Below, piece after piece: positions 1-64,000 of a stretch of DNA of 64,000 bases (position 1 is its first letter; every line of letters begins with the position of its first letter). This DNA is from Lycium barbarum (lineage: Eukaryota; Streptophyta; Magnoliopsida; Solanales; Solanaceae): positions 83,838,543-83,902,542 of the forward strand of contig NC_083346.1 of assembly GCF_019175385.1 (NCBI RefSeq), written 5' to 3'. Below the pieces are notes generated by a model, which searched no databases, was not told the origin of the DNA, and saw only the letters and a program-made list of their open reading frames with translations. Made by a program: the position numbers and the translations under genes.

Positions 1-28
1 CACACCCTAGCAAGATTAGGGTGTGACA
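1..28 (+). mobile_element. Element A, last 28 bp of 5' LTR
   Basis: These 28 bp match the last 28 bp of the A 3' LTR ending at 27535, including the terminal GTGTGACA. A 3-nt spacer and a primer-binding site follow. The rest of this LTR and its target-site duplication lie upstream of the window. Confidence 0.9.
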
Positions 29-31
29 AAG

Positions 32-43
32 TGGTATCAGAGC
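32..43 (+). other. Element A primer-binding site (initiator Met tRNA)
   Basis: TGGTATCAGAGC, three bases after the LTR end, is the standard plant initiator-methionine tRNA primer site for minus-strand DNA synthesis. The same 12-mer follows the 5' LTRs of B, E, F and, on the minus strand, K. Confidence 0.95.
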
Positions 44-935
44 AGGTCGTCCTAGGGGTTGGCTGCAAAGTCGTGTCCAGTAGAGTCCTATTTATGGGTG
101 TGAAGCCGGCCACATTTATAAACAGGAGGCTGCAGGGCATCTAGGGATTGTTGACCTTCTTTCTGTCTTAGATCGTGCGATATAGCCAAGTCATAGGAAA
201 ATGGGATTCCTTATACAAGCCTTACATACGACGGAAGAAGGTGAGTGGCGATATGGAAAGTCATAGGGGTAAGTATTGATATCTTGTTCTTTCACCTGAA
301 ATTGGAAGCCCTGGATGGCGGGAATGTGTCATATAGCCGTATGTGCTGTAAGGTATTGTCGATGTTTACTGCGTACATATTTTGAATAGTAAGAATTGTA
401 AAGGAGACTCGATCAGAATTTTTTCAAATCAGGTCATTTAATTAGGTACACCTAACAGGAGGAAGCGTGGAAAGGAAATATCGTAAATCGACAATAAGTG
501 GGATGTGACATTTTAGAGGAGCTACGGATTTGGGTATGGCGTGAAAAAAATGATTGTGAGAAAGACGATTAGCAGTCCAGAGGATTAAAATGGATAACAT
601 CTGAGGTTTAGTAAGAGTAAGGTCTGTTGGAGGATTCAGAGAAAGTTGACAATCAGTTTGCTGTAGATTATTGTGTAAGGATGGTGACTGAAAAATTCAA
701 ACAGGCTGATAACCGAGTGTTTAGTTCATAAGTAACGGCGACGAAGGTGTGTTACGATCAGGAATCTAGGAATCTAGGACGAAGGGTGGTTATACACATA
801 AGTGGAAGGTGAATGTTGAGGATTGAAAAGGGTAAAATAGTAATTGTAAAGGGAAGGACGTGTTACGAAAATGTCTCGAAATCTGTAAGACTTCGACTTG
901 ATCCAGATCATGTGATGAGGGACATGCGATGAGGT

Positions 936-1040
936 AGATGTGATTATATCAGCATTAATGCACCGGATTTCATCGAAGTTTCGAGGTTAAGCGTGCTAAG
1001 GTGAGAGACATATTGGGATGGGTGACCCCCTGGGAAGTGT
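936..1040 (+). other. 5S rRNA-derived segment in element A
   Basis: Hand alignment to the plant 5S rRNA consensus (recalled, not searched) gives roughly three-quarters identity over about 105 nt, starting at 5S position 1. The Pol III internal control region is best kept: GTTAAGCGTGCT (box A) at 986-997, GGGATGGGTGACC at 1015-1027 and CCTGGGAAGT (box C) at 1029-1038. The last 15 or so nt of 5S are not recognisable. Most differences are C/T or G/A transitions. Homologous segments lie at matching places in B, F and K. Whether Pol III uses it is unknown. Confidence 0.85.
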
Positions 1041-2814
1041 GCGAGAAATTCTACAAATCCAGATATGAGAGGCGAATGAAAAGATAGAATAGCCTAAGGG
1101 AAATTAGAGCATACGGAATGGTTGGAAACCGTAAGAGGCCGCGTAGGACAAGGCAGACTAGACTGGAAAAGAGACAGAAAGTGCATCACAGCTCTGGAAT
1201 TAGGATAGGCTTGAATAGCGTTTGGAAGTATTTTGTGGGCGAGTAGTAGTAATTATAGATACATATATATGAATGTGAATGATATCCCATATGCGATGGT
1301 ATCGGTGAGCATGTGTGTCCCTGGCGACTGGTGTTACGGCATGGGAAGCATCAATCGAGCAAGGGTACCGAATTTCAAGTGACAACAAAAATAAATGGTA
1401 CAAGTGTTACAAGGTAAGTTGATGTCATTTTCACTACAAGTTAAGATTGGAAAATTTTAATGCAACGATATTTGGAAAAGAAAGAGTGTGAGTAAATGGA
1501 AGGCAGGGAGATCAAAATATCGGAAAAAGGTGAAAGGTAAGAAACCTCAGTGAGCGAAGTCCCTGAAAGAAACTACAGACAAAGCACGAGACTACTTGGG
1601 CAAAAATTCAAAGGTAGGTACGTGAAAAGGATAAAGTGTGGTAATATGGGACAAAAAAGGAATGTGTGGGGTTCGAGAACCAATTTCAATAAGTGGGACT
1701 GAAGGAATACTGACTGCAACAAGGAATGTGAAGTAAGAGAAAGAATGCTTAGGCTTTGCGACGATGTTAAGGTGAGAAATATATAAAGGAATAAATGTAT
1801 AGTAAAATCTACACGGTTGCCTCGGACATGGAGGAACTTTCCAAAAGGATAATCTAAGAATAGAACAGATTTGTGAGTTTAAAGTAAAAATTTCACGAAC
1901 TTCAGAGCCGATGCCACAAATGGCAAAAGGAGGAAAGTGTTCGAGGAGGAAGGAACCTAAGGAAGGTTAAGGATGAAAGTAGGAAAAGTATACTAACGGG
2001 TTAGTCGAAGGAAGAAGAGAACGTTTGGGAGTAAAATAATAGGAACCCGATTACGCATTGAAGGAAAGAATAAGGATAATGGGTCGACACTGTTGATTGG
2101 GAAATTAATGGTATGGAATGAGGATTTATGTGAGGTCTGGGAGATTTGATCTCAGAGGAAACGGAAATGAAATGTAAGGAACGTGCATGGGAGACCGCTC
2201 GGTCATACCATCATAAACATAATTAAAGGTTCAATGAGCGAGGATGGAGAGAGTGTAAAGCTATAAGGATTTTGTGCTAAGAGCAAAAGTAGCGGGACAC
2301 TCGAAAAACATGGACGCGTAGCTGTAATACAAGCGTGTAGTTAAGACGACTTTCGAGTAAGTGAGCTAAATGGTCGAAAGGACTAGTAGTGGATGGAAGA
2401 GTATGAAAATGCAGAAGAAAAACTAATGATGATATAAACATAAATGGAAGAAGAATTCTGGGGTAGAAGAAGTTTAGGTATGTTATGAGTAAAGTCAGGA
2501 AGAAAGACGAGGAGTGAGGTATAATCAAGATTTCATAAAAAGACATAGTGGATCTCGACGTCCTATGAACTAGTGAGTCCAAGACACCGTTAGTCACGAA
2601 AGACAGAGGTATGGAAAGACGAAAAAGAAGGCATCGAAATTGGATACCCTTATCAGTATTCTAGTTAAATACGAGAGTGTAAGTAGCAAAAAAAAAAAAG
2701 ATAGACAGGCCAGACTATACGATAATGGAACTCGGCTTTAAGAAGAAAGTGAAGGGCGGTAGGTAATTATCGTAGACGAGGATACTCGGAGATTGTTGGC
2801 GTATAAGGAGTCCC

Positions 2815-2830
2815 TTAAAAGGGGGGAGAC
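2815..2830 (+). other. Internal polypurine-like tract in element A
   Basis: TTAAAAGGGGGGAGAC lies about 1.1 kb before the 3' polypurine tract and resembles it. The same tract, after a similar GGAGTCCCTT-like lead-in, occurs in B (23329-23343), F (56830-56850) and, on the minus strand, K (38064-38083). Confidence 0.5.
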
Positions 2831-3627
2831 CATATTATATTAGGCTTAAAAGGAATCACAACATTTCAAGCGCCAGAAAAGGAAATTTATTAGCTCGGGG
2901 CCAGAATTCAAAACATATCGGCATACCAAGAGAATACGTGAAAAAATAGAAACGAATTGACAATGAGTGTACCGTGAGGCCGACATGAATGGAAAGTATG
3001 ATAAGATTCAAAGGATATTTCGGATGACAATGACTGTTAAACGAAAGTATCAACAATCGGTAGTCTGAAATTTTTGAAAGAAAGAAAGAACGCAGTGCCT
3101 ATGAATGAAATAAAAGAGGTCACCGGATACTAGAAAATAGTTCATGGACTATTAATTATACGGAATATGAGAATATACGCTATGAAATTATATGAGTCAT
3201 CGATGTGAAGCGATGCTCGATCACATTTGTAAGGAATCCACACCGGAGAGCCAACAAGAAATAACGACGAACGAAACGAGCGCCAATACAAGGAAATCAA
3301 AGACAAGTATACTCGTGTCAAGAGATGTGAGGGAAGGAAGTAAAGAAAAAGTTGTAGTAAGAGCTCAAGGATGTTGCGAACTGAGAAGTTAAGTGAACTC
3401 GGATCATAAGCTACCATAAGTGTAACTGGACTGCGAAGGATAATAAATGGTAAAGAAACATTACGTACATATGTTTTGGATAAATATTTAGAATGAAATA
3501 TTAAAAAGGATAGTGACAAAGACATAAAGAAAACAGGGAGCGAAGAAAAGAGAACACCAAAGGCCGATGGATATTTATAGCATGGTAAGCGAGACTGCAA
3601 TACTGTAGATAAAATGAGGGCAAGGAA

Positions 3628-3741
3628 CAGCCTGTGGCCATATTGGATCGTCAAGTGAAGATTGCGTACCAAAGACATGGCTTCTGTTAAGGTGTGGTGA
3701 CGAAACAATAACAGAGAAGAGATGATCTGGGGAGTACAAGG
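3628..3741 (+). pseudogene. Decayed chromodomain/integrase C-terminus, element A
   Basis: The DNA aligns with the E chromodomain at about 46846-46960. Shared landmarks include TTGGATCGTCA, GCGTACCAA and TCTGTTAAGGT, then an AAACAATAA run. A 2-bp deletion and stops close the frame. This shows that A descends from a Gag-Pol-bearing chromovirus. A second copy lies at 12621-12734. Confidence 0.75.
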
Positions 3742-3916
3742 ATAATGTGTTGGCGCAGCGGATTAGAAAACCCATGACACGGAATGAGGACTTATGTAAA
3801 GACCGAGAAGTTCGATTATGAGGAAAATAGGGTAAAAGATAAGGAATGGGCATGAAGAAAAGGACAACTATAAGAAGGACCCTCCCGAGGTGTTAAAAGA
3901 CCCCATAAGATCAGTT

Positions 3917-3953
3917 GAACATTCGAGGACGAATGTTCTAAAGGGGGGGAGGA
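3917..3953 (+). other. Terminal hairpin and polypurine tract, element A
   Basis: A perfect 9-bp inverted repeat (GAACATTCG and CGAATGTTC around AGGA, 3917-3938) is followed directly by the purine tract TAAAGGGGGGGAGGA (3939-3953), and then by the LTR. The tract primes plus-strand DNA synthesis. The hairpin occurs before the tract in A, B, E, F and K. Confidence 0.9.
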
Positions 3954-6157
3954 TGTTATAGCCCGTATTTTGTATGTTCGGATAACTCAAGATAATTACG
4001 AGAAGTTACGGGCAAGACTATTTTCCAAAGTTATTTTAATATACAAGTTGTTTATTAGTATGGAAATATTGAGAAAGGCTAAGGGTAAAAAGGAAAATTC
4101 ACAAAGTGGTTCATGGTAATATTGTGGAAGGCTACGGGAAAAATGGGAATTTCACAAAACTTCAAGAAAGTTAATGAAATGTCCATGTGGCCATCCAAGT
4201 TGAGGTGGGCCTTGGCCCACATGGATGAATTATGTATGTATATATATGACTTGTTAGTCATCTTTTCTAACTCTAGAACCTTGGAGAAAAAAAGAAAAAG
4301 AAGAAGGAGAAAGAAAGAGAAGGGTATTCGGCCATGGCTCCCAAAATTGAGCCCATGGAAATTGATCAAGAAAAATTATTTTCTTCTAGTATTCCAACTA
4401 ATTGGAAGGTCCTCTTTAACATGGAGTAATTGTTGGAGTAAGCAAAGTATTCGTTGTGCGAGTTGTGGACTCTAGCCGAGGAAGAAGATGTGTGGAGAAA
4501 GGTATGTGTTCAATCTTCTTTTACTTGTGTTAGGGATGATTTATGCATGTTGTATTATTGAGAAATGAATGAAATTCATGAAAGTATATGTGTGTAAGTT
4601 GTGGCCGAATATAGAGGTGGTGTTGTGTAGATGTGATGAATTGATTTTATTTAGTATTTTGATTGTTGTAGTTGTAGGTTCCATGATGAAAATGAAGGTT
4701 TGATGAATTGAAATGAAGTTGGAATCATTGTGGAATTATTGAAGAAGTTAATGTGACATTAGTATGGTTTCTTATATTTGTATGAATGATATTGCTAATG
4801 TGTAGGTTGTAAATATAATTCCTGAATTTAGAAGTGAGACATGTGTTTGGAAGATTGTAAGTTGGGTTGTAGTTCATGAACTTGGAAGGAAAGGAAATGT
4901 GTTGCTATTGTTCTTGTTGAATTTGGAAGGTTTCGGGTGAAGTAGTATGTTGATGGGGTTGTTTTGAATATTATGTGAATTGTTTGAAGTATTCTTGAAT
5001 CATGTTAGAATGATTTTGGATTAACACTTGAATGTGAGATCATTGGTATTGGCTTGATTATATGCGATTAAATTGAATATAAATGAAATGTCGTTGAATT
5101 GTGTGACGAAGGTTGTTAATGTTAGAATATATTTTAGATTGGTTGTTGAAGTTGATAGTATGATTGTTGGTATTGTTGTAGATAATTTGGCCGAGTTGAA
5201 TTCTCGGATTGTTGTTGATAAATTGGCCGAGTTAGATTCTCGAGGATGGTGTATTTACAGGGGAGAAGCTGCCAAAATTTCGGCAGATTATGAATGAATT
5301 CGTTGAAGAACTAAAGCAAGTGTATGACGACGAATCTAATGATTGTGTGAATTCTTTTGAATGTAGACTAGCAAGCTTGGATAAATAAGCGTAGCTAATA
5401 GGACGTGGGACAGGTACGTAAGGCTTACCCTTTATTTCTTTTGGCATGATCCTTATAAAACAAACAGACGACGTATATGTGTGATATCAAAGAAACTCCT
5501 ATTCTTAGAGCCACTAGGATGGCTAATATTCTTGACTTCCATAAGCTATTTAATATGGTTTTGATGCGTATCTATGATGTCCGAAGTTCTATTTGATATG
5601 TTTCCGAATGACATTCGAGAGATAATTGATATGACTAATGTCTTAATTTTCAAATGATAGCACGTTTGATTATTCCATTGAGTCTTTGATATATTTTGAT
5701 ACGTACATATGGTTCCAAAAGCTCTATTTGATTTGATCCATAACGATACTCGAAAGGTACCTAACATGATTGTTGCTTTGATTTTCCAAAAATGGCTTCT
5801 GAAACGTTCGTAGAAGGTTCTGTACTAAAACGTCCATAACTTTTTCATACTAACTCGGATTGACTTGAAACGTGTTTACGAACCTCAAGTCTCGATCTAT
5901 GTACTTATCCATCGAGTCTTGAAATTTGTTTTATGTGCATATGGTTTCTCACTACTTTGCTCGTGCATGCCTCAATGCATCTTTCACCGAGTCCCGGGCC
6001 GGGTATGTTATCATGCGCATTCCACTGCATTGTTCACCGAGTCCCTCATTAGAGGGCCGGGTACGGTATATGTATATGATGACATGATGAGATGATGATA
6101 TGTTACGGCGGCCAGGAGGGCATATGATGATTTGATTCACCGAGTCCCTCACTAGAG
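3954..6157 (+). mobile_element. Element A 3' LTR, first part
   Basis: It begins TGTTATAGCCCG after the polypurine tract and continues until B interrupts it. The LTR resumes at 26680 and totals about 3,060 bp. It contains a TATA-like stretch (about 4233-4246), splice-donor-like AAAGGTATGTG near 4499, CCGAG/CTCGG and CTGCC/GGCAG inverted repeats (about 5183-5291), a donor-like AGGTACGTAAGG near 5411, and hairpin modules from 5985. The final TAGAG (6153-6157) is the TSD of B. No coding sequence is seen. Confidence 0.9.
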
Positions 6158-6949
6158 TGTTGTAGCCCGTATCTTGTACATTTGGAAATCCCAAAGTCGT
6201 CATGGTAAGTTAAGGACAAGACCATTTTCAAAAGTTATTTTAATGTATAAGTTGTTATGAATATTACTTATGAATATTATTAGTATGGAATATTGAGAAA
6301 GGTTGAGGTTTTTGAAGTAAAATAAAGTTTAAAGTAAAGTTCGGGAAGTCTAGTTTCCAACGGAACAAGCGGCACCTCAATCGGACATCGGGGTAAGGAG
6401 CTATGAACATTAAAAGTTGGAGGGGCAAGCTAGGAAAATAGTCTGCGCAAACGCGCCAGCGAGTGGCGCGAACGCGCAGAACAAAAAATTGAGAATCAAG
6501 TTCAGGATGAAGTTTGTGTTATGGGGAGGTAATAATAACATATATATGACATTTGGAGACAATATGATGTGAAATAGTTCATATGTTATTCGACGAAGAG
6601 CCCTCGTTGCTGCAAGCTAAGTGGGTCCCACACGTTGGAGTTTTATAAAGGATATATGAAGATATATACGAGTAGCATATGGAAAGTTGAGCAAGTCCTA
6701 AGAAGGACCCGTAAGCCAAAAATGGGCATAAGCCCTCCAGAAGGACGATTTAAGGAAATATTTTCGGATGATCTGAATTGGAGGGGCAAAAAGGGCATCA
6801 TAAGTTTTGAATTTGGGAAAACACCCAGAAATAAAAGTTGTAGATAATTGAATTATCTTTCCAACCATAGGTCGTGGGTTCTCACACGATATCGGTATCA
6901 AAAGTTATGACCGTTTTACTGAATGAAGGTCCAGGCAGAAAATGTACAG

Positions 6950-7048
6950 AGCGAACGCGCCAGAATTAAGCGCGAACGCGCTGAACACTTTACAGTCAGG
7001 AAATTTAACTCTACGCGAACGCGCCAAAAATGGGCGCGAACGCGCAGA
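6950..7048 (+). promoter_or_regulatory. CpG-rich palindromic repeat cluster in LTR B U3
   Basis: Four copies of a GCGAACGCGC-type motif sit within 100 bp, just upstream of the TATA box; a related pair is at 6444-6479. The same arrangement appears in the second copy of B, in the B 3' LTR (about 24355-24452) and in LTR F. This is a candidate enhancer or silencing site, by position only. Confidence 0.55.
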
Positions 7049-7083
7049 AGCATTTTAAGTCGGTTCTGGGCAGAATCTAGAAC

Positions 7084-7094
7084 CTTATAAAAAG
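7084..7094 (+). promoter_or_regulatory. TATA box of LTR B
   Basis: CTTATAAAAAG is followed by a C-rich stretch typical of a plant start region. It repeats at 16077 in copy 2 and near 24487 in the 3' LTR. Transcription would begin about 25-35 bp downstream, leaving a very long R-U5. Confidence 0.65.
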
Positions 7095-7852
7095 GGGCAA
7101 ACCCCCTTATTTCTTCATCCAACACCTCAAAACCTTCCCCAAAGCTCTGGAAAATTTCCCCAAATCCCAAGACCAAATTTTAAGCCCCAACCAGGTATAA
7201 TTTCCAAATTCCAGTCCGGGTAGCGTATAGTTTTCGCTGCAGAATTGTATAGCGGGCGTGTGGTGGCCTAAAATTAGCATGAAAAGGTGGAGATACATCC
7301 ATATTAAAGGGAGGAAGGTATGCATCTCTTTCTATTTGTGTTAATATCGGTTTATTTACGAAGAAAATGCGATTAAATAATTGTATACTGAGTTGGTTAG
7401 TTATGAAAGTTGGAAAACAGCGTGTGGGCTGTTTTATGGAATATTTTGGAGTTGGAAATATTATGAATAATGTTGGTATTGTTATTGTTGTTGTTGGTTG
7501 CTGAATTGAGAATTCGGGCTAGGCATATAAACAGGGGAGATGCTGCCAGATTTTCGGCAGAATGTAGAATAGTATAATTTGACACTTGGGATAAGTGTGT
7601 GATAAAAGGACTAACATTAGTGTGAATCCTCCCAAATGTAGATTTACGAGCTTGGACGAATAAGTGCAGCTAATAAGAGGTTGAACAGGTATGTAAGGCT
7701 TACCCTTTCTTTCTTTTGGCATGTCCTAGAGCCAATTAAGGTATGATATTGATATGTACATTGGGGTTATTCTATTCTGTGATTCCGAGTCTGTTTGTGA
7801 CCCGTATGCCCTCCCTTATGTAAGTATCTAATAATCCTGATAGGCGGGTTCT

Positions 7853-8165
7853 GACTTAAGTATTCTGACATCCGTATGTTGACATAAGTATTCTGGTCTG
7901 AGAATTCTAACATAAATATTCTAACGAAAGTATATGGCATAAGCGTTCTGATATGAAAACTCCTGATACAAATACGTATTCTGATCTGAGTATTCTGATA
8001 TAAGTAATCCGATACGGATAATCTGATATGGGTATCCCCAACTTTGAATTAAGTATTCTGAAGTAAGTATTCTGACATAAGCACGCTGAGATAAATATTC
8101 TGACATAATCCTTCTGATATAAGCATTCAGGTATAAGTAATCTATTACGGGTATTCGGATAGTGC
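7853..8165 (+). repeat. Degenerate short tandem repeat in LTR B
   Basis: Many diverged copies of a unit like AGTATTCTGATATA are spaced roughly 13-17 bp apart. It creates repetitive open frames on the minus strand that are not genes. Copies lie at 16846-17158 and 25257-25570. Confidence 0.75.
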
Positions 8166-8684
8166 GTTAGATTAATCCATTGTGTCTTGGTTATGTGCAT
8201 TTAGTTTCTCATTTTCTGCTCGTGCATAGAGTCTACTTCCTTCACCGAGTCCCGGGCGGGTTTATATCGTGCGCACGGTTCCCGAGTTCCTCTCCTGAGG
8301 GACGGGCGTCGTATATGAATTCTGAAGTATTATGTGTTTGGTTCGCTGAACCGCCTGTATGCATATGTACATTCTGATATTATGATATGTGTCGGAGACA
8401 GGAGCAAATCTTCTGAAGTATGATGTGTATGGTGCCTAAGGCCGGGAGGCGCCACGTTTTCCCCGGGTCCTGTAAAGGACCGGATACCGTTCTTGGCATG
8501 CATGGTCTGTGTTCCAGTAAGCCATTTCTACTATTTTGTATATCATCTGTATATCTGAGTCTGATTATGATCCCGTCTGTTATACTTCGGTACTTTTGAG
8601 TCTGATTCTGATTCCGTCTGTTATACTTCTGTACTTTTGATTCTGATTATGATTCTGTTTACTGTACTTCTTGCCTTACATACT

Positions 8685-8742
8685 CAGTACATATTCCGTA
8701 CTGACCCCCTCTTCTTCGGGGGTTGCGTTTCATGCCACGCAG
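8685..8742 (+). other. Triple-hairpin module of LTR B
   Basis: Three adjacent inverted repeats: CAGTAC/GTACTG (8685-8703), CCCCC/GGGGG (8705-8722) and TTGCG/CGCAG (8723-8742; CTGCG in the 3' LTR). Counterparts in A, C, E, F, K, J and I support a structured RNA in R or U5. Confidence 0.75.
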
Positions 8743-9254
8743 GTACACCCAGATGAGCAGAAGACTTTGCTAGGAGATGTGTCAGCGGGATTGGCGAGCT
8801 CCACCCTCCTCCGGAGTGTCGCCGAGTCAGAGCGTGTATAAGATGTGATTTCTGATCTGTGTTAGAGACTTTGCAGACAGAGTTGTGGGTACATAGAGTC
8901 AGTTCGTAAGCAGCTTTATATGTCCACAGATTCTGTTTGGTCTGGTCTGAGATCTGTGTCTTAGGCGGCCCTGTTTGCTACGGTGGCCTAAGTGGCCCAC
9001 ATGTTTGTATATGTACGTATGTTTAGGCGATGTACATTCCGGCTGTTCACGGGATTTGGCATGACATGTTTGATACCCGTGGCCGCTTAAGACGATGTCT
9101 GTTCTCCGTTTCTGTTGAAAGTCTTATTGTATGTTTTATGTGATTTGATCTGGAAATTTGAGAGAATATGTATGAAATCAGCGTCCGAGGGTTCGCTCGG
9201 CTCCGTATGTGGGGTCGGGTGCCCATCATACCCTAATAAGGTTAGGGTGTGACA

Positions 9255-9491
9255 AAGTGGTATCAGAGCGAGGTTTGTCCGTGGGGTTATCTGCAAAGTC
9301 GTGTCCAGTAGAGTTCTGTTTATGGTGTGAAGCCGGCCACATTTATAAACAGGAGGCTACAGGGCATTTAGGGATTTTTGACCTTCCTTCTGTCCTAGAT
9401 CGTGCCATAGAGCCAAGCCGTAGGAACTGAAATCCTTATGTAAGCCTTACATATGACAGAAAAGGTAAGTGGCGACATGGAAAGCCACAGG
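9255..9491 (+). mobile_element. Element B internal region, 5' part (copy 1)
   Basis: The primer site TGGTATCAGAGC is at 9258-9269, followed by the conserved leader (about 9330-9425). Solo LTR C interrupts it after ACAGG (9487-9491). The rest of B's interior resumes at 21931. No gag start is seen. Confidence 0.9.
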
Positions 9492-11904
9492 TGTTATATC
9501 CCGCACTTTCGCATGTTCGGGAAAATTCGAAATGATCTTGATTTGTAAGGAATAAAGCCATATGTTGAATTGAATTCACATGTGTGCGTTGTTCATGAAA
9601 AATATTGGTGTGGAAATACGGAAGAAGGCCAAGGACAAAATTGGAATTTTAGAAATTAGTTTCGGGAATTTTCAAAATACGGACTACATTAATTGGGCTA
9701 AAAAAAATATAGAAAAAGGCCCAAATGGAGAGAGCTTGGCCGGCCATAGTAGGCCCAAGCCCATGGAAATTTTCCATGTGTTAATTACATAAAAGGGTGA
9801 TTAAGTCATAGAAGCTTCAAGACATTTCAAGAAAGGAAATACAGGCCAAGGATGCAAGAACAAAAGCAAGGCCATTTCGGCCAAGACCATGGAAATTTGG
9901 GTAACTTAAATCTTGTTCCAAAAAAATTTTTCTTGTAGTATTCCTACCAATTCAAGTACCCTCTACAACGTGGTATAATTATTTCGGAAGATGGTTCATC
10001 CGTTTCATCGTTTTCGCACTTTGGGCAAGTGAAGGAGTTGAAGAGAAAGGGTAAGATTTAATCCCTTTTTATGTGTTATGAAGGTTTGGTTTATGTTGTA
10101 GGAGGTAGAAAGAGTTAAAATTCATAAGAATATGGAAGATTGCATGGTATTTATATGTATGTATGTGTAGCCGTGGATGCCTTGATGTATAAGTAATATC
10201 AGTTGAATTTTATGTTGTATCCTAGTTATGGTTATGGTGAAATTTATATTAGAAATGAAAGTGGAATGAATTTGGTTGAAATTGAAAACATAGGTGTGTG
10301 GCCGTGTGGTATTGTGTTGATAGTGGAAGATGAATTAAATTCCTTTAGTATGATAATTGTGTTGTTGTGAAGTGAATGGAAGAATAATGGTTCTTGTTGT
10401 TATGGAAAATTTGTTGTTAAGTTGTTGTAGGAAGGTATGCAACTTTATTATAATTTATGTAAATATGAAAATGGAAGTCGTTAAGGTGTAAATGATAATC
10501 ATTGTTGATGAAGTTGGAAGATAGAAACATGTTATGGAAATGTTTGTTAAAGATTGGAAACCTTGGATGAATTATGACTTTAGTAGAAAGTTTGTATATT
10601 TGGTATACCTTGTGAATATTTTGTAGAAAGGATATGAAATGCTTCCAAATTGCGTTGTAATGATCAGGATTAATGGTGAATATGAAAATATTGAGATTGG
10701 TTTGGAAGTGTGAGGTCGGAATGAAAGATATTGCGTTATGTCGGAAAGAAGGCTAGTTTCATTATATTTTGTTATATTGTGATTGTTGTTGTTGTTGATG
10801 TTGTTGTTGGGTTGTTGATTGTTTTGGCTAAATTAGACTTTCGGGAATGTTGAATTTATAAAGGAAATGCTGCCGAAATTTCGGTAGGCAAGTATGTGCT
10901 TAACATCATATTCTTAAGGCTTGAATATGACAATTGGTAAAAGTGACCATTTGCAGATTTTGGACGAAACGGGAATCGAATTTGAGCGAGCGTAAGGCGC
11001 AACCAAGGTATGTAAAGTTGTCCTTTTCCTTCTCTTGGCATGTCCTAGGTGTACTAGGCTTGAATTTGAGCCTCGGGGATTATTCTGTTCGTAGAAAATC
11101 GAGTTTGATTTTGGGCACTATTCATTCAATGCAATTGAACTAGTTTTCTTATAATTTGCTTATAAAGTAAACTATATGTATGCAACTTCCTAAATGGAGT
11201 CGGAATGCCTAAAAACGATCAAGGACGACCTCATAAGGTCTATTACCTATAATTTATGTACGCCACCTCGAGTTGGTCCGAGGTGGGCCCACAAAGCTCC
11301 GATACTTTTTGTATAACTTTAATTGCCTTGTTTCTGTCCGATCTTCACAGGCAACATCTGGGCTATTATTCTGTTCATTATATGACAAGTGTTATGACTA
11401 TTTTTATAAGTCTTATAAAATGATTTTGACATCTGGAACGTTTTTGGAGATCTTATTCTGGTAAAATCTGTCGTGCCGTCCGAAGCGACATATATGCATA
11501 TGTTATGAATATTGTCTGAATACTTTGATTTGACCAGCCGTTTGGCCTACTTCAGTTCCATTGAGTCTGTATGATGGTCTGTGTGTATGTGGTTTCTCAT
11601 TAATCTGTTCGTGGATGCCTCAATGCTTCCTTCACTGCGCCCGGGCCAGGTTCTGTTATCGTGCACATTCCACTACATTGTTCACCGCGTCCCTCGGTGT
11701 GCGGGCCGGGATCTGTTTACATCTGTATATGATATTATGATGTGTGTATGGGGATGGCGGCCAGGATGGCATATGATCTGATCTGTCTGTCCACCGCGTC
11801 CCGAACTAAGAGGGCCGGGTTTTGTTACCGCGTCCCTCATGAGAGGGCCGGGATCTGATATATGTATGTATGTATATGCTATCTGCATCTGTATAAGCAT
11901 ATGA
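9492..11904 (+). mobile_element. Solo LTR C, truncated copy
   Basis: It starts TGTTATATCCCG after the TSD ACAGG. This copy is cut at 11904 by the tandem-duplication junction and lacks C's last 1.0 kb, including the 40-bp minisatellite and the triple hairpin. The complete LTR is at 18485-21925. A TATA-like ACATAAAAGGG is near 9779, and donor-like GGTATGTAAAG is near 11008. Confidence 0.9.
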
Positions 11905-11908
11905 AAAG
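11905..11908. other. Duplication junction with 4-bp filler
   Basis: AAAG joins the end of unit 1 (...GCATATGA) to the start of unit 2 (TATCGGCATACC...). It matches neither flank: the distal end of unit 2 continues CTCTG, and the proximal side reads ...AAAACA. The lack of long homology suggests end joining over unequal recombination, or an assembly join. Confidence 0.7.
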
Positions 11909-12946
11909 TATCGGCATACCAAGAGAATACGTGAAAAAATAGAAACGAATTGACAATGAGTGTACCGTGAGGCCGACATGAATGGAAAGTATGATAAGAT
12001 TCAAAGGATATTTCGGATGACAATGACTGTTAAACGAAAGTATCAACAATCGGTAGTCTGAAATTTTTGAAAGAAAGAAAGAACGCAGTGCCTATGAATG
12101 AAATAAAAGAGGTCACCGGATACTAGAAAATAGTTCATGGACCATTAATTATACGGAATATGAGAATATACGCTATGAAATTATATGAGTCATCGATGTG
12201 AAGCGATGCTCGATCACATTTGTAAGGAATCCACACCGGAGAGCCAACAAGAAATAACGACGAACGAAACGAGCGCCAATACAAGGAAATCAAAGACAAG
12301 TATACTCGTGTCAAGAGATGTGAGGGAAGGAAGTAAAGAAAAAGTTGTAGTAAGAGCTCAAGGATGTTGCGAACTGAGAAGTTAAGTGAACTCGGATCAT
12401 AAGCTACCATAAGTGTAACTGGACTGCGAAGGATAATAAATGGTAAAGAAACATTACGTACATATGTTTTGGATAAATATTTAGAATGAAATATTAAAAA
12501 GGATAGTGACAAAGACATAAAGAAAACAGGGAGCGAAGAAAAGAGAACACCAAAGGCCGATGGATATTTATAGCATGGTAAGCGAGACTGCAATACTGTA
12601 GATAAAATGAGGGCAAGGAACAGCCTGTGGCCATATTGGATCGTCAAGTGAAGATTGCGTACCAAAGACATGGCTTCTGTTAAGGTGTGGTGACGAAACA
12701 ATAACAGAGAAGAGATGATCTGGGGAGTACAAGGATAATGTGTTGGCGCAGCGGATTAGAAAACCCATGACACGGAATGAGGACTTATGTAAAGACCGAG
12801 AAGTTCGATTATGAGGAAAATAGGGTAAAAGATAAGGAATGGGCATGAAGAAAAGGACAACTATAAGAAGGACCCTCCCGAGGTGTTAAAAGACCCCATA
12901 AGATCAGTTGAACATTCGAGGACGAATGTTCTAAAGGGGGGGAGGA
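11909..12946 (+). mobile_element. Element A internal 3' end, duplicated copy
   Basis: Copy of 2916-3953, with the decayed chromodomain stretch at 12621-12734, the terminal hairpin at 12910-12931 and the polypurine tract to 12946. It is detached from A's own 5' half. Confidence 0.9.
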
Positions 12947-15150
12947 TGTTATAGCCCGTATTTTGTACGTTCGGATAACTCAAGATAATTACGAGAAGTT
13001 ACGGGCAAGACTATTTTCCAAAGTTATTTTAATATACAAGTTGTTTATTAGTATGGAAATATTGAGAAAGGCTAAGGGTAAAAAGGAAAATTCACAAAGT
13101 GGTTCATGGTAATATTGTGGAAGGCTACGGGAAAAATGGGAATTTCACAAAACTTCAAGAAAGTTAATGAAATGTCCATGTGGCCATCCAAGTTGAGGTG
13201 GGCCTTGGCCCACATGGATGAATTATGTATGTATATATATGACTTGTTAGTCATCTTTTCTAACTCTAGAACCTTGGAGAAAAAAAGAAAAAGAAGAAGG
13301 AGAAAGAAAGAGAAGGGTATTCGGCCATGGCTCCCAAAATTGAGCCCATGGAAATTGATCAAGAAAAATTATTTTCTTCTAGTATTCCAACTAATTGGAA
13401 GGTCCTCTTTAACATGGAGTAATTGTTGGAGTAAGCAAAGTATTCGTTGTGCGAGTTGTGGACTCTAGCCGAGGAAGAAGATGTGTGGAGAAAGGTATGT
13501 GTTCAATCTTCTTTTACTTGTGTTAGGGATGATTTATGCATGTTGTATTATTGAGAAATGAATGAAATTCATGAAAGTATATGTGTGTAAGTTGTGGCCG
13601 AATATAGAGGTGGTGTTGTGTAGATGTGATGAATTGATTTTATTTAGTATTTTGATTGTTGTAGTTGTAGGTTCCATGATGAAAATGAAGGTTTGATGAA
13701 TTGAAATGAAGTTGGAATCATTGTGGAATTATTGAAGAAGTTAATGTGACATTAGTATGGTTTCTTATATTTGTATGAATGATATTGCTAATGTGTAGGT
13801 TGTAAATATAATTCCTGAATTTAGAAGTGAGACATGTGTTTGGAAGATTGTAAGTTGGGTTGTAGTTCATGAACTTGGAAGGAAAGGAAATGTGTTGCTA
13901 TTGTTCTTGTTGAATTTGGAAGGTTTCGGGTGAAGTAGTATGTTGATGGGGTTGTTTTGAATATTATGTGAATTGTTTGAAGTATTCTTGAATCATGTTA
14001 GAATGATTTTGGATTAACACTTGAATGTGAGATCATTGGTATTGGCTTGATTATATGCGATTAAATTGAATATAAATGAAATGTCGTTGAATTGTGTGAC
14101 GAAGGTTGTTAATGTTAGAATATATTTTAGATTGGTTGTTGAAGTTGATAGTATGATTGTTGGTATTGTTGTAGATAATTTGGCCGAGTTGAATTCTCGG
14201 ATTGTTGTTGATAAATTGGCCGAGTTAGATTCTCGAGGATGGTGTATTTACAGGGGAGAAGCTGCCAAAATTTCGGCAGATTATGAATGAATTCGTTGAA
14301 GAACTAAAGCAAGTGTATGACGACGAATCTAATGATTGTGTGAATTCTTTTGAATGTAGACTAGCAAGCTTGGATAAATAAGCGTAGCTAATAGGACGTG
14401 GGACAGGTACGTAAGGCTTACCCTTTATTTCTTTTGGCATGATCCTTATAAAACAAACAGACGACGTATATGTGTGATATCAAAGAAACTCCTATTCTTA
14501 GAGCCACTAGGATGGATAATATTCTTGACTTCCATAAGCTATTTAATATGGTTTTGATGCGTATCTATGATGTCCGAAGTTCTATTTGATATGTTTCCGA
14601 ATGACATTCGAGAGATAATTGATATGACTAATGTCTTAATTTTCAAATGATAGCACGTTTGATTATTCCATTGAGTCTTTGATATATTTTGATACGTACA
14701 TATGGTTCCAAAAGCTCTATTTGATTTGATCCATAACGATACTCGAAAGGTACCTAACATGATTGTTGCTTTGATTTTCCAAAAATGGCTTCTGAAACGT
14801 TCGTAGAAGGTTCTGTACTAAAACGTCCATAACTTTTTCATACTAACTCGGATTGACTTGAAACGTGTTTACGAACCTCAAGTCTCGATCTATGTACTTA
14901 TCCATCGAGTCTTGAAATTTGTTTTATGTGCATATGGTTTCTCACTACTTTGCTCGTGCATGCCTCAATGCATCTTTCACCGAGTCCCGGGCCGGGTATG
15001 TTATCGTGCGCATTCCACTGCATTGTTCACCGAGTCCCTCATTAGAGGGCCGGGTACGGTATATGTATATGATGACATGATGAGATGATGATATGTTACG
15101 GCGGCCAGGAGGGCATATGATGATTTGATTCACCGAGTCCCTCACTAGAG
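12947..15150 (+). mobile_element. Element A 3' LTR first part, duplicated copy
   Basis: Copy of 3954-6157, ending with TSD TAGAG next to the second copy of LTR B. With the segment from 26680 it completes one full A 3' LTR once B, C and the extra unit are set aside. Confidence 0.9.
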
Positions 15151-18100
15151 TGTTGTAGCCCGTATCTTGTACATTTGGAAATCCCAAAGTCGTCATGGTA
15201 AGTTAAGGACAAGACCATTTTCAAAAGTTATTTTAATGTATAAGTTGTTATGAATATTACTTATGAATATTATTAGTATGGAATATTGAGAAAGGTTGAG
15301 GTTTTTGAAGTAAAATAAAGTTTAAAGTAAAGTTCGGGAAGTCTAGTTTCCAACGGAACAAGCGGCACCTCAATCGGACATCGGGGTAAGGAGCTATGAA
15401 CATTAAAAGTTGGAGGGGCAAGCTAGGAAAATAGTCTGCGCAAACGCGCCAGCGAGTGGCGCGAACGCGCAGAACAAAAAATTGAGAATCAAGTTCAGGA
15501 TGAAGTTTGTGTTATGGGGAGGTAATAATAACATATATATGACATTTGGAGACAATATGATGTGAAATAGTTCATATGTTATTCGACGAAGAGCCCTCGT
15601 TGCTGCAAGCTAAGTGGGTCCCACACGTTGGAGTTTTATAAAGGATATATGAAGATATATACGAGTAGCATATGGAAAGTTGAGCAAGTCCTAAGAAGGA
15701 CCCGTAAGCCAAAAATGGGCATAAGCCCTCCAGAAGGACGATTTAAGGAAATATTTTCGGATGATCTGAATTGGAGGGGCAAAAAGGGCATCATAAGTTT
15801 TGAATTTGGGAAAACACCCAGAAATAAAAGTTGTAGATAATTGAATTATCTTTCCAACCATAGGTCGTGGGTTCTCACACGATATCGGTATCAAAAGTTA
15901 TGACCGTTTTACTGAATGAAGGTCCAGGCAGAAAATGTACAGAGCGAACGCGCCAGAATTAAGCGCGAACGCGCTGAACACTTTACAGTCAGGAAATTTA
16001 ACTCTACGCGAACGCGCCAAAAAGGGGCGCGAACGCGCAGAAGCATTTTAAGTCGGTTCTGGGCAGAATCTAGAACCTTATAAAAAGGGGCAAACCCCCT
16101 TATTTCTTCATCCAACACCTCAAAACCTTCCCCAAAGCTCTGGAAAATTTCCCCAAATCCCAAGACCAAATTTTAAGCCCCAACCAGGTATAATTTCCAA
16201 ATTCCAGTCCGGGTAGCGTATAGTTTTCGCTGCAGAATTGTATAGCGGGCGTGTGGTGGCCTAAAATTAGCATGAAAAGGTGGAGATACATCCATATTAA
16301 AGGGAGGAAGGTATGCATCTCTTTCTATTTGTGTTAATATCGGTTTATTTACGAAGAAAATGCGATTAAATAATTGTATACTGAGTTGGTTAGTTATGAA
16401 AGTTGGAAAACAGCGTGTGGGCTGTTTTATGGAATATTTTGGAGTTGGAAATATTATGAATAATGTTGGTATTGTTATTGTTGTTGTTGGTTGCTGAATT
16501 GAGAATTCGGGCTAGGCATATAAACAGGGGAGATGCTGCCAGATTTTCGGCAGAATGTAGAATAGTATAATTTGACACTTGGGATAAGTGTGTGATAAAA
16601 GGACTAACATTAGTGTGAATCCTCCCAAATGTAGATTTACGAGCTTGGACGAATAAGTGCAGCTAATAAGAGGTTGAACAGGTATGTAAGGCTTACCCTT
16701 TCTTTCTTTTGGCATGTCCTAGAGCCAATTAAGGTATGATATTGATATGTACATTGGGGTTATTCTATTCTGTGATTCCGAGTCTGTTTGTGACCCGTAT
16801 GCCCTCCCTTATGTAAGTATCTAATAATCCTGATAGGCGGGTTCTGACTTAAGTATTCTGACATCCGTATGTTGACATAAGTATTCTGGTCTGAGAATTC
16901 TAACATAAATATTCTGACGAAAGTATATGGCATAAGCGTTCTGATATGAAAACTCCTGATACAAATACGTATTCTGATCTGAGTATTCTGATATAAGTAA
17001 TCCGATACGGATAATCTGATATGGGTATCCCCAACTTTGAATTAAGTATTCTGAAGTAAGTATTCTGACATAAGCACGCTGAGATAAATATTCTGACATA
17101 ATCCTTCTGATATAAGCATTCAGGTATAAGTAATCTATTACGGGTATTCGGATAGTGCGTTAGATTAATCCATTGTGTCTTGGTTATGTGCATTTAGTTT
17201 CTCATTTTCTGCTCGTGCATAGAGTCTACTTCCTTCACCGAGTCCCGGGCCGGTTTATATCGTGCGCACGGTTCCCGAGTTCCTCTCCTGAGGGACGGGC
17301 GCCGTATATGAATTCTGAAGTATGATGTGTTTGGTTCGCTGAACCGCCTGTATGCATATGTACATTCTGATATTATGATATGTGTCGGAGACAGGAGCAA
17401 ATCTTCTGAAGTATGATGTGTATGGTGCCTAAGGCCGGGAGGCGCCACGTTTTCCCCGGGTCCTGTAAAGGACCGGATACCGTTCTTGGCATGCATGGTC
17501 TGTGTTCCAGTAAGCCATTTCTACTATTTTGTATATCATCTGTATATCTGAGTCTGATTATGATCCCGTCTGTTATACTTCGGTACTTTTGAGTCTGATT
17601 CTGATTCCGTCTGTTATACTTCTGTACTTTTGATTCTGATTATGATTCTGTTTACTGTACTTCTTGCCTTACATACTCAGTACATATTCCGTACTGACCC
17701 CCTCTTCTTCGGGGGTTGCGTTTCATGCCACGCAGGTACACCCAGATGAGCAGAAGACTTTGCTAGGAGATGTGTCAGCGGGATTGGCGAGCTCCACCCT
17801 CCTCCGGAGTGTCGCCGAGTCAGAGCGTGTATAAGATGTGATTTCTGATCTGTGTTAGAGACTTTGCAGACAGAGTTGTGGGTACATAGAGTCAGTTCGT
17901 AAGCAGCTTTATATGTCCACAGATTCTGTTTGGTCTGGTCTGAGATCTGTGTCTTAGGCGGCCCTGTTTGCTACGGTGGCCTAAGTGGCCCACATGTTTG
18001 TATATGTACGTATGTTTAGGCGATGTACATTCCGGCTGTTCACGGGATTTGGCATGACATGTTTGATACCCGTGGCCGCTTAAGACGATGTCTGTTCTCC

Positions 18101-18247
18101 GTTTCTGTTGAAAGTCTTATTGTATGTTTTATGTGATTTGATCTGGAAATTTGAGAGAATATGTATGAAATCAGCGTCCGAGGGTTCGCTCGGCTCCGTA
18201 TGTGGGGTCGGGTGCCCATCATACCCTAATAAGGTTAGGGTGTGACA
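15151..18247 (+). mobile_element. Element B 5' LTR (copy 2)
   Basis: Duplicate of 6158-9254, with the CpG-rich repeats, TATA box, TATTCTG-type minisatellite (16846-17158) and triple hairpin (17678-17735). It lies nearest to the rest of B and pairs with the 3' LTR at 23563. Confidence 0.95.
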
Positions 18248-18484
18248 AAGTGGTATCAGAGCGAGGTTTGTCCGTGGGGTTATCTGCAAAGTCGTGTCCA
18301 GTAGAGTTCTGTTTATGGTGTGAAGCCGGCCACATTTATAAACAGGAGGCTACAGGGCATTTAGGGATTTTTGACCTTCCTTCTGTCCTAGATCGTGCCA
18401 TAGAGCCAAGCCGTAGGAACTGAAATCCTTATGTAAGCCTTACATATGACAGAAAAGGTAAGTGGCGACATGGAAAGCCACAGG
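18248..18484 (+). mobile_element. Element B internal region, 5' part (copy 2)
   Basis: Duplicate of 9255-9491 with the primer site at 18251-18262. The ACAGG before 18485 and the ACAGG at 21926-21930 are the two TSD copies of solo LTR C. Confidence 0.9.
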
Positions 18485-20920
18485 TGTTATATCCCGCACT
18501 TTCGCATGTTCGGGAAAATTCGAAATGATCTTGATTTGTAAGGAATAAAGCCATATGTTGAATTGAATTCACATGTGTGCGTTGTTCATGAAAATATTGG
18601 TGTGGAAATACGGAAGAAGGCCAAGGACAAAATTGGAATTTTAGAAATTAGTTTCGGGAATTTTCAAAATACGGACTACATTAATTGGGCTAAAAAAAAT
18701 ATAGAAAAAGGCCCAAATGGAGAGAGCTTGGCCGGCCATAGTAGGCCCAAGCCCATGGAAATTTTCCATGTGTTAATTACATAAAAGGGTGATTAAGTCA
18801 TAGAAGCTTCAAGACATTTCAAGAAAGGAAATACAGGCCAAGGATGCAAGAACAAAAGCAAGGCCATTTCGGCCAAGACCATGGAAATTTGGGTAACTTA
18901 AATCTTGTTCCAAAAAAATTTTTCTTGTAGTATTCCTACCAATTCAAGTACCCTCTACAACGTGGTATAATTATTTCGGAAGATGGTTCATCCGTTTCAT
19001 CGTTTTCGCACTTTGGGCAAGTGAAGGAGTTGAAGAGAAAGGGTAAGATTTAATCCCTTTTTATGTGTTATGAAGGTTTGGTTTATGTTGTAGGAGGTAG
19101 AAAGAGTTAAAATTCATAAGAATATGGAAGATTGCATGGTATTTATATGTATGTATGTGTAGCCGTGGATGCCTTGATGTATAAGTAATATCAGTTGAAT
19201 TTTATGTTGTATCCTAGTTATGGTTATGGTGAAATTTATATTAGAAATGAAAGTGGAATGAATTTGGTTGAAATTGAAAACATAGGTGTGTGGCCGTGTG
19301 GTATTGTGTTGATAGTGGAAGATGAATTAAATTCCTTTAGTATGATAATTGTGTTGTTGTGAAGTGAATGGAAGAATAATGGTTCTTGTTGTTATGGAAA
19401 ATTTGTTGTTAAGTTGTTGTAGGAAGGTATGCAACTTTATTATAATTTATGTAAATATGAAAATGGAAGTCGTTAAGGTGTAAATGATAATCATTGTTGA
19501 TGAAGTTGGAAGATAGAAACATGTTATGGAAATGTTTGTTAAAGATTGGAAACCTTGGATGAATTATGACTTTAGTAGAAAGTTTGTATATTTGGTATAC
19601 CTTGTGAATATTTTGTAGAAAGGATATGAAATGCTTCCAAATTGCGTTGTAATGATCAGGATTAATGGTGAATATGAAAATATTGAGATTGGTTTGGAAG
19701 TGTGAGGTCGGAATGAAAGATATTGCGTTATGTCGGAAAGAAGGCTAGTTTCATTATATTTTGTTATATTGTGATTGTTGTTGTTGTTGATGTTGTTGTT
19801 GGGTTGTTGATTGTTTTGGCTAAATTAGACTTTCGGGAATGTTGAATTTATAAAGGAAATGCTGCCGAAATTTCGGTAGGCAAGTATGTGCTTAACATCA
19901 TATTCTTAAGGCTTGAATATGACAATTGGTAAAAGTGACCATTTGCAGATTTTGGACGAAACGGGAATCGAATTTGAGCGAGCGTAAGGCGCAACCAAGG
20001 TATGTAAAGCTGTCCTTTTCCTTCTCTTGGCATGTCCTAGGTGTACTAGGCTTGAATTTGAGCCTCGGGGATTATTCTGTTCGTAGAAAATCGAGTTTGA
20101 TTTTGGGCACTATTCATTCAATGCAATTGAACTAGTTTTCTTATAATTTGCTTATAAAGTAAACTATATGTATGCAACTTCCTAAATGGAGTCGGAATGC
20201 CTAAAAACGATCAAGGACGACCTCATAAGGTCTATTACCTATAATTTATGTACGCCACCTCGAGTTGGTCCGAGGTGGGCCCACAAAGCTCCGATACTTT
20301 TTGTATAACTTTAATTGCCTTGTTTCTGTCCGATCTTCACAGGCAACATCTGGGCTATTATTCTGTTCATTATATGACAAGTGTTATGACTATTTTTATA
20401 AGTCTTATAAAATGATTTTGACATCTGGAACGTTTTTGGAGATCTTATTCTGGTAAAATCTGTCGTGCCGTCCGAAGCGACATATATGCATATGTTATGA
20501 ATATTGTCTGAATACTTTGATTTGACCAGCCGTTTGGCCTACTTCAGTTCCATTGAGTCTGTATGATGGTCTGTGTGTATGTGGTTTCTCATTAATCTGT
20601 TCGTGGATGCCTCAATGCTTCCTTCACTGCGCCCTGGCCAGGTTCTGTTATCGTGCACATTCCACTACATTGTTCACCGCGTCCCTCGGTGTGCGGGCCG
20701 GGATCTGTTTACATCTGTATATGATATTATGATGTGTGTATGGGGATGGCGGCCAGGATGGCATATGATCTGATCTGTCTGTCCACCGCGTCCCGAACTA
20801 AGAGGGCCGGGTTCTGTTACCGCGTCCCTCATGAGAGGGCCGGGATCTGATATATGTATGTATGTATATGCTATCTGCATCTGTATAAGCATATGACTCT
20901 GTATGACTCTGCATGCATGA

Positions 20921-21235
20921 TTCTGTCTGTCCGATTGGTTTATCATTCTGTCCGTTACACTTTTGTCTGTCCGATTGGTTTATGATTCGGCCCGTTACAC
21001 TTCTGTCTGTCCGCTTGGATTATGATTCTGTCCGTTACACTTCTGTCTGTCCGATTGGATTATGATTCTGTCCGTTACACTTCTGTCTGTCCGATTGGAT
21101 TATGATTCTGTCCGTTACACTTCTGTCTATCCGATTGGATTATGATTCTGTCCGTTACACTTCTGTCTGTCGGATTGGGTTACGATTCTGTCTGTTACAC
21201 TTCCTGAAATCGGATTCGGTAAATGATTTTGTCTG
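20921..21235 (+). repeat. 40-bp minisatellite in LTR C
   Basis: About seven to eight head-to-tail copies of a 40-bp unit containing TCTGTCTGTCCGATTGG and GATTCTGTCCGTTACAC. The copies diverge toward the right. The array begins about 25 bp beyond the duplication breakpoint at 20896, so unit 1 lacks it. Confidence 0.85.
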
Positions 21236-21465
21236 CGTCACTTCTGTATATCTAATCCGGACCATGATTCCGTCTATTACATTTCTGTACCTCTGGCTCT
21301 GATTATGATTATGTCAGTCACATTCTGTGCCCCTGATCCGTACGATGATTCTGCCAGCTAGACTCTGTATTTCTATTTCGGATTCGAGTTCGATTCTGTC
21401 CACTATATTTCTGTACTTCTGGTTCTGATTATGGTTATATTCGTTACATTTTCGCTTTACATACT

Positions 21466-21523
21466 CGGTACCTTTTTCGTACTGACCCCCTGTTCTTCGG
21501 GGGCTGCGTTTCATGCCGCGCAG
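21466..21523 (+). other. Triple-hairpin module of LTR C
   Basis: Stem 1 is CGGTAC/GTACTG with one G-U pair (21466-21484), stem 2 CCCCC/GGGGG (21486-21503) and stem 3 CTGCG/CGCAG (21504-21523). Confidence 0.75.
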
Positions 21524-21925
21524 GTACTCCCAGACGAGCTGAAGTTATTACAGAAGATGATCCAGCGGAGTTGGCAAGCTCCATTTGCTCCTGGAGTGCT
21601 GCCGAGTCAGAGTTTGTATGTTATGACTTCTGGACTTATGTTAGAGACTTTGCAGACAGTGTCGTGGGTATTGGTTGTCAGTCTGTATGCGGCTTCGTCA
21701 GCCGATATATCGGTCTATGTTATGTTCTGAATTCTGTGTGATTATAGATTGGTTCGGCTTTGAAACCTTGAGAAAGAATATTTCAAAAAAAAATTACTAT
21801 GTATTTTATTTTATTTAACTTAAAACGTTTGATGTGACTTTATGTGCAACAGTAGTCTGAGGGTTCGCTCGGCCCTAAGTAAGGGTCGGGTGCCCATCAC
21901 ACCCTAGTAAGGTCGGGGTGTGACA

Positions 21926-23562
21926 ACAGGGGTAAGTATTGACGTATTTGCCCTGTTACCTGGAATTGGCAGTCCCGGAGGGCCAGAATGTGGTATAGCC
22001 GTATGTTCTGTAAGGCGTTATTGATATTTTCTGTGTACAGGGAATGATATAAGAGGAAACAAGGTCTGATGGAGGATTCAGAAAGTTGACCGTTAATTTT
22101 GCTACAGGCTATTATGTAAAAACGGTGAGTAGGAAATTCGAACGGACTGATACCCGGACATTTATGAAGTAATGGCAACGAAGGTGTATCTGTTACCATC
22201 AGGGATCTGGGAACCTACGACGAAAGGTAGTTACGCACGAAAGTGAAGGGTAAACACTGAGGGTCGAAAAGGGTAAAATGGTAATTGTGAAAGAAAGACG
22301 TGTTACGAGGGTGTCCCGGAATCTGTAAGACCTCGACTAAGCCCGAATCATGTAATAAAGGTCATGTGAGGAGGTGGACGCGAAAATATCAGCATTAAGG
22401 CACCGAATTCCAGCAAAGTTTCAAGGTTAAGCGTGCTCAGGTGGAAGCAATCCTAGGATGGGTGACCCCCCTGGGAAGTTTACAAGGAAATTCTACATAT
22501 TCTGACATAAAAGACATGAAAAACCAGAACAGTCTAAGTGAAACTAGAGTATATGGGATGGTTGGAGACCATAAGAAGACACGTATAACGAGGCGGACTA
22601 GCTCGATGAAGAGACAAAGAGTGCGTCTCAGTTCAGGAATTAGGACAGGCTTGAATAACGTTTGGAAGTATTTTGTGGGTTAGTTGATAATAATTATGTA
22701 TATGTATATGAATATGTATGATGGCTCATTTGTGAGGGTATCCGTGGGCATGTGTTTTCCCAACAACCTGCGTAACGGTAAAGGAGGCCCCAATCGAGAA
22801 AGGGATACCGGAACCTGAGTGGTAGTAAGAAAACAAATGGTGCAAGTACCACAAAGATAAGAAGCTATCTTCGCTACAGGTTAGGGATAGAAAAATCTGA
22901 ATACTATGATGTCTGAAGGAGAAAGAGAGTGAGTAGATAGGAAACAGGGAGGCTGGAGTATCAGAAGGAGGTTCGAGCGCCAATGTCGATACGTGAGGAT
23001 AAAGGAATGGTAACTAGGGAAGGGGGATACGAAGTAAGAAAGAGAATGTTTAGGTCCATAATAATGATAAGATAAGAGATTTATAAAATAATAAGTATGT
23101 AATTATGATAATGTATGAGCAAAGATAAGGAGAGTAAAGATTCTGTGCTAAGGACAAAAATGGCGGAATGCTGAATAAATATGGATGTACAGTTATGGCA
23201 CAAACGCGCGTTAAAGGAAGAATTTAGAATAAGAAATTTTGATATGTGGGCGTAGGGTTGGAGGGAGAGTAAAGAATGATGTATAAATGAAGACTTCATA
23301 AGAAGACTGTTGGCATATGAGGAACCCCTTAAAAAGGGGGAGACCATATTATCTTAGGACAACGAGAGGTCGCAATATTTTCAAGTACTAGAAAAAGAAA
23401 CCCATAATATGGAATTAGGATTCGTGTAAGGATTCAGGGGCTGGTTAATGAGGAAAGTAGGATGAAGGATATCGAATGGGCATGAACCTCCTCCCGAAGC
23501 GCTACAATACCCCATAAGGTCAGATGAACATTCGAGGACGAATGTTCTAAAGGGGGGGAGGA
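21926..23562 (+). mobile_element. Element B internal region, 3' part
   Basis: It begins with the second ACAGG and continues B's interior to the polypurine tract. B's whole interior is only about 1.9 kb, with no gag-pol and no chromodomain remnant that I can see. It contains the 5S-derived segment (22376-22480), a block after it that is conserved in A, F and K, an internal G-rich tract (23329-23343), the terminal hairpin (23526-23547) and the polypurine tract (23548-23562). Confidence 0.88.
22376..22480 (+). other. 5S rRNA-derived segment in element B
   Basis: It starts GGACGCGA, which corresponds to 5S position 1. GTTAAGCGTGCT (box A) is at 22426-22437 and AGGATGGGTGACC at 22456-22468. CTGGGAAGT follows after a one-base insertion in the C run. 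The position inside the element matches that in A and K. Confidence 0.85.
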
Positions 23563-26500
23563 TGTTATAGCCCGTATCTTGTACATTTGGAAATCCCAAA
23601 GTCGTCATGGTAAGTTAAGGACAAGACCATTTTCAAAAGTTATTTTAATGTATAAGTTGTTATGAATATTACTTATGAATATTATTAGTATGGAATATTG
23701 AGAAAAATTGAGGTTTTTGAAGTAAAATAAAGTTTAAACTAAAGTTCGGGAAGTCTAGTTTCCAACGGAACAAGCGGCACCTCAATCGGACATCGGGGTA
23801 AGGAGCTATGAACATTAAAAGTTGGAGGGGCAAGCTAGGAAAATAGTCTGCGCAAACGCGCCAGCGAGTGGCGCGAACGCGCAGAACAAAAATTTGAGAA
23901 TCAAGTTCAGGATGAAGTTTGTGTTATGAGGAGGTCATAATAACATATATATGACATTTGGAGACAATATGATGTGAAATAGTTCATATGTTATTCGACG
24001 AAGAGCCCTCGTTGCTGCAAGCTAAGTGGGTCCCACACGTTGGAGTTTTATAAAGGATATATGAAGATATATACGAGTAGCATATGGAAAGTTGAGCAAG
24101 TCCTAAGAAGGACCCGTAAGCCAAAAATGGGCATAAGCCCTCCAGAAGGACGATTTAAGGAAATGTTTTCGGATGATCTGAATTGGAGGGGCAAAAAGGG
24201 CATCATAAGTTTTGAATTTGGGAAAACACCCAGAAATAAAAGTTATAGATAATTGAATTACCTTTCCAACCATAGGTCGTGGGTTCTCACACGATATCGG
24301 TATCAAAAGTTATGACCGTTTTACTGAACGAAGGTCCAGGCAGAAAAAGTACAGAGCGAACGCGCCAAAATTAAGCGCGAACGCGCTGAACACTTTACAG
24401 TCAGGAAATTTAACTCTACGCGAACGCGCCAAAAATGGGCGCGAACGCAGAAGCATTTTATGTCGGTTCTGGGCAGAATCCAGAACCTTATAAAAAGGGG
24501 CAAACCCCCTTATTTCTTCATCCAACACCCCAAAACCTTCCCCAAAGCTCTGGAAAATTTCCCCAAATCCCAAGACCAAATTTTAAGCCCAAACCAGGTA
24601 TAATTTCCAAATTCCAGTCCGGGTAGCGTATAGTTTTCGCTGCAGAATTGTATAGCGGGCGTGTGGTGGCCTAAAATTAGCATGAAAAGGTGGAGATACA
24701 TCCATATTAAAGGGAGGAAGGTATGAATCTCTTTCTATTTGTGTTAATATCGGTTTATTTACGAAGAAAATGCGATTAAATAATTGTATACTGAGTTGGT
24801 TAGTTATGAAAGTTGGAAAACAGCGTGTGGGCTGTTTTATGGAATATTTTGGAGTTGGAAATATTATGAATAATGTTGGTATTGTTATTGTTGTTGTTGG
24901 TTGCTGAATTGAGAATTCGGGCTAGGCATATAAACAGGGGAGATGCTGCCCGATTTTCGGCAGAATGTAGAATAGTATAATTTGACACTTGGGATAAGTG
25001 TGTGATAAAAGGACTAACATTAGTGTGAATCCTCCCAAATGTATATTTACGAGCTTGGACGAATAAGTGCAGCTAATAAGAGGTTGAACAGGTATGTAAG
25101 GCTTACCCTTTCTTTCTTTTGGCATGTCCTAGAGCCAATTAAGGTATGATATTGATATGTACATTGGGGTTATTCTATTCTGTGATTCCGAGTCTGTTTG
25201 TGACCCGTATGCCCTCCCTTATGTAAGTATCTAATAATCCTGATAGGCGGGTTCTGACTTAAGTATTCTGACATCCGTATGTTGACATAAGTATTCTGGT
25301 CTGAGAATTCTGACATAAATATTCTGACGAAAGTATATGGCATAAGCGTTCTGATATGAAAACTCCTGATACAAATACGTATTCTGATCTGAGTATTCTG
25401 ATATAAGTAATCTGATACGGATAATCTGATATGGGTATCCCCAACTTTGAATTAAGTATTCTGAAGTAAGTATTCTGACATAAGCACGCTGAGATAAGTA
25501 TTCTGACATAATCCTTCTGATATAAGTATTCTGGTATAAGTAATCTGTTACGGGTATTCGGATAGTGCGTTAGATTAATCCATTGAGTCTTGGTTATGTG
25601 CATTTAGTTTCTCATTTTCTGCTCGTGCATAGAGTCTACTTCCTTCACCGAGTCCCGGGCCGGTTTATATCGTGCGCACGGTTCCCGAGTTCCTCGCCTG
25701 AGGGTCGGGCGCCGTATATGAATTCCGAAGTATGATGTGTTACGAAGTATGATGTGTTTGGTTCGCTGAACCGCTTGTATGCATATGTACATTCTGATAT
25801 TATGATATGTGTCGGAGACAGGAGCAAATCTTCTGAAGTATGATGTGTGTGGTGCCTAAGGCCGGGAGGCGCCACGTTTTCCCCGGGTCCTGTAAAGGAC
25901 CGGATACCGTTCTTGGCATGCATGGTCTGTGTTCCAGTAAGCTATTTCTACTATTTTGTATATCATCTGTATATCTGAGTCTGATTATGATCCCGTCTGT
26001 TATACTTCGGTACTTTTGAGTCTGATTCTGATTTCGTCTGTTATACTTCTGTACTTTTGATTCTGATTCTGATTCTGTTTACTGTACTTCTTGCCTTACA
26101 TACTCAGTACATATTCCGTACTGACCCCCTCTTCTTCGGGGGCTGCGTTTCATGCCACGCAGGTACACCCAAATGAGCAGAAGACTTTGCTAGGAGATGT
26201 GTCAGCGGGATTGGCGAGCTCCACCCTCCTCCGGAGTGTCGCCGAGTCAGAGCGTGTATAAGATGTGATTTCTGATCTGTGTTAGAGACTTTGCAGACAG
26301 AGTTGTGGGTACAGAGAGTCAGTTCGTAAGCAGCTTTATATGTCCACAGATTCTGTTTGGTCTGGTCTGCGATCTGTGTCTTAGGCGGCCCTGTTTGCTA
26401 CGGTGGCCTAAGTGGCCCACATGTTTGTATATGTACCTATGTTCAGGCTATGTACATTCCGCCTGTTCACGGGATTTGGCATGACATGTTTGATACCCGT

Positions 26501-26674
26501 GGCCGCTTAAGACGATGTCTGCTCTTCGTTTCTATTGAAAGTCTTATTGTATGTTTTATGTGATTTGATCTGGAAATTTGAGAGAATATGTATGAAATCA
26601 GCGTCCGAGGGTTCGCTCGGCTTCGTATGTGGGGTCGGGTGCCCATCACACCCTAATAAGGTTAGGGTGTGACA
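23563..26674 (+). mobile_element. Element B 3' LTR
   Basis: 3,112 bp, TGTTATAGCCCG to GGGTGTGACA, then TSD TAGAG (26675-26679). It differs from the 5' LTR by scattered substitutions and a 15-bp local duplication near 25740 (GAAGTATGATGTGT repeated). TATA is near 24487, the TATTCTG-type minisatellite at 25257-25570 and the triple hairpin at 26105-26162. Confidence 0.95.
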
Positions 26675-26679
26675 TAGAG

Positions 26680-27535
26680 GGCCGGGTACGGTATGTATAT
26701 ATGTATATGCATGATGATATGATAGCATGCTGATATGATGACATGACTTCATTCACCGAGTTCCTCAGTAGAAGGTCGGGTACGGTATATATATATGATA
26801 TATGATGTTGATATGCAAGACTCTATTCACCGAGTCCCTCACTAGAGGGTCGGGTACGGTATATATATGTACATGTATATGCATGCACGATGATATAAAA
26901 GTATGATGACATGATTTTATCCACCGAGTCCCATAACGGGCCGGGTACACTATGTGATAATGATATGCATGACTAATGTTTTAAAGGCAAGAGTTTTGGT
27001 ATTCTGGAAATTGTATAAGTATCTGCACCCCTTATATCAGTTATGATTCTTTTACTGTGATTCTTGCCTTACATGCTCAGTACATATTACGTACTGACCC
27101 CCTTTCTTCGGGGGCTGCGTTTCATACCGCGCAGGTACACCCAGATGAGTAAAAGCCATTATAGAAGATGTTCCAGCGGCGTTGGCAATCTCCATTTGCT
27201 CCTGGAGTGTTGCCGAGTCAGAGTATATGCGCTATGATTTCCGATTGATGTTAGAGACTTTGCAGAAAGAGTCATGGGTATAAAATGTCAGTATTGTGAG
27301 CGGCTCCACCAGCCGATGTGTTATTATGTCTCATGTTACAAGTTTCATGTGATGGTAGATTTTATTTGATTTGAGCACGATAAAAAGAAAGTTTTTGAAA
27401 GCTTTACTATGTATTTCATTCTTATTTGATTTAAAAGTCCAAAGAGATTATGTGTGTACTAAGGGTTAGAGGGTTCGCTCGGCCCTAAGTAAGGGTCGGG
27501 TGCCCATCACACCCTAGCAAGATTAGGGTGTGACA
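26680..27535 (+). mobile_element. Element A 3' LTR, second part
   Basis: It resumes exactly where 6157 stopped, after TAGAG. It carries further ACCGAG...GGGTACGGT hairpin modules, the triple hairpin at 27078-27134, and the end GGGTGTGACA matching bases 1-28. GCTAA (27536-27540) should be A's TSD; its partner is upstream of the window. Confidence 0.92.
27078..27134 (+). other. Triple-hairpin module of LTR A
   Basis: CAGTAC/GTACTG (27078-27096), CCCCC/GGGGG (27098-27114) and CTGCG/CGCAG (27115-27134), all perfectly paired stems. Confidence 0.75.
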
Positions 27536-28149
27536 GCTAACCCACCCGGGCACCTCTTATCATACATTCACATTACATCTAGTTAAGCCACATAGCCAAA
27601 TCATACTTTCTATCCATCATTCATACTATTTCCATTGGGCAACGATACATTTATATTACCATTAACAACTATGCCCACAACAATGTACATAAGCCGACGA
27701 GGCTAACAAAATGATATCCAAAATATAAGCCGACATGACCAAATACATCTTACCATATACATATGTCTATGAGCCTCTAAGGAGAGTATGTCATACCATA
27801 TAGGCGGGACAAGACCCCGCCATGCACATAAGTATGTACATTAAAGAATAGATACCAAAAGATGTAGCTCCGAATGAAATGGAATTTCATAAAATCTTAT
27901 AAGGAATTTCATAGAATCGTAACACAACGAGAATCATGCGATTTAGTAGCTTTAGAGATAGAATCATTCGGAGGACAACATAGGCTCATGAAAGAATAGA
28001 TATATGGCCAAAGAACCATGCTTTATTGAAACAAGGGTTAGCCTTACATACCTTTTGTTCGACTATTCTATTGCTTGAACGTTCTCCTTCAATGCTCACG
28101 TTCCTACCTTCATTAGAGTTATGCTAACATTAGAAAATCTATAGCTTAG
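27536..28149 (-). mobile_element. LTR G (minus strand), left fragment
   Basis: It resembles minus-strand LTRs J and I (for example GAGCCTCTAA, GGGACAAGACCCCG, and a reverse donor-like AGCCTTACATACC near 28052). Its left end was cut by A and its right side by D after CTTAG. The triple hairpin expected near 27860 appears deleted. It continues at 50139. Confidence 0.7.
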
Positions 28150-30116
<1,967 letters not shown>

Positions 30117-33002
30117 TGTTATATCCCGTATTTTGCGCATTCGGAAAATTTGAAATAATTTTGACTTGTAAGAAATAAGGCTATGTTTTTATTTTATTTA
30201 AAATATGTGTGATATTCATGAAAAATATTGATGCGGAGATACGGAGGAAGGCCAAGGGCAAAATTGGAATTTTGGGAATTTGTTCCGTGAATTGCCAAAT
30301 AAGATCCATAATAAATTGGGCTCAAACAAATAAGATAAATTAAGGCCCAAATCAAAGGGGTGGCCGGCCATATGGCCAAGGCCCAACCCATGGGAAAATT
30401 ATTCATTGTGGCAATAAATAAAGGGGTCTTCTTCATCTTTATCAAGAAGTTTCAAGAAAAACACACAAAAAGTTTGAGAGCACTTCAAAGGCCATTCGGC
30501 CGAACCAAAGAAAAAAAAAATTCAAGTCCTTCAACTTTAATCCAAAAATCTCTTCCTTCTTGAATTCTTATTAAGTTCAAGACCCTCTACAACGTGGCAT
30601 AATTAGTTAGGCGAGAGGACTACGTTTGTGGCAAGTGGAAATTTGAAGAAAAAGGTAAGAATTTTATTCTCTTATATTATGGAAGAAGTATATATGTTAT
30701 AATGATTAGAATTGCATGAAAATCATGAAATTGGTGTGAGTGTGTGCATGGCCGTGTGGTGTGTGTGAGGTCGTGTGGTGTGGTGGTGAAGGGGAGATGA
30801 GTTAAATTTTATTTAACTCGTTAGTTGTGTCATTGTGGCATTTATGATGTAAATAAAGGTTTAATAATTCGAGTCGGCATTGAAATTGATTATAAGTCGT
30901 TATAAGGGATTATGTGATAGTTTTTATGTAATTACGGAAGAAAAATTCTAAAATGTGAATTATTGTTGTTGTTAATGAATTTGAAAGAAAACAATGCGAC
31001 TTGGTAGTTTCGTTGCATTTGTAGAAGTTTCGGATGGAATATGGAGTTGGCGGGATTGTTTGGATCCTTAAATATTGTTTGAAATGCTCTTGAATTATGT
31101 TTGCATAATCTTGAATTAGTAAATGAATATGAAAATGTTGATATTAGTTCGAAAGTGTGGAGTTGGAATAGAAGTTGTTGCACTATGTGGAAAGGAAGAC
31201 TAGTTGTGTTCGGATGTGTTTTGTAGTGATTATTGATGTTGTTGGTATTGTTGTGGGTGTTGTTGTTGATATTTTGGCCGAGTTAATTCTCGGGGATGTT
31301 GAATTTATAGGGCAAATGCTGCCGGAATTTCTGTAGACAAATATGGGTTTAAGATTGAATTCCTAAAAGCTTATAATTCAGATTTGGTAATTATGACCAA
31401 TTGTAGATTTTGGAGGAAATGGGATTTGAGTTCGGACGAGCGTAAAACGCAAATAAGGTATGTAAAGCCCTACCTTTCCTTCTTTTGGCATGTCCTAGGT
31501 GTACTAGGCTGTGATTTGAGCCTAGGGGAAGATTCTGTTCATGGGCATCCGAGTTCGATTTTGATGCTATTTCATTCAATGAAATTGAATTAGAACCCTT
31601 GTATTTTGTTGGAAAGAAATGTTCAAACATTTGTAACTTTCACAAACGTAACCGAATCGTCTTGAAACTTTCATGGATGACTCCATAGAGTCTAATGTTT
31701 GTAAATCACGTACGCCACCTCGACAAGAATCGTCTTGAAACATTCTTTGTCCTATTTGACTTATTTCTGTATGATATCAAAAAGGGACTTTTTCTTATGA
31801 TTTTAGCTACCAAAGAATAATGTTCTAATTGCTCCATTACATTCTGATAAACACTTTGAACTACAAATACGATTTCAGAAGTACTTTTGTGAGACAGACC
31901 TCATATCGTTCAGTTGATTAAACTAGTCTACCTAACTTGTCGTCATGTTATTATATCAAGTCTTTACAAATGTTTTATATGTAAATTGCATTTAGTTTCT
32001 CACTACTCCGCTCGTGCATGTTACTATGATATCGTTCGCCGGATCCCGAGCCGATTTTGTGATCGTGCGTACTATGACATATTCGGCAGTATGATGTGTT
32101 ACGGTTCCCGAGACCTCGCCATAGGGCCGGGTACCGTTTGCATACGGCGTTATGATGTGATATGGCATATGTTATGTTTGATGATATGATATGTATGATG
32201 ATACGACATGTTCGGGGATTGTACGGAGAATTGAAACTTTCTGGAGTATGATGTGTTGTGGCGCCAGTGTCGGAGTGGCGACCACGTTCCTGAGCCTTAT
32301 GCATGATTTCTTTTTGTTTGCATTATGTACACATGTTTTCAGCACAGGTTTTGATATACTGATTCAGTATTCTTTCTTTGTACCTTTCACTTCAGTTGTG
32401 GTTTGGATTTCTGTACTCTATGCTTTACATACTCAGTACATCTTTCGTACTGACCCCCTTTCTTCGGGGGATGCGTTTCATGCCCGCAGGTACTGACGTT
32501 CGTGATCCGCCAGTGTAGGCTATACATTCTGCTACTACAGAGTGCTCCTTTGATCCGGAGCCCATATTTTGGTATATATCTTTTGTCATGTATATGCTTA
32601 TGTATATTTGACTATTTGGGGTATGGCGGGGCCCTGTCCCGTCATATGCTTCCGTTATAACTTGTAGAGGCCTGTAGTCATATATGTGGGTCATGGGTCG
32701 TGTGTGTGTTCGTTTTGTTTATGATTTGCGTCTTAATGCGGTCCCGTCTGTTATAGCGGCCAAGATGGCCCGTATGTTTGTATATGTGCATATATTCGGC
32801 GATGTATATTTCGCCGCCCCTTTTGGCTCTGATATGATATTTCTGTACGCGCGACCGCTTAAGATAATAATTATTTTCAGTTCTGTTTAAAATGACGAAT
32901 ATTAAATTTGAGTTAATCTATAATATGACGATTTGGTATGTAAGTCTGTTTTGGGTGTCCAACTAGGGCACCAGTCGCGGCCCACGGGGCTGGGTCGTGA
33001 CA
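30117..33002 (+). mobile_element. Element E 5' LTR
   Basis: 2,886 bp, TGTTATATCCCG to GGGTCGTGACA, preceded by TSD AGTAC. TATA-like AATAAATAAAGGGG is near 30411, donor-like AAAGGTAAG near 30653, AGGTATGTAAAG near 31457, and the triple hairpin at 32434-32489. The primer site TGGTATCAGAGC follows at 33007-33018. The 3' partner is 47149-50044. Confidence 0.95.
32434..32489 (+). other. Triple-hairpin module of LTR E (5' copy)
   Basis: CAGTAC/GTACTG (32434-32452) and CCCCC/GGGGG (32454-32470). The third stem, ATGCG/CGCAG, has lost its first pair; the 3' LTR keeps CTGCG/CGCAG (49513-49531). Confidence 0.75.
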
Positions 33003-33006
33003 AAAG

Positions 33007-33018
33007 TGGTATCAGAGC
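33007..33018 (+). other. Element E primer-binding site
   Basis: TGGTATCAGAGC, four bases after the 5' LTR end. The leader to 33206 contains the TATAAACAGGAGGCTACAG block (about 33089) shared with the gag-pol-less elements. Confidence 0.95.
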
Positions 33019-33206
33019 GGTTTGTCATCGGAATTTCTACAGGCCGTGTCTCGTAGAGTCTTGTTTATCGGTGTGTTGTGCACCACATCTATAAACAGGA
33101 GGCTACAGGACATTTAGGGTGTTACCTTTCTTTGAATCTTAGATCGTGCGATAGAGCTGTGCTATTAGGATGACTCTTTTCTGATCGGCTGTTGTGTTTT
33201 TCATTG

Positions 33207-34080
33207 ATGCCTCTGAAGAAGGCGACGACTGCCCAGAAAGGAAAAGCGGTAGGAGATACCAGTCAGATGCAGAGAGTTACTCGGGCTCATGCTCAGGTTA
33301 TGCCCGATGTTGTGCCTCAGTCAAAGGGTTCAGCTACACCACCACCGGAGGAGCCTAGAGCAGGTCCATCATTAGCTCCAGAGGCTCCAGCGCCCGAGCC
33401 TCCAGCTCCTCAGCCAGGGGCGGAGGATAGGGCGATGAGGGAGGTCGTACAGTTGTTGACGACGTTGGTAGCAGGACAGGCTCGCAGACGCGGGTTGAGA
33501 GGTGATGATGATGATAGACGTGACAGTCTGAGGGTTTGTGACTTCCTGACATGTAATCCCCCAGAGTTTTTTGGGTCTAAGCCCGATGAGGACCCCCAGG
33601 ACTTTATTCGGCAGATGCAGCGCTCATTGAGACTAGTCAGGGCTTCAGAGACCAAGTCTGGTGAGTTAGCTTCGCACAGATTACGAGATGTCGCGATTAA
33701 TTGGTATGAGTCCTGAGAGTTGTCCAGAGGTGAGGGTGCTCCCCCAGCGGTGTGGGACGAGTTTGTAGCCACTTTTCTCCGCTACTTTTTGCCCCCAGAG
33801 TTGCGGCGGGCGAGGGTTGATAGATTTTTGCAGTTGCGACAGAGAGGTCGGAGTGTTCGTGAGTATAATTTGGAGTTTGATTCTCTGGCTAGATATGCAC
33901 CTGCTATAGTGGCTGATATGGCTGACCCGATGCACCGGTACGTGATAGGGTTGGATCGCTATTTGGTTGACAGCTGCATGGCGATGGCATCGCAGACTGA
34001 TATGGACATCGCCCGATTACAGGCTTAAGCTCATGGGATGGAGGACCGGCATAGGGGAGAGCAGCCCAGTATGGATCGAG
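33207..34080 (+). pseudogene. gag: Gag, N-terminal and capsid part (element E)
   Basis: Structural Gag of a Ty3/gypsy chromovirus. The ATG at 33207 opens a Lys-rich start, then a Pro/Ala-rich stretch, then a capsid-like domain with NPPEFFG, DPQDFIRQM and, after the first stop, FLRYFLPPELR and RGRSVREYNLEF, typical of retrotransposon Gag. TGA at 33714-33716 and TAA at 34026-34028 break the frame; both fit single C-to-T or G-to-A changes (TGG and CAA as likely parents). At 34080 element K interrupts the gene inside a codon; the same frame resumes at 43077. In a live element Gag would form the cytoplasmic particle. Confidence 0.9.
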
Positions 34081-35014
34081 TGTTACACCCCGACTTTACG
34101 AGGGTGTGATGGGCACCCGACCCCATATCCGGAGCCGAGCGAACCCGCTGACTATTGTTACATACTTAACTTCCTTAGACTCTTATATCAATAAAAATGG
34201 AAAACATAGTAAAACTTTCAAGATATTTTTTTTTCTTTTTTTCCATCGTATTCAAATCAAACAGAATCTGTAATCACATGGACTTTATGATATAACATAT
34301 TATCGACACTCTATACCGACGACTCTGTCTGCAAAGTCTCTAACATCAAACAAACATCATGGCTCGGATACTCTGACTCGGCAGCACTCCAGAACAAGTG
34401 GAGCCTGCCAACTCCGCTGGAACATCTTCTATGATAGTTGTGGCTCATCTGGTGTATCTCCGCGGCATGAACGCAGCCCCCGAAGAAGAGGGGTCAGTAC
34501 GAGTAATGTACCGAGTATGTAAAGCATGAATAGTACCATAATAAGGAATATACAGTATGAACAATAACAGAATAGACATAAGGAGCTTATCCTGGGACAG
34601 ATGTAACCTGTACTTAAGAGTGCCTTTCTGCAGATGTCATGCATGCTTAGTTTCTTTTTCAGAAAACGGTGTTTCTTATTTACATATACAGAAAACAGAA
34701 CATTTCAGAAAACGGTGTCCTTCATTTACATTCACAGACGCCGAGTATATCGGCTCTCCCACCCCCCCTCCCCAACAGTGTCCCAACATATTATATATAT
34801 ATATATATATATCACAAATATAGACGCCGTATCCGGCTCTCCCATAATCCCGCGTCCGGGCATCCCGCATCCGGGACGAAATCCAGCTGAATCAGGTGGT
34901 GATATAACAGTGGCCCTTCCCCTTCCCCATATACATATACATATACACATTCACATTCATATTCATATGTCATACAATTGGCATGCATGAGAGCCCAAAG
35001 AAAGTCATGTGTCC

Positions 35015-35046
35015 ATCGGAGTGACGTAAGGTCGAAACCCTCCGAT
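35015..35046 (-). other. Hairpin with TGACGTAAGGTCG loop in LTR K
   Basis: ATCGGAG pairs with CTCCGAT around a loop containing TGACGTAAGGTCG. It repeats at 40582-40613 in the other K LTR, at 52880-52911 in LTR F and, with ATCGGGG/CCCCGAT, at 58109-58140 in LTR J. Confidence 0.7.
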
Positions 35047-37028
35047 TACATTATGGAATAATCGGGTCACTTGTCTCACCTTGAAGGAACGATAATTATA
35101 AGGCGAGACTATCAACGGAAAATAGCTTTAAGAGGAGACACAGAATAAGATCATTGGGATTATAACCATCAATTCATATGCTTTGAAGTCTTTTAGAAAC
35201 TAATACAACACTTTCATATTCACATTGGATTCTTAGCTCAAGACTCTTATTCGTGGAATCATTCTTGTCGTACTTATCATAGGCATATTCTCTTTTCTGA
35301 CGTCATCGTTATCATTATCGTCATGGAAGTATTCTCGTTGGGCTAGGTACAGTACTTGTCATTTGGTAATGGAATAAGGATCGAAAGTTTCTTTTGGATT
35401 CAGCTACAACGTAAGTCAAGCGGAATAATAAGGTAAATCCGGGAAACAGTGGGCCCACCTCGGATCAAATGAGGCGGCGCGCCAAATTTACATATGTTAC
35501 ATGTCATGGCGTTACTTGTGAGGGTTTTAGGGTCATCGGGTCCTATTTATGCAAGTTCTAGAGGTTTAGGAAATTCTTCCAACATTTTGCACACTTTTTA
35601 ATTCAATTCTACTGATTGAAAAAGGAGAAACTTTAGATGCGGATTCTGGAGGGTAGAAGGGTCCCCGAAGTTCTTAACCAACATATTACGTCTAAGACAT
35701 GCCATAGAAAGAAGGGTGAAGCCTTACATACCTTTTCTGCTTCTTATGCGACTCCAAATTCACGTTCCAAATCCGCCAAAATCTACAAATTGGTCATGTT
35801 TACCAAAACTTGATTAGAGCCTTTAGAAGTTGATTCCTTGAAGTAACACTTTGTCTGCCGAAATTTCGGCAGCATTTCCTCTGTAAATGTACCAACCCCG
35901 AGAATATGGCTCGGCCCAATTCAACAACAACCCAACCAACAACCAAGCTACAACATCAATAAGAGGTTCAAAACACATTCTAATCATTAGTGACTCTTTT
36001 CTATACAATTCGACGATATTCCATTTTCATTCAAATCAACCGCATGCAATCAAACCAACATCCACCTTCATACATTCAAGTACTAATCCAAACCGTTTAA
36101 ATAAGATTCGAGAACGCTTCGGACAAACCAGAAAACATTCGAACAATCCAACAATGTACCATGGAACCCGAAATCTCCCAACTTCCATAGGAACCATCAC
36201 AACACATTTCTTTCTTCAAAATTCACAAACTACACCCACAAACCACATTTTAACAACATTATTATCATAATTACAAGAAACTACATTTGATTCAAATTGG
36301 CTTCCAAAAACAGCCTGCAACAATTACGACACCATCTTGGCTCACTAAGCTCTCATTTACATCACATAATCCACAACGCAACAACCCAAACATACTAAAT
36401 AAAATTAGTCCATTCTCGGCCAACATCACAATACACCCATTCCATGATTTTTTATTCATTTTCCATACATTACAACACCACATAATTATGCTAAATACAC
36501 TTAATTCATTATTCCTACACATTGCACACAACACACGGCCAAACAACACTTCACACGGCTCAACTTGAACATGCAATATTTCATGAATTTCCATTCTTTT
36601 CTACACATTACAACACATTACAACAACAACCAATACATCACATAATTTTAATTCATTCTTCCATACATAACACTTCATACATACGACCTCAACTCCAACT
36701 TATTTTCTATCATGAATTTCTTCCATTTTAGTGTACTACAACACATGTAAACCCTTCATAACATATAAAACAAGATTAAAACTCACCTTTCTTCTTCAAC
36801 TTCTCCACTTGGTTAAGGTTCATGAATTGTCCATATAAGTGTCTTGCTTGCTCCAACAACTTCACCATGTTAAAGAGCATCTTCCAATTAGTAGAAAAGC
36901 TAGGAGAAAATAATTTTCCTTGGTCAATTTCCCATGGCTCAATTTCTAGAGCCATGGCCGAAACCCTTGCACTCTCTTCATTTTTTTTCTTTTGTTCTTC
37001 TTCTTTTTGTCTTGAATTGGAAGAAAAG

Positions 37029-37068
<40 letters not shown>
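37029..37068. repeat. (TA)n microsatellite in K 3' LTR
   Basis: About 40 bp of TA repeats at the expected TATA position. The partner array at 42599-42665 is about 66 bp, one of the main length differences between the two LTRs. Confidence 0.95.
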
Positions 37069-37070
<2 letters not shown>

Positions 37071-37800
37071 CAAGCATGTGAGGGGCACATGCCCCTCTCT
37101 AGAATAATCTCCAATTTTCTTTTCTCTTTTTTTTTTCTTTCTTGAATTGTTTTACTTGGTCAAAGAAGACCAAATGTCTTTTTTTTTTTTTTTACACTTT
37201 AGCCCTTCCATATTTACACTTTGCCCCCTTCACTTATGAATGGCCACATGCTCCTTTCTTTATTTCCTAGAGTTCTCTTCTCTTTTGACCCTTAACTTTT
37301 CTCAATATTTCCATAACACTAATATCCATAATTGATATTTATAACCAACTTATAAATTAAAATAATTTTTGAACGTAGCGTTTCCCTTAACTTGCCACGA
37401 CTACCTTGGAATGTCCGAACGTACGAAATACGGGCTATAACATCCTCCCCCCCCCCCCCCTTTAGAACATTCGTCCTCGAATGTTCAACTGACCTTGTGG
37501 GGTCTTGTAGCACTTCGGGAGGGGGTTCCTTTATGGTTGCCCTTTTTTCTCCATGTCCATTCTATATCAGTTATCCTACTTTCCTTGTTATCAAACTTTC
37601 GGGTCTTTACATAAGTCCTCATTCCATGTCATGGGTTTCTTTTATAGCTGCTCTCTCCATGATGCTCGTTCCTTATCCTTTGCCTTATTTTCCTTGTAAT
37701 CAAACTCCTTGACTTTTCATGAGTCGCTGCTCCATGTCATAGGTTTTTCTAACTCACTGTGTCACCTCATTATCCTTGTTCTTTCCGGGTCCTTCCTTTT

Positions 37801-37884
37801 CTATTGTTGTCTTGTCACCATACCTTAACGGAAGCCATGTCTTAGTACGCAATCCTTACTTAATGATTCAATATAGCGGGAGGC
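37801..37884 (-). pseudogene. Decayed chromodomain remnant, element K
   Basis: The reverse strand aligns with the chromodomain region of E and with 3628-3741 of A, sharing ATTGCGTAC, AAGACATGGCTTC and GTTAAGG. Frameshifts and stops remove coding capacity. Confidence 0.7.
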
Positions 37885-38856
37885 TATTTCCTTATCCTTA
37901 GGTCTATCTCTTAGTATACTCATAGTTATTTCGCTTCTACTCTTCTCCCAAGTATTCTTGCGACACGCCGACATATTTTGAGCTCTGTTTTCAAACTAAT
38001 AGATTTCCTTTCTCTGACACTTCATAGTGTTGCAATTCTTTTTTTTTTTTGGGTCTGCTATGGTCTCCCCCCCCCCCCCCTTCAGGGGACTCCGTACACG
38101 CTGACCGCCTGCGAGTATCTTCCTTCTCTTACTATGTCTTCATATGGGTTCTAAACTTAGGAACTATTCCTTTGGCCCTACTTATTGGAATCGGTTCTTA
38201 AACTCCACATTTTCCCTTTCGATCTATATTGCTACACTCTATCCCTTCTCACACCTATTTTTTTCAAATTCCTGGCCCAAATAGTCTCGTGTCTTGTCGA
38301 TAGTTTCTCTCGGGTTTTCCCTCGTTACCTTTTCTTACTTTTCTTCCATTGTGATTTCTTGTCGCTGACCCTTCCGTGCCCTCTGGTCTCCTTATTTTCC
38401 ATTAGCTCACTCCTCTTCCTTTACAACTATTACTGTATTAGATTCTCCAGTCTTCATCAGTCGCAGGGGCACTGACAACTTTCCTTGTAGCACCAGTACC
38501 ATTTACTTTCGCTATCACTCGGGCTTCGATTCCCTCGTTCGATTAATGCCCTCCTTGCCATATTGCCGGTTACTGGAACTCCGAGATTCATATATACAAT
38601 CATTTTGAAATATCCTACATGCTCACATATATATGTATATGATTACTATCAGCTAACCCACAAAGTACGTACAAATGCTGTTCAAGCCTATCCTAATTCT
38701 AAGGTTGTAATGTACTACCTGTCTTCTTACTGAGCTAATCCACCTCGTCTTACGCGTCCTCTTAAGGTTCCCAGCCATCCCATACACTCTAGTTTTCCTT
38801 GAAATACCCTAGCTTTTAATTTGGCTCTTATGTTTCAATCTATAGAATTTCTCACC

Positions 38857-38960
38857 AACTTCCCAGGGGGTCACCCATCATGGAATTGCTCCCACCTGAG
38901 TACGCTTAACCCAAAAACTTCATTGGAGTTCGGTGTCTTAATGCTGATATTTTCGCGCCA
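38857..38960 (-). other. 5S rRNA-derived segment in element K
   Basis: On the minus strand it reads from 5S position 1 at 38960 (TGGCGCGA...) to CTGGGAAGT at 38866-38858. GTTAAGCGTACT represents box A and GATGGGTGACCCCC the intermediate element/box C. It lies about 0.7 kb inside the primer site. Confidence 0.85.
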
Positions 38961-39636
38961 GTTTCCTCACCTGACCTTTATTACCTGTCCTGGGGCAACT
39001 CGAAGTTTTACAGTTTCCGGGACATTTTCGTAACACGTCCTTTCTTGTATAATTACTATTTTTCCCTTCCTGGTTTCCAACGCTCACCTTATGGCTAACT
39101 CCTATCCTGGGCTTCCAGATTCCCGATGGGAGCAACCTCACCTTCGTTGCCACGCCCAAATCCATAACCTTCTGAGCCAACGCATTTCACTTACTACCTA
39201 TTCGCAGTATCTCTTTTCCATGATTCTTCCTGTGGGGCGAGACCGTTCTGGCAGAACCTCCTTTACCGTTCCTACTTATTCAAAATCTGTATGAGGCCAA
39301 TGTCATCAATGCCTTACAGAACGTACAACTCTATGGCACATCCCCGTCATCCAGTACTCCCAGTTCAGGTAATAGAACAATCATCCAGGCTTACATTCGT
39401 AACTTGACACCTCGGCACTTGTCTTCTTTCGTCATCACTGAGCGTCTGCGAAAATTGACGGTTAGTATAAGGAATCTTATTTCCTATGACTTAGCTCTAT
39501 CGCACGATCTGAGACAGAAAGAAGGTCAACATTTCCTAGATGCCCCGCAGCCTCCTGTTTATAAATGTGGCCGGCTTCACACCCATAAACAGGACTCTAC
39601 TGGACACGACTTTGCAGACAACCCTTAGACCGACCT

Positions 39637-39648
39637 GCTCTGATACCA
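39637..39648 (-). other. Element K primer-binding site
   Basis: GCTCTGATACCA is the reverse complement of TGGTATCAGAGC, three bases inside the K 5' LTR. Confidence 0.95.
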
Positions 39649-39651
39649 CTT

Positions 39652-42596
39652 TGTCACACCCCGACTTTACGAGGGTGTGATGGGCACCCGACCCCATATC
39701 CGGAGCCGAGCGAACCCGCTGACTCTTGTTACATACTTAACTTCCTTAGACTCTTATATCAATAAAAATGGAAAACATAGTAAAACTTTCAAGAGATTGT
39801 TTTTTCTTTTTTTCCATCGTATTCAAATCAAACAGAATCTGTAATCACATGGACTTTATGATATAACATATTATCGACACTCTATACCCACGACTCTGTC
39901 TGCAAAGTCTCTAATATCAAATAAACATCATGGCTCGGATACTCTGACTCGGCAGCACTCCAGAACAAGTGGAGCCTGCCAACTCCGCTGGAACATCTTC
40001 TATGATAGCTGTGGCTCATCTGGTGTACCTGCGCGGCATGAACGCAGCCCCCGAAGAAGAGGGGTCAGTACGAGTAATGTACTGAGTATGTAAAGCATGA
40101 ATAGTACCATAATAAGGAATATACAGTATGAACAATAACAGAATAGACATAAGGAGCTTATCCTGGAACAGATGTAACCTGTACATATGAGTGCCTTTCT
40201 GCAGATGTCATGCATGCTTAGTTTCTTTTTCAGAAAACGGTGTTTCTTATTTACATATACAGAAAACAGAACATTTCACAAAACGGTGTCCTTCATTTAC
40301 GTTCACAGACGCCAAGTACATCGGCTCTCCCACCCCCCCTCCCCAACAGTGTCCCAACATATTATATATATATATATATCACAAATACAGACGCCGTATC
40401 CGGCTCTCCCATAATCCCGCGTCCGGGCATCCCGCGTCCGGGACGAAATCCAGCTGAATCAGGTGGTGATATAACAGTGGCCCTTCCCCTTCCCCATATA
40501 CATATACATATACACATTCACATTCATATTCATATGTCATACAATTGGCATGCATGAGAGCCCAAAGAAAGTCATGTGTCCATCGGAGTGACGTAAGGTC
40601 GAAACCCTCCGATTACATTATGGAATAATCGGGTCACTTGTCTCACCTTAAAGGAACGATAATTATAAGACGAGACTATCAACGGAAAATAGCTTTAAGA
40701 GGAGACACAGAATAAGATCATTGGCATTATAACCGTCAATTCATATGCTTTGAAGTCTTTTAGAAACTAATACAACACTTTCATATTCACATTGGATTCT
40801 TAGCTCAAGTCTCTTATTCGTGGAATCATTCTTGTCGTACTTATCATAGGCATATTCTCTTTTCTGACATCATCGTTATCATTATCGTCATGGAAGTATT
40901 CTCGTTGGGATAGGTACAGTACTTGTCATTTGGTAATGGAATAAGGATCGAAAGTTTCTTTTAGATTCAGCTTCAACGTAAGTCAAGCGGAATAATAAGG
41001 TAAATCCGGGAAACAGTGGGCCCACCTCGGATCAAATGAGGCGGCTCGCCAAATTACATATGTTACATGTCATGGCGTTACTTGTGAGGGTTTTAGGGTC
41101 ATCGGGTCCTATTTATGCAAGTTCTAGAGGTTTAGGAAATTCTTCCAACATTTTGCACACTTTTTAATTCAATTCTAATAATTGAAAAAGGAGAAACTTT
41201 AGATGCGGATTCTGGAGGGTAGAAGGGTCCCCGAGGTTTTTAACCAACATATTACGTCTAAGACATGCCATAGAAAGAAGGGTGAAGCCTTACATACCTT
41301 TTCTGCTTCTTATGCGACTCCAAATTCACGTTCCAAATCCGCCAAAATCTACAAATTGGTCATGTTTACCAAAACTTGATTAGAGCCTTTAGAAGTTGAT
41401 TCCTTGAAGTAACACTTTGTCTGCCGAAATTTCGGCAGCATTTCCTCTGTAAATGTACCAACCCCGAGAATATGGCTCGGCCCAATTCAACAACAACCCA
41501 ACCAACAACCAAGCTACAACATCAATAAGAGGTTCAAAACACATTCTAATCATTATTGACTCTTTTCTATACAATTCGACGATATTCCATTTTCATTCAA
41601 ATCAACCGCATGCAATCAAACCAACATCCACCTTCATACATTCAAGTACTAATCCAAACCGTTTAAATAAGATTCGAGAACGCTTCGGACAAACCAGAAA
41701 ACATTCGAACAATCCAACAATGTACCATGGAACCCGAAATCTCCCAACTTCCATAGGAACCATCACAACACATTTCTTTCTTCAAAATTCACAAACTACA
41801 CCCACAAACCACATTTTAACAACATTATTATCATAATTACAAGAAACTACATTTGATTCAAATTGGCTTCCAAAAACAGCCCGCAACAATTACGACACCA
41901 TCTTGGCTCACTAAGCTCTCATTTACATCACATAATCCACAACGCAACAACCCAAACATACTAAATAAAATTAGTCCATTCTCGGCCAACATCACAATAC
42001 ACCCATTCCATGATTTTTTATTCATTTTCCATACATTACAACACCACATAATTATGCTAAATACACTTAATTCATTATTCCTACACATTGCACACAACAC
42101 ACGGCCAAACAACACTTCACACGGCTCAACTTGAACATGCAATATTTCATGAATTTCCATTCTTTTCTACACATTACAACACATTACAACAACAACCAAT
42201 ACATCACATAATTTTAATTCATTCTTCCATACATAACACTTCATACATACGGCCTCAACTCCAACTTGTTTTCTATCATGAATTTCTTCCATTTTAGTAT
42301 ACTACAACACATGTAAACCCTTCATAACATATAAAACAAGATTAAAACTCACCTTTCTTCTTCAACTTCTCCACTTGGTTAAGGTTAATGAATTGTCCAT
42401 CTAAGTGTCTTGCTTGCTCCAACAACTTCACCATGTTAAAGAGCATCTTCCAATTAGTAGAAAAGCTAGGAGAAAATAATTTTCCTTGGTCAATTTCCCA
42501 TGGCTCAATTTCTAGAGCCATGGCCGAAACCCTTGCACTCTCTTCGTTTTTTTTTTCTTTTGTTCTTCTTCTTTTTGTCTTGAATTGGAAGAAAAG

Positions 42597-42668
<72 letters not shown>

Positions 42669-43071
42669 CAAGCATGTGAGGGGCACATGCCCCTCTCTAG
42701 AATAATCTCCAATTTTCTTGATTTTTCTTTCTTTCTTTTCTCTTTTTTTTTTCTTTCTTGAATTGTTTTACTTGGTCAAAGAAGACCAAATGTCTTCTCT
42801 CTTTTTTTTTTTTTTTTTTTTTACACTTTAGCCCTTCCATATTTACACTTTGCCCCCTTCACTTATGAATGGCCACATGCTCCTTTCTTTATTTCCTAGA
42901 GTTCTCTTCTCTTTTTACCCTTAACTTTTCTCAATATTTCCATAACACTAATATCCATAATTGATATTTATAACCAAATTATAAATTAAAATAATATTTG
43001 AACGTAGCGTTTCCCTTAACTTGCCACGACTACCTTGGAATGTCCGAACGTACGAAATACGGGCTATAACA
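39652..43071 (-). mobile_element. Element K 5' LTR (minus strand)
   Basis: 3,420 bp, nearly identical to 34081-37442. The plus strand starts TGTCACACC and ends GGGCTATAACA, followed by TSD TCGTG (43072-43076). Triple hairpin at about 40029-40084; (TA)n at 42599-42665. Confidence 0.95.
42599..42665. repeat. (TA)n microsatellite in K 5' LTR
   Basis: About 66 bp of TA repeats at the presumed TATA-box position of the minus-strand LTR; it is longer than the array in the partner LTR. Confidence 0.95.
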
Positions 43072-43076
43072 TCGTG

Positions 43077-43402
43077 ATAGGAGGCAGTTTAAGAGGGCCA
43101 GATCAGCGGGATATTCTGGAGATTTTCGAGGCGGACAGCCTCAGCCACAGCAGTCTGGCAAATATGCTCCTCCGTGAGGCCGGGGTAAACAGTCCGCCGG
43201 TAGACGATTTGATGGTGCAGGACCGTCTGGGGCCGGCCAGAGTTCCAGAGCATCAGGTTCGCAGATGACCAGAGGTTCCAGCCAGTCCAGACCACCCAGG
43301 CCCCGTTGTTCTTATTGTGGGAGATCGCACCCAGGGGAGTGCTACCGAGCTTCAGGAGCCTGTTTTTTTTGCGGCCGTCAGGGTCATGTCATGCGCGATT
43401 GT
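43077..43402 (+). pseudogene. gag: Gag C-terminus with zinc knuckles (element E)
   Basis: The continuation of gag after K, in the same frame once one copy of the 5-bp TSD is discounted. A Gln/Arg-rich stretch is broken by TGA at 43175-43177, which fits CGA to TGA. It ends with a nucleocapsid region: an incomplete knuckle [12 protein letters not shown], then a full CX2CX4HX4C knuckle, [14 protein letters not shown], at about 43361-43402. These would bind the RNA genome. Confidence 0.9.
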
Positions 43403-45040
43403 CCGTTGGCAAGTGGTTCTGGTGGTACAGTTCAGCCGACGGGATCAGCCGCTGGTTCATCCTCTACTCCTTCAGCTATGCGCCCAGCGGGGCGAGGTAT
43501 GCCGGCACCAGCGGGCCGCGGTCGAGGCCGTGGCGGGGTTTCAGATTCTAGCGGTCCTTCGAACCGCATATATGCATTAGCTAGCCGCCAGGACCAGGAG
43601 GCATCGCCAAATGTTGTCACAGGTACATTACTGGTTTTCTCCCGATCTGTATATGCATTGATTGATCCCGGTTCTACTTTATCATATATCTCTCCGCTCG
43701 TTGCTAGTAAAATTGGAATAACACCCGAACCTATAGAGCCATTCGAAGTGGCTACACCGGTTGGGGATTTTATTATAGCGAGACAGGTATATAAAGATTG
43801 TTCTGTGATTATATGTGACCGTTGCACTAGAGCTGATTTGGTAGAATTAGATATGATGGAATTTGATGTTATTATAGGCATGGACTGGTTAGCTTCCTGT
43901 TATGCTAATGTTGACTGTCGGAAAAAGGTAGTTCATTTCCAGTTTCCAGGGGAACCAGTTATGGAGTGGTCAGGGAGTATAGCATCGCCGAGGGTTAAGT
44001 TTATTTCATACCTCAAGGCTAAGAAGATGATTCGGAAAGGTTATATCTATCATTTGGTCCGTGTGCACGATACTAAAGTAGAGACACCTACTCTCCAATT
44101 AGTTCCGGTTGTTAATGAATTCCCAGATGAGCTTCCAGGTCTTCCCCCTGAACGGGAGATAGAATTCACGATAGATTTGTTGCCAGATACGCAGCCCATA
44201 TCCATTCCTCCATACAGAATGGCACCGGCAGAACTGAAAGAATTGAAGGAGCAGCTGAAAGATCTATTGGACAAAGGCTTCATCAGACCCAGTGCATCGC
44301 CCTGGGGAGCGCCGGTATTATTTGTAAGAAAGAAACACGGGTCGCTACGGATGTGTATTGATTACAGACAACTAAATAAGGTGACTATAAAGAATAAATA
44401 TCCCCTCCCCCGGATTGATGATTTATTTGATCAGCTGCAGGGTGCTAAATATTTTTCGAAGATAGATTTGCGTTCGGGCTACCATCAGGTTCGGGTACGA
44501 GAGGCCGATATTCCGAAGACTGCTTTCAGGACCCGGTACGGGCATTATGAATTCAGAGTGATGTCTTTTGGGCTGACTAATGCTCCAGCGATATTCATGG
44601 ATTTGATGAATCGGTTAATCCGGCCGTTTCTTGATATGTTCGTGATTATATTTATTGATGATATTTTGGTTTATTCACGATCAGCAGAGGAGCATTCAGA
44701 TCATCTGAGAACAGTACTTGGAACACTTCGGCACCAAAAATTATATGCTAAATTCTCCAAATGTGAATTCTGGTTGACCTCGGTGGCATTCTTGGGGCAT
44801 ATCGCCGGAGCAGATGGCATTCGGGTCGATACACAGAAGATTGAGGCTGTACAGAATTGGCCCAGGCCTACTACACCGACAGAGGTACGCAGTTTTCTGG
44901 GGTTAGCCGGCTATTACAGGAGATTTGTGGAGAATTTTGCTTGTATTGCGGCACCATTAACAAAGCTAACTCAGAAGGCAGTAAAATTTCAATGGACTGA
45001 TGCCTGTGAGCGCAGCTTCCAGATGCTGAAGGAAAAATAA
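43403..45040 (+). pseudogene. pol: Pol: protease and reverse transcriptase (element E)
   Basis: The open stretch 43265-45040 (591 codons) continues from the zinc knuckle. After a Gly/Arg-rich linker comes an aspartic protease with [13 protein letters not shown] near residue 134 and DVIIGMDWL near 201. The reverse transcriptase follows: [35 protein letters not shown] (first catalytic Asp at 401) and the FIDD box at 463-466, then the thumb region with FLGHI and [14 protein letters not shown]. All catalytic residues I can check are present. TAA at 45038-45040 ends it inside the RT/RNase H connection. Confidence 0.95.
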
Positions 45041-45595
45041 ATTACAGCTCCAGTCTTATCTCTTCCAGAGGGGTCAGACGGGTACGTCGTTTATAGTGAT
45101 ACCTCCGGTATTGGGATAGGTTGTGTGTTAATGCAGCACGGCCGAGTTATAGCCTATGCTTCCCGGCAGCTCAGACCGCACGAGAGAAATTATCCCATAC
45201 ATGATCTGGAATTAGCCGCGGTGATTCATGCTTTGAAGATATGGCGGCATTACCTATATGGGGTCCACGTTGATATTTATACGGACCAAAAGAGCCTCCA
45301 GTATATGTTTAAGCAAAAGGAACTGAATTTGCGGCAGAGAAGATGGCTTGAATTATTGAAAGATTATGACGTCGATATTTTGTATCATCCTGGGAAAGAC
45401 AATGTGGTAGCTGATGCACTTAGCCGCAAGTCCATGGGCAGTTTGACTGAGGTGCAGCCAGATAAGAAAGAATTGGTTCGTGAGATTCATCAGTTAGCCA
45501 GTCTTGGAGTCCGTTTTGCCGATTCTGGAAATACTGGCGTTTCTGTCCGAGAAATTGTTGAATCATCAATTATGGAAGAGGTAAAACGGCGCTAG
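45041..45595 (+). pseudogene. pol: Pol: RNase H (element E)
   Basis: The same frame continues past the stop at 45040. RNase H landmarks are [12 protein letters not shown] (Asp), [25 protein letters not shown] (Glu), YTDQKSL (Asp) and [12 protein letters not shown] (Asp). A linker leads toward integrase. TAG at 45593-45595 closes the frame and probably derives from CAG. The domain removes the RNA strand during reverse transcription. Confidence 0.92.
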
Positions 45596-47020
45596 TTCGA
45601 GGATCCTATTCTAGTACAGTACAGGAATGTGGCCCTTAATAAAGAAAAGACTCAGTTCGAAATTTCGCTTGATGGGGCATTGTTATATGGAGGCAGGTTA
45701 TGCGTACCTGACGTTGCAGGATTGCGGCGGCAAATCATGGGCGAAGCACATAATGCTCGGTATTCTGTTCATCCTGGATCCACTAAAATGTACCATGATC
45801 TCAAATGTTTATACTGGTGGGATGGTATGAAGAGGGACATTGCAGAGTTCGTTGGCCAGTGCCCAAATTGTCAGCAAGTCAAGATCGAGCATCAAAAGCC
45901 CGGCGGATTACTACAGGAAATGGAAATTCCAGCTTGGAAATGGGAAATGATTAATATGGATTTCATTGTAGGTTTACCGCGCACTCCGCGCAGGTACGAT
46001 TCTATTTGGGTTATCGTTGATAGATTGACGAAATCATCCCATTTTCTTCCGGTCAAGACTACTTATTCGGCTGAGGATTATGCCAGATTGTATATTAAAG
46101 AAATAGTAAGACTTCACAGAGTTCCGGTATCTATTATAACAGACAGAGGTGCTCAGTTTACGGCTAACTTCTGGAAGTCGTTCCAGGAAGGATTGGGGAC
46201 TCAGGTGAGTCTTAGCACAACATTTCATCCTCAATCCGACGGACAGGCCGAGCGCACTATTCAGACACTGGAAGATATGTCGCGGGCCTGTGTTATTGAT
46301 TTCAGAGGTAGCTGGGATGATCATTTGCCGCTTATTGAATTCACTTATAATAATAGTTATCATTCCAGCATCCAGATGGCACCGTACGAAGCCCTATATG
46401 GTAGCAAATGCAGATTTTCGATTGGTTGGTTCGACGTGGGTAAAACTAAATTAATTGGGCCGGATGTGGTTCAGCAAGCTGTTGATAAGGTGAAACTTAT
46501 TCGGGAATGGTTATTGGCTGCTCAGAGTCGACAAAAATCATATGCAGATAAACGACGTCGATCGTTAGAGTTCCAGATTGGCGACTGGGTATTTCTAAAG
46601 GTGTCGCCTGTGAAGGGTGTAATGAGATTCGGTAAAAAGGGTAAGCTTAGTCCGCGGTATATCGGGCCGTATCAGATTATCCGAAAGATAGGCGAGGTCG
46701 CCTATGAGCTAGACTTACCATCCAATCTGGAGGCAGTACATCCGGTATTTCATGTATCTATGCTCCGTAAATGTGTTGGTGATCCTTCTAGAATATTTCC
46801 AGTAGAAGATATCAAGGTAACGAAGGAATTATCTTATGAAGAGCAACCTGTAGCTATTCTGGATCGTCAGGTGAGGAGGCTACGTACCAAGGATATACCC
46901 TCTGTTAAGGTCTTATGGCGAAACAATAATAGAGAAGAAATGACCTGGGAAGCAGAGGACGAAATGAAGAAGAAGTACCCTCACTTGTTCTCTACACCTA
47001 CAGGTAATCTAAATTTCTAA
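45596..47020 (+). pseudogene. pol: Pol: integrase with chromodomain (element E)
   Basis: An uninterrupted integrase. Zinc-binding HHCC residues lie in EAHNARYSVHPG and CPNC. The DDE core has INMDFIVGLP, ITDRGAQF and GQAERTIQTLE, with 35 residues between the second Asp and the Glu. A GPY/F module (LSPRYIGPYQI) follows. The C-terminus (about 46850-46990) is a chromodomain of Tekay/Del type: AILDRQVRRL, VKVLWRN, MTWEAEDEM, YPHLF. Chromodomains of this class direct insertion to heterochromatin. The true stop is at 47018-47020. Confidence 0.95.
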
Positions 47021-47111
47021 ATTTGTTATATTGATTGGTAAGTAATTTATATGTGCTATTCATAAAAAGAAACTCCCCCGAAATGCTTGTAGGACCCTAT
47101 AAGGCTAATTT

Positions 47112-47148
47112 AACATTCGAGGACGAATGTTCTAAAGGGGGAGGAGAA
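47112..47148 (+). other. Terminal hairpin and polypurine tract, element E
   Basis: AACATTCG and CGAATGTT around AGGA (47112-47131), then a purine-rich tract with AAAGGGGGAGGAGA up to the 3' LTR. This is the arrangement seen in A, B, F and K. Confidence 0.9.
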
Positions 47149-50044
47149 TGTTATATCTCGTATTTTGCGCATTCGGAAAATTTGAAATAATTTTGACTTG
47201 TAAGAAATAAGGCTATGTTTTTATTTTATTTAAAATATGTGTGATATTCATGAAAAATATTGATGCGGAGATACGGAGGAAGGCCAAGGGCAAAATTGGA
47301 ATTTTGGGAATTTGTTCCGTGAATTACCAAATAAGATCCATAATAAATTTGGGCTCAAAAAAATAAGAGACATTAAGGCCCAAATCAAAGGGGTGGCCGG
47401 CCATATGGCCAAGGCCCAACCCATGGGAAAATTATTCCATGTGACAATAAATAAATGGGTCTTCTTCATCTTTATCAAGAAGTTTCAAGAAAAACACACA
47501 AAATATTTGAGAGCACTTCAAAGGCCATTCGGCCGAACCAAAGAAAAAAAAAAATTCAAGTCCTTCAACTTTAATCCAAAAATCTCTTCCTTCTTGAATT
47601 CTTATTAAGTTCAAGATCCTCTACAACATGGCATAATTAGTTAGGCGAGAGGACTACGTTTGTGGCAAGTGGAAATTTGAAGAAAAAGGTAAGATATTTA
47701 TTCTCTTATGTTATGGAAGAAGTATATATGTTATAATGATTAGAATTGCATGAAAATCATGAAATTGGTGTGAGTGTGTGCATGGCCGTGTGGTGTGTGT
47801 GAGGCCGTGTGGTGTGGTGGTGAAGGGGAGATGAGTTAAATTTTATTTAGCTCGTTAGTTGTGTCGTTGTGGCATTTATGATGTAAATAAAGGTTTAATA
47901 ATTCGAGTCGGCATTGAAATTGATTATAAGTCGTTATAAGGGATTATGTGATTCTAGTATAGTTTTTAGGTAATTACGGAAGAAAAATTCTAAAATGTGA
48001 ATTATTGTTGTTGTTAATGAATTTGGAAGAAAACAATGCGACTTGGTAGTTTCGTTGCATTTGTAGAAGTTTCGGATGGAATATGGAGTTGGCGGGATTG
48101 TTTGGATCCTTAAATGTTGTTTGAAATGCTCTTGAATTATGTTTGCATAATCTTGAATTAGTAAATGAATATGAAAATGTTGATATTAGTTCGAAAGTGT
48201 GGAGTTGGAATAGAAGTTGTTGCACTATGTGGAAAGGAAGACTAGTTGTGTTCGGATGTGTTTTGTAGTGATTATTGATGTTGTTGGTATTGTTGTGGGT
48301 GTTGTTGTTGATATTTTGGCCGAGTTAATTCTCGGGGATGTTGTATTTATAGGGGAAATGCTGCCGGAATTTCTGTAGACAAATATGGGTTTAAGATTGA
48401 ATTCCTAAAAGCTTATAATTCACATTTGGTAATTATGACCAATTGTAGATTTTGGAGGAAACGGGATTTGAGTTCGGACGAGCGTAAAACGCAAATAAGG
48501 TATGTAAAGCCCTACCTTTCCTTCTTTTGGCATGTCCTAGGTGTACTAGGCTGTGATTTGAGCCTCGGGGAAGATTCTGTTCATGGGAATCCGAGTTCGA
48601 TTTTTATGATATTTCATTCAATGAAATTGAATTAGAACCCTTGTATTTTGTTGGAAAGAAATGTTCTAATATCTGTAACTTTCACAAACGTAACCGATTC
48701 GTCTTGAAACTTTCATGGATGACTCCATAGAGTCTAATGTTTGTAAATCACGTACGCCACCTCGACTAGAATCGTCTTGAAACATTCTTTGTCCTATTTG
48801 ACTTATTTCTTTATGATATCAAAAAGGGACTTTTGCTTATGATTTTAGCTACCAAAGAATAATGTTCTAATTGCTCCATTACATTCTGATATACACTTTG
48901 AACTACAAATATGATTTCAGAAGTACTTTTGTGAGACAGACCTTATATCGTTCAGTTGTTTAAACTAGTCTACCTAACTTGTCATCATGTTATTATATCA
49001 AGTCTTTACAAATGTTTTATATGTAAATTGCATTTAGTTTCTCACTACTCCGCTCGTGCATGTTACTATGATATCGTTCGCCGGATCCCGGACCGGTTTT
49101 GTGATCGTGTGTACTATGACATATTCGGCAGTATGATGTGTTACGGTTCCCGAGACCTCGCCATAGGGCCGGGTACCGTTTGCATACGGCGTTATGATGT
49201 GATATGGCATATGTTATGTTTGATGATATGATATGTATGATGATACGATATGTTATGGGATTGTACGGAGATTTGAAACTTTCTGGAGTATGATGTGTTG
49301 TGGCGCCAGCGTCGGAGTCGCGACCACGTTCCTGAGCCTTATGCATAATTTCTTTTTGTTTGCATTATGTACACATGTTTTCAGCACATGTTTTGATATA
49401 CTGATTCAGTATTCTCTCTCTGTACCTTTCACTTCAGTTGTGGTTTGAATTTCTGTACTCTATGCTTTACATACTCAGTACATCTTTCGTACTGACCCCC
49501 TTTCTTCGGGGGCTGCGTTTCATGCCCGCAGGTACAGACGTTCGTGATCCGCCAGTGTAGGCCATACATTCTGCTACTACAGAGTGCTCCTTTGATCCGG
49601 AGCCCATATTTTGGTATATATCTTTTGTCATGTATATGCTTCTGTATATTTGACTATTTGGGGTACGGCGGGGCCCTATCCCGTCATATGCTTCCGTTAT
49701 GACTTGTAGAGGCCTGTAGTCATATATGTGGGTCATGGGTCGTGTGTGTGTTCGTTTTGTTTATGATTTGCGTCTTAATGCGGTCCCGTCTGTTTTAGCG
49801 GCCAAGATGGCCCGTATGTTTGTATATGTGCATATATTCGGCGATGTATATTTCGCCGCCCCTTTTGGCTCTGATATGATATTTCTGTACGCGCGACCGC
49901 TTAAGATAATAATTATTTTCAGTTCTGTTTAAAATGACGAATATTAAATTTGAGTTAATCTATAATATGACGATTTGGTATGTAAGTCTGTTTTGGGTGT
50001 CCAACTAGGGCACCAGTCGCGGCCCACGGGGCTGGGTCGTGACA
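47149..50044 (+). mobile_element. Element E 3' LTR
   Basis: 2,896 bp, TGTTATATCTCG to GGGTCGTGACA, followed by TSD AGTAC (50045-50049) matching 30112-30116. It differs from the 5' LTR by scattered substitutions and small indels, so E is not a fresh insertion. Triple hairpin at 49476-49531. Confidence 0.95.
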
Positions 50045-50049
50045 AGTAC

Positions 50050-50133
50050 AGGTTGAACGATAGATAGTATGATAAGGGGTGCTCGGTAGCCAATACTGGG
50101 TACCTGTCATGGCCCTCTGGTTGGGTCGTGACA
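50050..50133 (+). mobile_element. Solo LTR D, second part
   Basis: The last 84 bp of D, ending GGTTGGGTCGTGACA and followed by TSD CTTAG. Its ACCTGTCA...GGGTCGTGACA end resembles the end of LTR F, which still has a complete R-U5. Confidence 0.88.
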
Positions 50134-50138
50134 CTTAG

Positions 50139-50758
50139 CATACTTGACTAAAGCTAGAGAAAATTGGGCAGCATCTCCTTTGTTTATAAAACTTCCTCCA
50201 TATCATATAGCAACTCCCAAACATCAATAATAACATTCACAACATCATAACGATAGTCTTTATTGACCTACATTATCCATATTTCCCAATTCACTTCAAA
50301 TCATCCATATCCATGGTCATAGCACACTATTACGTTCACCCATATACAATGCCTATCGCATGTTCCAAATGTCATTTATAACATAATCATAATCACAACA
50401 TATCAAGAATCATGACTCAATCCAAGCCACTACTCAAAAATATCAATATTCTCACATTCATGACCCATTTTCTTTCTCCTTCTACAATCCAAATATTTCA
50501 ACTTGTCACTACCTCAAACAACATGGAAAGACCATAAAACTTACCTTAGATGGTGTTGGAATGGAACTTGGGTTGAAACACTTCACTTGAGCAAAACCCT
50601 AGTTCCACCTCTACTTGGATTTCTTGTCTTGGATGAGCTTTGATGAGTTTATTACACTTGATTCTCTTGGTTTAGTGAAGTTGATCATTAAATATCTCTT
50701 GAATTCTTGTAGAAAAGGTGTGGAGAAATATTCTAGAGAGTTCTTGAAAGAAGGGGAG
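50139..50758 (-). mobile_element. LTR G (minus strand), right fragment
   Basis: It continues G after D's TSD. GGCAGCATCTCC is the reverse of the shared GGAGATGCTGCC module, and AAACTTACCTTAGATGG is a reverse donor-like site also seen in J (58830-58846). It ends where F begins at 50759. Confidence 0.75.
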
Positions 50759-51751
50759 TGTTACACCCCGTAACTTTTGTACATTGAGACTCGTTGGGAA
50801 TTAACTATTCAATCGCAACATCGGAGTTGGTATCGAGAAGATGCAAGATCATAGGTGCTCGTGTTACAATTATAAGAGTTCGAGTTCGCGTAATAGGTTA
50901 TAGGAGGATTGGAAAACCAGTGAATTAAGGAGATTAAGCTTCCGAGGCTTTGAAAGAAAGTTGGGCAAGGTTTGGTACTGAAATTTTGGTCTAACTAGAA
51001 GAAGGAAAATGTTTTGGCATATTCAGAGTTTTGAAGTAAACCAAAAGTCTAAAGTGAAGTTCGGGAAGTCTATTTTCCAACGCAATAAACCGCTCCTCGA
51101 TAGGACATCGGAGTAAGGAGATATGGACATTACAAGATGGGCTGGCAGACCAGGAAAATGGTCTGCGCGAACGCGCGAGGGAGTGGCGCGGACGCGCAGA
51201 AGACCAAGAGCCAACACAGTGCGAACGCGCTGAGTAAATTTGAGACCCGGATTCAGGACGAAGGTTATACTATAAGAATGTAATAATAACCTATATGTGA
51301 CATTTGGAGACTATATGATGTGAATTAGTTCATATGTTACTTGACGAAAAGCCCTCATTGCTGCAAGCTAAGTGGGCCCACATACCGGAGTTTTGTATGG
51401 AACATATGAAGAGATATACGAGTAGTACATGAAAAGTTGAGGAAGTCCTAAGAAGGACCCATAAGCCAAATATGGGCATAAGCCCTCTAAAAGGACGATT
51501 TAAGGAAACGTTTTCGGATAATCGGAATTGGAGGGGCCAAAACGATATTATAAGTTTGGAATTTGGACAAACGCCAAGAATGAAATTTGTAGATAATTGA
51601 AATATATTTCCAACCATAGGTTGTGGGCCCTCACTCGATATCGGGATCAAGCGTTATGACCTTTTTACGGAATGAAGGTCCAGTCAGAAAAAAGTAAGCC
51701 AGCGCGATCGCGCTGAACGATTTCAGGGTCGGTGCAGGAAGATTCTGGAGC

Positions 51752-51762
51752 TCTATTTAAAG
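51752..51762 (+). promoter_or_regulatory. TATA box of LTR F
   Basis: CTATTTAAAGG, followed by a C-rich stretch with CTTCACAAAACACCTC similar to the start region of LTR B. The F 3' LTR has the counterpart near 61725. Confidence 0.6.
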
Positions 51763-52879
51763 GGGCCAAGCCCCCATTTTCTTCACAAAACACCTCAAAA
51801 ACCTCTCCAAAATTCTGGAGAGATCTCCCCAACTCCCCAAACATAATTTAGTCTAAACCAGGTATAATTCCCAAATTCCGGTCCAGACGGCGTATAGTTA
51901 CAACTACAAATTTGTGTATTAATGCGCTGTGGCTTAAGGTCAAGGTGGAGGAGTGAAGATTATTATCGAGATAAAGGTATGAATCTCTTGCTATTAACAT
52001 TAATCTTAATTTATTTACGGAGAAGGAGCTGTAAAATTGTTATAAATTGATTCTGTGATGAAAATATGGGACAAACACCATATGGGGTGTTTATGAAGTA
52101 TTTTGGAGTTGGAAATATTAAGGTTAATGTTGGTATTGTTGCAATTTTTGTTGGTTGTTGAATTGAGAATTCGGGCTAGGCATATAAACAAGGGAGATGC
52201 TGCCCGATTTTCGGCAGAATATAGAATAGTATAATTTGAAACTCGGAATAAGTGTGTGATATGGAGACTAACGTAGTGCGAATCCTCTCGAATGTAGATT
52301 TACGAGCTCGGATGAATAAGCATAGCTAATTGGAGATTGAACAGATATGTTAAGGCTCGTCCCTTTCTTTCAAAGGCATGATTCCTACGTTATGATCTAA
52401 TAAATGTTTCCATATCTTCCTTGTTTTCAAAAGTTAGGAGTCTATGGTCCCAAGGCATGATTACTTTCCCGATAACCCGTCGATGTTTTCCAAAATGTCC
52501 GTATGTTTCCAAAATAAAGGTTTATGGTTTTGTAAGCTTTTATGACAATAACGATGGATATGGTTTACAATGACAACGAGGATGTCAAGGATGAGAATAT
52601 TTCTATGGCGACTATGATTAGAAAGGTTTTATGTTTAAAAGGTTCCAAGTTTACGATTTCAACGACGATATGAGAATGTTGAGCTATTTATTGATCTCTC
52701 AATTTATTCATTGATGGGGAATTTATATTCTAAATCTTCCAAAGTATATGAATTGATGCCTCATGAAATTGTGATTTTATTTTATGTTCTGCCTAATGCT
52801 ATTCTTCATTGATAGTCTCGCCTTATAACAATTGTCCCTTCAAGGTGAGACACGATGACCATGATGATTCCATAATATA

Positions 52880-52911
52880 ATCGGAGGTTACCGACCTTAC
52901 GTCACTCCGAT
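52880..52911 (+). other. Hairpin with TGACGTAAGGTCG loop in LTR F
   Basis: ATCGGAG/CTCCGAT stem. The loop on the reverse strand reads TGACGTAAGGTCG as in K and J. It lies about 0.45 kb before the triple hairpin. Confidence 0.7.
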
Positions 52912-52953
52912 GGATACATGACTTTCTTTGGGCTCTCCTGCATGCTGCTTATA

Positions 52954-52956
<3 letters not shown>

Positions 52957-53001
<45 letters not shown>
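52957..53001. repeat. (AT)n microsatellite in LTR F
   Basis: About 45 bp of AT repeats. Unlike the arrays in D and K it lies downstream in R-U5, not at the TATA position. Confidence 0.95.
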
Positions 53002-53007
<6 letters not shown>

Positions 53008-53359
53008 GGGGAATATGGGGAAAAGGGACACATGTTGCGCTATAGACGCATTGCCACCTGGTCAGTTGGCGTAATATGATATGATATAATCCCGGACGCT
53101 GGCCATATGTGGTTACATGAATCAGGGCCGACGTTGCTCGGCGACACGATATGTTCTATTTTCTATATATACGAAAAAGAAATGTTTTTCAAAAGAAAGC
53201 TAGCATGCATGCCACCCGCCTTAAGAGGCACTCATATGTACAAGTTACTCTTTTATCTTACGATATGCTCTATATTTCCATTCTGTTATTACTCATACTT
53301 TACATCCCTTATTATGTTACTATTCATGCCTTACATACTCGTACATTACTCGTATTGAC

Positions 53360-53394
53360 GTCCCTTCCTGTGGACTCTGCTTTCATGCCCGCAG
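53360..53394 (+). other. Hairpins 2 and 3 of the LTR F triple module
   Basis: Stem 2 is GTCC/GGAC (53360-53375) where A, B, C and E have CCCCC/GGGGG: both sides changed and pairing is kept. Stem 3 is CTGC/GCAG (53377-53394). Stem 1 is degraded. Confidence 0.7.
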
Positions 53395-54087
53395 GATCAG
53401 GTAGCCAGTCAGGCGATTCGCAGAAGTAGGATCTCCCCTCAGCAGCAGTCAGTACGCTCCATTGATCTGGAGCTACAACCTTTAGGTATGCTTTTCCGTT
53501 ACGTACATATAAGGGTACGGCAGGGCCTTGTCCTGTCATTTCTACAGTTTGTATTCTATAGAGGTCTGTAGACAGTGATATGTAGTCTTGTTGTTACGTA
53601 GCCTCGTCGGTACTTATTTTGTTATACAGTATATATGAAGGGGCCAATCGGCTTCCGCTGTTACTCTGAGTACTTGTGTTTATATGTATGCGTTGGCCGT
53701 GAGTACCTGGTATGGTGTCTTTTATGTTAATTGATCAGGAGACATCATAGCACAGTTACAGATTGTACATGGGCCCAGGACAGTCAGTGAGAAGTAGATG
53801 CAAGTATAGGGGTGCTTGGCCAGTAATGGTCAGGTACCTGTCACGACTCATCGGTTTGGGTCGTGACAAAAGTGGTATCAGAGCAGTTCGTCCTAGGGAT
53901 TGTCTACAGACTGTGTCCGGTAGAGTCCTGTTTTGTGGTTGTGAAGCCGGCCACACTTATAAATAGGAGGCTGCAGGGCATTTAGGAATCATTGACCTTC
54001 CTTCTATCTTAGATCGTGATAGAGCCAGATTCTAGGGAAGATTGCTTCTAATCCTTTTTCCTGTAGGTAAGTGCAGACTGACGAGAG

Positions 54088-54582
54088 ATGAAGAGATCAG
54101 CTTCAGATAGTGGGGGTGCTAAGAAGGCCCCCAGAGTCGATTTAGGGCCCCAGGCTCCAGGACCGACCAAGAGGAGCCTCAGTTATTCTATCGAGACTGA
54201 TCCCTCGGAGGACCCAGCGATGATTACTCCAGAGTTCCTAACTCCCCGGGAGGAGGACCCCCCAGAGGACAGCTATGACACAGATCCGTCTGACTATTCG
54301 TCTGGGACACCGGAGGAGGAGATTCCTGAGGCCGTGCCAGCTGCTCCTATGGCAGAGCACTACGTCAGACCGGCCTCCCCGGTGAGTGTTACAGACTACT
54401 CCAGCCCCCTATCCTGGTCGTCGGTAAACCAAGAATTGCCTGGTTATCTATATTCCTCGGATTCAGACGAAAGAGATGACGAAGGTCAGACGAGCAGATG
54501 GCGGGTAGAGGATGATGAGGAGCACACATCACATTACAGTCCACCAGGTCAGACTAGAGACCGATCGGTTACAGGTATATGA
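54088..54582 (+). CDS. Hypothetical acidic protein in the gag position of element F
   Basis: A 164-codon open frame starts 215 bp after the primer site, where gag starts in E (200 bp). I do not recognise the protein. It begins basic (MKRSASDSGGAKKAPR) and becomes rich in Pro, Ser, Asp and Glu (EEDPPEDSYDTDPSDYSSG, YSSDSDERDDEGQ), which suggests disorder. It has no zinc knuckle, capsid-like motif, membrane segment or signal peptide. The surrounding element is full of stops, so a clean frame this long is notable. It could be a vestigial gag N-terminus, a captured exon, or chance in GC-richer DNA. Confidence 0.45.
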   Translation: MKRSASDSGGAKKAPRVDLGPQAPGPTKRSLSYSIETDPSEDPAMITPEFLTPREEDPPEDSYDTDPSDYSSGTPEEEIPEAVPAAPMAEHYVRPASPVSVTDYSSPLSWSSVNQELPGYLYSSDSDERDDEGQTSRWRVEDDEEHTSHYSPPGQTRDRSVTGI

Positions 54583-54918
54583 GTCCTTATTGGAATTTTC
54601 TATGTATGTGTATTTCATGTAGATTATTTAAAGGTGGCGAGCTGAAACCCAAAGAGGCTGATAACCAAATATTTACAAGTAACGGCGATCAAGGTGTCTT
54701 CGCCACTAGTGGGAATCGGGAAACCTAGGATGAAAGGTAGTCATACATATAGATGAAAGGTGAATGTTGAGAATTAAAAAGGCTAAAGTAGTAATTATGT
54801 AGTCGGAAGAGTAAGAGGGCCTTTCTAATTCGGAGGGAGATGCGTTACGAGAACATTTTGGAATCTTTCAAGACTTCTACTTGCTTTAAATTAGGTGATA
54901 AAGGCCATGCAGTAAAGT

Positions 54919-55021
54919 GGATATGATTATACCAATGTTAACGCACCGAATTTTCTCAGAGTTTCAAGGTTAAACGTGCTGGGGTGAGAGAAATCTTAGG
55001 ATGGATGACCCCCTGGGAAGT
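54919..55021 (+). other. 5S rRNA-derived segment in element F
   Basis: It aligns from 5S position 1 (GGATATGATTATACCA). GTTAAACGTGCT (box A, one change) is at 54969-54980, then AGGATGGATGACC and CCTGGGAAGT. It lies about 1.05 kb from the primer site, the extra distance matching the 495-bp open frame. Confidence 0.85.
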
Positions 55022-56829
55022 GTACAAAAAGCCCTATAAATCTAAACATAAGGGGTAAATGAGAAGGTAAAGTAGTCTAAGGGAAATTAGAGTGTGCGGA
55101 GTGGTTGGAAACCCCAAGAGGTCGTGTACGACGAGGCAGACTAGACCTGTGAAGAGAAAGAAGTTGCGTCACAGCTCTAGAATTAGGGAGTTTGAACAGT
55201 GTTTGGAAATATTTTGTAAGCGAGATGGTAGTAATTATACATATACGTATGCACATGATATCCCATACATGGCTATATCAGCGGGTATGTGTATCCCAGC
55301 AACTAACGTTGCGGTGTGTGGAAGGCATTAATCGGACAGGGTAACGGAGTTCAAGGGACAAAACAAAAGACGTGGTACAAATGTTACCAGATAAGTTGAT
55401 GTTACTTTCACTACAGGTTAGGCTTGGAAGGTTCTAATGCAACAACATCTAGAAAAGAAAGAAATTGAGTAGATGGAAGGTAAGGAGATCAAAATGTCGG
55501 GAGAAGTCGAAAGTAAGAAATATGAGTGAGTAAAGCCTCCAAGAGAGACGACGGGCAAAGCATGAGACTATTTGGATAAAAATTTGAAGGCAGGCGTGAA
55601 AAAGGGATTAGGGTGTGGTAGTATGGAACAAAAAAAACGAATTTCGATAAGTGGGGCTAAAAGAAGAGTGACCATGACGAGGAATGAGAAGTAAGAGAAA
55701 GAACGGTTAGGCCTTGCGATGATGTTTAGAGATTTCTAACTCTTGAAAGATATATTTACAAAGGGATAAATGTGTAGCCATATTGGTATGGTTGCCTCGG
55801 ACATGGTGAAGTTTTCCTAAAATATGACTTAAGAATAGAACGGATTTACACGTTTAAAGGAATAGTTCACAAACTTCAAAGCCGATACTAGAAGTAACAA
55901 GAGAAGAAAGGTGCTTGAGAAGGGAGAAACCCAAGGAAGGTTAAGGATGAAAGTAGGAAAGGTGTACTAATGTGTTAGTCGAAGGAAGAGGAGAACATTT
56001 AGGAGGAAAGTAACTAGAAATCTTTAACCATGAGAGTAAGAAGGATACTTTAATGAATTGGCGGTAGGAAACTGATTACTCATCGAGGAAAGAACAAGGA
56101 TGATGAGTCGACACAATTGATTAGAAAATTAATGAAATGGAATGAGAATTCATGTGAAGACTGAGAGATTGATCTTAGAGGAAATGGAATGAAATGCAAG
56201 GAACGTCCATGGAAGACCATTCGGCCGTAGTATCATAAAGACGGATGAAGACCCGATGAACAAGAATAGAGAGAGTGGAAACTGTAAGAATTCTGTGCTA
56301 AGAGCAAAAGTAGCAGGACGCTCGAAAAACATGGACGCGCAGCTACAACATAAACGCGTACTTAAGAAGGATTATAAGTAAGTGAGCTAAGCGGGTGAAA
56401 GGACTAGTAGTGGATGGAAAGGGTATGGAAATGTTGACAAAATGATGATATAGACATAAATTGAAGGAGAACTCAAGATAAGAAGAATTCTAGATATGTT
56501 ATAAGTAAAGTCGGGAATAGAAAAACAAGGAGTAAGGTATAATCGAAGACTTCATAAAGGACGTGGTGAATCTCGGTGTCCCCATTAACTTACAGGTTTG
56601 GAAAACCGTTAGTCATAAAAAGACAGAGGTGTGAAACGACGGAAAAGAAGGCATCGAAATTGGATATCCTTATGAGTATTCCAATTGAACGCAAGAGTGT
56701 AGCAAGCAAAAAGGATAAATAAGGCAGACCATACGATGACAGAACCTCGACCTTGAGAAGGTCGCGAAGGGCGGTAGATAATTGCCGATGATGATGGACA
56801 TTCGAAAGCTATTGGTGTATTGGGACCTC

Positions 56830-56850
56830 CTTAATAAGGGGGGAAGAAAA
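56830..56850 (+). other. Internal polypurine-like tract in element F
   Basis: CTTAATAAGGGGGGAAGAAAA, matching the position of the internal G-rich tract in A, B and K. Confidence 0.45.
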
Positions 56851-57638
56851 TACTATACTTGAAAGGAGCTATGACGTTTCAAGCTCCAGAAAAGGAGATT
56901 TATTAGCTCAGGGCCAGAGCTCGAGGTGTATTGATGTATTGAAGTAATGGAAGGAAGTAAAAACGAATTGACAATAAGTGTGTCATGAGGTAGACCTAGG
57001 GAGAAAGTATGGGAGATAAATCAAGAAAGCACCTTACGCTAAGATGAACTATGATATGTTTAGACCATGATTTGAATCCCTTATATCGGGCAAATTTGCG
57101 CCGTACCTAAGTACATAGTGACATGTCTTAAAGGGTAATGAAAAGAGCAAGAAAGGTCTTCAAACCAAATTCACAAAGAGCGATAGAGAGGATGACGAAC
57201 CTAAAGAACACTTGGTGTCACGACCCAGCTAGGGGCCGTGACGGGTACCTGGAGATAGCCACCGAGCACCACTCGTTCTGCTACTCACCTTACCCATTTA
57301 ATGCTCTTTTATCAATTCATGCTTAGGACATAAGAAAATCATCTTTTCATTTGAGAACATAAAAAATACTTTTATATACATAAGCCTCTCGGCCATCAAA
57401 ATAACATATACATATACATAAAAGCCTCTCGTGAGACCATCTACCCACACTGCGCATCTACGAACCTCTACCGGAGTGCTGAACATAGGGACGGGACAAG
57501 ACCCCGTCGTGCCCAAAAATACATATACATGGCCATAAATACACAAAAGAATAGTCATAAGCACCTCCGAGACAATGGAGGGATTCCAATCAGCTGACAG
57601 CTACTACGGATCTGGATCGAGCTCTCCTCCCTGTCTAC

Positions 57639-57695
57639 CTGTGGGCATGAACACATCATCCAAAGAAAACGGACGTCAGTACGATTATTGTACTG
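57639..57695 (-). other. Triple-hairpin module of LTR J
   Basis: The first stem is a perfect CAGTAC/GTACTG (57677-57695). On the minus strand the second region reads GTCC...GGAT, which still pairs with one G-U. The third stem is weak here. Confidence 0.6.
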
Positions 57696-58108
57696 AGTAT
57701 GAGAGGCATAGACAATGAAGTAAGACAATGATATAAAGAAGATACTCATATGGAACATCAGAATCTAACTGCCAAGTATAAGGAAACAAATCATGTTGTC
57801 TTACTTATGCTCATCATCATATCATATCATATATGCATCATGTATAAACTACCCGTCTATATCGGATCAGTGTGATAATCATAACATGAGCCTGCGTCCA
57901 GGCCTCCCGCGTCCGGGGTAACATCTCGTGCCGCCCACTAGTGGTGTCTGCCCATGCCATCTAGCCATGGTGTATCGCATAGCTGCCCGCCTTGGCGGTG
58001 ACTGCCAGGCCAAATAGGCGCGGTGTAATAGTAATATCATTAAATGCTCATCATAATATGCTTAGCTTATCATAATACATACTTAAGACTCAAGATCAAC
58101 CATACTCT

Positions 58109-58140
58109 ATCGGGGTGACGTAAGGTCGTGATCCCCCGAT
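58109..58140 (-). other. Covarying TGACGTAAGGTCG-loop hairpin in LTR J
   Basis: ATCGGGG/CCCCGAT stem. Compared with ATCGGAG/CTCCGAT in K and F, an A-T pair has become G-C on both sides. The loop keeps TGACGTAAGGTCG. Confidence 0.75.
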
Positions 58141-59150
58141 TTAATTATGGAACAATCATGGACATTCTGCCTCACCTTGAAGGAATTAGCATGTAAGGTG
58201 AGTGTAAGCGATAAATAACATCATTAGACTTTCTATACTTTAACTCGTTATCTTGTGTAGCTACTTATAGACATAGGCTCATGGATAAGAAACAAGTTAC
58301 GCTATAGGATTCATGACATTAGAAAGAAGGGACTAGCCTCATATACCTTTGTCGTTTAGCTAAGCTATCGTTCACGTGTTCTCCTCCAATATCACGTCGC
58401 TACCTTCACAAGAGAGTACGTTAGTTAATCAATTATGAGAACGTATTGTTATTTCTAGGAAAAATTGGGCACCATTTCCTTTGTTTCTACTAATTTTCCC
58501 ATGTTCTATTTCAACTCCCAAATATTTACAACAACACTTCACAATATCGTATCAACAATCGCCATTCATATATGTTGAGCAAAATCCACCATTTTCTCCA
58601 CATTTATGGTTATAGTTCGTTATCGCGTTTTCTCATATATAATGCTTATTTCCTGGTCTAAACATCATTTACAACATATTCATAATAATGGCACATCAAC
58701 GTTTATGGTTCCATTCAATTACTATTCAATTATGACACTATCCTCTCATTTAAGACCCATTTTCCATGTCTTTTCTACAATTCGGGTATCTTAACCTTCC
58801 AATACCTTAAACAATATGAAATGGTCATGAAACTTACCTTAGATGATGGTTGAACAGGCTTTGAATGGATTTACTCCTCTAGCACCAAAACCCTACTTCA
58901 CTCTTTTTGGGTTTTCTTGAGAAGGATGAACTTTGGTGTGATTCTCGCACTTGATTTCGTGGGTTTCATGTAGTGGATCACAAACTTCCTTTGGGTTTCT
59001 TGTGATGAAGAGTAGAGAGCATTCTAGAGGCTTCTTGAGAGGAAAATCGTGAAATTGAAATGAATTGGATGAGGTTTAGTCTCTTTTTAATGACTTAAAA
59101 TCTAATCCGGAATGAACAGTGACTGAGGTGTACAGTGGTCATAAACCCAC

Positions 59151-59390
59151 TTTACGGGCCGTATTCTGGTTTACGGTCCATCCTTTACAACCGTATTTAA
59201 GAATATCAAGACCAGAAAGGTAGGTTGAAGATCATGGCAGTTTACGACTCAGTTTACGGGCCGTATTTCAATTTACGGTCCGTATTCCAAGTCGTGTTTA
59301 ACCATTTGATGCATTTGACAGAAAGTTTAAATTTTGGAATGTTGAAGGACGATAGCACTTTACGGTCCGTAAATCGCTTTACGGGCCGTA
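59151..59390 (-). repeat. TTTACGGNCCGTA motif array in LTR J U3
   Basis: At least six copies of a palindromic core ACGGNCCGT occur in about 240 bp (59151, 59169, 59253, 59272, 59359, 59378), plus looser ones. In the element's orientation this is the promoter-proximal part of the LTR. Confidence 0.75.
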
Positions 59391-59545
59391 TTCCATTTTA
59401 TACCACTGGGCTGAAATGAAATTCTGCAGCTTTCTTATTTCCAAAGTTCATAAATAGTCATCCCCTACTTAGTAAAACATCGCACACTCATGCCCTTCGT
59501 TGGTATATTCATTGTTGGCTCATGAAATATTTCTGAGGTGTAACA

Positions 59546-60686
59546 CTCGGGATGATGACAAAAGGAAATTTTGCACCAGAAAGGATAACAATTGTATTAA
59601 AAGGAACAACGATGGGTAGTTTAGAAATTCCTGAAGGAAAGAAAGAACGCTGCTCCTATGAATGGAAATAAAAGAGTTCACCGGATATTAGAAAATATTT
59701 CATGGATCACTAGTTATACCGAACATGAGAGCATGTGCTATGGAATTATATGAACTATCAACGTGAAGCTATGCCCAACTACAATTGTAAAGGGGCCACA
59801 TCAGAAAGCTAACAAGGAATAATGACTGACGAAACGATCGACGATACAAGGAAATCGAAAACAAATATACTCGTGTTGCAAGAGGGTCATAATAGAAGAA
59901 TTGTCGTAGTCCTATGCTTCGGGGATTGTATTGATAGATGTGAGGGAAGGAAGTAAAGAAAAAGCTGTAGCAGGAGTTCAAAGGTGTTGTGAGCTATGAA
60001 AATTAATTGAACTCGGATTATAAGTTTGCCATAAGTATAACCGGACTGCAAAGGATAATAAATGACAAAAAATATATCACGTATATGCGCATTGCGGATA
60101 ATGATATAACTGGCCTTATAAAGGAACATGACCATTACACTCGCTAGCGACAGAGTTATGTTGGATAAACACTTGCAGTGTAAGGGTAAGAGAGATAGCG
60201 AAAAAATGTGAGGACTAATGAACCTGACCAATGAACTACAAGGAGTCAGTGCAGTGCATATCCAGGACCGACAGATATCAGAAGAGTAGCCCGAGATGGT
60301 ACCGAAGGGATAAACGCAGAAGGGGCACCGTCTATGAGAAAGGTAGCAGGTCACTAACAAGGAAACAAGGAACGAGAAAAAGAGAAATACTTACGGGATA
60401 GTGATCAGTTACGGCACATCATGACAGGACTACAATATTGGAGACAAAATGAGAGCGAGGTTCTAGTTAATTTCCGATCATGTACATGAGGACAAAAAAG
60501 CGGAAGAAACTGACTAAAGCAATTTAAGAGTTAAGGGAGGATAAGAAGAAACAAAACCAAGTTACAGTCTAAGCAAACGGTAATCGGACCCTAAGGGAAG
60601 AATGACGGTTCTAAGGAATAAAAAAAATGATTTCGTGGGTTATAAACCACAACATTCGAGGACGAATGTTTCTAAGGGGGGAAGGA
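59546..60686 (+). mobile_element. Element F internal region, part after LTR J
   Basis: It resumes F's interior. Stretches such as GAAAGAAAGAACGC (59637-59650) and CACCGGATA (59679-59687) match A near 3079-3131. The hairpin AACATTCG/CGAATGTT is at 60651-60670, with the polypurine tract to 60686. No chromodomain remnant is clear. Confidence 0.85.
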
Positions 60687-62077
60687 TGTTACACCCCGTA
60701 ACTTTTGTACGTTGAGACTCGTTGGGAATTAGCTATTCAATCGCAGACATCGGAGTTGGTATCGAGAAGATGCAAGATCATAGGTGCTCGTGATACGATT
60801 ATAAGAGTCCGAGTTCGCGTAATAGGTTATAAGAGGATTGGAAACCCAGTGAATTAAGGAGATTAAGCTTCCCAGGTTTTGAAAGAAAGTTGGGCAAGGT
60901 TTGGTACTGAAATTTTGGTCTAACTAGAAGAAGGAAAATGTTTTGTCATATTAGGAGTTTTGAAGTAAAACAAAGGTCTAAAGTGAAGTTCAGGAAGTCT
61001 AGTTTCCAACGCAACAAACCGCTCCTCCATAGGACATCGGGGTAAGGAGATATGGACATTACAAGATGGGCTGGTAGACCACGAAAATGGTCTGCGCGAA
61101 CGCGCTAGGGAGTGGCGCGAACGCACAGAAGGCCAAGGGCCAACACAGCGCGAATGTGCCACCACGAGGCGCGAACGCGCTGAGTAAATTTGAGACCCGG
61201 GTTCGAGATGAAGGTTATACTATAAGAATGTAATAATAACCTATATGTGACATTTGGAGACTATATGGTGTGAATTAGTTCATATGTTACTTGACGAAAA
61301 GCCCTCATTGCTGCAAGCTAAGTGGGGCCTACATACTGAAGTTTTATAAGGGACATATGAAGAGATATATAAGTAGTACATGGAAAGTTGAGCAAGTCCT
61401 AAGAAGGACCCATAAGCCAAATATGGGCATAAGCCCTCTAAAAGGACGATTTAAGGAAACGTTTTTGGATAATCCGACTTGGAGGGGCCAAAACGATATT
61501 ATAAGTTTGGAATTTGGAAACACGCCAAGAATTAAAGTTGTAGATAATTGAAAGAGATTTCCAACCATAGGTTGTGGGTCCTCACACGATATCGGGATCA
61601 AGCGTTAAGACCTTTTTAATGAACGAAGGTCCAGTCAGAAAAAAGTAATCCAGCGCGAACGCGCCCAAAGGTAGCGCGATCGCGCTGAACGATTTCAGGG
61701 TCGGTGCAGGCAGATTCTGGAGCTCTATTTAAATGGGCCAAGCCCCCATTTTCTTCAAAAAAAAACACCACAAAAACCTCTCCAAAATTCTATAGAGTTC
61801 TCCCCAACTCCCCAAACCAAATTTTAACCTAAACCAGGTATAATTCCCAAATTCCGGTCCAGACGGCGTATAGTTGCAACTACAAAATTTTGTATTAATG
61901 CGCTGTGTCTTAAGGTCAAGGTGGAGGAGTGCAAATATAGCATTATTATCGAGATAAAGGTATGAATCTCTTGCTATTAATGTTAATCTTAATTTATTTA
62001 CGGAGAAGGAGCTGTAAAATTGTTATAAATTGATTATGTGATGAAAATATGGGACAAACACCATATGGGGTGCTTAT
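60687..62077 (+). mobile_element. Element F 3' LTR, first part
   Basis: It starts TGTTACACCCCG and matches the first 1.4 kb of 50759-53868, with CpG-rich repeats (61092-61185, 61651-61686) and TATA near 61725. H interrupts it after CTTAT (62073-62077). The rest lies beyond the window. Confidence 0.9.
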
Positions 62078-63386
62078 TGTTATATCCCGTATTTTGTACA
62101 TTGGGACATTCCGAGCTAACCGCGATAAGTTAAGGGCAAGGTTATTTTCCGGTTTTGATTTAATGCACAAGTTGCTTGTAAGTATTATTAGTATGGAATA
62201 TTAAGGAAAATTTGGGGTTGAAAGTGAATTATGGAAAGTTATTAATTCATGAAATAAAAGGGTCAAGTGGCCGTGTAATGTGGTGTGGTCCATGGCCCAC
62301 ATGGATGCATAATATAAGTAGATAAAAGATGATAAATTGATCGTATTCATCATCTTCACCCCTTAGAAACTTGGAGAAACTTAGAGGAAAAAAAAAGAGA
62401 AGCCATTCGGCCATGGTGTGGCCGAGTAAGCCATGAAAAAAAAATTGATCAAGAAAAAATATTTTCTTCTAGCAATTCAACCAATTGGAAGGTCCTCTTT
62501 AACGTGAGCTAGTTGTTGGAGTCAACAAACCATCCGTTTTTACCGTTTACAACCCTAGTCGAATTGTGGGGTTAAGGAGAAAAGGTAAGGTTTAATCTTC
62601 TTTTTCATATGTTATGAATGGTTTGTACATGTTGTAGTGTGTTGAAATGGATGAAAATCATGAAATTTGGTGGGTGGGGTGGTGGCCGAATATGGGTTGT
62701 TTGGTATGACAAAGAATGAACTAATTTTATTTAGTATTTTTGGTTGTTGTTATCATGGATTCTATGTTGAAAATGAAAGTTAATGATTTAAGTTGAAGTT
62801 GTAATCGTTGGGGGCTGTTTTAGAAGCTAATGTGATTTTAATACTACTTCTTATATTTATGGAAAATAATGTTGTTAGCGTGTGAATTGTTGGTGTAGTT
62901 CATAAATTTGAAAGAATGGAATGTGTTGTTATTGCTCTTGTTGCATTTGGAAGGTTTCGGGTAGTGTGTGTTGGTTGGGCCGTTTGTAATGTTGTGCGGA
63001 TTGTTTGAAGTGTTCTTGAATATTGTTTGAATGGTTTCAGATTAGTACTTGAATATGTGAGCAATTATGAATTGAACATAGATGAAACGCCGTCGAACAT
63101 TGTAGAAAGAAGTTACTAACGTTAGAATGCGTTTTGAATTGATTATTGATATTGTTAGAATGACTGTTGGTATGATTGTTGATGATTTGGGTTGAGTTAA
63201 ATTCTCGGGGATGGTTGTATTTACAGGGGAAATGCTGCTGAAATTTCTGTAAATGAAGTGTTAGTTTAGGATTGGACTTTTAAGAGTCTATAGCTAATGT
63301 TTGGTACCCACTAATATTGTTGTAGATCTTGCGAAAACCGGGACTTAAGTTCGGATTAGCTTAGGAAGCGGGCAAGGTATGTAAGG
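62078..63386 (+). mobile_element. LTR H, partial
   Basis: It starts TGTTATATCCCG and resembles LTR D by eye (for example AACCGCGATAAGTTAAGG). It has donor-like AAAAGGTAAGG near 62582 and AAATGCTGCTG near 63229. I interrupts it right after GGTATGTAAGG. Its 3' end and any internal region are outside the window. Confidence 0.85.
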
Positions 63387-64000
63387 TGTCACGACCCAAC
63401 TAGGGTCGTGACGAGTACTCGATACTTGTACCGAGCACCCCCTAACTAGTATCTCATTATTATTACTAAGTGGGCCGTATGAACATCACCGTACTTTTTT
63501 CTTTTGCTTAACATTAACATTAGCAGCATAATTATAAACATAGGCTAACAAACTTTGCTAGCTCATCATACAGCGACGAGGACCATCAAAAGTACAAAAC
63601 ATCTAACTCTACATATCTGTCTACGAGCCTCTAAACATAGTACACATATACATAGGAAGGGCCGAGTATTGCCGTGCCCGAACATATATACACAAAATAG
63701 TACCAAGAAACTGAGGCTCCGGGACAACTGGAGCGCTGCCAATTACTGCTGATAGAACTCCTAGGAGTCAAATCCGCCTACCTGCTGACCTGCGCGGCAT
63801 GAAACGCAGCGTCCACAAGAAGGGACGTCAGTACGAATAGTGTACCGAGTATGTAAGGCATGGAAAATAATACAAACAGAAACATAAGGTATGATTAACA
63901 ATATCATGGGATCATAGGACATATAGTGATACAAGAAAGTAACCTGTACATAGGAATACCCTTTCAGGCCGGATACCATGCATGCTTGTCTTTCCCTTTT
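63387..64000 (-). mobile_element. LTR I (minus strand), partial
   Basis: The plus strand starts TGTCACGACCC, the reverse of a GGGTCGTGACA terminus. It carries the triple hairpin on the minus strand (63790-63847: CTGCG/CGCAG, CGTCC/GGACG, then CAGTAC...GTACCG). Its presumed TSD is TAAGG (63382-63386). It runs off the window. Confidence 0.85.
63790..63847 (-). other. Triple-hairpin module of LTR I
   Basis: Stem 3 CTGCG/CGCAG (63790-63809), stem 2 CGTCC/GGACG (63810-63827) and stem 1 CAGTAC with GTACCG, one G-U on the element strand (63829-63847). Stem 2 pairs through different bases from those in A, B, C and E. Confidence 0.75.

Follow-up and report, generated by a model that had tools for sequence, protein, structure and literature searches.

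A 5S rRNA-derived segment in the internal region of large non-autonomous LTR retrotransposons of Lycium barbarum

Nested retrotransposons and their 5S-like segments

The window (the whole 64,000-nucleotide stretch of Lycium barbarum DNA analysed here) is plant retrotransposon DNA, one element nested in another. Self-comparison and inspection of the ends revealed five elements with visible internal regions: four that we call A, B, F and K, and an autonomous-type chromodomain gypsy element, which we take to be of the Tekay/Del type, the lineage name used here for chromodomain gypsy elements (Table 1). The 3′ LTR of A is broken by B and resumes after it up to 27535, where its final 28 bases equal the first 28 bases of the window; B itself is bordered by the target duplication TAGAG, found before 6158 and after 26674. 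K (9.0 kb, with LTRs of ~3.4 kb) is nested inside the autonomous-type element, whose target duplication is AGTAC, and its own flanks, CACGA and CTCGA, are alike at four of five bases. A 9.0-kb tandem duplication (2916-11908 and 11909-20896, 99.86% identity) cuts across the nested elements and is thus younger than them, and the solo LTR in the leader of B contains a tandem repeat region at 20921-21351.

Table 1 Coordinates of retrotransposon features and 5S-like segments in the window.
Feature	Position	Strand	Details
A, end of 5′ LTR	28	+	
A, internal region	29..3953	+	lies between the 5′ LTR, ending at 28, and the 3′ LTR, starting at 3954 behind the common polypurine block
A, primer site	32..43	+	TGGTATCAGAGC
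A, 5S-like segment (5S 1-103)	936..1038	+	aligned 937-1038 = 5S 2-103; 78%, score 116; RF00001 40.2 bits
A, 5S positions 50-103	985..1038	+	box A motif 985-996, IE 1002-1007, box C motif 1015-1027, tail to 1038
A, TTTT (putative Pol III terminator)	1231..1234	+	+296 from 5S start; inside island 1188-1243, second most conserved over 54 columns
A, broken integrase C-terminal/chromodomain remnant	3622..3730	+	matches pieces of the window's integrase at 79% and 85% identity (E 4.9e-08); with stops
A, 3′ LTR, first part	3954..6152	+	
B, 5′ LTR	6158..9254	+	tandem-duplicate copy 15151-18247
B, primer site	18251..18262	+	duplicate copy 9258-9269
Solo LTR within B leader	18485..21925	+	clean target duplication ACAGG
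B, 5S-like segment	22376..22479	+	5S 1-103; 75%, score 101; RF00001 32.9 bits
B, TTTT	22671..22674	+	+296
B, 3′ LTR	23563..26674	+	97.7% identity to 6158-9260
Autonomous-type chromodomain gypsy element	30117..50045	+	LTRs 30117-33003 and 47149-50045; interrupted by K
Autonomous-type element, gag piece	33174-33716	+	
Autonomous-type element, pol pieces	43178-47020	+	
K, whole element	34081..43071	-	5′ LTR 43071-39652, internal 39651-37443, 3′ LTR 37442-34081
K, primer site	39648-39637	-	
K, 5S-like segment	38858..38960	-	aligned 38956-38858 = 5S 5-103; 71%, score 78; RF00001 17.8 bits
K, TTTTT inside 5S segment	38913..38917	-	+44
F, 5′ LTR	50759..53868	+	
F, internal region	53869-60686	+	3′ LTR start 60687
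F, primer site	53873-53884	+	
F, 166-aa acidic ORF in leader	54082..54582	+	DPSEDP-like repeats; upstream of 5S segment, ~0.2 kb past primer site
F, 5S-like segment	54919..55021	+	5S 1-103; 73%, score 94; RF00001 27.0 bits
F, TTTT inside 5S segment	54951..54954	+	+33
F, TTTT downstream	55212..55215	+	+294

All five elements share the same primer site and a common block before the polypurine tract. The frames of the autonomous-type element cover protease, reverse transcriptase (RT), RNase H and integrase as well as the gag piece: Pfam returned RVT_1, RVP_2, RNase H and Integrase_H2C2 above their cut-offs, with rve (28.5 versus 32.6 bits) and Chromo (24.7 versus 25.1 bits) just under theirs, and the RNase H has relatives in several eudicots.

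A, B, F and K carry one segment apiece that resembles 5S rRNA, located in the internal region downstream of the primer site and not in the LTRs. Local alignment to a plant 5S sequence gave nearly gap-free alignments at 71-78% identity, and the scores (78-116) exclude a chance match to 5S, since 20 first-order Markov sequences built from the window had best scores of 26-33. The rest of the window has no further 5S match scoring above 29, that is, none above control level. The likeness stops past position 103: 12-14 of the next 16 positions differ. An earlier, sequence-only reading of this DNA had described four 5S-like segments of about 105 nt, lying 0.7-1.0 kb after the primer site in elements with LTRs of about 3 kb, and both statements are confirmed: the distance from the 5′ LTR to the start of the segment is 908 bases in A, 692 in K and 1051 in F, and ~682 in B, where some 0.68 kb of element sequence precedes the segment in a leader split by the solo LTR.

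The same reading had proposed the Rfam 5S covariance model as a check, which succeeded for two of the four copies. In a cmscan of the whole window with RF00001, A exceeded the gathering threshold of 38 bits (E 7.9e-05), B was significant (E 0.0064) and F was not (E 0.24); K was missing from the list and gave E 0.26 when scanned alone in 251 bases. The covariance model is significant for A and B only, and the assignment of F and K rests on sequence alignment together with homology of the whole region. None of the segments has the make-up of a functional 5S rRNA gene: similarity ends at 103, helix I is open and loop E is altered. Elements like A can be miscalled as 5S genes by covariance models. 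Exact-pattern scans for further copies in virus and prokaryote contig collections, which have little bearing on plants, returned none.

The four elements had also been called gag-pol-less. We detected no working gag-pol in them: a tblastn search of the window at E up to 0.01 with the gag and pol pieces of the autonomous element, which a very divergent gag would escape, found beyond that element itself only the chromodomain remnant of A and its tandem duplicate. This remnant, next to the 3′ LTR of A, points to descent of the non-autonomous family from a chromodomain gypsy element, or to recombination with one. The description needs amending for A, which has the remnant, and for F, which has a 166-aa ORF. 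The latter has 25 database relatives at 37-83% identity, of which the 13 named ones are all from Lycium, and no match in Pfam; it is possibly an accessory protein of otherwise gag-pol-less elements. A coding role for the 5S segment itself was considered and rejected: the 94-aa frame of B across it gave two candidates and no protein match at E up to 1. The 5S-bearing elements are related to the chromodomain gypsy element of the window, with no working gag-pol detected. The further claim that only gag-pol-less elements carry the segment agrees with all that the window offers, namely four of four such elements against none of one autonomous element.

Uneven decay of the 5S segment

Rates of change were counted as parsimony changes on the A-F/B-K grouping in a four-way alignment of 865 columns. 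The slowest 54-column window of the alignment is 5S positions 50-103, with 0.30 changes per column against 0.72 in the flanks (the 54-column length and the box limits were chosen with the 5S layout already in mind). Its 54 columns hold 16 changes where 39.1 are expected from the flanks, and none of 20000 random draws was as low; column shuffles had an equally low minimum in 3 of 2000 cases at 54 columns and 7 of 2000 at 24 columns. Positions 1-49 do not differ significantly from the flanks (30 changes versus 35.5 expected, P 0.15). Box A marks the start of the slow stretch, which extends six bases beyond box C, as far as the 5S similarity itself; within it changes per column are 0.33 in box A, 0.33 in the intermediate element (IE), 0.86 in the spacer at 73-79, 0.17 in box C and 0.00 at positions 98-103. 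The sequence-only reading had named box A, the IE and box C as the best-kept parts of the segment and had suggested comparing box and flank rates; the column rates bear it out on both counts, at 0.17-0.33 per column in the boxes. Counted as variable columns, the boxes and tail (50-72 and 80-103) have 9 of 47, the remaining segment 30 of 56 and the flanks 451 of 761 (Fisher P 0.0005 versus the rest of the segment, 7e-8 versus the flanks).

This pattern also holds in each of the two independent pairs. A and F differ at 7 of 54 positions in 50-103 versus 174 of 646 (P 0.014), and B and K at 5 of 54 versus 219 of 637 (P 4e-5), with positions 1-49 somewhat slow too in the latter (P 0.03). These counts show an uneven decay of the segment, in which the promoter half is comparatively well kept, and we infer selection for promoter function.

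Further slow islands lie downstream of the segment in the four-way alignment, at 1091-1144 (0.48 changes per column) and 1188-1243 (0.44); past the latter, change climbs to 0.77-0.91 per column. When scanned at 36 columns, an island at 1197-1234 nearly ties with the promoter (0.33 versus 0.31).

The motifs themselves agree with those published for Cassandra, a plant retrotransposon with a 5S promoter. Out of 25 motif positions, A and B have no mismatch and F and K two each, one base in each box, compared with 4.7-6.9 mismatches in simulations (P 0.003 for A, 0.001 for B, 0.04 for F and 0.008 for K). The published Cassandra box pattern with its gap is exact in A and B (2 of 4), and in all four copies box A through the box C motif takes up 42 bases.

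Promoter, relic or RNA mimic

The explanation that we favour, and to which we give roughly an even chance, is that the captured 5S segment has been kept as an internal Pol III promoter without its 5S fold. A large non-autonomous relative of the chromodomain gypsy element would have taken host 5S sequence, from position 1 to ~103, into its internal region, and several families would have inherited it. The part retained would be the type-1 internal Pol III promoter, meaning box A, IE and box C together with the distances between them; TFIIIA and TFIIIC would bind it, and Pol III would start at the old 5S start and make a short sense RNA, ~0.3 kb long in A and B. Such an RNA lacks the 5′ LTR and the primer site and so cannot be the transposition genome, which would presumably still be made from the LTR by Pol II. 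The benefit to the element could be local, if the copy is kept bound and transcribed, or could come through an accessory RNA. Box positions, the role of loop E, substitution rates and Pol III termination at T-runs are used here as general background.

In A and B the first TTTT from the old 5S start is at +296, and both could yield a 0.3-kb Pol III RNA. F and K in their present form probably would not: each has a T-run inside the segment, and K has CTTT where A, B and F have the downstream TTTT. The Pol III promoter role put forward by the sequence-only reading is a plausible candidate role, favoured by the intact box motifs and the distal TTTT of A and B, and opposed by the internal T-runs of F and K and by a transcript without 5′ LTR or primer site. 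That Pol III is active at the segment, makes this RNA and so serves the element is what we infer from the DNA. A stronger version, in which the segment heads a private Pol III gene whose ~0.3-kb sense RNA ends at the TTTT co-located in A, B and F and is made beside the Pol II genome, would make these two-polymerase transposons with the internal promoter under selection and the RNA fold not; we advance it only tentatively. A structured 0.3-kb RNA is unsupported for A, the copy that was folded: 187 of 200 shuffled versions folded as stably as its predicted 300 nt or more so (z +1.40).

A plausible though on balance doubtful alternative to a kept promoter is that the segment, once captured, is a relic that decays neutrally, its better 3′ half being due to chance or to some other demand on the sequence of the element RNA. 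In favour of a relic are the T-runs within the segments of K and F, the P of only 0.014 that the A-F pair reaches by itself, and better-conserved islands elsewhere in the A-F internal region: along the 2.4 kb aligned between A and F the promoter window takes 55th place of 2400, and the 54-column islands at 1959-2012, 2264-2317 and 2599-2652 of A have only 4, 4 and 5 differences from F, with two more windows tying at 7. Against neutral decay, the slow stretch runs from box A to precisely the end of the 5S similarity with a free spacer within it, the slow promoter half recurs in both independent pairs, and its minimum was matched by so few of the column shuffles.

The sequence-only reading had also offered 5S mimicry for nuclear export or packaging. 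The element RNA would fold like 5S and bind TFIIIA or the ribosomal protein L5, and the pre-mRNA of plant TFIIIA, which carries a 5S-mimic exon, provides a precedent. A passes the Rfam threshold, and pairs are well retained in helix III (8 of 8 in A, 7 in B, 7 in F and 6 in K) and helix IV/V (8, 9, 8 and 8 of 10, in the same order), so that a crude null puts overall pairing slightly above expectation (P 0.03-0.10). However, a null that keeps substitution types leaves helices II-III (P 0.31-0.60) and IV-V (P 0.33-0.46) no better than chance, helix I is reduced to 4, 2, 3 and 4 of its 9 pairs, the AGUA of loop E is altered in all four copies (CATA in A, AATC in B and F, AATT in K), and the covariance score of K is low. 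A kept 5S fold is out for helix I and loop E, and the loss of these two parts disfavours mimicry, which we regard as improbable, and favours an internal Pol III promoter. Which parts are kept and which are lost is thus more in keeping with a promoter acting as DNA than with conservation of the RNA fold.

One capture, handed down to several lineages

Where the segment came from is a question separate from its function. It may have arrived with a Cassandra element or its LTR and not directly from a 5S gene, an origin that we consider credible but unlikely: the box motifs, their spacing and the primer site agree with published Cassandra, which likewise conserves the boxes and varies in between.

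All four copies differ from 5S by the same nine substitutions, at positions 20, 34, 43, 44, 46, 50, 67, 75 and 93, five of them in 1-49 and four in 50-103, and the flanks of the segments align on both sides. Because of these shared substitutions and homologous flanks, we consider a single old capture of 5S sequence, handed down to several element lineages, to be shown; the sequence-only reading had surmised the same ancestral capture. The opposite scenario, in which every element received its own recent 5S insertion or host 5S genes converted the copies repeatedly, has no supporting evidence that we could find and is ruled out for practical purposes by the same shared substitutions, G75A and T93C among them, and by the flanks.

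By informative columns the best-supported pairing is A-F and B-K, with 53 columns versus 32 and 20 for the other two groupings. The two LTRs of K differ by a K2P distance of 0.0135, those of B by 0.017-0.018 and those of F, over 1336 columns, by 0.062, and flank divergence between elements is 23-41%. The LTR distances are far below the flank divergence, so most of the change in B, F and K came before their insertion; the LTR pair of A is incomplete in the window.

Comparison with known elements

One relative lies within the window, the autonomous chromodomain gypsy element. It resembles the 5S-bearing elements in primer site, pre-polypurine block, LTR ends and 5-bp target duplications, and differs in having no 5S segment and in encoding protease, RT, RNase H and integrase. 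It is likely their mobilising partner.

In size the 5S-bearing elements resemble the LARDs (large retrotransposon derivatives): their LTRs are 3.1-3.4 kb and their internal regions 2.2 kb (K), 3.9 kb (A) and 6.8 kb (F). LARDs, Sukkula for example, are described as non-autonomous elements of large size that have a core domain but lack gag-pol (PMC7215508). The elements of this window share with them long LTRs, a long internal region and the absence of encoded gag-pol products, and depart from them in the chromodomain remnant of A and the ORF of F. We found no LARD with a 5S segment in the open-access literature.

Promoters from small-RNA genes occur in other non-autonomous LTR elements. PMC10886601 groups Ajax and Helenus as TRIMp3, elements of miniature size whose promoter is in the LTR; Ajax, from nemerteans, contains part of a 5S that lacks the canonical fold, and the Helenus promoter is tRNA-derived. 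Both resemble the elements described here in being non-autonomous with sequence from a small-RNA-gene promoter, Ajax also in its partial 5S, and both differ in being miniature with the promoter in the LTR, where ours are large with an internal 5S-like segment. PMC4717578 reports no 5S sequences in the other TRIM families studied there.

Cassandra, which the sequence-only reading had cited as precedent for a 5S promoter in an LTR, is so described in the literature. It is a plant TRIM of 563-968 bp with the 5S promoter in the middle of the LTR, and it keeps the boxes and varies between them (PMC10853983, PMC7215508). The elements of this window are likewise non-autonomous LTR elements with 5S-derived boxes, free spacers and an exact methionine primer site in A, B, F and K. 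The placement differs: Cassandra has its segment in the LTRs, and here it lies after the primer site, once per element and 0.68-1.05 kb past the LTR end. Nor are these elements miniature, with LTRs of over 3 kb and, in K, a total length of 9.0 kb. A, B, F and K are not Cassandra by place and size, and are Cassandra-like in box structure.

In the open-access literature, which leaves out most subscription papers, we came across no large LTR element described as having its 5S promoter in the internal region. In the 5S-bearing LTR elements that this literature does describe, the promoter is in the LTR and able to drive the transposition genome. If a large element keeps such a promoter internally, the promoter would have to serve some other purpose, and these elements thereby become a test case for the roles of Pol III promoters in retrotransposons. 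They also bear on the origin and movement of the 5S module of Cassandra, because their primer site and box spacing are those of Cassandra and an autonomous relative can be seen beside them.
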